Source: a virus. Taken from it: DNA of 37,635 nucleotides. The DNA lies in the IMG/VR virus record IMGVR_UViG_3300025853_010749, positions 1 to 37,635 of that record; one strand, given 5' to 3'. Positions within the stretch are counted from its first letter, which is position 1. Each line of letters starts with the position of its first letter. Position numbers and translations under genes: made by a program. Positions 1 to 37,635 of this stretch are shown piece by piece. The notes below the pieces were generated by a model that worked only from the letters and a program-made list of their open reading frames with translations, made no database searches and was not told the origin of the DNA.

Positions 1-642
1 AGTTGTAGCGGGGAACATGACGCTGACTTTTGGAGAATATGCAAAAGTCTGTGGATTGGCTCCACTAACTGAAATGCAACTTGAACCTACTCTTGAATCC
101 GAATTAAATATATCATCAATTAAGTTTGTTGTTCTTCCAAACCATCCAGTTGATTTTGGTTCTCTAAATGGAAGTGCGGCTTGCCAAGTTAATTGCTGAA
201 TATTATGAGCAAATAATCTATCTGGTCTATATAGATCACCTGGATTTGTATTATATAACTCTTTTGTTGTCGGTCTGTTTAGCACACCAACATCTCTAAC
301 AATCGCTAGATTTCCATTATTCCATTCGGTCAAAAAGTTTGGTAATTGTGGATGGAGGGCCCACTCTGGTGTAGTGCCAAGCAAAGTATTTGTTAATTCA
401 GATTCTTCAAGTCTAACTCCTGAAGCTCTCGCTGTTTCATACTTAGATCTATTGGGATTTGATGCTCCATATGGCACAACCATATTATGGGAGTCTATAG
501 CTCCAAAAAGAAATATGCATACAAGGCACTTATAATCTTCAACCCCCGCAGCAGTTGCAGCTGCGGAAGCACTAGTAGAAGCACTAGTCAAACTTTGTAT
601 AGTTGAATCTGAAATATAACTTTCTGGTAATTGATTTGCCAT
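1..642 (-). CDS. DUF1501 family protein, 3' end outside the window
   Basis: The frame is open from ATG at 642 to the window edge (214 codons). It begins 2 nt after the stop of the DUF1800 gene, so the two are probably translationally coupled. After a Ser/Thr/Ala-rich stretch (residues 13-33) comes CLVCIFLFGAIDSHNMVVPY (39-58), which corresponds to the DUF1501 opening (usually a GG-D-G-N-VVPY type motif). WALHPQLPNFLTEW (100-113), LAIVRDVG, a retained FAHNIQQLTWQ and TGWFGR follow in the family's order. DUF1501 belongs to the alkaline phosphatase/sulfatase-like superfamily, and bacterial members often carry a Tat signal; none is visible here. Place in a late structural operon suggests a virion protein. 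Activity is unknown, and the usual glycine/aspartate pattern at 46-50 is altered. Family assignment is fairly firm; role is inference. Confidence 0.8.
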   Translation of the reverse strand, partial: MANQLPESYISDSTIQSLTSASTSASAAATAAGVEDYKCLVCIFLFGAIDSHNMVVPYGASNPNRSKYETARASGVRLEESELTNTLLGTTPEWALHPQLPNFLTEWNNGNLAIVRDVGVLNRPTTKELYNTNPGDLYRPDRLFAHNIQQLTWQAALPFREPKSTGWFGRTTNLIDDIFNSDSRVGSSCISVSGANPQTFAYSPKVSVMFPATT

Positions 643-644
643 TT

Positions 645-2861
645 TTATTGTACCCAAAATTCTGGTGATCTAATAATTAATTGGAGAGCCATACAAACAC
701 GATTATCTAAATCATTCTGAGTTGATGAATTCATTGCTGTCATAGCATCTTTCATGATTTTAATTTTTTGCTGACCTAAAGTTCCCCCGCATAGAGTGAG
801 ATTGAGAACATTTATGACATTATCAATATCAGATAAATCTCCAATCGTCTCTGTGAAATCTGGAGTATAAACTCTCCCTAGACTACTTGGATTAGATCTC
901 CAAACAGTAGGATCACCACTATTTATCATATCATTAAATACTCCAATAGCATTCATCAGAGTATTTGCTGGTAGTGAACCAGCTTCTGGAATTAAAACTC
1001 CCCAATCAATTCCTGGAGATATACTGTAGTCTAAACCATAATAACTAAAAACTGACGGACTGTTATAAGGCCATGCTCCTAGTCTTGAACTTTCATAATC
1101 ATTAATATATCCAACTGCTGGATTGATATTTGTGCCATCAATATAAACCTGCGCATCTCCTTGGGTTCCAGTATATCTACTTGAACCATTTAAGCATCTT
1201 ATATACTTGCAGAATGCCTCAAAACCATCAATAAGTCTTCCTTTAGTTTCAGATGAACGAATATCTAGGTTTGCTTCAGGATCTGTAAAAATAGCAGCCC
1301 ATATTGAAGACATATCACCAGTAACACCTTTACCGTTATTTCTGAATATGGACGTAACTCTAGCTACATACTCTGGGGATGGATTTGATGTTACTGTTAA
1401 CTTTATTAGATTCTTGCAAATGTTTGGAGCACAATTTGAGTGATTTACCAATCCTTCTACCATCATCCTAATGTTAGTTTCTGGATCAGTTCCTGCGGGA
1501 ATTACAATTCCAACATTTGGAAGATTCTTTTCTCCGTCTTCATACCAAGGGACAAAATGCTTTAGTCTGGGAACAACTCCGGAAGGATAAACTCTTTTCT
1601 CTTCTACTTCGCCAGTTCCAGCTCTTCTGTCACCATCAATTGTTGCTGTAAATTCTGTTCCTACATTGCTATTTGCAGCACCATATTTTGTGAAATCTGT
1701 GGTTCCGACTGTGTATATTCTGTATGTGATTCCTTTTTTGATATATGTTACTGGTTTTGCAATTCCATAGATAGTCAGATCTTGTAGAAATGCTGTTCTT
1801 CCAATTCCTTCTAAAGTTGCTCCTCCACCTCTCATAGTTCCATCATAAGCAACATTATAATATTCTGCATCTGGTCTATCCCATCTTGTTAGACCTGTGA
1901 AAACTTTAGATGACTCAAGAATATCATCTTGGTTGTAAGTTTCAATTTTACTTCCATTTTCATCTAATTTATATGTTCCATCATTATTGAGAGCATACAG
2001 TCCAATACTGAATAACTGCATGATTTCTCTACCAAAATTTTCGTCTGGTTGTCTTCCAGATCCATCAGACTTTTGATTTCTCAAGTGCGTTAGCATTCGT
2101 GCCATGCTAAGATTATATGCCACTTCTTCTAAAAGATCAGCATAATTTCCAAATGCATGTCTTGCCAAAACTCCATGCCAGTCTACAATTGGATAAGTAT
2201 CTGTCTCTGATGGAAAACCACCTCCAGGAACAGAAACTGGAATTAGTTTATTTAATGCCCAGACAACCTTACACAATAGAGATTTTCTTGGTTCTTTTCT
2301 TGTATTATTAGTCAAAGAACCAATATCTCCAATTGGAGGATTATTTCTTATAAATGCAGAGAGAATAGAAGCTCTTGTATTATAACTTCCAGGCAAATTG
2401 ACACTAAAATTTCCATATATGTAGTCATCTGGCATCTTGAAGTGGAGTGCTACTTTTGAAAACCATCCTGGTTTTAATATCGGAGCATCCCCATTTCCAT
2501 TCCATTCGCTATATTCGCTATCATCATACGAACTTTCAATTTGTTCTTCTATCCATTCTCTTTTGCTACCAGATGCTACCAGAGCATCAATTTCTTGAAT
2601 GGTTGGACCTAAAGTGCAATTTCTTAGGAATATTGCGGCTTCCTTTCTATTATTGATTTTATCAGACTCTTGAAAGTTTACAGATCTTGCTCTGTCAACA
2701 ACAGTTGCTTCCGTGACATAATTTTCCATCAAAGAAGTTGGAACTTTTCCAGTTGTATATCCAGTATCGGTTTTTTTCAAAACCAGAAGAATATCAGAAG
2801 TATTTACAGAATCTGCTGCTGGCAGTTCTGATATTCTCTTAAACCTAAAATTTTCTGCCAT
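645..2861 (-). CDS. DUF1800 protein with tail-fibre-like N-terminus
   Basis: 738 aa. Residues 6-45 (RFKRISELPAADSVNTSDIL and following) resemble the short N-terminal segment found on many phage fibre and appendage proteins, probably for virion attachment. Residues 72-738 match DUF1800 in order: AAIFLRNCTLGPTIQEI (74-90), WHGVLARHAFGNYADLLEEV (228-247), DENFGREIMQLFSIGL (273-288), FTGL (321-324), a C-terminal SPSVF segment and a final MALQLIIRSPEFW. Between FTGL and the next conserved block a beta-type module is inserted at about 366-425 (ITYRIYTVGTTDFTKYGA...VGTEFTAT), of a kind common in cyanophage fibres. DUF1800 has no established biochemical role; in bacteria it commonly neighbours DUF1501, exactly as here. 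A late promoter precedes the gene. Likely a virion appendage; function unknown. Confidence 0.85.
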   Translation of the reverse strand: MAENFRFKRISELPAADSVNTSDILLVLKKTDTGYTTGKVPTSLMENYVTEATVVDRARSVNFQESDKINNRKEAAIFLRNCTLGPTIQEIDALVASGSKREWIEEQIESSYDDSEYSEWNGNGDAPILKPGWFSKVALHFKMPDDYIYGNFSVNLPGSYNTRASILSAFIRNNPPIGDIGSLTNNTRKEPRKSLLCKVVWALNKLIPVSVPGGGFPSETDTYPIVDWHGVLARHAFGNYADLLEEVAYNLSMARMLTHLRNQKSDGSGRQPDENFGREIMQLFSIGLYALNNDGTYKLDENGSKIETYNQDDILESSKVFTGLTRWDRPDAEYYNVAYDGTMRGGGATLEGIGRTAFLQDLTIYGIAKPVTYIKKGITYRIYTVGTTDFTKYGAANSNVGTEFTATIDGDRRAGTGEVEEKRVYPSGVVPRLKHFVPWYEDGEKNLPNVGIVIPAGTDPETNIRMMVEGLVNHSNCAPNICKNLIKLTVTSNPSPEYVARVTSIFRNNGKGVTGDMSSIWAAIFTDPEANLDIRSSETKGRLIDGFEAFCKYIRCLNGSSRYTGTQGDAQVYIDGTNINPAVGYINDYESSRLGAWPYNSPSVFSYYGLDYSISPGIDWGVLIPEAGSLPANTLMNAIGVFNDMINSGDPTVWRSNPSSLGRVYTPDFTETIGDLSDIDNVINVLNLTLCGGTLGQQKIKIMKDAMTAMNSSTQNDLDNRVCMALQLIIRSPEFWVQ

Positions 2862-2881
2862 TTCTAATAAACTTTTTCTTT

Positions 2882-2893
2882 TATTTATTTATC
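2882..2893 (-). promoter_or_regulatory. T4-type late promoter before DUF1800/DUF1501
   Basis: On the minus strand this reads GATAAATAAATA, two overlapping copies of the NATAAATA late motif. It lies between the LamG stop codon (2896-2898) and the DUF1800 ATG (2861), about 20 nt upstream of that ATG. Known T4-like late promoters consist essentially of this motif and use the phage sigma factor gp55. Confidence 0.7.
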
Positions 2894-2895
2894 TT

Positions 2896-3690
2896 TTATG
2901 GAAGAAGTAAGATTTCTCCATTTTCATCAGTCAATAAGACGTTATTCTCACCATCAAGTAAGATTGCATTTTCTGATGGTGCAGCACCACCAATAGAAAA
3001 TACGTAAGTATCTGATATAGAATTGTATATTCTGGTTATTTCACTTTCTTCTAACACACGACTGTAAAATCTAAAATCAAACATTCTCCCACTGTATCTA
3101 CCTTCCAAACCAAGAGGAGCAGAAAATAAATCATCTTCTGCTCCTACTGCTAATGGAGATTCTGATGTGTTTCCAGTAAATGCGATAGTATTTGAAGCTT
3201 CAAGAACACCATTTACATAAATTTGAGATCCGGTTGGAGATACTGTAACAACAATATTTTTCCACTGAACAATAGATATCGGTTGCGTAGTTGTTTCTAG
3301 AGTTACTGTATTTCTATCATATAAAGAAATATTTCCATCTGGATTAATGGAAACTCTATATCCAGTATTATATCCTTTACCAAAAAAAGTATAAATTCTA
3401 TCAACAATAGTTGTTGGATATAACCAACAACTCACACTCCACGAACTTGAATTTTGCCAAGAATCGGGTGGGACAATAATTGCATCATCTTCTCCATTAA
3501 ATGAAAAATATTGAGATCCATTAGTCCCCTCAATAAGAATATCATTTGTATTCAAAATCCACTTATTCTTTACAAAGTAATAAAAGTCTTGTCCCGGAAT
3601 TGAACCAGAACGATAGCTTTTTGGATTTTTAGGGTCCAACAAAAGTTGGAGACCACTTGCTGTGACTTTTCTACCAAAAGATATACTCAT
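2896..3690 (-). CDS. LamG/concanavalin A-like lectin-domain structural protein
   Basis: 264 aa. A LamG-type beta-sandwich covers roughly residues 62-224: FSFNGEDDAIIV, SWSVSCWLYPTT, the YRVSINPDGNISLYD strand, WKNIVVTVSPTGSQIYVNG and the closing MFDFRFYSRVLEESEITRIY, which is the standard end of this fold in phage proteins. A short tail, DGENNVLLTDENGEILL (246-262), follows, of a type seen at the ends of cyanophage fibre proteins. No signal peptide or membrane segment is visible. It lies between the long fibre gene and the DUF1800 gene, with a late promoter directly upstream. Probably a virion protein that binds surface glycans or decorates fibres; the ligand is unknown. Confidence 0.85.
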   Translation of the reverse strand: MSISFGRKVTASGLQLLLDPKNPKSYRSGSIPGQDFYYFVKNKWILNTNDILIEGTNGSQYFSFNGEDDAIIVPPDSWQNSSSWSVSCWLYPTTIVDRIYTFFGKGYNTGYRVSINPDGNISLYDRNTVTLETTTQPISIVQWKNIVVTVSPTGSQIYVNGVLEASNTIAFTGNTSESPLAVGAEDDLFSAPLGLEGRYSGRMFDFRFYSRVLEESEITRIYNSISDTYVFSIGGAAPSENAILLDGENNVLLTDENGEILLLP

Positions 3691-3721
3691 TTTATCTGAC
3701 TATGGATTGATTCCTTTATGA

Positions 3722-3729
3722 TATTTATT
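3722..3729 (-). promoter_or_regulatory. T4-type late promoter before the LamG gene
   Basis: Reads AATAAATA on the minus strand, 31 nt upstream of the LamG ATG (3690). It overlaps the TAA stop (3728-3730) of the upstream fibre gene. Confidence 0.65.
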
Positions 3730-6700
3730 ATGGCCAAGTTGTAATTGCAGATCTCTTCCAAGTATTAGTTGCAACACAAACATAGACATAATCAGCATCC
3801 CAACAAATTTGTCCTGCTTCTCCAGTATCAGTCGCTGATGATGGTGTCTTAGCAGTTCTTAATCTGATTGAATCGCTATTAATATCAAGTGACTGAGTTG
3901 GTGCATCAGTTCCAATACCGACATTACCATTAGAATCTACAACTACATCATCACTACCACCACCTTCTCTACGTAGACCATTAGGACTAAAATCATCTAA
4001 GAATGCAAGTTGTCCCAAATATTGATTGAGTGGAACCTGATTAGATGCATAACCAATATCCTGTTGAGTAACTACATTCCAATAAGTTGTTCCAGAATCT
4101 GTAGACTCAGTTATGAATCCGTTGACTTCTAATTTATTTTGTGGATTAGTATTTCCTATACCGACATTACCAGAAACATAAGCACCACCAGTAACATTCA
4201 GTTTTTGTGATGATCCGGTAGAGTCATTAGATCCAAAATAAACATCACCACTATCATTAATGAGCATTCTAAATTCTGTGGCAGCAACATCATAAATGTA
4301 GAATGTGTTTGAATTGACTCCATCATTACTTCCTCTTGCACCCAGTTCCCAATCATTTCCATTTGTATTGAGTTTAATAGAGCTTCTTCCAGTATCCAAA
4401 GAAGAAGTAAGAGTTAAAAGATTTCCTGAGGTAGATGATAACTCTAAATAACCAGTTTTTGTTTGTGCTGTGTTACTTGTATTCAGATAATAAGTTCCTT
4501 CCTGACCATCAAGTAAATCGGCATCTAAACCATTGCCAGTTCCCTCATCAGCAGTGGTGAGTAATCTATCAGTATTATAATATGGAGCCTTATTAAATAC
4601 CCAGTTATCCCCAGTGAAAGCATAAGTTAGAGTTGCACTTGCACCATCAACAGTAATTCCAGCACCATCTGCTGCGGAAGAATCGACAGCACCAGAAGCA
4701 AGTACGATATTCTTATCATCAACCGTTAAAGTAGTTGAATTAATTGTTGTAGTTGTTCCGTCAACCTGAAGGTTACCAAGAATGGTTACGGTTCCTGTGT
4801 TATCTCCAACTGTTGATGGGTCTAATACAAGATTAGCAGCTCCAGCAATCGTTGAAGTATTGGCATCAACACCAGTTACATAAATGCCATATGATGTGGT
4901 TTCAAATTTCTTGCCGTCATCATAAAAAAGTTCCACTGGTCCGTCTGCTATAAAATTAGCAAATACCTCACTTGTTCCATACTCCTTCAATTGAATTTTA
5001 GACGCTGATTGTAATCTTAATTCTGCAAAACCCTGAATGTTATTAAATGCCCCACCAATATGTATGATTTGTAAATCATTACTATTACCAAAAAACAAAC
5101 TATTATTATCACCAAGATATACATTACTTTGGAACGTTGCATTTTCTGTTACCAAAGATGTCCCTTGAACATGTAAAGTTGCTGTTGGAAGTAAAGTTCC
5201 GACACCTACATTACCACCATAAGATGCTAATGAAACAGTTCCATCCGCATCAACATCAATACTAGGAATACCAGAAACATCATTAACAGAGAAGATACTT
5301 CCAGAAGTCAAGTTGTTTGTAATACTGAATAGTTGACCAGCAGAACCTTCAAAACTCAAAGACTCTAAATTATCATAAGGAATAATATCAATAACGGTTC
5401 CGATACTTAATTTTGATGAAATTGAAGTATCTCCAGTTACAGTAACACCAGATGTAGTGGTTTCAAACTTCTTGGAGTTGTCGTAGTAGAGTTCTACTTG
5501 ATTCGCATCAAATACTGCTCGTAATTCATTCTGAGCACCATTCCTAATGTTTACTACACTTCCACCAATATTTAAATCACCACTACCAACATCACTAACG
5601 TAACTAGTGCTTCCATTATGATAAATCTGTAAGTCTTGACTATCACCAAGTCTCAGTCTATCATTATCACCAAGATCTACATTGCCTTGGAATGTTGCAT
5701 CTCCTCTTATATTCAAATTACCTTTAATTTCAACGGTGCCAGTATCATCTCCGATGACTTCTGGATCAATAATAAAGTTTGCTGGGCCACGAAGTTCTCC
5801 CTCTAAAGTAATAGTCTGGGTAATAAATGAACCAGAGGAATCACGTCTTACAATAGTACTCCCTACATTAGAATTAGCTTGTGTATACCCTTGAAGTTTA
5901 TTGGCATTTAAATTTGTAACTACCGTATCGGAAGAAACTTCAAATGGAGCAGTTCCTGGCGCTGCTGTAGATTTAAATATAATTGCCTTTATATTTCCAT
6001 TAACATCAAGCTTTTCTGTTGGTAGTAAAGTTCCGATACCAACATTTCCATTATATGGGGCAATAGAAACAATTCCATTGACATCAACATCAATACTCGG
6101 AATACCGGAAATATCATTTACCGAGAAAATAGATCCTTCTGTTAAATTATTGGTTACGGAAAATAATTGTCCAGCAGATCCTTCTATATTTAAAGCATTA
6201 TATCCAGTTCCAGAATTAATGTGTACCTTTGAAGTTGGATTTTCAATACCAATTCCAACATATTCGTCAACACCATATGGAGCAATTAGTACTGTCCCAT
6301 ATTGATCAATATTGAAACTGGGAATACCTGAAATATCACTAATATTGAATGAATCTGACTCAGAATCATTTGATATAGTAAAGAGTGGACCATATGTTCC
6401 ATTAAAACTCAAAGTCCCATTATAAAGATTATCGTTTGAATTTATATTTATTACTGATCCAATCTTAACACCAAGATCTGTAGTTTCAAATTTTTTGGTA
6501 TTATTGTAGTAAAGTTCAACAGATCCGTCCGAATTGCAAATAATTGAATTTTCTGCAACTAAATCAAATGGTGAGTATGTTTGTAATACTAATCTATCAT
6601 CGCCAATTAAAAATAAATCTCCAGTTGAAGATGGTGTTTGATTGATGTAACTATTGCTTCCATCATGATAAATTTTTAAGTCATCATCTGTTCCAAAATT

Positions 6701-7630
6701 TAATGTATTGCCGTCTCCAAAATACGAATCACTTTGAAATGTGACATTACTTTGGAATGTAATTTCACCACTGAATGATGTGTTGCCAGAAATGTTTCCG
6801 ATGTTTACAGTACCAGTAAACTCAGCATTACCAGAAGTATCAAGAGTAAGAATCCTGGAACCTGCTAATACAAACTGTAGATTCCCAGCAGCATTTGTTG
6901 CTAGATCATTTGGCGATTCATAAATCGCCCATCCACTTCCACCTCCCCAGAGTACTCCTTCACCTGGACCCGGATCTTGAAATGTTAATTTATTAGCACC
7001 AGTAATACCACCATTATTCAAAAATAGTATATCGCTACCACCATTGCCGTTATTTAAATATACATTACCACGAACTTCTAATGCATATCCAGTTACTCCA
7101 ATAGTATCTGTTCCGATACCAACAGTTCCGTCATCTCCTACTACAAGATCATCAGACCCACCACCATCTCTCCTCAGTCCATTTGGACTGAAATCATCTA
7201 AAAATGCAAGTTGTCCTAAGTATTGATTTAGTGGAACTTGGTTTGCAGCATAACCAATATCTTGCTGAGTAACAACGTTCCAATAAGTTATACCGTTATC
7301 GGTAGATTCAGTTACGAGTCCATTAACATTAGTATTCTTGTGTAGAGTTATTGACTCAGTATTATCGGTAGTTGATAATGTAACATAAAAATTTTCACCT
7401 TCTTTTATAGTTAAAGCAGTAGAATTATTATCTATAATAGAAATGTTGCTAGAAGATGCAGATAATGTGATATCTCCCCCAGTAACAGATAAATCATCAA
7501 CTGATAAAACATTTTCAACAGCTACATCTCCATTGAAAAAATTATACAAAGTATCTGAAATAGAATTTATTTTTTGCCTTTGTATCTCAAAAGTATCTAG
7601 TTTTAGTACATTAATTGCTGGTGCTGGCAT
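3728..7630 (-). CDS. Long repetitive tail-fibre/virion structural protein
   Basis: 1300 aa, rich in Gly, Ser, Asn and Thr. It carries many short fibre repeats typical of cyanophage structural proteins: the D-L-x-I-Y-H-x-G-S-x-S-Y type (e.g. DLQIYHNGSTSYV), VELYYDNSKKFETTTSGV, and GNVGIGTLLPTEKLDVNG. Such repeats usually form trimeric beta-structured shafts. A segment of about 66 residues occurs twice, near the N-terminus (about 108-174) and the C-terminus (about 1175-1241). The C-terminus ends with ICWDADYVYVCVATNTWKR, a common cyanophage fibre ending. No intramolecular chaperone (peptidase S74) domain is visible. The start overlaps the end of the 66 aa gene by 20 nt. Receptor binding is plausible; the target is unknown. 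Confidence 0.85.
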   Translation of the reverse strand: MPAPAINVLKLDTFEIQRQKINSISDTLYNFFNGDVAVENVLSVDDLSVTGGDITLSASSSNISIIDNNSTALTIKEGENFYVTLSTTDNTESITLHKNTNVNGLVTESTDNGITYWNVVTQQDIGYAANQVPLNQYLGQLAFLDDFSPNGLRRDGGGSDDLVVGDDGTVGIGTDTIGVTGYALEVRGNVYLNNGNGGSDILFLNNGGITGANKLTFQDPGPGEGVLWGGGSGWAIYESPNDLATNAAGNLQFVLAGSRILTLDTSGNAEFTGTVNIGNISGNTSFSGEITFQSNVTFQSDSYFGDGNTLNFGTDDDLKIYHDGSNSYINQTPSSTGDLFLIGDDRLVLQTYSPFDLVAENSIICNSDGSVELYYNNTKKFETTDLGVKIGSVININSNDNLYNGTLSFNGTYGPLFTISNDSESDSFNISDISGIPSFNIDQYGTVLIAPYGVDEYVGIGIENPTSKVHINSGTGYNALNIEGSAGQLFSVTNNLTEGSIFSVNDISGIPSIDVDVNGIVSIAPYNGNVGIGTLLPTEKLDVNGNIKAIIFKSTAAPGTAPFEVSSDTVVTNLNANKLQGYTQANSNVGSTIVRRDSSGSFITQTITLEGELRGPANFIIDPEVIGDDTGTVEIKGNLNIRGDATFQGNVDLGDNDRLRLGDSQDLQIYHNGSTSYVSDVGSGDLNIGGSVVNIRNGAQNELRAVFDANQVELYYDNSKKFETTTSGVTVTGDTSISSKLSIGTVIDIIPYDNLESLSFEGSAGQLFSITNNLTSGSIFSVNDVSGIPSIDVDADGTVSLASYGGNVGVGTLLPTATLHVQGTSLVTENATFQSNVYLGDNNSLFFGNSNDLQIIHIGGAFNNIQGFAELRLQSASKIQLKEYGTSEVFANFIADGPVELFYDDGKKFETTSYGIYVTGVDANTSTIAGAANLVLDPSTVGDNTGTVTILGNLQVDGTTTTINSTTLTVDDKNIVLASGAVDSSAADGAGITVDGASATLTYAFTGDNWVFNKAPYYNTDRLLTTADEGTGNGLDADLLDGQEGTYYLNTSNTAQTKTGYLELSSTSGNLLTLTSSLDTGRSSIKLNTNGNDWELGARGSNDGVNSNTFYIYDVAATEFRMLINDSGDVYFGSNDSTGSSQKLNVTGGAYVSGNVGIGNTNPQNKLEVNGFITESTDSGTTYWNVVTQQDIGYASNQVPLNQYLGQLAFLDDFSPNGLRREGGGSDDVVVDSNGNVGIGTDAPTQSLDINSDSIRLRTAKTPSSATDTGEAGQICWDADYVYVCVATNTWKRSAITTWP
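3907..4108 (-). repeat. 3' copy of a duplicated fibre-gene segment
   Basis: Encodes ESTDSGTTYWNVVTQQ through PLNQYLGQLAFLDDF to about NVGIGTDAP. It is closely related at protein and DNA level to the copy at about 7109-7309 in the same gene, with many silent differences. Confidence 0.8.
7109..7309 (-). repeat. 5' copy of a duplicated fibre-gene segment
   Basis: Encodes ESTDNGITYWNVVTQQ through PLNQYLGQLAFLDDF to about TVGIGTDT, the partner of the copy at about 3907-4108. The two lie about 3.2 kb apart. Confidence 0.8.
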
Positions 7631-7811
7631 TTTTTATTATCTCTCTAAGGAGTAGTTTAATTTCAGATAATTCTGCTTTCAAATTATTTATGTCATTCAG
7701 AGCAGTGCTAAAGGATGTAGTAAAATTGCTTTTACTGGGTTTTTGGGTGTTTATAATTGCGCCAGTAGATGGGTCTCTATACAACCCCTCATGCCCTTTC
7801 ACTTTTATCAT
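7611..7811 (-). CDS. Small conserved coiled-coil protein of the structural operon
   Basis: 66 aa. The N-terminus MIKVKGHEGLYRDPSTGAII resembles short proteins found beside structural genes in marine T4-like phages (recognised from memory, not searched). The C-terminal half (about 36-60, DINNLKAELSEIKLLLREII) shows a heptad pattern and probably forms a coiled coil. The start codon overlaps the stop of the 2714 aa gene (TGATG), which favours coupled translation, and its end overlaps the start of the fibre gene by 20 nt. It may be a small connector or assembly factor; the function is not known. Confidence 0.75.
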   Translation of the reverse strand: MIKVKGHEGLYRDPSTGAIINTQKPSKSNFTTSFSTALNDINNLKAELSEIKLLLREIIKNASTSN

Positions 7812-10800
7812 CAGTAGGAAGCAACGACTCTCAAGTCTTGAACTTTTGGAACGTATGCTGGATCTACAGTTTGCATTACAATCTTAACTGCAAAAGAACT
7901 GAAATTCTGTAAGTTTGCAGTACTATACTTCAATTCTTGATATGACCTTTGCTCCTCAAATTCTCCAGAAATTGTATTGGTTGCTGTTGCAACTTCTTCT
8001 GTATCTGGATTGCCATTTGTATTGAATGGCGTCCAATTAATATCTTCAAAGTTCTCTTGAGAAGAAGACTTCTTAGTCTTGTAGAATACTTTTACATTTT
8101 CTACATCTTTCAGATTTACAGTAATTCTAACATCAATAGCACTACCATCGGAATTTAGCGAAACTTCTTTACTCACATACTTAGCAACTGCAGAGGTGTT
8201 CTTAGAACTATCTTCGCTAACATAATCTACACCATTCTCAAATGTCATAGAAGAAACTTTTATGAATTGCAGTTCTTCAACTGTTAAATCATCTGTAAAT
8301 ATCAAATCATTTACTCTAAAGATATCATTTTGTTGATCGCCAACAGAAGTCTTTCTTGCATAATCACTACCAACTAAAATAGGATCGCTGAAATTATCAT
8401 TTATTGGTTGCTTATTATTTTCTAGAACTAGTTCTCCTAGTTGAGAATCCCAATTGATAATCTTTCCTGAAATTTTATTTTCATACTTGATAGTTACATC
8501 ACTTGGATTTAGAGAAACAATCGTTGAACCAACAGTAAAGTTGGGAACTATCTCTGTAGAACCAAAGGCAGAAATTGCAACTATCTGACCATTATCATCG
8601 CCTCCAAAATACTTGGGATTGTAGAATGCGTTATTCAACTGAGATTGTGAAGAGAAGAATAACTCTTCATTAGCTTCAAAAGAACTAATACTTGTTAGTC
8701 TAACCCATACAGTATTATCAGAGTACTTAATAATTTCTCCCTTTGCCTTTGAAGTAATTCCTTCAACAGACTGATTTATAGCGACATCAACTCCACCATT
8801 GCCAGAAATCGCAAACGAATATACTGGGAAGAATGATAACTTTTGATATCTCTTGCCATAACGATCTTCTTTACCTTTAGAATTTTCTACTCTATTGGAA
8901 TATGTTTTCACCGAAGATGATGCAACGTCAATTACGGGGGATAGATATGAAACATTTGATGATAACTCTACTCTATATCCCAAAGAACTATCAATATTAT
9001 TGAGTGTGCTATTGATCTCTGAAGTTATAACTTTTTGATTGTTGAAGAATTGCTCTTCATTCAAGAAAGTTTTTTCGTAATTTGAAACTGAATAAGAGGT
9101 ATAATTTTGAGTTGAAGAATCAACAGGAATGATATTAGTTGTCTTTACAAATGAATTGATAGTTGTTCCTTCTGATTGAATATAATTTACTTGGGCATAT
9201 AGTTTTTCATACTTTCTATTGTAAGAAGCAATTACTGAACTGCCGCCACCGAATACGCTACTACCTGCTCTATTGGGAGCTTGAATATCGTAAGTATCAA
9301 TACCAGAATTGGTAACTTCAAATAGATTTGTATTCAAAACGGAACTTGTGATTCCTCCAACATCTCTTGCATTATCAAAGAATACATAGGACTTACCACC
9401 ACCCTCAAAACCATGATTCTTGTGAGAAACTCTCAGAATGGTATTGTTATTTTTGAATAACGTAGAAGTTGCAGTTGAATCTGATCTAGCAGAAGTCTCA
9501 AAAGGATCTACTGATAATCTTTCATATCCAAGAGGATCATTCTTCAAGAATAATTCTGCTGTTCTACTAATATCAAATTCTGCTCTGTATAGAGTAAACT
9601 TGACATCTTCAAACAGATCTTCTGTCCAATTATCAATATTCTGGGACTTATAAAGAGAACCTAGAGCAGGTTGTGTTGTAACTGTTACACTTGTTGCAAT
9701 ATCAGGATCGCCAAGTTTAGACGCCCACATCATATAATCGGTAGAGTCTGTTTCTACGACAAGAGCATATTGAATATTATTTTGTAAGTAAACTGGATGC
9801 TTGAACTTGAAGTTGGTTGGAGTTACCGAATTGAAAGTTCCAAAATTGGTAAAGTCGTCAACTGCAACACCCATGGAAACTGCAGGACTATTAATTTCAA
9901 TATTTGCTTTTACAACTGCTCCTGCTGCTCCAGATCCAACTCCTCTAATAACAACCGAAGGATTTTCTGTATAACCACTACCACTTAGAGTTATCTCTGT
10001 AGCATAAATTTTTCCACCAGATACTTTACAAACAGCAGCTGCTGTGCTTCCACCAGGAAGTTGTGGACTCTCAATAGTTAGAATAGCGCCTTCATAATTT
10101 GATCCTGTGGAATCAATAACAAGTTCTGAAATTTTTCCAGAATCTTTAGCAATCTTTAGAGTTAGATTTGTTGAATTTTTATTATTGTATACTGTTAGAG
10201 AATTTGTATTGACTTGCTCATCTTGAACAAATGTCTTACCATTATGATTAGATAGAACAAATGTATATACTTGCTCATTTGTCAGATTATATGTTCCATC
10301 TGATAGAGGAACTACCTCAATATTGCTTCTATCAAAGATCTTTTCTAGAGGACCAGAAGCTCCCGACTTAGCACCATTTACAAGTTCTCCTTGCTTGACT
10401 GAAAGATTGCCACTAGCAAATACTTTCAACTTAGTTTCGGGATTCAATACGCTTTCAGTTCCAGGAACAATATTCTTGGATGGTTTACCTAGATCTACAT
10501 TAGTTAGATAAACTCTAATTGGAATAGTAGAACTCTTCTTATTGAAGAACAAGTCAACTCCAGTAGCAAATACACCACCTTGATAATTTTCAATCTTGAA
10601 TGTTTGTGCTAATGGATTTGGTTTTACTTCAATATCTGTATTGCTGTCTGCTAATTGAATTCCTTCATTTGCCTTGAAGTATGAAGGTCTAGTAGAAATA
10701 ATAGAACTTGGATTTTCTGGAAGAATTCCAGATGCATAATATTTTACTTCTGCATATGTATCTACTTCATCTTTATTAGCATTTACAGAGCTTGATGTAA

Positions 10801-13800
10801 ATCTAATAGTCTTCACTCCAGTTGGGAATCTTAGTTGATCAGTATTCGTATCGTATAAAACAGTTTGAATATCATTAGTCCAAGGAGTTCCTTCTACTGG
10901 AGGATATCCACCAGGAATAATAATAATGCCACTCGCATTACCATTCTCATCTGTGATTACAGATCTTCCAAATGCTGATGGAGAATTTCCAGCAATACCA
11001 GTAAATCTAGAATCAGGGACAACCCATCTTCCAATATCTTTACCTTCCATGAACACAAAGACCTGAGTCTTTGGTTTCATTCTTCTAATAACGTATTTTA
11101 CATCCTGACTTCTGGCAAACAACTGCAACGAATTTGCTACGGACTTGTTACCGATTGTAGTTTTTCCTACACCTTGTGCCAACTCATAGTTTTGTGGTGT
11201 GATATTTGAACTACTTGAAACAAGAGCAAGATCTACATTTGCAGATGATTTTTCACTATCTGTTTGAGTAAGAGGATCAATATTGAAGAATGTTCTATTT
11301 GTACCTATCCAATTGATGATTGAACTATTGTAGATGCTTGAGAATGCCTCCTCAGCATTTGACTTAGCAGAGAAAATTGAAAATAGTCCAGTATTGTCGT
11401 TAACAACAATTGGTTGAATTGAACTATCATACCATGTATCAACTTGAGGGAATAATTCACCATCGCCAGCATATTGAATAACAACAAATGGATTTGGGTT
11501 GATAGTTTTAGTAGCAAATTGATTTGATACTAACTCAAGATTTGTATACGGTAAAGTTACAATACCATTATTATTTGTGTAACCGTATATAGATCTCTCA
11601 TCATTTGTAGTAAATACTTCTCTGAGAGAAATTGAATCTTCTTTTACCTGAGGTCTCAATACAGATTGCTGCGTATCAATAGAGCACTCATAGTCAATAG
11701 ACTTTAGATTGCCTACCTTGTGATATTCAAAGTTATCTACGATAAAACCACTCTTGAATCTATCAAGACCAATCTCATCTTTTACTTGCATATTCAGAGC
11801 TTGTTGCTCAAGAATGCTTAGAGTTGTATAATGCTCAAGACGCTCAATACGCTTCTCAAGTTTTCCAATATCTCTCATCGTATATCTACGATTGTCAACT
11901 GGAATAATCTTTACGTCTTTGCTTGTATTGGTATAAGCTGGAACGTAGATGTAATATAGAGGAATACTATCATCAATAGTTTCTGGTTTTGCTGGATTTA
12001 GCGAGGAATTTCCTTCCTTAATAGCAAACTCTCCCTTCTTGGTTAGGAAGACGCCATCAATTCTATCAAGATATTGTGTTTCGCTAAATGAAATCGTAAA
12101 TTCTAAATTGGAATCTATAGCAGGAGTGCTGCTTGCAATTCCTCCTGGACCTGCAAAACTGGAAGCATTTGTTTGTGAAAGTATTGATGTATCTTGGAAT
12201 CCTGTTACGATTGAATTAGAATCAACCTTAGGTCTGAAATCAATTACGTTCTTGAGAGAAACGTTACCAAATACAGAAGAATTGAATGCTGGAATTTCTT
12301 GTTCTCCAACGCCAGCTTCATGTAAATAAGAATCTACCGTGCAGAAATCTCCCTGGGAATGATCAAAGTAATCAAACCCAACTACTAATTGACCGATAGG
12401 AGGATCAAATCCTGGTTTTAGTACAATTCTAGAAACATCATAGAATGTATCTCTCTGACCATCATCAAAAGTAAATCTGCTAGTAATATCATTACCACTA
12501 ATCAAAACACCATCTGAGTCTACTACTGGAGGATTTGCTCCACCTTCGTAGATATATCTTAGTTTATAAACATCGGAGTAAGTAAATACTTCTGTATCTG
12601 CTGTGTCATAATCATAACCACGTAGAGGAACAACTCTATCTCCAGCAGCAGTAATTACAATTCTCTTATTTGCAATTGAAGTTTTTAGTCTTGGTTTTGC
12701 TTTAGAAACTTCTAAAGTAGCAGTAAGTTTCAGAGTTGGGAATCCAGTTGCAATATCACCAAAGAAATCGGAAGGGAGAGTTAGAGTAATACTTCCAGAA
12801 GTAAGACCACTCGTAGAATCAGTTGATGTGTTTATATTGACATAACTTTCATCAATATAAACAATATCTCCATTATTGACTACATCTGAACTTCCTTTAT
12901 TCAGAACAGTAAATACGTAATTCTCTTTTGTGTATGATACAAATCTCTGTGTTCCGAAAGGTAATTGAGCAGCAAATGTTAGATTACCTCCACTTGAAGA
13001 TCCAGTAGTTACAAAATCTCTTCTGAAGTAATACTTGAATTTAGAATCAGATACATCTTTGATTAGAGATTTTACTTGTCTGCTTCCTGTTGGGAAAATC
13101 AGAGTTGACGTTGTTGTATTTGATTGCTTTGGTCTTACTCTAACAACAGATGAGTTTAGTACATCCTTTGGTAAAGCAGAATCCAAATAAATTCTTACTC
13201 TCTTTGTACCTAGAGACTTGGTTGCGTATTGAACAATAGATCTATTTACAATTCCAGTTGAATCTGTAAACTGAATTAGATCTCCTTGCTTTACATAATT
13301 TGATCCATCGTCACCAAATCCATTACACTCAAGGAATTTATATCCCTGTGTTCCAGAGAAAGTAAATGATGTTACTTGATCGATGAATGAGTATTCTTCT
13401 TTGCTGAGCTCAGCATCTGCAGTAAATCTGTTTGCATTTCCAGATCCAAATACCGAATAGAAAGACTTAATATTTTCTGGAGAATAAGTAAGTACAGTAT
13501 TTCTAAACAATACTGCAATTACTTCTGCTTCTGAAGTTGGATCTCCAGAAGATAGTTTTGCTGTTACTGCTGGAGGATTTGCATAGGTTTGCAATAACGC
13601 ATTTCTATTGGCAACCGTAACTTTGTAAAGAGCACCAGTATTATCAACACCAACAGAAATCTTTGATGCATCGTATGAGACACCATCAACCGAAATCTGT
13701 GTAGCACTTTGAGTATATCCACTACCTCTTCTTGTTACAACAAAATGAGAAATGGTATTTTCATTTGCAATTCTTCTTACATTATTGTCTTCGTCAAAGA

Positions 13801-15955
13801 TAGTTTCACCAGGAATAAAGTTACCATATAGGGTTTTTACGAATAGAGTATCACCATAAGAATAGAACCCGTTTGGAGAACCCTCTACGACCCCATAAGC
13901 GCCGCTTTTCGTTCCTACAATATATTTTCCTGCTATAAAGGTGTTTAGTGTTACAGGGGCATCTAGAGTTAGTTTAGTGAAGAAGACTGGATTGAAGTAT
14001 GATAGTGAGAAAGTGGCATCATCAAAATTAGATCCAGATAGTACCTTGTCATTATTTGGGTTGAATCCTGATGGAAGATCTCTGAAATAGAAGTTCTTTG
14101 GTTTTGCTACACCTACTAATGGAGTAAATGAATTGTTGTAATCTCTTACAATACCAAATTCTTGACCAGTTGGACTAATAGCTTGATTTCTATCTCTGAA
14201 GATTTTAGTTTCTTTTAGGTTATCATTTTCATTATATTCTTTTAGATAAGCATCTAATTGATCTTTTCTTCCATAAACAGTAAGTTCTAAGTAATCATTA
14301 GTTCCTGTACCATCAATTTCTGGTCTCTTTACAATAGACCACGCAATAGAACGGAAAGAATCTACGGTATCTTCTGTTTTTCTAAACCATAAGGTTCCTA
14401 ATTCAGTCTCGAAATTTAAATTTGTAATATCACCAAAAGTAAATGAAGTATCTCTTTGCTCTATGTAAATCGTTCTTATAGCAATATCTTCATTACTAAA
14501 AGTTACTCCCTCTGAAGAGTATGCATATTCTTCACCTCTTCTGGAAATTGTATTTTTGTACCCTCCTTCAGACGCTTTTGAATTCAGTCCAATACTGGAA
14601 TCATTAAATGTGGAATATAGAAAAACGTTTGGATATGCAGTCAACTCTGCGCCATCTGCATTTAGAGGAACTGATCCATAAACGTTTGAAATCTTGAAGT
14701 CTACTAGACCTTTACCTTTGATGGTAATATTGTCTCTTTCAATCGTATCTCTTGCTTTATCTACCTCAAGAAACTTAGTCTCTTTATTTACAATTTCATA
14801 TCCTCTAACGTAAGCCTTTCCAGGACCTACAGAAGCAACCATCTTTCTTTCTGCTTCTACTACAGGAATATCATTTACAGTATTTGTTTCCCTGTTTAGA
14901 TTATAAAATCCTAGATTGCCATCTTTTTGATAATACTCTCTAATATCAATAGAGAAATCCTGTACAACATAATCTCCGGACTCATCAAAAGTTCTTCTAG
15001 CTAGAGTATCTTCAATAAGAGTATAATCTGCCTTCTTGATCTTCTTCTCAATTACACCAGACTTGATCTTGAGTAACTGAATAAAATTGTTATCAGTTGA
15101 TTCTGTATAACCATACTTTTGAAGATCTAGTGTAATCTTCAGTCTATTTGCTCCAGGTGAAGCAAAGTTTGAGAATCCTCTTGCGTTATCGTATAGAGAA
15201 TTATCATCTTCTGCAGCTGCTATAGATTCAGATATTCTAAATCCAACCTTTGCAGATGGTCTATCGTAATACTTATTAACTACTAATAGTTGCTCACTAT
15301 TTCTTACAAAGAATCCATTTACAAAATAAATTCCTTCTTCTACCTTGACAGCAGAAGCAAAACCCATCGCTGGACTCAACTTTGTTGTAGTCTCACCAGT
15401 ATCTGGATTTGTTATAGTAATAGAAGTAGGAAGAACGCTGCCATCTGTTCCTACGACCAATAGAGGTGTATTTACACCATCAACTACTTCTAGAGTTTCT
15501 CCTTGTCTAAAAGTTGCTTCATCTGCAGCATCGCCACTATTTGTATAATTTACAAAAAGAGTATCTGCTTCTGAAGGATTTGAATATTCTGCTGTGACAA
15601 TAGTAGCAACAACACCCGAGGTAATTCCCTGAACTTTTTGTCCTACTAATTGCTTGATATCATATTTCTGATACGTTATCTCGCCATTAACATTTACTGC
15701 CACTTCGGAAACTGATGACAGCTTTACGTAGTCTAGTCTATTATTAAGACCAACCTCTCCAGGTACTACAAGCTCTCCCTGTTTGAATTGGAACTTTCCA
15801 TAGCTCTCTATTTGATTTTGTAAAATAGATTGCAAGGAAGTGAGTTCCCTACTTTGGATAGAATATCCAGGTCTAAAAAGAACTCTATAGAAATTTTTAG
15901 ACGGATCAAAATCGTCAAAGTAGGGATCTACATTGAGGTTAGTCTTCTGTGGCAT
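7811..15955 (-). CDS. Giant DUF4815 virion/baseplate structural protein
   Basis: 2714 aa. The N-terminus contains DFDPSKNFYRVLFRPGY (15-31) and SIQSRELTSLQSILQNQIE, the signature of the DUF4815 family of cyanophage structural proteins. A later segment, YQGGVFATGVDLFFNKK followed by IPIRVYLTNVDLGKPS, is also typical of these proteins. Glycine-rich repeats of the GSGYT..P.V type occur between. T4 has no protein of this size at this position; in cyanophages it follows the gp8-like gene and is taken to be a peripheral baseplate or fibre-base component, perhaps replacing gp9-gp12 functions (inference). No promoter motif is seen in the 42-nt gap upstream, so it is probably co-transcribed with the gp8-like gene. 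Confidence 0.85.
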   Translation of the reverse strand: MPQKTNLNVDPYFDDFDPSKNFYRVLFRPGYSIQSRELTSLQSILQNQIESYGKFQFKQGELVVPGEVGLNNRLDYVKLSSVSEVAVNVNGEITYQKYDIKQLVGQKVQGITSGVVATIVTAEYSNPSEADTLFVNYTNSGDAADEATFRQGETLEVVDGVNTPLLVVGTDGSVLPTSITITNPDTGETTTKLSPAMGFASAVKVEEGIYFVNGFFVRNSEQLLVVNKYYDRPSAKVGFRISESIAAAEDDNSLYDNARGFSNFASPGANRLKITLDLQKYGYTESTDNNFIQLLKIKSGVIEKKIKKADYTLIEDTLARRTFDESGDYVVQDFSIDIREYYQKDGNLGFYNLNRETNTVNDIPVVEAERKMVASVGPGKAYVRGYEIVNKETKFLEVDKARDTIERDNITIKGKGLVDFKISNVYGSVPLNADGAELTAYPNVFLYSTFNDSSIGLNSKASEGGYKNTISRRGEEYAYSSEGVTFSNEDIAIRTIYIEQRDTSFTFGDITNLNFETELGTLWFRKTEDTVDSFRSIAWSIVKRPEIDGTGTNDYLELTVYGRKDQLDAYLKEYNENDNLKETKIFRDRNQAISPTGQEFGIVRDYNNSFTPLVGVAKPKNFYFRDLPSGFNPNNDKVLSGSNFDDATFSLSYFNPVFFTKLTLDAPVTLNTFIAGKYIVGTKSGAYGVVEGSPNGFYSYGDTLFVKTLYGNFIPGETIFDEDNNVRRIANENTISHFVVTRRGSGYTQSATQISVDGVSYDASKISVGVDNTGALYKVTVANRNALLQTYANPPAVTAKLSSGDPTSEAEVIAVLFRNTVLTYSPENIKSFYSVFGSGNANRFTADAELSKEEYSFIDQVTSFTFSGTQGYKFLECNGFGDDGSNYVKQGDLIQFTDSTGIVNRSIVQYATKSLGTKRVRIYLDSALPKDVLNSSVVRVRPKQSNTTTSTLIFPTGSRQVKSLIKDVSDSKFKYYFRRDFVTTGSSSGGNLTFAAQLPFGTQRFVSYTKENYVFTVLNKGSSDVVNNGDIVYIDESYVNINTSTDSTSGLTSGSITLTLPSDFFGDIATGFPTLKLTATLEVSKAKPRLKTSIANKRIVITAAGDRVVPLRGYDYDTADTEVFTYSDVYKLRYIYEGGANPPVVDSDGVLISGNDITSRFTFDDGQRDTFYDVSRIVLKPGFDPPIGQLVVGFDYFDHSQGDFCTVDSYLHEAGVGEQEIPAFNSSVFGNVSLKNVIDFRPKVDSNSIVTGFQDTSILSQTNASSFAGPGGIASSTPAIDSNLEFTISFSETQYLDRIDGVFLTKKGEFAIKEGNSSLNPAKPETIDDSIPLYYIYVPAYTNTSKDVKIIPVDNRRYTMRDIGKLEKRIERLEHYTTLSILEQQALNMQVKDEIGLDRFKSGFIVDNFEYHKVGNLKSIDYECSIDTQQSVLRPQVKEDSISLREVFTTNDERSIYGYTNNNGIVTLPYTNLELVSNQFATKTINPNPFVVIQYAGDGELFPQVDTWYDSSIQPIVVNDNTGLFSIFSAKSNAEEAFSSIYNSSIINWIGTNRTFFNIDPLTQTDSEKSSANVDLALVSSSSNITPQNYELAQGVGKTTIGNKSVANSLQLFARSQDVKYVIRRMKPKTQVFVFMEGKDIGRWVVPDSRFTGIAGNSPSAFGRSVITDENGNASGIIIIPGGYPPVEGTPWTNDIQTVLYDTNTDQLRFPTGVKTIRFTSSSVNANKDEVDTYAEVKYYASGILPENPSSIISTRPSYFKANEGIQLADSNTDIEVKPNPLAQTFKIENYQGGVFATGVDLFFNKKSSTIPIRVYLTNVDLGKPSKNIVPGTESVLNPETKLKVFASGNLSVKQGELVNGAKSGASGPLEKIFDRSNIEVVPLSDGTYNLTNEQVYTFVLSNHNGKTFVQDEQVNTNSLTVYNNKNSTNLTLKIAKDSGKISELVIDSTGSNYEGAILTIESPQLPGGSTAAAVCKVSGGKIYATEITLSGSGYTENPSVVIRGVGSGAAGAVVKANIEINSPAVSMGVAVDDFTNFGTFNSVTPTNFKFKHPVYLQNNIQYALVVETDSTDYMMWASKLGDPDIATSVTVTTQPALGSLYKSQNIDNWTEDLFEDVKFTLYRAEFDISRTAELFLKNDPLGYERLSVDPFETSARSDSTATSTLFKNNNTILRVSHKNHGFEGGGKSYVFFDNARDVGGITSSVLNTNLFEVTNSGIDTYDIQAPNRAGSSVFGGGSSVIASYNRKYEKLYAQVNYIQSEGTTINSFVKTTNIIPVDSSTQNYTSYSVSNYEKTFLNEEQFFNNQKVITSEINSTLNNIDSSLGYRVELSSNVSYLSPVIDVASSSVKTYSNRVENSKGKEDRYGKRYQKLSFFPVYSFAISGNGGVDVAINQSVEGITSKAKGEIIKYSDNTVWVRLTSISSFEANEELFFSSQSQLNNAFYNPKYFGGDDNGQIVAISAFGSTEIVPNFTVGSTIVSLNPSDVTIKYENKISGKIINWDSQLGELVLENNKQPINDNFSDPILVGSDYARKTSVGDQQNDIFRVNDLIFTDDLTVEELQFIKVSSMTFENGVDYVSEDSSKNTSAVAKYVSKEVSLNSDGSAIDVRITVNLKDVENVKVFYKTKKSSSQENFEDINWTPFNTNGNPDTEEVATATNTISGEFEEQRSYQELKYSTANLQNFSSFAVKIVMQTVDPAYVPKVQDLRVVASY

Positions 15956-15997
15956 TTTGTGATTCTATCTACTTTTTTATTGATATAAGCAGGTTAA

Positions 15998-17824
15998 TCA
16001 GAACTCAATAACTAGTTTGATATCCTCAATCTGGTCGGCAGCTCTTGTGATTAATCTTCTATTCTCTATGTATATGATATCTCCAGAATTATTATCAATT
16101 TCGGGCTGAGAAATGCCGCTAGCAAAGTTTCCAAAGAATGGAGAAATTGGATCATTGTTTTCAGAAGCATTATATGAGGAATCAACAGTTCCTGATGCTA
16201 AAGAATCTTCTCCATCAACAGTAGCAGGACCATTTTCAAATGCTCTTACAACACCATTATCTTTGTGATATCTTGGTGACTGGAAGATTTTTAGAATACC
16301 ACTAAAACTTCCTGGAGCATCTGGAGTCCAAGAAACAACAGTTCCCTTTGCAATTCCTCCAGTAACTGTTTGAGTTACAACTTCATCTGGGGTATAATCT
16401 GCTCCAGCACTATCAATCTTTAGTGCAGTCAATCCATTTAGAGTATCTGTTGTAGCATAAGTAGTAGTTCCATTTACGTATGGATCTTTGATAATACCAA
16501 TTCTACGGAAGTCGTTGTCAACAGGGAAGTCACCAAAACCTTCTGCATAAGTAAGACGAATATTCGCCATTACTCTCTTGCCATTTAGTTCTAGTTCCAT
16601 GTCACTACCATGACCACCTTGTGGAGGAATAATGACTTTGATCTTACCAGTTGCTCCAGCACCAACAGTTGCTGCACTAGTTAAAGCAGAATTTGTGAAT
16701 AGTCCATATGCAGTTGCACCAGAACCCGTTCCTGTCTTGAGGAAAATTTCTCCATAAGTATAATCTTGACCACGACCACCAACAGTTACAGATGTAACAG
16801 CGCCAGATGCAATAGTAATCGTAGCGTATGCGGCAGTACCATCACCAACAACAGGAGCATAGTAAGTTCCGTCAGCAGGAAGACCAGATCCAGCATCTTC
16901 AATCAAATATGCATCAATAGCACCTGGAACTGCTATACCTTCCGTTGCGATTCTAGTTGCATCTGTAGCAGATACAATTGGCATAAAGTCAGATGAAAGA
17001 AATCTTAGAACATCATCTGTTGGAATAGTATACATGTATTTCCAAGTATACGCTCCAAGAGTAAGCAACCCTGTAGCGCCAACATATCCAGGGTCTGTGG
17101 TTGTGGGTTCGTTAACTGATAATTGCCCATTTGGATTTGCTGGATTTGTTCCGTTATAAATGCACTTCCAAACTTCATACTGAGCATTCATTACATAGAA
17201 CTTAGCATCAGCAATAGATGATTGACCAGTAGCAGTTAGATTGCCTGTTCTACCAGTTCCAGATGGAGCATAATCTGGTCTCCACATATCATATGTGGTA
17301 TTCACTTGCCAATTATATCTTCTGATCACAGATCTTACATACTGATCCGTAATTCTCTTTGCTGCAATCAGATCATCATAGACTTCAAATTTTTCATCTT
17401 GATTATCTTCGGGAACTGTTGGAAACTCCTCAGTTCCATAACGATAGATGCCTGTTTTAGCAGTAGCTCCTGTGTCTGATCCACCCAAATATCCTTTTAG
17501 GGTTGAACCTGGAGTTGGTACGCTAGAAACTCCACTAGCACCATTAACATTATAAAGTAAAAGACTATCTGTATAAACTTCTCTGACCACTCCTTTGAAG
17601 GTAGATGAGAGATATGATGTTCCAACATATACTTCGTCACCTTCGTTAAAAGCAGTTGCGTTTTGACTATAGATTTCTAAATACGCATCCCATCTTTGTG
17701 GACGACCAACAAAGAAATACAATCTGCTTCTTTCATCGCTAGTATCACTACTACCTTCACTGAAAGACTCTATGAATTGTTTCGCATTAAAAATTCTAAA
17801 CTTATCTGAAATGATGGCAGGCAT
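15998..17824 (-). CDS. 8: Baseplate wedge protein, gp8-like
   Basis: 608 aa. It begins MPAIISDKFRIFNAKQFIES, the standard start of cyanophage gp8-like proteins, followed by RLYFFVGRP. A second conserved block has RRYNWQVNTTYDMWRPDY, close to the Y-D-M-Y/W-R segment found in this family. T4 gp8 is shorter (about 334 aa); the enlargement here includes a glycine-rich stretch (VTSVTVGGRGQDYTYGEIFL) like those in the neighbouring giant proteins. gp8 is part of the six wedges around the tail hub. It lies directly after the gp7-like gene as in T4, with a perfect late promoter in the 46-nt gap. Confidence 0.8.
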   Translation of the reverse strand: MPAIISDKFRIFNAKQFIESFSEGSSDTSDERSRLYFFVGRPQRWDAYLEIYSQNATAFNEGDEVYVGTSYLSSTFKGVVREVYTDSLLLYNVNGASGVSSVPTPGSTLKGYLGGSDTGATAKTGIYRYGTEEFPTVPEDNQDEKFEVYDDLIAAKRITDQYVRSVIRRYNWQVNTTYDMWRPDYAPSGTGRTGNLTATGQSSIADAKFYVMNAQYEVWKCIYNGTNPANPNGQLSVNEPTTTDPGYVGATGLLTLGAYTWKYMYTIPTDDVLRFLSSDFMPIVSATDATRIATEGIAVPGAIDAYLIEDAGSGLPADGTYYAPVVGDGTAAYATITIASGAVTSVTVGGRGQDYTYGEIFLKTGTGSGATAYGLFTNSALTSAATVGAGATGKIKVIIPPQGGHGSDMELELNGKRVMANIRLTYAEGFGDFPVDNDFRRIGIIKDPYVNGTTTYATTDTLNGLTALKIDSAGADYTPDEVVTQTVTGGIAKGTVVSWTPDAPGSFSGILKIFQSPRYHKDNGVVRAFENGPATVDGEDSLASGTVDSSYNASENNDPISPFFGNFASGISQPEIDNNSGDIIYIENRRLITRAADQIEDIKLVIEF

Positions 17825-17852
17825 TTATAAGACTCTTTTACAATTTCTGATT

Positions 17853-17860
17853 TATTTATA
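17853..17860 (-). promoter_or_regulatory. Perfect T4-type late promoter (TATAAATA) before gp8-like
   Basis: Reads TATAAATA on the minus strand, identical to the T4 late consensus, 28 nt upstream of the gp8-like ATG and 10 nt past the gp7-like stop (17871-17873). Confidence 0.8.
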
Positions 17861-17870
17861 ACGTTTGAAT

Positions 17871-20800
17871 TCAGAACGTTCTGATATAATCACCTGCAGA
17901 ATGATTCTGCTCTATAGTTCCATTAAGAGCTCTGGTTATTCCCAATAAACGATCGGATAGTTTGGATGTATATGAGATTATTTCATCGCCAACTAGCAGT
18001 TCTCCTTCAGATGGGAAAGCAGAAGTGTCCGTATAAAGAACAGTATCTCCAATATTAAAATCAAATCCTTGAGTGATCATAGATCCAAAATTATTGATAG
18101 ATGGATATCCAGAAATATATTTACGAGACTTGGATGGTGAAACTTTGAGAGTATCTGGATTATCAAAATCTTCAATTGTCAATTCTGGATATAATGCGGA
18201 GTATTCTTCAATTGTAACTTCCGAGACATTTGAATATCCATAATCAATAAACTTGAATGATTCTAATGTAACAAGTCTATTTCCTAGAATATTTTGCGTA
18301 TAGAAATCATTAGGATATGTACCATCATACAACTTATCAACTGCACCAACAAAAGTACTTTGTTTTGATACAGTCTTGTTATGAATGGAAGTTACTATGC
18401 TAACATCAGATTCTATTATGGATTCTATAGATTTTTCAATACTTACAATAGAATCTTCTATTACTGATGGTTCTATTATTATAATTTTATTTGTTGTTGA
18501 CGTAGAACTAATACTTACTACATCTTGTACTTGTACTATTTCGGTAATTTGTCTTTCTACCGTAGTATCTCGACCAAACCCCAACGTAGCTTCCGAAGTA
18601 ATAGTATTAATACCCTCTGTATCAGTACCGCTAACTGAAGTAAAAACAATTAGATCATCTACTTCAATTCTTGGACTAATGCTAAAGAAAGTAATATAAT
18701 CAATCTTTCTATTTTCTTTTACTCTCTTATATCTTCTGGAAACTACAACCTTAGGAGCTTCTGTGTAACCAGATCCTGGATTTGTGATGATTATATCAAC
18801 TACGCTCTTATTGACTACCAATACCTCAGCCTGTGCTCCCCCTCCATTTTCATTTACTGGGATGAAATTCAATATTGGTGGAGTATAATAACCAGTAGCA
18901 GTTTCTTTATCTTTGATATCGTTATCAACAAATAATTGTATATCTCTCTTATTCCAATCAAGAGAAACTACTGAACCATTTTCAATATTTGCTGTAACTC
19001 CAAGACCAGTTCCATAAGTAAACCCATTATAATTCGTTGCACCAACCTTACCATAAATTTGATTAGACACTTCTTTTTCGTGTCTAAAATCTTTTAGATG
19101 GACAAATTCTGGAATTCTTGTAATCTTTCTGTAATTAGATTCGCCATCAATTTTTACAGTATCATTAACTTGCAAGTTTGATAAAGATTTTGTTCTAAAT
19201 GCTTCATCTCGTACTAACTTTCTAAGATCATTATCACCTCGGAAATACGTATATTCTATAGAAAGATCTTGAGTTCTTGTAAACAAGAACAGATCTGGAT
19301 TATCTAATCTACCATTAGGTGAAATTATATAAGTACCATTTGGATCTAAATCAACGACGTTATTACCCAACAACGTAACATCAAAATAATTGACAAAATC
19401 ATCAATTCTTATAATTTTACCAATACTAGAAATATTTCCAGTATCAGAATTTTGCTCAAAAAGATATGCTCCATTTCTAGAAGAAACGATTGGGTAATTG
19501 TCAGGGAATAAAGAATTAAAGAAAGATTTTATATTCAATAAAGTAGTCTTATCTTGACTACTATCAGAAATTCTCAAAGATATTCTATTGTAGTAAGTAT
19601 CTGGTTCAAAGTTATAGAAAGTAAGTTCTTTCTCTAGATCTCTTCCATACAGAACTAAAATATCAACTCTCTGTAAAACCTCTGTTCCATCTGGTAAAGT
19701 AAAAGATCTTAGTGGTTCTGTAAAGGTTATCGTGTTTCCATTAATATTATACGAACTTTGATCTCTTTGTAAAACTCCATCTATAAACACATAAGCGTAT
19801 TTGCTATCATCAATACCTCTGATAGATCTAGTCTCCCTATCAAACATTAGGAATGGACCTGTTTTCTTGATAGAAATTCTTTCGTTGTTTATAGTTAGAG
19901 TTTCATAACTTCCAACTCTAACTACAAAAGTTTTATCTACCGCAATTGGTTCTTGTACGGTTATTGTATTTTCTTCTTGTGCCCATATTGGTGGCGAAGA
20001 GAATGAAACTGTATCGGAAGTATTTTGATCTTCTGACCTAATGATATCGTATGTTCCTGGTAATTGTAGAACACCATTTACAAAGACTAGTAAGTCTTCA
20101 GTCTCGTTAGTTTTTACAATAGATCCATCTTCATAGAAGAGTTCAAAATCAGTATTTTCTCCATCAATATAATCTGGATTTGTTTTTTGTACAGCACCTA
20201 CACCTGAAGTAAGAACAGTTTCAATACCAGAATATAGAGATACTAGTGAAGACTCAACATCAGAGCATTCTTCATCTAGAAGTAATGGATCTGGTATAAT
20301 GTTATAGTTTGAATATGTTCTTAGATTTGTCCAGTTGCCCCTTCTCTGATTGTTTTCTGGTTCGGGTTGAATAAGGTTGATACCCTGTAAAAGGAGAGTT
20401 TCAATTATTCCAGAGTATGCATTCAAAGCTGACTCTACCTGGAAACATTTTGGTAGAATATCATTTGAATCGTCAAAAATATTTGAATCATAGAAAGGAA
20501 CTGCGGATGTATATGTACCTGCAGGTAGTTCTCCTCTCATAGAAAGAACCATCAAACCAATAGCATATTGGAAAGCGTCTACAGATTCTGTGAGTTCATT
20601 ATTGATAAACTTAACGTTATTACCATCGTAATATGCTTTTGCGAAATCAATTATCTCTTGCGTCCCACCATATCTTAGAGAATACACTATTGCATCTACT
20701 AGATATCCAGTATCTCTCTTGCACTTGGTTTCATCTGGGATTATTAGAGCAGGATACTCATTTTTTACCCATCCTAGAGTCTCTTCTTGGATATATGTTT

Positions 20801-23800
20801 TATTTCTTTCAATAAGGTTAGAAGCATCATAGAAAGTTCCGCTGTTTATCTTACTGAAAGAGAATGTTGCTTGTGGAATTGACTGAATAGAATCAACCGA
20901 AGTTAGCGTAACTGCTCCAACAGGAACAGGATCAACGCCAACATTCAAATCTCCAGCGTTCAAAACACCAGCATAAGTTTCATCTTGTGTTATGGTAACG
21001 GTTTCTGTTGGACCAACAATCAAAGCACTAAGTCCAGCTCCAGATCTAGCAGCATTTGATAGTCTTACTTGAGTATCATTAATAATTTCCGATACAACAG
21101 TTCCTTCTGGTAGTTGTGTACCACTACTGACATTCATTCCAACTACAATTCCAAATGTAGATGGAACTGTTACTATGTCAGATGCAGAAGTAAATACAGC
21201 ATTAGTTACTGTATAATCCCAGTTTCTGGCAGCAGCAGAGCACAATTTTGCTGTATATTTGAACGCATCTAAGGTCTCTGTAAGTTCTTCGTTGATATGA
21301 TCTAATACATTTCCAGTATAATAAGACTCTGCAGAGAAGATTGATTTGAAGTTTCCGCCAAATCTTAAATCATGTTCATATGCATCAATAACAAATCTAA
21401 TATCTCTAATACACTTAGATCTGTAGATATTCCATGGAACATTTGGATACTTATCAATTACATATCCAATAGATTCTTCTGCAATAAAATCTTTATTGAA
21501 TCTAACTTGATTTGCTGCATCCAACCATCTTCCATTTCTCTGGAAGAAGTTTCTAGCTTTTCTAAGATACTGCTGATTTAGAGTATCTGACTTGAATCTG
21601 AAAGACTTGCAATAGAAAGATTGTGCTGGTATTGTTTGACCTTCTGAGACACGAGTGCCTAATGGAGCATCTGCAAATGTAATGCTAGACCCAGAAACTG
21701 TATATGCTATACCAGGCTCTTGAATAACACCATCAATCGTAATCAATAATTGTTCTTCATTATATGGTGCAATTGCAAGACCAGTTGATTTATCAATCAA
21801 ACTGAAAGTTTTTGTACCAACAACCTTTCCAGTATCTGGATCATATTCTCCATCAAAAGCAGTACCCAATATAATTTCTGTTGAATAAGTCTCAGCATTA
21901 CTTTGATTATCAACAGAAACTGATCCCAATCCATACTCTTCATTAAGATTGTTGAGACTTACAAAAGATTGCTTCAAGGTTCTCTTTGTGGAGAGATTCA
22001 AAACACTCTTTGGTTCTAGGTTAATAATAGTAAAATTGCTTGACGATGTATTTCTTACTCTGCTCTCTCCAAAAGATTCTACTATTACTTCACCGAATAG
22101 TTTAAATCCAGCTGGGTGAGTAGTCTCTTTGATGAGATTTCTCCATACTTCAATTGGAGTTTTTGATTTTATGACATATGAAAAGTCTTGGTAGAAGAAT
22201 GAGTCTGTTATTCTTTGTGAATTTGCACTCAGTTTACCTTTATCAGAAGTATAAGAACCAATATTATCATAATAAGATCTGATATTTGGAGTAAATTTAG
22301 AAGTAGCAACATCAACAATCTTCGCTGTATTGCCCTTGGCAGATCCTTTGATAGTAAATCCTCTTATGAATTCACCAGTTACATTCACAAGTTTTAGAAT
22401 GTTGCTTCCATTTTTCCATCCATTTTTAGATACACGACCAGTTGCATAAACAATACCATTACTTTCTGCTACTACTCTTTCTCCAAATGAAAATGCATTT
22501 TCAGGAAAATCCTTTAGTAGAAGTATGATGCTTGAAGAATAATCTCTAAGAATGGTGTGGTCATTTGTAAACAAGAATCCGCTGTTCTCTACCTTTATTC
22601 TCTCTGGCAAACCAATATTCTTTGATTGTAAATAAACTTTGGTTGAAGATTCTACTACTTTTACGGTTGGTTTTTCTGTATAGTTTACTCCTCCATTCTT
22701 AAGATCCGCAGAAATAACTACACCATCTTTGACAAAAAGATCTATCTGTGCTTTTGATCCATTGCCAGTAATAACCGCTTTTGCATTCACATAATTAGAA
22801 CCACCATCAGCAACAGAAACTGCGGTAATTTTATTACCTATAGGATCATATGAAAGGTCTAAAGTAGCTTCATATGATGCAGTTGGTCTAACACCAATAA
22901 CGGAAGGGATTGAATCATAGTCTCTACCAACATTATCAATCTTGATAGAATTTATTTTTCCGATCGCAGAGGGATTTGAAGTGGTATATTTGATCTCTCC
23001 AGAACCATCGTATTGTGGTGCTATAGAATAATCATACGCAAATCCCGTATCAGTAATGAATATTACTTTCTTTTGTCCCTGTAAAGGATCTTGAGTAATG
23101 TTGAAAAATCCTTCATTAACGTCTACGTCATTATTTTTGTCAAAGAAATAGTATCTTGTGTACTCCACTTTTTGTGAAGCAGAGTCTATAAGTCCAAAAT
23201 TATCAATAACAGAATCGTTGTTTAGCGTTGTCCCATAGAAGTATATAAAATCTTCTCCTGGTTTTAGTTTAATGAAAGATCCAGAATTGCCAGGATCTAC
23301 ACTTGATCTAAAACTATCTACTGCAATAATATTTCTATTGTTACTTGGAGAGAACTCTAAGTAAGTATTTGCCATAGAAAAATGACTTGTATCAAACTTA
23401 TACAAATATTTTCTTTGTAGATCTAGATTCTGAAGAATGCTAAAGGTAGCATTATCTTTTGAGTACTCAAATCTATTAGAAATTCTAATCAGTTTATTTA
23501 CTTTGACTCTTTTAGCTGGGACACTATTGTCAACAAATAGAGAATTTGTTTGAACTTGATTTACATTAGAAACGCCATAGTTATATGATAGAGTCAGAGT
23601 TTGTGTTTCTCTTTCGTAAGATACTACAAATGGATCTTCTTGATTTGCTCCATTCAATTGAGAACCAATCGTAAATCTATATTCAGGAAGTGCAAAACCA
23701 ATATTTGTGCCATTAAAATGATCTGTTGCATTAGTATTGTTTTGACCTCTCAAAACAACTAATTTATTAGTCTGACTATCTACAGAAACAACTTTTACTA

Positions 23801-26800
23801 TTTCTGCTCCAATTTGAATCAAATCATCGGCAGATACCTCTCTTACATCTGCAACAAATAAATCCGCATTTGATCTTGAGAATCCAACATGATCTACAAT
23901 AGCAAGATAATCTCTGCTATTTGGTACTGTGCCCTTATCTAAGTCAGAATCTTTGAATGATACGGTATCGCCTCTTCTATAATCTTTTCCTTTGGATGTT
24001 ATTGTTACGGATGTTACAACACCTGGATTGAAAACAACTGATGAAACAACGCCAGTAATTGGGAAATCTACATCTAGATTAGTTAATGTAACTACATTTG
24101 TCGTAGTATCAACAGATAGAACAGTAGTTCCATCTGCGATATTTTCTCCACGAATATTAGTCCCAACAAAAATATCAGATGCATCATCAATAGTTATTGT
24201 ATTGATAGCTTCATTATAAGCACTTACTACTTTTGTATTACCAACAACTACAGTTGCTCTTGCGTTATTTTGACCATCTTCATTACCAATAACAGAGTCC
24301 GAAGAAACACCAACTGTTTGACCTACTGAATTTCTTGATAACTCTGGATTTGAGAATAAAACTTCAACATCGGTAAATGTAGATCCACCAAAAGTAGATG
24401 CTGCATAATCAATTCCACTAACTAAAGTATCAATTCTTCCAATACCAGTATCTTTTATACTAGAATCATACTTTGGAGTTTCTAGTTGGACAGTTTGATA
24501 CTTTTTCTTTCTTACATAATAAGTAGTTTCTGTTACTAGGTCATCAGGAGTTACTTCAATATCTACCAGATCATCTATGTCTAGATTATGATTATCTGTA
24601 GTTCTTACTAGTGCAATATTCTCTTTCTTGGAGAATAATTCAATATTTTCACTTAGTGATATGATAGAAATAATTCTAGATCCAGGAGTGTCAGATCCTA
24701 CGCTACTAGAAATAATATAGTCTTCATCAATAATAAATGATCCAGATAATACTTTTACTTTTACCGAGTTTTGATCGTTTACTGATTCTAATACTTCACC
24801 AGTTGCAATAATAGTATCAATTCCATCAAAAAGACTTATTACAGCACCTTTCGTAAATTCAGATTGTTTATCTACAATAACATTCAATACATTTGTATTA
24901 GAGGATACTCTATCGGTAAGATTAAAATTACCAGTAACTGTTCTCAATAATACTTGATCTGTGCTAAACGAATTACCATATATTTCACCAGTAGCACCAG
25001 TATTTTCTTGAGTGATTGTGTCACCTTCAAAGAAATAAATTTGAGATTTTGTCTTTAATTGTACAACTTTATTTTGTACACTTTCAATCGCTTCTACATT
25101 TCTTCCAAAAACTTTACTTACGGAGGCTGCGGCACCTTCTCCACCACCTGTAGTAGATAATGCTAATTGAGACCCAACTGAGAATGTTTCTGGTGAATCT
25201 TCAACTAATGCTGATGATATAGAACCCTTGGTGATTGATTGAATTGTTGCTTGAGAACCATAACCATTAGCACTAATGTTGTTGGCATTCAATCTCTTGC
25301 TATTTGTTGGAATATCATTTTGTGAGATTGAGAAATCATAATTAGAACTTATAGGAAGAGAATAAAAATTCTTTCCTATAATAAATGGGAAGGTTGGAGC
25401 ATTTGAAGAATTAGTTGAAATGAAGTATGCATAAGTTCCTTCTGGATAATCTGGAGTTACACAAAATCTTCCATTATTCTTATCTAAACGAGTTTTTCCT
25501 GTTTCCTGAGTCTGAGACCAAGTATAGTCATCAATAAAGGTTCCTAATGGGTACTGAGATACAGAAGGTCCATTAGGTCTTGAACTATTCAAAGTATAAC
25601 CAGATTCTAATCTGGCAATAGAAGATGATGGATCTCCAGGTTCGGAATATCCAAATGGTCCATATATTGGATTGCCATCATATGCATATCCAAGTATTTT
25701 TGAATGAGTTTTTGTAGATGGTTCTTGATATAAACTATTGAGGTTATCTCCAACTAATGCTCTAAGCTTTAATGGATTTGCTACAATACCATATTGCTTT
25801 TTGTTGAAGAAGTTGAAAACATAACCATTTGCTGTGTCAAGTGAAGACTGGTTCTTTTTGTATCTATTTTTTATCCACTTTTTGATTTCTGCACTTGCAG
25901 TAGCACCTGAACCCTGTGGAACAACAGTAACTTCTACAGTACTTGCTCCATATAGTCTTCCTGTGCTTATCTGAGTAAAATCAACAATCTGACCATCTTT
26001 AGAAACTATAGCTTCATATTCTGCAAATCTTCCTTTGCCATTTGTATCAGTAATAACAATAGAAGGAGGACTTGAATAATATTCTCCTGGATTTTCTATT
26101 ACTAAGCTTGTAATTTGACCACGAGTAACTACTGCCTTCACTACGGCATTTCTTCCAGAAGTTATTGTAATTTGTGGATTTTCTGTGTAAATTTCGTTAT
26201 TTGTAATAGTAATGGAACCTACAGTCTCTCCTAAAAGTGAGGACTCTGCTTTTCCAGGAACATTATTGATAAGAACAAATGGAGGATTTACATATCCGTT
26301 ACCTTTTGAAGTAACATTTGTTTTTACAATATTTCCATAACTTACAAAGTCTTCATCCTTATAACCAAATGCTAGTGTACCATCAACAAAAACACCAACA
26401 TCATTTGCTGGAGTCTCGTATATCTCGGTAGTTTCAATTGGGGATTTTCTGATTACCTTTAGATTCTTTGGATCTTCTAAAGTTGCAGATACTGAAGACG
26501 ACAATATATCATATGATGGATATCCAGATGAACAAATATAGTAGTATTGATCGTCTTCATATATTGCAGAAACTTCTGCAATAAATTTATTTACTTGAGA
26601 TTGTAGTGCTGGATTTGTTTGAATGACTGGTGAAGAGTTGTCATCATTAATTTTCCATCTCAGAGCTCCTGATACTGGATCTGTGATGATACGATCCCTC
26701 GTAGTAAATCCAGACTCAGTTTTTTCAATCTTATCACCTACTGATGAATATGGTAGATTTAGAGTCTTTTGTAAATCATAAAGAACACCAAACACCATAA

Positions 26801-27953
26801 TTTCAGTATTTCCAGATACTACTGGAGAATAATCATATATTTCTTTACCTGCTGTATATGAAATAGATGATGTTCTGGACTTGATGTAAAATTGCTTTGC
26901 GTTTTTCTGATCGTAGAAAAATCTTTCTGATCCAATTACAAATGATCCTGTCTTACCCCACCCTAAAGTAGATTCTACTGTAACTCTATCTCCCTCTGTT
27001 GCAGTTGCAGAAATAGGATTTTCTAATTTTGTTCTAGTAGATACTCTAAAGTTACCATTAACAGTAGATGGATTTAATATAATTTGATATAATTGCTCGC
27101 CGTCTTCTCCACCAATATTCCTTACATTATCTACAATAGCAGATGCATATCCAAATGTAGGATCATTCTGAATAATTTGGTTACCAATAAGATCATTAAC
27201 ATCACCAGAAACCAACTTCACTTTGAGTGAATACGAAGTTTCCCAATCGGAAGTTGATGCCTTTAGTGTAAAATCTTTTGGATTGTATGTAGTAGGAACA
27301 TTTTCAATATCCCTAGCAACAATAGAATTGAAAATAAAGCGAATAGAACTCTCTGTTCCCTTTGCTTTGTAGAACTTCTGAATGTTTTTAATCAGAGTTC
27401 TCTTGTCTACATCACTCTTTAGATATTTTTCTGGGAATGATGCAAGATACTGCGACTCAAAGTTTCTTACAAATGCATATAAAAACAGATTGCTGATATT
27501 ATATACAGTATCACCAACAGAATGTGGTTCTGCAATAGTGGATTGAAAACTAGAAGAATTGTATAGATCTCCTAATGTAGTATTGCCACTTACTCCTCTA
27601 GAGCACTCCAACAACTGAGTGTCATTTCTAGTTGCATAAAAAATAATTTCTTCGCCAATTCTTACATATCCATTCTTCTCTGGAAATGAAGAAGCATCAT
27701 TTAGAGTAATAGTCTTATCTGATGAAGTAACAGAAGAAGCTAGAGAATCATTTTGCTTAAGAATATTTTTCTCATAAAAATCTATATCCAAATATTTTTG
27801 GATATTATTGATCACATCTAAAGTACCACCTTGTACTTCTTGTGACTCGTAGTATTTTTCAACAAACTTCCCAAAAAGTTCATACTCTGTAGAGATGAAC
27901 TCGGGTAGTTGAGATTCAATAAGAGTAGAAATTCTCTTGGTCTTTACGTTCAT
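17871..27953 (-). CDS. 7: Giant baseplate wedge protein, gp7-like, with YHYH domain
   Basis: 3360 aa, over three times T4 gp7 (about 1030 aa). The N-terminus (LIESQLPEFISTEYELFGKF; FVRNFESQYLASFPEKYL; FYKAKGTESSIRFIFNSI) is that of large cyanophage proteins placed between gp6 and gp8. At about 745-845 lies a YHYH-type domain (ILGYAYDGNPIYGPFGY ... YPEGTYAYFIS). Two related helical modules of about 100 aa lie near 2136-2243 and 2376-2473 (IDAYEHDLRFGGN / VDAIVYSLRYGGT; NEELTETLDAFKY / NNELTESVDAFQY). A similar G-EIIxY motif appears at both ends (VRIGEEIIFYA near 97-107; LVGDEIISYTS near the C-terminus). Numerous GSGYT..P.V segments fill the rest. It starts 4 nt after gp6. The gp7 role rests on position and N-terminal resemblance. 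Confidence 0.75.
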   Translation of the reverse strand: MNVKTKRISTLIESQLPEFISTEYELFGKFVEKYYESQEVQGGTLDVINNIQKYLDIDFYEKNILKQNDSLASSVTSSDKTITLNDASSFPEKNGYVRIGEEIIFYATRNDTQLLECSRGVSGNTTLGDLYNSSSFQSTIAEPHSVGDTVYNISNLFLYAFVRNFESQYLASFPEKYLKSDVDKRTLIKNIQKFYKAKGTESSIRFIFNSIVARDIENVPTTYNPKDFTLKASTSDWETSYSLKVKLVSGDVNDLIGNQIIQNDPTFGYASAIVDNVRNIGGEDGEQLYQIILNPSTVNGNFRVSTRTKLENPISATATEGDRVTVESTLGWGKTGSFVIGSERFFYDQKNAKQFYIKSRTSSISYTAGKEIYDYSPVVSGNTEIMVFGVLYDLQKTLNLPYSSVGDKIEKTESGFTTRDRIITDPVSGALRWKINDDNSSPVIQTNPALQSQVNKFIAEVSAIYEDDQYYYICSSGYPSYDILSSSVSATLEDPKNLKVIRKSPIETTEIYETPANDVGVFVDGTLAFGYKDEDFVSYGNIVKTNVTSKGNGYVNPPFVLINNVPGKAESSLLGETVGSITITNNEIYTENPQITITSGRNAVVKAVVTRGQITSLVIENPGEYYSSPPSIVITDTNGKGRFAEYEAIVSKDGQIVDFTQISTGRLYGASTVEVTVVPQGSGATASAEIKKWIKNRYKKNQSSLDTANGYVFNFFNKKQYGIVANPLKLRALVGDNLNSLYQEPSTKTHSKILGYAYDGNPIYGPFGYSEPGDPSSSIARLESGYTLNSSRPNGPSVSQYPLGTFIDDYTWSQTQETGKTRLDKNNGRFCVTPDYPEGTYAYFISTNSSNAPTFPFIIGKNFYSLPISSNYDFSISQNDIPTNSKRLNANNISANGYGSQATIQSITKGSISSALVEDSPETFSVGSQLALSTTGGGEGAAASVSKVFGRNVEAIESVQNKVVQLKTKSQIYFFEGDTITQENTGATGEIYGNSFSTDQVLLRTVTGNFNLTDRVSSNTNVLNVIVDKQSEFTKGAVISLFDGIDTIIATGEVLESVNDQNSVKVKVLSGSFIIDEDYIISSSVGSDTPGSRIISIISLSENIELFSKKENIALVRTTDNHNLDIDDLVDIEVTPDDLVTETTYYVRKKKYQTVQLETPKYDSSIKDTGIGRIDTLVSGIDYAASTFGGSTFTDVEVLFSNPELSRNSVGQTVGVSSDSVIGNEDGQNNARATVVVGNTKVVSAYNEAINTITIDDASDIFVGTNIRGENIADGTTVLSVDTTTNVVTLTNLDVDFPITGVVSSVVFNPGVVTSVTITSKGKDYRRGDTVSFKDSDLDKGTVPNSRDYLAIVDHVGFSRSNADLFVADVREVSADDLIQIGAEIVKVVSVDSQTNKLVVLRGQNNTNATDHFNGTNIGFALPEYRFTIGSQLNGANQEDPFVVSYERETQTLTLSYNYGVSNVNQVQTNSLFVDNSVPAKRVKVNKLIRISNRFEYSKDNATFSILQNLDLQRKYLYKFDTSHFSMANTYLEFSPSNNRNIIAVDSFRSSVDPGNSGSFIKLKPGEDFIYFYGTTLNNDSVIDNFGLIDSASQKVEYTRYYFFDKNNDVDVNEGFFNITQDPLQGQKKVIFITDTGFAYDYSIAPQYDGSGEIKYTTSNPSAIGKINSIKIDNVGRDYDSIPSVIGVRPTASYEATLDLSYDPIGNKITAVSVADGGSNYVNAKAVITGNGSKAQIDLFVKDGVVISADLKNGGVNYTEKPTVKVVESSTKVYLQSKNIGLPERIKVENSGFLFTNDHTILRDYSSSIILLLKDFPENAFSFGERVVAESNGIVYATGRVSKNGWKNGSNILKLVNVTGEFIRGFTIKGSAKGNTAKIVDVATSKFTPNIRSYYDNIGSYTSDKGKLSANSQRITDSFFYQDFSYVIKSKTPIEVWRNLIKETTHPAGFKLFGEVIVESFGESRVRNTSSSNFTIINLEPKSVLNLSTKRTLKQSFVSLNNLNEEYGLGSVSVDNQSNAETYSTEIILGTAFDGEYDPDTGKVVGTKTFSLIDKSTGLAIAPYNEEQLLITIDGVIQEPGIAYTVSGSSITFADAPLGTRVSEGQTIPAQSFYCKSFRFKSDTLNQQYLRKARNFFQRNGRWLDAANQVRFNKDFIAEESIGYVIDKYPNVPWNIYRSKCIRDIRFVIDAYEHDLRFGGNFKSIFSAESYYTGNVLDHINEELTETLDAFKYTAKLCSAAARNWDYTVTNAVFTSASDIVTVPSTFGIVVGMNVSSGTQLPEGTVVSEIINDTQVRLSNAARSGAGLSALIVGPTETVTITQDETYAGVLNAGDLNVGVDPVPVGAVTLTSVDSIQSIPQATFSFSKINSGTFYDASNLIERNKTYIQEETLGWVKNEYPALIIPDETKCKRDTGYLVDAIVYSLRYGGTQEIIDFAKAYYDGNNVKFINNELTESVDAFQYAIGLMVLSMRGELPAGTYTSAVPFYDSNIFDDSNDILPKCFQVESALNAYSGIIETLLLQGINLIQPEPENNQRRGNWTNLRTYSNYNIIPDPLLLDEECSDVESSLVSLYSGIETVLTSGVGAVQKTNPDYIDGENTDFELFYEDGSIVKTNETEDLLVFVNGVLQLPGTYDIIRSEDQNTSDTVSFSSPPIWAQEENTITVQEPIAVDKTFVVRVGSYETLTINNERISIKKTGPFLMFDRETRSIRGIDDSKYAYVFIDGVLQRDQSSYNINGNTITFTEPLRSFTLPDGTEVLQRVDILVLYGRDLEKELTFYNFEPDTYYNRISLRISDSSQDKTTLLNIKSFFNSLFPDNYPIVSSRNGAYLFEQNSDTGNISSIGKIIRIDDFVNYFDVTLLGNNVVDLDPNGTYIISPNGRLDNPDLFLFTRTQDLSIEYTYFRGDNDLRKLVRDEAFRTKSLSNLQVNDTVKIDGESNYRKITRIPEFVHLKDFRHEKEVSNQIYGKVGATNYNGFTYGTGLGVTANIENGSVVSLDWNKRDIQLFVDNDIKDKETATGYYTPPILNFIPVNENGGGAQAEVLVVNKSVVDIIITNPGSGYTEAPKVVVSRRYKRVKENRKIDYITFFSISPRIEVDDLIVFTSVSGTDTEGINTITSEATLGFGRDTTVERQITEIVQVQDVVSISSTSTTNKIIIIEPSVIEDSIVSIEKSIESIIESDVSIVTSIHNKTVSKQSTFVGAVDKLYDGTYPNDFYTQNILGNRLVTLESFKFIDYGYSNVSEVTIEEYSALYPELTIEDFDNPDTLKVSPSKSRKYISGYPSINNFGSMITQGFDFNIGDTVLYTDTSAFPSEGELLVGDEIISYTSKLSDRLLGITRALNGTIEQNHSAGDYIRTF

Positions 27954-27957
27954 CTAA

Positions 27958-29754
27958 TTACTCTTTGTAAGCAACGAAACTTGAATTTGCAACATCAACA
28001 TCAAGGTAAACTTCACGAAGTGCCTTGATATCATTAGATAGTGGTTTTACTCTTACTGAAATTCTATTGTCTGTAAAGCTGCCTTTAATAATAGTCAAAT
28101 TGTATAATTTTACTTCACCTTTTGCGTAATCAATATCACCAATTTCTTTGTTCAGAACAACTTTTTCACCAGTTAGAGGGTCTAGTCTATATAGGACAAT
28201 TTTGCCATCCCTGTCTTCTAAATACACATCAAAATTGGGATACTCAGTAACTCTAAATGCAGTTGTAGAAAGGACTGGATCATCGCAATCTACATCAAAT
28301 GCATTCTGGAAACATACTTCATAATAGAAGGTTGAATTCAACTGAGGGAAGAAATCTTTCCTCATAGTTACAGATGTAAGATTAGATGTGATGCTACGAT
28401 CTGCATTATCAATAACACCTACTACTTTACTATACCTAAACTTACCGTTGAACTTCTCAACACTAGATGTATTCAAATAATCCTGAACTGCTCCAATTGC
28501 TTTGTCTCTAATTTGAGCAGGAGTCTGATCTGTGATTGACGTGTCATAGAAAATCTTGCTACTCAGTTCAACATAGAGAATAGATGGATCTAAAATCTCT
28601 GGTTGAATAGAAGCAACAACAAATTTCTTCAATTCTGCAATAATTTCATTCTTTGTAATAGATGTAAGGAATGCAGCATTTGTTGGTTTTAGTACAACAA
28701 AGACTTTACCATAACTTGGAGGATCTTGCTCCTCTCCTCCAAAGATAATGATATCACTTACTGCTGGATATACATTACGTACAATTGCATCATAATCACT
28801 TGCAGTCACAGCACGATTCTGCGTACCATAAGTTTTTGGTGCATTAAACTTGATCTTACTGATGGATTCCATCTCCTCACCACCAGAAGATGCAATAGTG
28901 GAATTGATCGTTACATCAAATGAATTTGGTGATACACCATCAGGATTCTCTAATACACCAGAGAATACAAATGTCTTTACTCCATTTGTCTCTGGTCCTG
29001 CAGTAGTAATATAAGAAACTTCTACTCTTGCTCCATTATCTAATTTCTTACCAATAACACCATCACCAAACAGAATCTCATATCTCTCATCATCAATCTC
29101 ATCTAAGAAAAAGATCTTTGATAATCCATCTACTCCTAAGATGTTATCAGATACCAAATATTCTTCGTTGAATGATCCACCAGTAGGAAATACCTTTACT
29201 CTAATCGTATTTGTATCAATATTCTGGTTATCTAGAATAAATCTCTGTGATTTTAATGCAGTATTGATTACAAATGTATTTGTGATCTGTGTTCCCTCTC
29301 TAATGGGAACATCTGTAAATACTGCAGTCTGATTTACAACTTGTGCCTTTACATCATCTAATACAACATATTGATAGATGTTATTATCAAACGAGGCAAT
29401 AAATCCCGTTCCTTTCTTCAATAATAACTCAGTATCAGTTGTTGGATTTGTATAATTTACAGTAAACGAAATATAAGCAGTAGGTGAAGTGATACTCTTC
29501 GGTCTGTATCCTAATTGCTTCGCTAATGCTACTACGTTGTCTCGTAAGGTGGCAGAATCTATGAATAGTTCATTCACCACCATGTTGGTGTTAAATGCCG
29601 TATAATACGTGTTATAGGCAAGAGTATCAATCAACACAGATAGTGCTGATCCTTCAAAGTCATAATCAGTAAAATCTGATTGTGCTCTAAGATAATCCTT
29701 TAGAGCATCTTTTATATCTTCAAAATCTAAGTTTGCAACCTGAGTATATGGCAT
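27958..29754 (-). CDS. 6: Baseplate wedge protein gp6 (baseplate J-like)
   Basis: 598 aa, close to T4 gp6 (660 aa). The N-terminal helices FEDIKDALKDYLRAQ and ALSVLIDTLAYNTYY, then MVVNELFIDSATLRDNVVAL and AKQLGYRP, are hallmarks of gp6/gpJ-type wedge proteins. The middle part has LFGDGVIGKKLDNGARVEV and the VTASDYDAIVRNVYP segment, also conserved. gp6 dimers connect neighbouring wedges into the baseplate ring. The ATG overlaps the gp25 stop by one base (TAATG), so translation is probably coupled; gp7-like follows after 4 nt. The gp25-gp6 pairing is a conserved feature of contractile injection systems. Confidence 0.92.
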   Translation of the reverse strand: MPYTQVANLDFEDIKDALKDYLRAQSDFTDYDFEGSALSVLIDTLAYNTYYTAFNTNMVVNELFIDSATLRDNVVALAKQLGYRPKSITSPTAYISFTVNYTNPTTDTELLLKKGTGFIASFDNNIYQYVVLDDVKAQVVNQTAVFTDVPIREGTQITNTFVINTALKSQRFILDNQNIDTNTIRVKVFPTGGSFNEEYLVSDNILGVDGLSKIFFLDEIDDERYEILFGDGVIGKKLDNGARVEVSYITTAGPETNGVKTFVFSGVLENPDGVSPNSFDVTINSTIASSGGEEMESISKIKFNAPKTYGTQNRAVTASDYDAIVRNVYPAVSDIIIFGGEEQDPPSYGKVFVVLKPTNAAFLTSITKNEIIAELKKFVVASIQPEILDPSILYVELSSKIFYDTSITDQTPAQIRDKAIGAVQDYLNTSSVEKFNGKFRYSKVVGVIDNADRSITSNLTSVTMRKDFFPQLNSTFYYEVCFQNAFDVDCDDPVLSTTAFRVTEYPNFDVYLEDRDGKIVLYRLDPLTGEKVVLNKEIGDIDYAKGEVKLYNLTIIKGSFTDNRISVRVKPLSNDIKALREVYLDVDVANSSFVAYKE

Positions 29755-30146
29755 TATCGTGTACGCTCTAAGAAGAATTCTACTGCTATTGGTGCATCAT
29801 CTCTTCCAATAATAGTATATGTCAATTCAACTTCATACCCATTATTCATTTCATCTGGTGTACATCTGATCGAATCTACATCAATTCGTGGTTCATAACG
29901 ATTCAATACATCACGAATCTCAGATCTGATGATACCAGCACTACCAAAATCTAATGGTTCAAATAATATATTCTGAATACCACATCCCAACTCTGGTTGA
30001 AATGGTCTTTCACCCTTTCTTGTAAGAAGCAATCCTGTTATTGCCTGAACAATAGCAGCTTTATCTTTTACAGTTACTAGATCATTCGTAACAGGATGCT
30101 TCTTAAATGTAACACTCAAATCCTTGAATGTCTGAAAGGTTGACAT
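29754..30146 (-). CDS. 25: Baseplate wedge protein gp25
   Basis: 130 aa, matching T4 gp25 (132 aa) and the gp25/lysozyme-like wedge family in length. Residues 40-68 contain LTRKGERPFQPELGCGI and LFEPLDF, the most conserved part of the family, and LNRYEPRIDV (81-90) follows. gp25 anchors the sheath-initiator end of the wedge beside gp6 and gp53. Despite the family's name, no lysozyme catalytic residues need be present. It heads the gp25-gp6-gp7-gp8 run, with a late promoter motif 25 nt upstream. No strong Shine-Dalgarno is visible before the ATG. Confidence 0.93.
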   Translation of the reverse strand: MSTFQTFKDLSVTFKKHPVTNDLVTVKDKAAIVQAITGLLLTRKGERPFQPELGCGIQNILFEPLDFGSAGIIRSEIRDVLNRYEPRIDVDSIRCTPDEMNNGYEVELTYTIIGRDDAPIAVEFFLERTR

Positions 30147-30170
30147 CTATACACAGCAATAGTCTGCAAT

Positions 30171-30178
30171 TATTTATT
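30171..30178 (-). promoter_or_regulatory. T4-type late promoter before gp25
   Basis: Reads AATAAATA on the minus strand, 24 nt upstream of the gp25 ATG (30146). It overlaps by one base the TGA stop (30178-30180) of the upstream 68 aa gene. Confidence 0.65.
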
Positions 30179-30384
30179 CACTCGTGCCATCGCTCTACAA
30201 AGTCATCAAACCCTCCAGAACCGCCACAGGGACGTGATAAACGATCTTCTGGTAGATCGTATAGTTCATCACGTTTCTTTGCCCTTCTGTGCTGTCTCAG
30301 GTACTTCTCACTATCATGTTCGGTGATAAGTGTTTTACCTTCTTCAAGAAATTCATTTCCTTTATCTACTGGGTATAATCCCAT
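30178..30384 (-). CDS. Small basic/acidic conserved hypothetical protein
   Basis: 68 aa, highly charged: a central basic patch (LRQHRRAKKRDELY, about 29-42) and a C-terminal GGSGGFDDFVERW. A GGAG Shine-Dalgarno lies 9 nt before the ATG, which supports this start. It sits between the 170 aa gene and gp25, and its stop overlaps the gp25 late promoter. A perfect inverted repeat just upstream could control its translation. I recognise no domain. Association with the baseplate operon suggests a role in late expression or assembly, but this is only positional. Confidence 0.7.
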   Translation of the reverse strand: MGLYPVDKGNEFLEEGKTLITEHDSEKYLRQHRRAKKRDELYDLPEDRLSRPCGGSGGFDDFVERWHE

Positions 30385-30396
30385 CCTTTTTCTCCG

Positions 30397-30411
30397 CTAG
30401 ATGTTATCTAG
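30397..30411 (-). promoter_or_regulatory. Hairpin just upstream of a ribosome binding site
   Basis: Minus strand CTAGAT-AAC-ATCTAG: a 6-bp perfect stem with a 3-nt loop, ending 1 nt before the GGAG that precedes the 68 aa gene. It could modulate ribosome access; with six A/T-containing pairs it is only moderately stable. Confidence 0.4.
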
Positions 30412-30463
30412 AACTTTTTAAGGGGTTACTATCCCTTTAAAGTCGGATTTTCGGTTTCGGCAC

Positions 30464-30976
30464 TCATGCCCAGTGATTATTCGGTCTCTCCCACCAGAAA
30501 TGTAAATCTTTCACAGTATCATCATAATATAGTGAAACCAGATCACTCTTATATTTACTACTTATATTCTCACAAAGTGATAACGTATAATAATTCTTCC
30601 CACAAAGATCATTATACTTCTTAATACAATCAGTAATCCATGTATAATTACCTCCTCGGATAACACCTGCTTCACATAATACAAAGTTATCCCACTCTAA
30701 TATCCACTGTGCAAGGTTTATCTCAAAGTCAATCCTATACTTCGTAATATCTTCATCAGGAAATGGCACATTGACTGCCTCAATATGAAAAATCTCCCGA
30801 TCCATTGATAATGAATGCGAGAGATGTTGGGTGACAATACTAGAATAATCAGGAGAAACACACAAAAAACATGTCTTACTTGGGTGTATATCCCAATCTG
30901 ACATCTGAATCTTGTATGTCATCTCCTGTATAAGTGCCATCTCTTTATCCTGTGAGATGAACAGTAAATCTTTCAT
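30464..30976 (-). CDS. Uncharacterised 170 aa protein, possibly phosphoribosyltransferase-like
   Basis: 170 aa, well-formed globular protein with alternating hydrophobic strands (TCFLCVSPDY, about 35-44) and a segment FVLCEAGVIRGGNYTW (98-113). The latter has the layout of a phosphoribosyltransferase PRPP loop (hydrophobic strand, two acidic or small residues, then a T/R-G-G turn), but the usual D-D pair is replaced by C-E, so activity cannot be assumed. The ATG overlaps the stop of the 48 aa gene by one base (TAATG), indicating coupling. A gap of 79 nt separates it from the 68 aa gene. The gene is certain as an ORF in context; the family suggestion is weak. Confidence 0.75.
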   Translation of the reverse strand: MKDLLFISQDKEMALIQEMTYKIQMSDWDIHPSKTCFLCVSPDYSSIVTQHLSHSLSMDREIFHIEAVNVPFPDEDITKYRIDFEINLAQWILEWDNFVLCEAGVIRGGNYTWITDCIKKYNDLCGKNYYTLSLCENISSKYKSDLVSLYYDDTVKDLHFWWERPNNHWA

Positions 30977-31122
30977 TACTTTCCTTGTCCTCTATATGCT
31001 TTACGTGCTTTGTTACGACTTGTTGCAGCATACTTTGTATGTTGCCCTTCACCCTGTCGTGTGCCCTTCGGTTTAGATTCAATAATCTGCTTACCGCTAA
31101 TTCCAACTTTGCTTCGTGCCAT
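30976..31122 (-). CDS. Small highly basic protein, 48 aa
   Basis: Reads MARSKVGISGKQIIE... and ends SRNKARKAYRGQGK. Of 48 residues about 14 are Lys or Arg with hardly any acidic residues, so it is strongly basic and likely binds nucleic acid or an acidic protein surface. It starts 2 nt after the stop of the PAAR-like gene, and its stop overlaps the next ATG (TAATG), so it fits the operon exactly. I remember proteins of this kind at the same place in marine T4-like phages, but this was not checked. Its function is unknown. Confidence 0.8.
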   Translation of the reverse strand: MARSKVGISGKQIIESKPKGTRQGEGQHTKYAATSRNKARKAYRGQGK

Positions 31123-31124
31123 AA

Positions 31125-31523
31125 CTATTCTCCTAAGGTTTGTGTTCCAATCTGTATTGTAGGATAACTAAACGGTCCTGTCAAGGTCCTTGGTGTTGAT
31201 ATCCCAGTCACTAAATCTGCCTCGTCTCCAGTAACTGCGAATAATTGTCCATTTATAAACACCGTCTTGTTTACTACTGGATCGATCCTTCGCATCCCTG
31301 GTTGACATGGCAAAGGTATTAATGGATTTATCTTTACTCCTGCTACACTCGCAGGCTGCGAGCTCGCAGGTAAATTCAACGAATTATATATCCTTGCTGG
31401 TTGTCCCTCTATAACAACATTAGGTGATACATACGGCGTACCTCCTAATGGCGCTGCAGCATATGCACAATTCCCATCAGTACTAGGTGTGTCTACTGTC
31501 TCTGGTCCAACAATATTTGGCAT
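31125..31523 (-). CDS. PAAR-like tail spike tip protein
   Basis: 132 aa. Two similar beta segments are visible, NVVIEGQPARI (35-45) and KTVFINGQLFAVTGDEADL (86-104); both resemble the PAAR motif strands (VFINGKPVA..GD). PAAR proteins form a small cone capping the gp5/VgrG spike, and T4 gp5.4 is the phage example. Its position just upstream of gp25 within the baseplate operon agrees. A strong ribosome binding site (GAGGAGATGAG) precedes the ATG. The 5' end overlaps the preceding coiled-coil gene by 31 nt. Metal-binding histidines are not evident, so this is a PAAR-like assignment rather than a proven one. Confidence 0.6.
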   Translation of the reverse strand: MPNIVGPETVDTPSTDGNCAYAAAPLGGTPYVSPNVVIEGQPARIYNSLNLPASSQPASVAGVKINPLIPLPCQPGMRRIDPVVNKTVFINGQLFAVTGDEADLVTGISTPRTLTGPFSYPTIQIGTQTLGE

Positions 31524-31699
31524 CTCATCTCCTCTATACTATTGTGCAAATAATCTAGAGTGTTTGACAAACTTTCATACTCACTCGCCTTCGGGCGCCT
31601 GTATGCTATCGTCGGTCTCTCTAATTCCCTCACCCTCTCCTCTAATACCTTCACCCTTTCCTCTAAGTCGCTCACTAGCTTCTCGTATGACTCGCTCAT
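31493..31699 (-). CDS. Coiled-coil protein (68 aa) overlapping two genes
   Basis: Begins MSESYEKLVSDLEERVKVLE, with a clear heptad pattern over residues 1-29 (DLEERVK, VLEERVR, ELERPT) encoded by three 21-bp DNA repeats. The second half (PTIAYRRPKASEYESLSNTL) is mixed. I chose the second of two in-frame ATGs because an AGGGGGG ribosome binding site lies 6 nt before it; the alternative start at 31705 adds two residues. It overlaps the PAAR-like gene by 31 nt and the 75 aa gene by 119 nt in another frame. Function unknown; perhaps a short trimeric or dimeric assembly factor. Confidence 0.6.
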   Translation of the reverse strand: MSESYEKLVSDLEERVKVLEERVRELERPTIAYRRPKASEYESLSNTLDYLHNSIEEMRCQILLDQRQ

Positions 31700-31808
31700 T
31701 ATCATCCCCCCTCATATATGCCTCTGCTGCTCTCGTCTCAAAACTATTACAAAATTCATCAAAATTATTCAGAATATTATCAAAGTCTCCATATCCGTCT
31801 TTTTTCAT
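31581..31808 (-). CDS. Hypothetical 75 aa protein overlapping the coiled-coil gene
   Basis: From ATG at 31808: MKKDGYGDFDNILNNFDEFC... then ETRAAEAYMRGDDNERVIRE. The first 47 residues look like a normal helical, acidic protein. The last part (GKGEGIRGEGEGIRETDDSI) comes from the 21-bp DNA repeats and reads as a low-complexity Gly/Glu stretch, so the C-terminus may be a by-product of the overlapping frame. An upstream in-frame TTG at 31850 is possible but has no ribosome binding site. The well-composed N-terminal half is the main support; function unknown. Confidence 0.5.
   Translation of the reverse strand: MKKDGYGDFDNILNNFDEFCNSFETRAAEAYMRGDDNERVIREASERLRGKGEGIRGEGEGIRETDDSIQAPEGE
31619..31681 (-). 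repeat. Three imperfect 21-bp tandem repeats read in two frames
   Basis: Units at 31619-31639, 31640-31660 and 31661-31681, each beginning CTCTAA on the plus strand. In one minus-strand frame they give coiled-coil heptads (DLEERVK/VLEERVR), in the other GKGEGIR/GEGEGIR. Confidence 0.75.
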
Positions 31809-31918
31809 GATTTTTTTCTGGGCAAATTTTTTTTCTTCAAAGGTTTTCAAAAATATTTAGAATACCTTGCGAACTTTGTGGGGAGAATTTTCATGGCGGA
31901 ATTTTTTATTTTTCGAAT

Positions 31919-31927
31919 ATTATAGCA
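31919..31927 (-). promoter_or_regulatory. Extended -10 promoter TGCTATAAT
   Basis: Minus strand TATGCTATAAT, a perfect TGnTATAAT extended -10, with no good -35 at 17 nt, as expected for that class. It would transcribe the small genes from 31808 and on into the tail-tip operon. The region 31809-31918 between it and the ATG is A+T-rich and holds no other gene that I can support. Confidence 0.6.
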
Positions 31928-32008
31928 TACAAAAAAGCCCCCTCTGGGAAACGTTTGTAGGTTAGGAAGGACCCATGAATTTCGCTCGGGCCCCCTAAGT
32001 ATAACAAA

Positions 32009-32030
32009 AGGGGCATAAAATACTGCCCCT
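32009..32030 (-). terminator. Intrinsic terminator after the HicA-like gene
   Basis: Minus strand AGGGGCA-loop-TGCCCCT (7-bp stem, 8-nt loop) followed by TTTGTTAT, 5 nt past the stop codon at 32036. The next stretch (31928-32008) holds no gene that I can support. Confidence 0.75.
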
Positions 32031-32035
32031 AAGTG

Positions 32036-32236
32036 TTACTGTGCTGCAGCGAGTGAGCGTCTACATTGCCTCTCAATCATCGACAGAGCATAGTTATCAG
32101 ATGGCGTTGCTGAGCATACCTGAATGAGGTTAAGTTTCTCGTGGCGATACTTCAAGTGCTTAGAGTTGCTCTCAAAGATGAAACCATACTTCTGCATGAT
32201 CTCGTCAACTGCCTTGCGATACTTTCGGTTGTTCAT
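32036..32236 (-). CDS. HicA/YcfA-like small protein
   Basis: 66 aa from ATG at 32236 (MNNRKYRKAVDEIMQKYGFI). The pattern KYGFIFESNSKHLKYRH, then a beta strand (LIQVCSA), TPSDNYALSMIERQCRR, resembles the small dsRBD-like fold of HicA toxins and phage relatives, in which a G-H-x-x-Y-R-H segment is followed by a strand and a helix. The conserved histidine and the YRH are present. No HicB antitoxin partner lies beside it, so it may be a solitary phage RNA-binding protein and not a toxin. A longer in-frame start at 32281 would run back through the previous hairpin and is less likely. An intrinsic terminator follows. Confidence 0.6.
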   Translation of the reverse strand: MNNRKYRKAVDEIMQKYGFIFESNSKHLKYRHEKLNLIQVCSATPSDNYALSMIERQCRRSLAAAQ

Positions 32237-32266
32237 TGAAGAGAAATGCGATGGGGTAGGATGGTG

Positions 32267-32277
32267 GGGCGCTGCCC
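32267..32277 (-). terminator. Short G+C hairpin directly after a stop codon
   Basis: GGGC-AGC-GCCC on the minus strand, starting at the base after the stop (32278-32280) of the 61 aa gene. Only a 4-bp stem, but it fits the pattern of hairpins after the neighbouring genes. No U-tract. Confidence 0.35.
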
Positions 32278-32463
32278 TCACCCGAACGTGGGCAGGGCGG
32301 CGATCGCTTCATCAGCGTACTTGTCAGCGAAGGCACCTGCCAACCATGCCGACTCGGTGGTGATGGGCACGTCGTTGCCCATGGTCTGGGCGCTGGTCTC
32401 AGTCTTGCGACCTGCCCATACGATCTGGCGGGTCTTGAGGCAGGAGGCGGGGGTGAGGATCAT
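32278..32463 (-). CDS. Hypothetical 61 aa protein
   Basis: Starts MILTPASCLKTRQIVWAGRK; the rest is rich in Ala and Thr (ESAWLAGAFADKYADEAIAAL). The C-terminal 25 residues are probably helical. G+C content is high, as in the neighbouring small genes. The leader (ACAGACAAACC before ATG) resembles the A/C-rich, SD-less leaders next door, which supports the start, although no clear -10 is visible at the usual distance. No family recognised. Confidence 0.6.
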   Translation of the reverse strand: MILTPASCLKTRQIVWAGRKTETSAQTMGNDVPITTESAWLAGAFADKYADEAIAALPTFG

Positions 32464-32491
32464 GGTTTGTCTGTCGGTTGGTGTGTGTGGT

Positions 32492-32503
32492 GGGGTTGCC
32501 CCC
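32492..32503 (-). terminator. GNRA-type hairpin directly after a stop codon
   Basis: Minus strand GGGG-GCAA-CCCC, a 4-bp stem closed by a GNRA tetraloop, abutting the stop codon (32504-32506) of the 66 aa gene. No U-tract. Confidence 0.4.
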
Positions 32504-32704
32504 TCAGCGAATCGGCACGTATTCTACAGCAACCAGAGAATAGAGGGGTTGCCCTTCGAAGGTGGCGCAGTCTGCATCCTCCAGACGCTCACGCAGCATG
32601 GCAGCATCTGTCTCTGCCTTCTCGCGGGTGGAGTAGAGGGCGAACAACTCAGGGCGATCGTAATAGTCGTTGCCCGTGGTGAAGATTGCGTAGACTTCGT
32701 TCAT
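32504..32704 (-). CDS. Hypothetical 66 aa protein
   Basis: Starts MNEVYAIFTTGNDYYDRPEL and contains LYSTREKAETDAAMLRERLE, probably strand-turn-strand-helix, then a final strand (YSLVAVEYVPI). The pattern of short strands around a single charged helix resembles many small phage proteins that report on or modify host processes, but I recognise no family. The start is fixed by a -10 box (TACACT) 22 nt upstream and a leader with AGTTCGAACC. It has its own promoter and a hairpin right after its stop, so it is probably a single-gene unit. Confidence 0.7.
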   Translation of the reverse strand: MNEVYAIFTTGNDYYDRPELFALYSTREKAETDAAMLRERLEDADCATFEGQPLYSLVAVEYVPIR

Positions 32705-32726
32705 GGTGATGATGGTTCGAACTGTC

Positions 32727-32732
32727 AGTGTA
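32727..32732 (-). promoter_or_regulatory. Promoter -10 (TACACT) of the 66 aa gene
   Basis: 22 nt separate it from the ATG at 32704, the same spacing as in the other small genes. The leader contains AGTTCGAACC. No -35 consensus. Confidence 0.55.
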
Positions 32733-32744
32733 GCATGGGGGGGG

Positions 32745-32766
32745 GCGACCCCTCAGTGACGGTCGC
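32745..32766 (-). terminator. Hairpin spanning a stop codon
   Basis: Minus strand GCGACC-loop-GGTCGC (6 bp, 10-nt loop), followed by a run of C. It covers the stop (32753-32755) of the 57 aa gene and lies just upstream of the next -10. Confidence 0.45.
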
Positions 32767-32926
32767 TGATGTTGATCGTCTCGGTGGGGGCAGCAGCAGG
32801 GAAGGGGAAGGGGCGACCCTCAGCGAACGCCTGACGGTTGGCGGCAGACCGTGCCATCATGGCGTTGTGCTGCTGCGTGTAGGTTGCCATGATGGCGGCG
32901 AGGTCAACGGTCTTGGTGTTGGTCAT
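32753..32926 (-). CDS. Hypothetical 57 aa protein
   Basis: Starts MTNTKTVDLAAIMATYTQQH; Ala-, Met- and Gln-rich helix (about 8-36, containing NAMMARSAANRQAFAEG), then a Pro/Phe-rich turn (RPFPFPAAAP) and a short tail ending INISDRH. The start is set by TATAAT 22 nt upstream. The in-frame extension upstream runs through the promoter and is not expected to be transcribed. No family recognised; likely a small helical effector expressed early. Confidence 0.65.
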   Translation of the reverse strand: MTNTKTVDLAAIMATYTQQHNAMMARSAANRQAFAEGRPFPFPAAAPTETINISDRH

Positions 32927-32948
32927 CGTGGTCGTTTGAACTGAGGTC

Positions 32949-32954
32949 ATTATA
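32949..32954 (-). promoter_or_regulatory. Promoter (TATAAT) of the 57 aa gene
   Basis: Consensus -10 preceded by CGTGCC and, 17 nt upstream, CCCTGAAA in the -35 position. That segment is also the 3' arm of the hairpin at 32975-32996. Leader of 22 nt with AGTTCAAACGACC and no Shine-Dalgarno. Confidence 0.75.
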
Positions 32955-32974
32955 GGCACGGGTGAGGCAGGTTT

Positions 32975-32996
32975 CAGGGTGCTGGTGGGCACCCTG
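32975..32996 (-). terminator. 8-bp hairpin shared by terminator and promoter
   Basis: Minus strand CAGGGTGC-CCACCA-GCACCCTG, a perfect 8-bp stem, 7 nt after the stop of the 61 aa gene above it (33004). Its 3' arm supplies the -35-like CCCTG of the next promoter. No U-tract. Confidence 0.55.
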
Positions 32997-33003
32997 GCGA
33001 TCG

Positions 33004-33189
33004 TCACATCACGTAGACGCCGTGCTGCTGATAGTGGGCAGGGTAATTCTGACGCCAGTTGGTGAGACGTGCCACCAGCACCTCATCATCAGAGCGGTGA
33101 TGGAGTTCCACTAACCACTGAGGGATGCTGCCATGCTCTGCCTCAAACATGGCGAGCAGGGAAGCGATGATGCGAGAGCGGTTGATCAT
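33004..33189 (-). CDS. Hypothetical 61 aa protein
   Basis: Starts MINRSRIIASLLAMFEAEHG, followed by SIPQWLVELHHRSDDEVLV and ARLTNWRQNYPAHYQQHGVY. It looks all-helical, with several His and Trp and no transmembrane segment. The start follows a TATAAT-22 nt-ATG arrangement identical to that of its neighbours; a reading that starts upstream would include the promoter. It is flanked by hairpins on both sides, so it is probably a single-gene transcript. G+C-rich. No family recognised. Confidence 0.7.
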   Translation of the reverse strand: MINRSRIIASLLAMFEAEHGSIPQWLVELHHRSDDEVLVARLTNWRQNYPAHYQQHGVYVM

Positions 33190-33211
33190 GGGGGTCGTTT
33201 GAACTTCAGTC

Positions 33212-33217
33212 ATTATA
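33212..33217 (-). promoter_or_regulatory. Promoter (TATAAT) of a 61 aa gene
   Basis: CGTGCC-TATAATGAC, leader with AGTTCAAACGACC, 22 nt to the ATG at 33189. The -35 position is occupied by the hairpin at 33228-33245 in place of CCCTGAAA. Confidence 0.75.
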
Positions 33218-33227
33218 GGCACGGGGT

Positions 33228-33245
33228 GGGGGCATCCCTGCCCCC
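33228..33245 (-). terminator. 7-bp G+C hairpin between two small genes
   Basis: Minus strand GGGGGCA-GGGA-TGCCCCC, a perfect 7-bp stem with a 4-nt loop, 11 nt past the stop of the 62 aa gene (33257) and 10 nt before the next TATAAT. No U-tract. Confidence 0.6.
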
Positions 33246-33256
33246 TAGTGTACACC

Positions 33257-33445
33257 TTACAGATTGCCCATCAGGGCATTGGCGATGATGTCAGCAGCAC
33301 CTGCCAGATCATCACGAACGATCAAGCGCAGCATCTCAGCACCCTCAGTAGTCTGGTGGAGATTGCGAACGTGCCCATCAGCAGCATGGGGGCAGTTGGC
33401 GTGCACGAGAGCGATTGCGAGAGCGGTGGATTCGGTCAGGTTCAT
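33257..33445 (-). CDS. Hypothetical 62 aa protein
   Basis: Starts MNLTESTALAIALVHANCPH and continues AADGHVRNLHQTTEGAEMLR and LIVRDDLAGAADIIANALMG; mainly helical, rich in Ala, His and Asp. It is the only one of this group with a purine-rich element before the ATG (AAGGAA), although its leader and 22-nt spacing match the others. It overlaps no supported gene, and a stable hairpin follows its stop. Its function is not known. Confidence 0.68.
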   Translation of the reverse strand: MNLTESTALAIALVHANCPHAADGHVRNLHQTTEGAEMLRLIVRDDLAGAADIIANALMGNL

Positions 33446-33467
33446 TTCCTTGGTTTGAACTGATGTC

Positions 33468-33473
33468 ATTATA
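33468..33473 (-). promoter_or_regulatory. Promoter (TATAAT) of the 62 aa gene
   Basis: CGTGCC-TATAATGAC with CCCTGAAAA about 17 nt upstream and TTGAGAAAT further upstream, both shared with the promoter at 34330. 22 nt to the ATG at 33445. Confidence 0.75.
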
Positions 33474-33570
33474 GGCACGGGTCAGGGCACTTTTCAGGGC
33501 ATGTTGTGCCAATTTCTCAAGTGGTTGCCAGTCTGCCTTGGGGAGATAAGGCATCGAGTAATGTGCCATG

Positions 33571-33623
33571 CAGTTAGCAATAGGAACTAAGGGGGAATTG
33601 ATCCCCCTATGTGATGCTAACTG
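33571..33623 (-). terminator. Two-tier hairpin after the ArdA-like gene
   Basis: An outer perfect 9-bp stem (CAGTTAGCA / TGCTAACTG, 33571-33579 and 33615-33623) encloses an inner 7-bp stem (AGGGGGA / TCCCCCT, 33590-33596 and 33602-33608). It begins 3 nt after the stop at 33627. There is no U-tract in either direction, so it may act in mRNA 3'-end protection as much as in termination. The rest of the gap 33480-33570 holds the upstream part of the next promoter. Confidence 0.6.
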
Positions 33624-33626
33624 TGA

Positions 33627-34061
33627 TCAGTGATCAGAGAAGATGTGGATGGGGCAATAGGTGCCACCATCGTTGCAAGCGGTGAAATCATAGTATAGGT
33701 TACGATCCCAAGTTGCCTCCCAGTCAACAACAATCATGGCAGGCACATCGTACCCCATTTCAGAGCAGAATTCCTCTGCAAAATCAGCAGTGGACTGATA
33801 GCAACCACGATAACGCTCATCGCAGTTCTCTACAGCATCCATGCCCGATTCTGCGATCAAAGCATCAACTGCTTCGTATCCAATCGCTTCACCACAGCGA
33901 ACGTATTCTTCGTAATGCTCAACGAATGCTGCCTCATTGTTCTCATCGATGAACTGCAGCATTGCTTCCAGATCGTAGTTCTCATCCATGAGAGACTCGA
34001 TCATCTCAACCGTGGCAGGTTGGCAGAACTGTTTGTAGGAATCGGTCAGGGTCACGGTCAT
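33627..34061 (-). CDS. ArdA-like antirestriction protein (C-terminal part)
   Basis: 144 aa from ATG at 34061 (MTVTLTDSYKQFC). ArdA-like features: LEAMLQFIDENNEAAFVEHY (31-50), YRGCYQSTADFAEEF (84-98) and VVDWEATWDRNLYYDF (111-126), which parallel the Y-x-G-x-Y-x-S-x-E-D-F-A-E-E and Y-I-D-Y-E-A-x-A-R-D-L blocks of ArdA. The protein is strongly acidic (many Asp/Glu, few Lys/Arg), in keeping with DNA mimicry. ArdA is about 165-170 aa, and here the N-terminal domain seems shortened. ArdA blocks type I restriction enzymes, so it would act early after entry. The start is supported by a sigma70-like promoter with 17-nt spacing. The last 18 residues (CNDGGTYCPIHIF) are unusual. Confidence 0.6.
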   Translation of the reverse strand: MTVTLTDSYKQFCQPATVEMIESLMDENYDLEAMLQFIDENNEAAFVEHYEEYVRCGEAIGYEAVDALIAESGMDAVENCDERYRGCYQSTADFAEEFCSEMGYDVPAMIVVDWEATWDRNLYYDFTACNDGGTYCPIHIFSDH

Positions 34062-34083
34062 GGGGTTTGTGTGAACTGAAGGA

Positions 34084-34112
34084 ACAATAGAATGGATTGG
34101 GGGCAGAGTCAA
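34084..34112 (-). promoter_or_regulatory. Sigma70-like promoter of the ArdA-like gene
   Basis: -35 TTGACT (34107-34112), 17-nt spacer, -10 TATTGT (34084-34089), then 22 nt to the ATG at 34061. The leader contains CAGTTCACACAAACCCC and no Shine-Dalgarno. The -35 touches the terminator hairpin of the upstream gene. Confidence 0.75.
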
Positions 34113-34134
34113 GGGGGGCAGTGGACACCCCCCT
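34112..34134 (-). terminator. G+C hairpin abutting a -35 box
   Basis: Minus strand AGGGGGG-loop-CCCCCCT (7 bp, 9-nt loop), a few nt after the stop of the 54 aa gene (34140) and sharing its last base with the TTGACT box. Followed by TTGACTC, no U-tract. Confidence 0.55.
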
Positions 34135-34139
34135 GATTG

Positions 34140-34304
34140 TCACATGCCATTCAGGAAGTCTGCCAGTGCTTCCTTGTATTCTGCCTCAGTCTCAAAGGTG
34201 CGACCATAGATAGTACGTGGGTACTGTGCCTTAGGGGCAGGCGCCTTGCTAAGGTCACGCCCCTGAGCGAGCACCTGCTGAGCGTAGGGGTTGTTGTGAG
34301 TCAT
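34140..34304 (-). CDS. Hypothetical 54 aa protein
   Basis: Starts MTHNNPYAQQVLAQGRDLSK; the middle APAPKAQYPRTIYGRTF is Pro- and Tyr-rich, and ETEAEYKEALADFLNGM forms a final acidic helix. The pattern Y-x-G-R-x-F-x-x-E-A-E-Y-x-x-A-L-A-D-F is seen in many short phage proteins of unknown role. The start is defined by TATAAT 25 nt upstream with the AGTTCAAACGACC leader; longer frames cross the promoter. It has no recognisable family, and its neighbour is the ArdA-like gene. Confidence 0.68.
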   Translation of the reverse strand: MTHNNPYAQQVLAQGRDLSKAPAPKAQYPRTIYGRTFETEAEYKEALADFLNGM

Positions 34305-34329
34305 GGTCTCGGTCGTTTGAACTTCAGTC

Positions 34330-34335
34330 ATTATA
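34330..34335 (-). promoter_or_regulatory. Promoter (TATAAT) of the 54 aa gene
   Basis: CGTGCC-TATAATGAC, with CCCTGAAA 17 nt upstream and TTGAGAAAT further upstream, all shared with the promoter at 33468. Leader AGTTCAAACGACC; 25 nt to the ATG. Confidence 0.78.
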
Positions 34336-34365
34336 GGCACGGGGTGTGGCGGTTTCAGGGCGATG

Positions 34366-34389
34366 GTGGACGATTTCTCAACCGTCCAC
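34366..34389 (-). repeat. 7-bp inverted repeat upstream of a promoter
   Basis: GTGGACG / CGTCCAC with a 10-nt loop that contains the TTGAGAAAT element. The loop element is thus presented on a possible hairpin or cruciform just upstream of the -35 region. Confidence 0.45.
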
Positions 34390-34403
34390 GGCGGCCGACC
34401 TGG

Positions 34404-34435
34404 GTATAGAGAACTCCCGAAGGAGTTAGCTATAC
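34404..34435 (-). terminator. UUCG-capped hairpin after the 86 aa gene
   Basis: Minus strand GTATAG-CT-AACTCC-TTCG-GGAGTT-CT-CTATAC: two 6-bp stems separated by a symmetric CT/CT mismatch and capped by C(UUCG)G, an exceptionally stable tetraloop. It begins 2 nt after the stop (34438-34440). No U-tract follows. Confidence 0.65.
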
Positions 34436-34437
34436 AT

Positions 34438-34698
34438 TCAGACTGATACAGGTTTGTGACGCATAGGGACATCAAACGTCTTGACATCATGCCCATTGAT
34501 CTTTGCCCAACCATACATCATGGCATCCTCTCTAGATACAAACTTTTGCTTGAATTTATGGGCAACTTTATACTTAAAGTATGTGTTGCCATTGTTTTCA
34601 ATCGTGCTCACATACACCCAGCAGTTGTATCCATGCTTTCCTTTGTTAACCACAACTGGCGAAGGAATTGCCTTTTCAGGTGTTACTTTTTTGAGCAT
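34438..34698 (-). CDS. Hypothetical 86 aa basic protein
   Basis: Starts MLKKVTPEKAIPSPVVVNKG. Beta-rich middle: CWVYVSTIENNGNTYFKYKV (25-44), then AHKFKQKFVSREDAMMYGWA (45-64), and a basic tail VPMRHKPVSV. Around 15 Lys/Arg suggest nucleic-acid binding. An in-frame ATG lies inside the -10 box and would be upstream of the expected RNA start, so I use the next ATG (34698), which is 22 nt from the -10. No family recognised. A very stable UUCG hairpin follows the stop. Confidence 0.68.
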   Translation of the reverse strand: MLKKVTPEKAIPSPVVVNKGKHGYNCWVYVSTIENNGNTYFKYKVAHKFKQKFVSREDAMMYGWAKINGHDVKTFDVPMRHKPVSV

Positions 34699-34720
34699 GT
34701 GTTGAGTGTAACTGGTGGTC

Positions 34721-34726
34721 ATTCTA
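34721..34726 (-). promoter_or_regulatory. Promoter -10 (TAGAAT) of the 86 aa gene
   Basis: CGTGCC-TAGAATGAC: same context as the other promoters but with one change in the -10 box; 22 nt to the ATG. Leader CCAGTTACACTCAACAC, no Shine-Dalgarno. It lies only 9 nt past the upstream stop. Confidence 0.65.
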
Positions 34727-34735
34727 GGCACGGGG

Positions 34736-35038
34736 TCAGGCGACCTGTGGATCAGAGGGGACGCTTTGCTCAACTGGCACACTCAGACGGGTCTCAAGAG
34801 ACTCAGCAGTTTGAATAACAAACTGCAGCACTTTGATAGTGTTAGCAACGATCACCTCTTTGCCACCATTAGTATACCAAACTCGTGCAGCACGATAGGT
34901 ATAGCTAACCACACCCACGATGATGGCAAGAACTGTTGCAAGGGTAAGCATCATCTCAGTGCTCATCAGTTCTTTATACTGACTCTGAACTTTGCTCTTG
35001 ATTTCGTTCACTTTGTCAGACACGGTTTGAATGTTCAT
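34736..35038 (-). CDS. Single-pass membrane protein, 100 aa
   Basis: From ATG at 35038: MNIQTVSDKVNEIKSKVQSQ forms a charged N-terminal helix, then a membrane helix at about 29-47 (MMLTLATVLAIIVGVVSYT), followed by the basic YRAARVW, which puts positive charge on the C-terminal side of the helix. A second amphipathic helix (EVIVANTIKVLQFVIQTAES, 61-80) and a Pro-rich tail follow. The orientation is not clear. Possible roles are superinfection exclusion or changes to the host envelope (inference from size and topology only). The start is set by TATAAT 25 nt upstream. Confidence 0.72.
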   Translation of the reverse strand: MNIQTVSDKVNEIKSKVQSQYKELMSTEMMLTLATVLAIIVGVVSYTYRAARVWYTNGGKEVIVANTIKVLQFVIQTAESLETRLSVPVEQSVPSDPQVA

Positions 35039-35063
35039 TTGAGTGAAATGTTTGAACTCGTTC

Positions 35064-35069
35064 ATTATA
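35064..35069 (-). promoter_or_regulatory. Promoter (TATAAT) of the membrane-protein gene
   Basis: TGTT-TATAATGAAC, the second promoter subtype (also at 36096 and 37033). Leader with GAGTTCAAAC, 25 nt to the ATG. Two tandem 26-bp repeats lie 30-81 nt upstream. Confidence 0.72.
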
Positions 35070-35098
35070 AACATGGGGTTGGGCACTTTGGGGGCAAA

Positions 35099-35150
35099 AG
35101 TGTACACTACAGAAACTGGCACATAGTGTACACTACAGAAACTGGCACAT
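35099..35150 (-). repeat. Two perfect 26-bp tandem repeats, each with a palindrome
   Basis: Copies at 35099-35124 and 35125-35150 are identical. Each begins with AGTGTACACT, a perfect 10-bp palindrome. They lie upstream of the membrane-protein promoter, where an activator or repressor could bind. Confidence 0.8.
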
Positions 35151-35175
35151 AGTGGACAGATGCTAACGTGTCCTG

Positions 35176-35206
35176 AAACACCTCTAGAATGCCCTAGAAG
35201 GTGTTT
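35176..35206 (-). terminator. 12-bp hairpin downstream of the 42 aa gene
   Basis: AAACACCTCTAG / CTAG-a-AGGTGTTT with one bulged base and a 6-nt loop (AATGCC). On the minus strand it lies about 55 nt past the stop of the 42 aa gene and ends in TTTC, so it could terminate that transcript. Confidence 0.55.
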
Positions 35207-35233
35207 AGAATAGTATATCAGTAAGATATACCA

Positions 35234-35247
35234 TATAGTATACTATA
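35234..35247. repeat. 14-bp perfect palindrome TATAGTATACTATA
   Basis: Self-complementary A+T-rich palindrome within a stretch of repeated TATA/GTATA words (35205-35260). It may be an operator or part of the 3' region of the 42 aa gene. No ORF here. Confidence 0.6.
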
Positions 35248-35260
35248 AGGGTATTATAGA

Positions 35261-35389
35261 CTATTCTTGAGTGGTATAATCAATTTCTACAATATAACAA
35301 TCATCATAAAGATCTTTATCATTATAACCACTATTCTTATCTTCAATATATTGTTCATTCATCTCTTGATACATTTCTTGAATGGTCAT
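35261..35389 (-). CDS. Very small acidic protein, 42 aa
   Basis: Reads MTIQEMYQEMNEQYIEDKNS, then GYNDKDLYDDCYIVEIDYTT and a final QE. It is strongly acidic and Tyr-rich (7 Tyr). The composition is that of a real protein, not a chance frame. It lies between an intrinsic terminator upstream and a hairpin downstream, in a place that would otherwise be an unexplained gap. The leader (CCACTTTTTCAATCAA) has no Shine-Dalgarno. Small acidic phage proteins often bind host enzymes or mimic DNA, but no evidence here points to a target. Confidence 0.6.
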   Translation of the reverse strand: MTIQEMYQEMNEQYIEDKNSGYNDKDLYDDCYIVEIDYTTQE

Positions 35390-35432
35390 TTGATTGAAAA
35401 AGTGGTTAAACTAATTTATTTAAAAAAATAAA

Positions 35433-35470
35433 AAATCCTACTTTTCTAAAAAACTAAAAAAGTAGGATTT
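35433..35470 (-). terminator. Strong intrinsic terminator after the 110 aa gene
   Basis: A perfect 13-bp stem (AAATCCTACTTTT / AAAAGTAGGATTT) with a 12-nt loop, followed on the minus strand by TTTATTTTTTT. It starts 11 nt past the stop at 35481. This is the best Rho-independent terminator in the window. Confidence 0.9.
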
Positions 35471-35480
35471 CTAAGATTAT

Positions 35481-35813
35481 TCAATTTAGACGCATTCCAG
35501 AAAAGAAAGGAACTTGAAGATCCTCACCTTTTGCATTCTTCATGTTGAGATACCACTTACCTGCCTTCTGATAGATATACTCACCATCAATACCATGCTC
35601 AGAAAGAATAGCATTCAGTCTAGACTTGGTAGTGGTAGTCTGCCAACCACCATCAAACATGGTGATAGAGTTATCAGTAATGATTGCAATCAAGTTACCA
35701 TGCAGGTAGACAAGGGATGCATTATTGTCATTAGTGAACACCTCAGTATTGTCAGACTTCCAGCACTCGCCGTTGGTGATGGCAGCATTCATCTGGGTTT
35801 CAATCTTACGCAT
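35481..35813 (-). CDS. Conserved hypothetical phage protein, 110 aa
   Basis: Starts MRKIETQMNAAITNGECWKS. Contains NTEVFTNDNNASLVYLHGNL, IAIITDNSITMFDGGWQT, TTTKSRLNAILSEHGIDGEY and a C-terminal YQKAGKWYLNM. The combination of VYLHGNLIA, FDGGWQT-x-TTKSRLNA and a final strand is one I associate with a family of small proteins common in cyanophages and other marine phages, of unknown function (from memory). Likely a compact beta-rich fold. It has a sigma70-like promoter with 17-nt spacing and its own intrinsic terminator, so it is a single-gene unit. Confidence 0.8.
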   Translation of the reverse strand: MRKIETQMNAAITNGECWKSDNTEVFTNDNNASLVYLHGNLIAIITDNSITMFDGGWQTTTTKSRLNAILSEHGIDGEYIYQKAGKWYLNMKNAKGEDLQVPFFSGMRLN

Positions 35814-35837
35814 GGGTTGTTTGCGGTTGACTTAGGT

Positions 35838-35866
35838 AGTATGGGTCAGATGGGAGGCAAAGTCAA
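35838..35866 (-). promoter_or_regulatory. Sigma70-like promoter of the 110 aa gene
   Basis: -35 TTGACT (35861-35866), 17-nt spacer, -10 CATACT (35838-35843), then 24 nt to the ATG. The leader is A/C-rich (CGCAAACAACCC) without Shine-Dalgarno. The sequence after the -10 (ACTACCTAAG) matches that at 36912. Confidence 0.75.
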
Positions 35867-35882
35867 GTGGTTTGTGCCACCT
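35865..35882 (-). terminator. Weak hairpin after the 65 aa gene
   Basis: Minus strand AGGTGG-CACAAA-CCACTT, 6 bp with one G-U pair, about 9 nt past the stop at 35892 and overlapping the TTGACT of the next promoter. Confidence 0.4.
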
Positions 35883-35891
35883 TGCTGACTG

Positions 35892-36089
35892 TCACATCCC
35901 AAAGAACTCTTCAAACTCATCAGCAATACGATCAATCAACCAATCGCTAGCGTTGAGATCAAACACATTACAGACCCAATCAACACAGTCGTTGAGATCT
36001 GTGTGATTGGCAGACATGAATTCACGCAAGGCAGGAGCAATATCCAGATCAAACTGGTGGACCATAGAAGCGGTGAGGATGTTTGTCAT
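35892..36089 (-). CDS. Hypothetical 65 aa acidic helical protein
   Basis: MTNILTASMVHQFDLDIAPA, then LREFMSANHTDLNDCVDWVC and NVFDLNASDWLIDRIADEFE, ending EFFGM. Strongly acidic and all helical, with two Trp and two Cys. The -10 box TATAAT ends only 6 nt before the first ATG, so the mRNA would be leaderless or start at the second ATG (36065, MVHQFDLD), which lies 30 nt from the -10. The first is annotated because it keeps the full frame. No family recognised. Confidence 0.65.
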   Translation of the reverse strand: MTNILTASMVHQFDLDIAPALREFMSANHTDLNDCVDWVCNVFDLNASDWLIDRIADEFEEFFGM

Positions 36090-36095
36090 GTGACC

Positions 36096-36101
36096 ATTAT
36101 A
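36096..36101 (-). promoter_or_regulatory. Promoter (TATAAT) close to the 65 aa ORF start
   Basis: TGTGTT-TATAATGG on the minus strand, subtype TGTT-TATAAT. Only 6 nt to the first ATG (36089). Confidence 0.68.
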
Positions 36102-36141
36102 AACACAGGATCAGACCATCTGTAGGTGCTACTGTGCCACC

Positions 36142-36303
36142 TTAGAAACTGTCATAGTACTCATCGTCACGGGTCTTGAATTTGGTAACTTTCTTTTTGG
36201 ACTGGCGACGTATATTCTTTACTTCATAGCCATAGTCTTCAAAATCATCATTCAATTCACTATACTTATCATAGCGATCATTACGATAATTCTTGTTGCT
36301 CAT
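36142..36303 (-). CDS. Very small Tyr- and charge-rich protein, 53 aa
   Basis: Reads MSNKNYRNDRYDKYSELNDD, then FEDYGYEVKNIRRQSKKKVT and KFKTRDDEYYDSF. An acidic/Tyr-rich first half, a basic centre (IRRQSKKKVTKFK) and an acidic end. Composition is biased but protein-like, and the ORF fills a gap between neighbours exactly. Downstream, AGGTG/CACCT (36124-36128 and 36138-36142) forms a small hairpin at its stop. No promoter of the common type is evident; the leader is CACTACAACA. Function unknown. Confidence 0.65.
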   Translation of the reverse strand: MSNKNYRNDRYDKYSELNDDFEDYGYEVKNIRRQSKKKVTKFKTRDDEYYDSF

Positions 36304-36336
36304 TGTTGTAGTGGATTACTTATTCAAAGTGTGAGA

Positions 36337-36591
36337 TTATTTAGTTTCAACAAGGACATTATTCTTGATTTGTTGGTGTAGAAAACGCCCAACAGATCCT
36401 TTACCATTGTTTAGTTCTACATCAATCAATTCTTCACTTAGTTTCTCTACAAATTCTTCTGTATTTGAACAAGTAAATGTATATTCTTTGTCTTTATTAC
36501 TATTATAAACGACTTTTACTACATTATCTTCAATAATAATGCTATTAATAGCACTACTAACGAGATTATCGTAGACTTTGTTCATGATCAT
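36337..36591 (-). CDS. KTSC-domain-like small protein, 84 aa
   Basis: MIMNKVYDNLVSSAINSIII, then VVKVVYNSNKDKEYTFTCSN (24-43), EEFVEKLSEELID and SVGRFLHQQIKNN (66-78). The layout S-S-A-I, a V-x-Y strand, an E-Y-x-F-x strand, a helix and a closing S-x-G-x-F-x-x-x-I-K resembles the KTSC domain, a short beta-rich module found in phage and bacterial proteins and at the C-terminus of some lysyl-tRNA synthetases. Starts at 36591 or 36585 are both possible; neither has a Shine-Dalgarno. A+T-rich, unlike the 32-34 kb genes. Confidence 0.6.
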   Translation of the reverse strand: MIMNKVYDNLVSSAINSIIIEDNVVKVVYNSNKDKEYTFTCSNTEEFVEKLSEELIDVELNNGKGSVGRFLHQQIKNNVLVETK

Positions 36592-36619
36592 GAAAAATGT
36601 TAAAGTTTAAAGTTTAAGA

Positions 36620-36706
36620 AATCTCAAAAAGACAAAAAAATGACTTTCTAAGATTTCTCAGTTTTTCAAATATCTCAAAAAGTCATTTTTTTGTCTTTTT
36701 GAGATT
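36620..36706 (-). terminator. Very long hairpin: 28-bp perfect stem
   Basis: Arms at 36620-36647 and 36679-36706 are perfect reverse complements over 28 bp and enclose a 31-nt loop. The right arm plus part of the loop (36672-36682 / 36695-36705) can form an alternative 11-bp hairpin. On the minus strand it starts 9 nt after the stop (36715) of the 57 aa gene and ends with TTTCTT. It probably terminates that transcript. Confidence 0.85.
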
Positions 36707-36714
36707 CTGAGGAA

Positions 36715-36888
36715 TCAGCGATTACATGCAAATGCCTTCAACATGAATACCTTAGCATACTCACATGCCATCTTTTTGTCCTTAGATTGAATGGCAGTAC
36801 AGTATGCTTCAAAGACCTGCTGAGTGTCTAGGGAGACCAACTCAGAAGGACTCAGAGGTGCTTCAATAGTCTTGGTAGAAGAAAGCAT
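36715..36888 (-). CDS. Hypothetical 57 aa protein
   Basis: Starts MLSSTKTIEAPLSPSELVSL and continues DTQQVFEAYCTAIQSKDKKM, ACEYAKVFMLKAFACNR. Two helices with a basic C-terminus and three Cys. I start at 36888 because a TATACT -10 box lies 23 nt upstream; a frame from 36954 would include that promoter. It is followed by the 28-bp hairpin. No family recognised. Confidence 0.65.
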   Translation of the reverse strand: MLSSTKTIEAPLSPSELVSLDTQQVFEAYCTAIQSKDKKMACEYAKVFMLKAFACNR

Positions 36889-36911
36889 TGCTGTCTCTTG
36901 ATTACCTAGGT

Positions 36912-36917
36912 AGTATA
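36912..36917 (-). promoter_or_regulatory. Promoter -10 (TATACT) of the 57 aa gene
   Basis: TTATACTACCTAGG on the minus strand, resembling CATACTACCTAAG of the 110 aa gene promoter (35838). 23 nt to the ATG at 36888. No -35 consensus. Confidence 0.65.
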
Positions 36918-37032
36918 AGGCATCTGGGAGGGTCTCAGAGGGTTTGTGTGACACTTAGGGGAGTGGCACAAGACTTGTTGACTTTTGAGTGGTGGGGTGC
37001 TAAGCCACCAACACCTCCGCACCCTAACGTTC

Positions 37033-37038
37033 ATTATA
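37033..37038 (-). promoter_or_regulatory. TATAAT promoter without an obvious gene
   Basis: GTGTT-TATAATGAACG on the minus strand, the same subtype as at 35064. Downstream (36955-37032) only an improbable 42-codon frame begins inside the -10. The gap 36955-37154 otherwise holds G+C-rich inverted repeats (GGTGG..CCACC near 37000). Confidence 0.6.
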
Positions 37039-37079
37039 AACACTTTACCCATATTTAATTAACTATTTCTTATTATTGA

Positions 37080-37106
37080 TTCTCAATAACTTTACCTTAT
37101 TGAGAA
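37080..37106 (-). terminator. 10-bp hairpin after the 114 aa gene
   Basis: TTCTCAATAA / TTATTGAGAA with a 7-nt loop, a perfect stem about 48 nt past the stop at 37155. No U-tract. Confidence 0.5.
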
Positions 37107-37154
37107 CCCTTGGTATGACTAGTGCGGAAGCACCTTGAAAACTACATAATTTCC

Positions 37155-37499
37155 TTATTGATTATCAATAGCATCAATATAGTTCCATGTGTAACCATAT
37201 GCATGTTTTGATGTTTCTTCTCTAATATTTTTCAGGATATTACCCACACCTCCACGATCACCTCTTACATGATAACTAGCATCAGATAATGATGAGAATT
37301 CAATTACTTCACAAGTGATTAGATTATCACGTGATACATTATCAGTCAGACTCTTATTATTTGCGAAGTCAAGATCTAATGATGGTTTTACGTCATCACT
37401 ATCTCTAACGAGAGCATTACCAATATATCTTTGAACGTCAGGAGCAACGTTGAAAGTTTCTGTAAGATATAGTACGGTATCTCCTGCATAGACTCCCAT
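37155..37499 (-). CDS. Chimeric protein: fibre N-terminus plus NUMOD-like tail
   Basis: 114 aa. Residues 1-62 (MGVYAGDTVLYLTETFNVA..., VQRYIGNALVRDS, PSLDLDFANNKSLTDNVS, DNLIT) look like the start of a large cyanophage fibre protein; in such proteins an F-x-R-A-S-x-G-T-Y segment typically follows. Instead it continues CEVIEFSSLSDASYHVRGDR and ends NILKNIREETSKHAYGYTWN-YI, which resembles the NUMOD-type DNA-binding tail of homing endonucleases (F-x-S-L-x-x-A ... G-Y-T-W). The ATG overlaps the upstream stop by one base (TAATG), as in an intact structural operon. Probably a truncated or recombined fibre gene; whether the product is used is unknown. Confidence 0.6.
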   Translation of the reverse strand: MGVYAGDTVLYLTETFNVAPDVQRYIGNALVRDSDDVKPSLDLDFANNKSLTDNVSRDNLITCEVIEFSSLSDASYHVRGDRGGVGNILKNIREETSKHAYGYTWNYIDAIDNQ

Positions 37500-37635
37500 T
37501 AGATTGCAAACCTCCCTCTGAGTGCGTTGAAGTTTTGTTGGATTTCTTGTGCTGTGAGGGCTTTGTTGTAATATAAAACATTAGCATATTTTCCAACATA
37601 TGATTGGACTGATTGGAACCCACCCTCAACACCAT
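37499..37635 (-). CDS. C-terminus of a LamG-type structural protein, 5' end outside
   Basis: 44 codons of a gene running in from the right edge: GVEGGFQSVQSYVGKYANVL then YYNKALTAQEIQQNFNALRG, ending RFAI and TAA (37499-37501). YVGKYANVLYYNKALTAQEI is the standard last strand and helix of a LamG/concanavalin-like domain in phage fibres, with the same closing pattern as the LamG protein at 2896-3690. Another minus-strand frame here starts with ATG at the edge but lacks this pattern. It is coupled to the 114 aa gene by TAATG. Confidence 0.8.
   Translation of the reverse strand, partial: GVEGGFQSVQSYVGKYANVLYYNKALTAQEIQQNFNALRGRFAI

Follow-up and report, generated by a model that had tools for sequence, protein, structure and literature searches.

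Phage tailspikes with enzymatic activity are mostly beta-helix lyases and hydrolases or esterases. Such depolymerases and deacetylases offer an analogy to the locus described here, in which a surface-acting enzyme would likewise be placed at a fiber tip; no phage depolymerase or tailspike with a sulfatase was found in the open papers searched. The closest described genetic system is bacterial. Genes of the DUF1800 and DUF1501 families (PF08811/PF07394; COG5267/COG4102) form an operon that adjoins chitin synthase genes and in which DUF1501 bears a Tat motif (PMC5122149). This neighborhood fits a role in polysaccharide biology for the bacterial pair. The two families are paired in many bacterial phyla, and the open papers found give no function for them. 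A second point of reference is the cyanophage S-TIM5 (Aurunvirus), in which the baseplate J and Tail_P2_I genes are followed by a LamG fiber (AEZ65710, a virion structural protein by annotation), a gpV-like spike, and the terminase.

The phage copies described below share with the bacterial operon its families, its gene order, and its nearly touching genes. Unlike the bacterial copies, they are located in structural regions and mostly form clades of their own; the Tat motif is missing, and the N-termini are of fiber type or otherwise specific to phages. It is judged fairly probable that the two proteins would constitute a virion-borne receptor-binding unit, a tip resembling a tail fiber or tailspike, with DUF1501 as a probable hydrolase head.

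The Gene Pair in a Late Structural Region of a Cyanophage

The window, that is, the whole stretch of DNA analyzed, covers the entire IMG/VR record IMGVR_UViG_3300025853_010749 (37,635 bases). Its minus strand encodes, in order, gp25, gp6, a 3,360-aa protein, gp8, a 2,714-aa structural protein, a 1,300-aa fiber, a LamG protein, DUF1800, and DUF1501 (Table 1), and the context of gp25, gp6, gp8, and fibers was borne out by Pfam and PHROGs. Because gp6 is 83% identical to that of Synechococcus phage S-B43 and 79–80% identical to those of S-RSM4 and S-WAM2, the window is assigned by sequence to a T4-like cyanophage (Synechococcus phage), of which it is a fragment. In S-RSM4 and S-WAM2, the 1,411- and 1,204-aa structural proteins are followed by a 166–167-aa protein and a giant tail fiber, and the genes past these structural proteins show no similarity to the LamG, DUF1800, or DUF1501 genes of the window. 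No contigs overlapping the window start and reaching beyond position 1 were found.

Table 1. Features of the window discussed in the text.
Feature	Coordinates	Strand	Evidence or remark
Baseplate wedge gp6 and gp25	27958..30146	-	Pfam, PHROGs, gp6 identity
Baseplate wedge gp8	15998..17824	-	Pfam, PHROGs
2,714-aa structural protein, S-RSM4_149 ortholog (57%)	7811..15955	-	
1,300-aa fiber protein	3728..7630	-	residues 1-31 resemble S-RSM4 structural protein 148; repeats resemble S-TIM5 fiber
LamG (concanavalin A-like lectin) protein, directly upstream of DUF1800 in the operon	2896..3690	-	PF13385 E 3.1e-21
Late-promoter-like site, two overlapping ATAAATA	2882..2892	-	27-31 nt upstream of DUF1800 start
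DUF1800 protein, complete, 738 aa	645..2861	-	PF08811 E 1.4e-42
Fiber-type N-terminal segment of DUF1800 protein, residues 1-66	2664..2861	-	
Inserted segment within DUF1800, ~residues 371-421, ITYRIYTVGTTDFTKYGA..GTEFTAT..GTGEV	1599..1751	-	common to L004
DUF1501 (PF07394-related) protein, N-terminal 214 aa	1..642	-	gene cut at contig end; relative L004:12036-13529 passes PF07394

The DUF1800 protein scores 146.8 bits against PF08811 (Pfam gathering cut-off 26.1). The likely start of DUF1501 is the ATG at position 642 of the minus strand, 2 nt after the DUF1800 stop codon ("...TAA AA ATG"). Since the record itself starts within this gene, DUF1501 is incomplete; the fragment (214–219 aa) falls below the PF07394 cut-off, its best-scoring C-terminal half being missing, and it ends before most of the metal-site-like residues. 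The family assignment was provided by the full-length DUF1501 of a related viral contig, L004, which is 71–74% identical to the fragment over 214 aa and reaches 74.1 bits against PF07394 (cut-off 27, E 1.5e-20). Six other viral members score 79–114 bits. The preliminary description of this DNA, made from the letters alone, had placed both families here, in this order, 2 nt apart, and at the end of a fiber module; each of these claims was confirmed, the pair following baseplate and fiber genes, although the Pfam check of DUF1501 succeeded on the full-length relative and not on the window fragment. PHROGs searches with both window proteins returned no family, and a PDB sequence search gave chance-like matches only. 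The segment inserted in DUF1800 of the window and L004 weakly matches a virion structural protein of cyanophage S-TIM54 (E 0.02).

The heptamer ATAAATA is read as a T4 late promoter. All eight sites in the window lie on the coding strand, and six of them precede structural genes by 27–61 nt: two sites stand before the DUF1800 start and one each before those of the LamG, fiber, gp8, and gp25 genes. The two sites preceding DUF1800 are compatible with the late promoter proposed earlier; the motif shows no general enrichment in the window (8 observed versus 16 expected).

Elsewhere in the window, between positions 31000 and 35500, the G+C content climbs from 0.34 to approximately 0.5–0.54, and short overlapping ORFs occur on both strands. 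A chimeric origin of this G+C-rich stretch (31–35 kb) was considered and dropped, as similar DNA is present in S-RSM4 and S-PM2; the region looks like cyanophage sequence. A 132-aa protein encoded at 31125–31523 (minus strand) weakly matches the PHROG family "PAAR motif of membran proteins" (E 0.011).

Occupation of a Fiber Slot

Relatives were sought by scanning 2.9 million viral contigs, supplemented with profile-guided scans. The closest pair, 73% identical, occurs on contigs L003 and L004, which are 99.96% identical to each other, derive from two datasets, and carry phage genes on both flanks. With a terminase 67% identical to that of S-TIM5, L003 and L004 are placed by sequence in an S-TIM5-like lineage, apart from the T4-like cyanophages; both the window and L004 are contigs rather than isolates. 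The neighbors of the pair in L004 correspond one to one with those in S-TIM5 (J, 43%; P2_I, 34–40%; gpV-like, 40%; TerL, 67%; side tail fiber, 56%). The order in L004 is baseplate J, Tail_P2_I, DUF1800 and DUF1501 (in place of the LamG fiber of S-TIM5), and then the gpV-like spike and terminase. Thus, the pair of L004 occupies the genomic slot of a fiber gene. The S-TIM5 fiber shares with the pair this slot and a related N-terminal segment, whereas its body consists of repeats and a LamG lectin domain and contains neither DUF1800 nor DUF1501. As a separate observation, a single 977-aa protein of L004 (L004:13544-16477) represents two S-TIM5 proteins, the gpV-like spike and a 539-aa protein, in an apparent fusion.

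The N-terminal segment RISELPAADSVNTSDIL, described at the outset as tail-fiber-like, is found in the DUF1800 protein of the window, and comparison with S-TIM5 substantiated its proposed character. Approximately 50 N-terminal residues are related among the S-TIM5 fiber and the DUF1800 proteins of the window and L004. A profile of the two cyanophage DUF1800 N-termini recovered the S-TIM5 fiber as its only other significant match among 2,489 ORFs (E 1.7e-5). In leave-one-out searches of the same set, any two of the three N-termini found the third as the best other match (E 1.7e-5, 2.3e-5, and 7.6e-4), and the next unrelated ORF stood at E 0.064 or worse. This relation surfaced only by profile; a tblastn search of INPHARED with the 66 N-terminal residues of the window protein gave no match. 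Residues 1–66 are likely the virion-attachment part. At the DNA level, the pairs of the window and L004 are 70.6% identical over 2.67 kb, starting just past the N-terminal segment (window 2646), and an identity that begins after a kept N-terminal segment is the pattern that would be expected of fiber-tip exchange. On another branch of the DUF1800 tree, the N-terminus of the L028 protein matches that of a neighboring protein (37% over 91 aa, E 1e-9).

Fold and Candidate Active Site

The alkaline phosphatase superfamily, including NPP phosphodiesterases, the alkaline phosphatase PafA, and choline sulfatase, provides the structural reference for DUF1501. Fold comparisons were made with a model of the L004 protein (pLDDT 80, rising above 90 in most core blocks). 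Foldseek aligned it with choline and carrageenan sulfatases (E 2.7e-5 for choline sulfatase), and VIA-align gave Z scores of 19.4 for NPP phosphodiesterases, 18.4 for PafA, and 17.6 for choline sulfatase over approximately 250 residues. On this model, DUF1501 has the alkaline-phosphatase/phosphodiesterase/sulfatase fold, in agreement with the superfamily to which the preliminary description had assigned it. The superfamily and DUF1501 have in common the fold, and the conserved Asp and His residues of DUF1501 are a candidate match to the metal-ligand set; they differ in sequence (8–12% identity) and in the nucleophile, which is not conserved in DUF1501.

Among phage and bacterial DUF1501 sequences, D42, which follows the first strand, is present in 57 of 58 and H138 in all 58, and D358, H360, D415, and H416 are found in every one of the 57 sequences reaching that region. 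The exception at D42 is the phage member L029, which has Cys. The candidate nucleophile, T118, varies (Thr in 41 of the 58, Asn in 7, Ser in 6, and Asp in 2); T117/T118 lies at a plausible helix start in the window and L004, and the position is variable across the family. From the modeled fold and the conserved residues, DUF1501 is predicted to be a probable metallo-hydrolase. Because of the variation at T118, inactive binders may make up part or all of the family.

The DUF1800 model is mostly helical (pLDDT 72). A PDB fold search with it returned nothing under E 0.5, an absence that is weak evidence at this pLDDT. As the fold matches nothing solved, the role proposed for DUF1800 rests on position.

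Proposed Function

Position and fold support a phage receptor-binding module made from unusual building blocks. The preliminary description had suggested a virion-borne enzyme or receptor-binding unit directed at the host surface, for example at phosphorylated or sulfated glycans, and this suggestion is supported in part. The N-terminal segment of DUF1800 would attach to the virion, and the remainder would act as a structural partner carrying DUF1501. The latter would form the exposed head, where it would probably bind, and likely hydrolyze, a phosphate or sulfate ester of a host surface polysaccharide. The LamG lectin protein adjoining the pair in the window is counted in favor of this fiber reading. 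Cyanobacteria make a sulfated exopolysaccharide, synechan, as described for Synechocystis rather than marine Synechococcus (PMC8205485), and a sulfatase would be plausible for this reason. A further-reaching version holds that DUF1800 and a catalytically active DUF1501 metallo-phosphatase, phosphodiesterase, or sulfatase make up a new receptor-binding apparatus that desulfates or dephosphorylates host glycans across unrelated tailed phages; it is offered tentatively, with our judgment inclined somewhat against it.

A virion-borne pair might instead be a non-catalytic adhesin that uses the phosphatase/sulfatase-like fold for receptor binding alone. Such an adhesin would agree with the Thr/Asn/Ser/Asp variation of the candidate nucleophile, with the Cys in place of D42 in L029, and with the nature of the replaced S-TIM5 protein, a LamG lectin-type fiber with no evident enzyme domain. 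However, the metal-ligand-like Asp and His residues are invariant or nearly so in phage and bacterial members, and a pure binder would not need them; this explanation is regarded as unlikely.

Phage and Bacterial Forms of the Pair

Among 75 bacterial-type pairs, the gene order is identical in all, and the Tat motif is present on DUF1501 in 74. By comparison, none of the ten phage DUF1501 proteins has a Tat signal; the sole phage match to the RR-x-L expression, in L026, belongs to the fold's first strand. Near their start, all ten phage proteins carry P-x-[SDGN]-[YF], which is found in 0 of the 75 bacterial proteins; the window protein, which lacks a Tat signal, begins with MANQLPESY, an arm of this type. 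The motif of L028 is probably coincidental, as it is sited at the domain start, and since the nine other phage proteins are related by descent, the count is descriptive and not statistical. For the receptor-binding unit proposed above, the absence of the Tat signal would be explained by assembly: bacterial DUF1501 is exported by Tat, and the phage pair would fold in the cytoplasm and be built onto the particle. The arm holds the position of the bacterial Tat signal and might serve to dock DUF1501 onto DUF1800.

Auxiliary metabolic genes are numerous in cyanophages. The pair could accordingly be pictured as a moron or auxiliary unit expressed in the infected cell and absent from the virion, where it would change the host surface or the use of nutrients, for example through superinfection exclusion or the scavenging of phosphate or sulfate, and the action of bacterial DUF1501 outside the cytoplasm would accord with this. 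Against it stand the missing Tat signal of phage DUF1501, the fact that several lineages have the pair inside or next to their structural genes, and the fiber-type N-terminus of cyanophage DUF1800, which together make such a role quite improbable.

Beyond these, nine viral contigs have either the pair (L016, L017, L019, L022, L023, L026, L028, and L029) or DUF1800 (L021, a contig that stops at this gene), in most cases next to portal, capsid, or terminase genes. According to PHROGs, L016 has portal, capsid, and tail-like proteins adjoining the pair, a terminase lies nearby in L017, L022, and L029, and L021 encodes a head protein; a Mu F-like protein is encoded on L028. In L017 (3656-6910), DUF1501 is followed by approximately 650 extra C-terminal residues that have no Pfam match and look lectin-like on visual inspection; the protein may unite an enzyme with a binding tip. 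The contig of L028, whose pair is without a Tat signal, also has response-regulator-like and C39 peptidase genes. A bacterial-type pair with signal peptide and Tat motif is found in L018 (IMGVR_UViG_3300037882_003354, 322 kb, classed viral), where it adjoins a 609-aa protein of similar N-terminus; L018 is either a piece of host DNA or a phage of very large genome.

Among the 50,697 phage records of INPHARED, no DUF1800 was detected, and the single weak DUF1501-like stretch lies in an unannotated fecal contig. A search of cyanophages for the pair, suggested previously, succeeded for the S-TIM5-like L003 and L004 but yielded no clear relative in INPHARED. A phage DUF1501 had been deposited before: UniProt A0A6J5M742, "DUF1501 domain-containing protein" of an uncultured Caudovirales phage, was retrieved as a structural match (UniProt/BFVD, E 8.5e-22) under a name that seems to have been assigned automatically. 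In the open papers searched, a phage DUF1501 protein was not found to be discussed. The "DUF1501" of Pseudomonas phage ZC03, a 61-aa protein with a weak CDD match (PMC5418858), was set aside.

In a DUF1800 tree of 86 rows, built by a quick method and rooted at the midpoint, seven phages including the window form one clade (support 99), three more group in a second clade next to the midpoint root, and the L028 protein is placed with bacterial sequences. Because the phage DUF1800 proteins fall mostly into clades of their own, their lineage is an old one, and the pair did not enter by recent insertion from bacteria. More than one capture by phages probably took place; on account of its position among bacteria, the L028 pair was probably acquired independently, by a phage or an element derived from one. 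The pair is under purifying selection, with dN/dS of approximately 0.1 between the window and L004 at saturated dS.

Bacterial DNA inserted recently into a phage genome, or joined to it in a chimeric assembly, could be suspected because the window stops inside DUF1501, with phage genes on one side only, and because the bacterial-type pair of L018, Tat signal included, lies on an IMG/VR contig, but this is largely refuted and extremely improbable given the two-sided phage flanks and near identity of L003 and L004 from two datasets, a G+C content of the pair (0.36) that matches the surrounding structural region, nearest relatives that are other phages in a supported clade (99), and the presence of the pair in unrelated viral contigs. 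A recent insertion confined to this genome, which the preliminary description had named as counting against it, is contradicted by those unrelated contigs and by the separate phage clades.

Implications

The presence of the pair in a fiber slot suggests a compact surface-acting unit, and the freedom of the phage proteins from export signals makes them practical to test. If the proposed receptor-binding unit is real, it would represent a fiber-tip type that is missed by current annotation, having no PHROG family and no clear relative in 50,697 phage records, and that is common to two separate cyanomyovirus lineages. If the tip is an active enzyme, it would also offer a pointer to the role of the widespread, uncharacterized bacterial DUF1800–DUF1501 pair.
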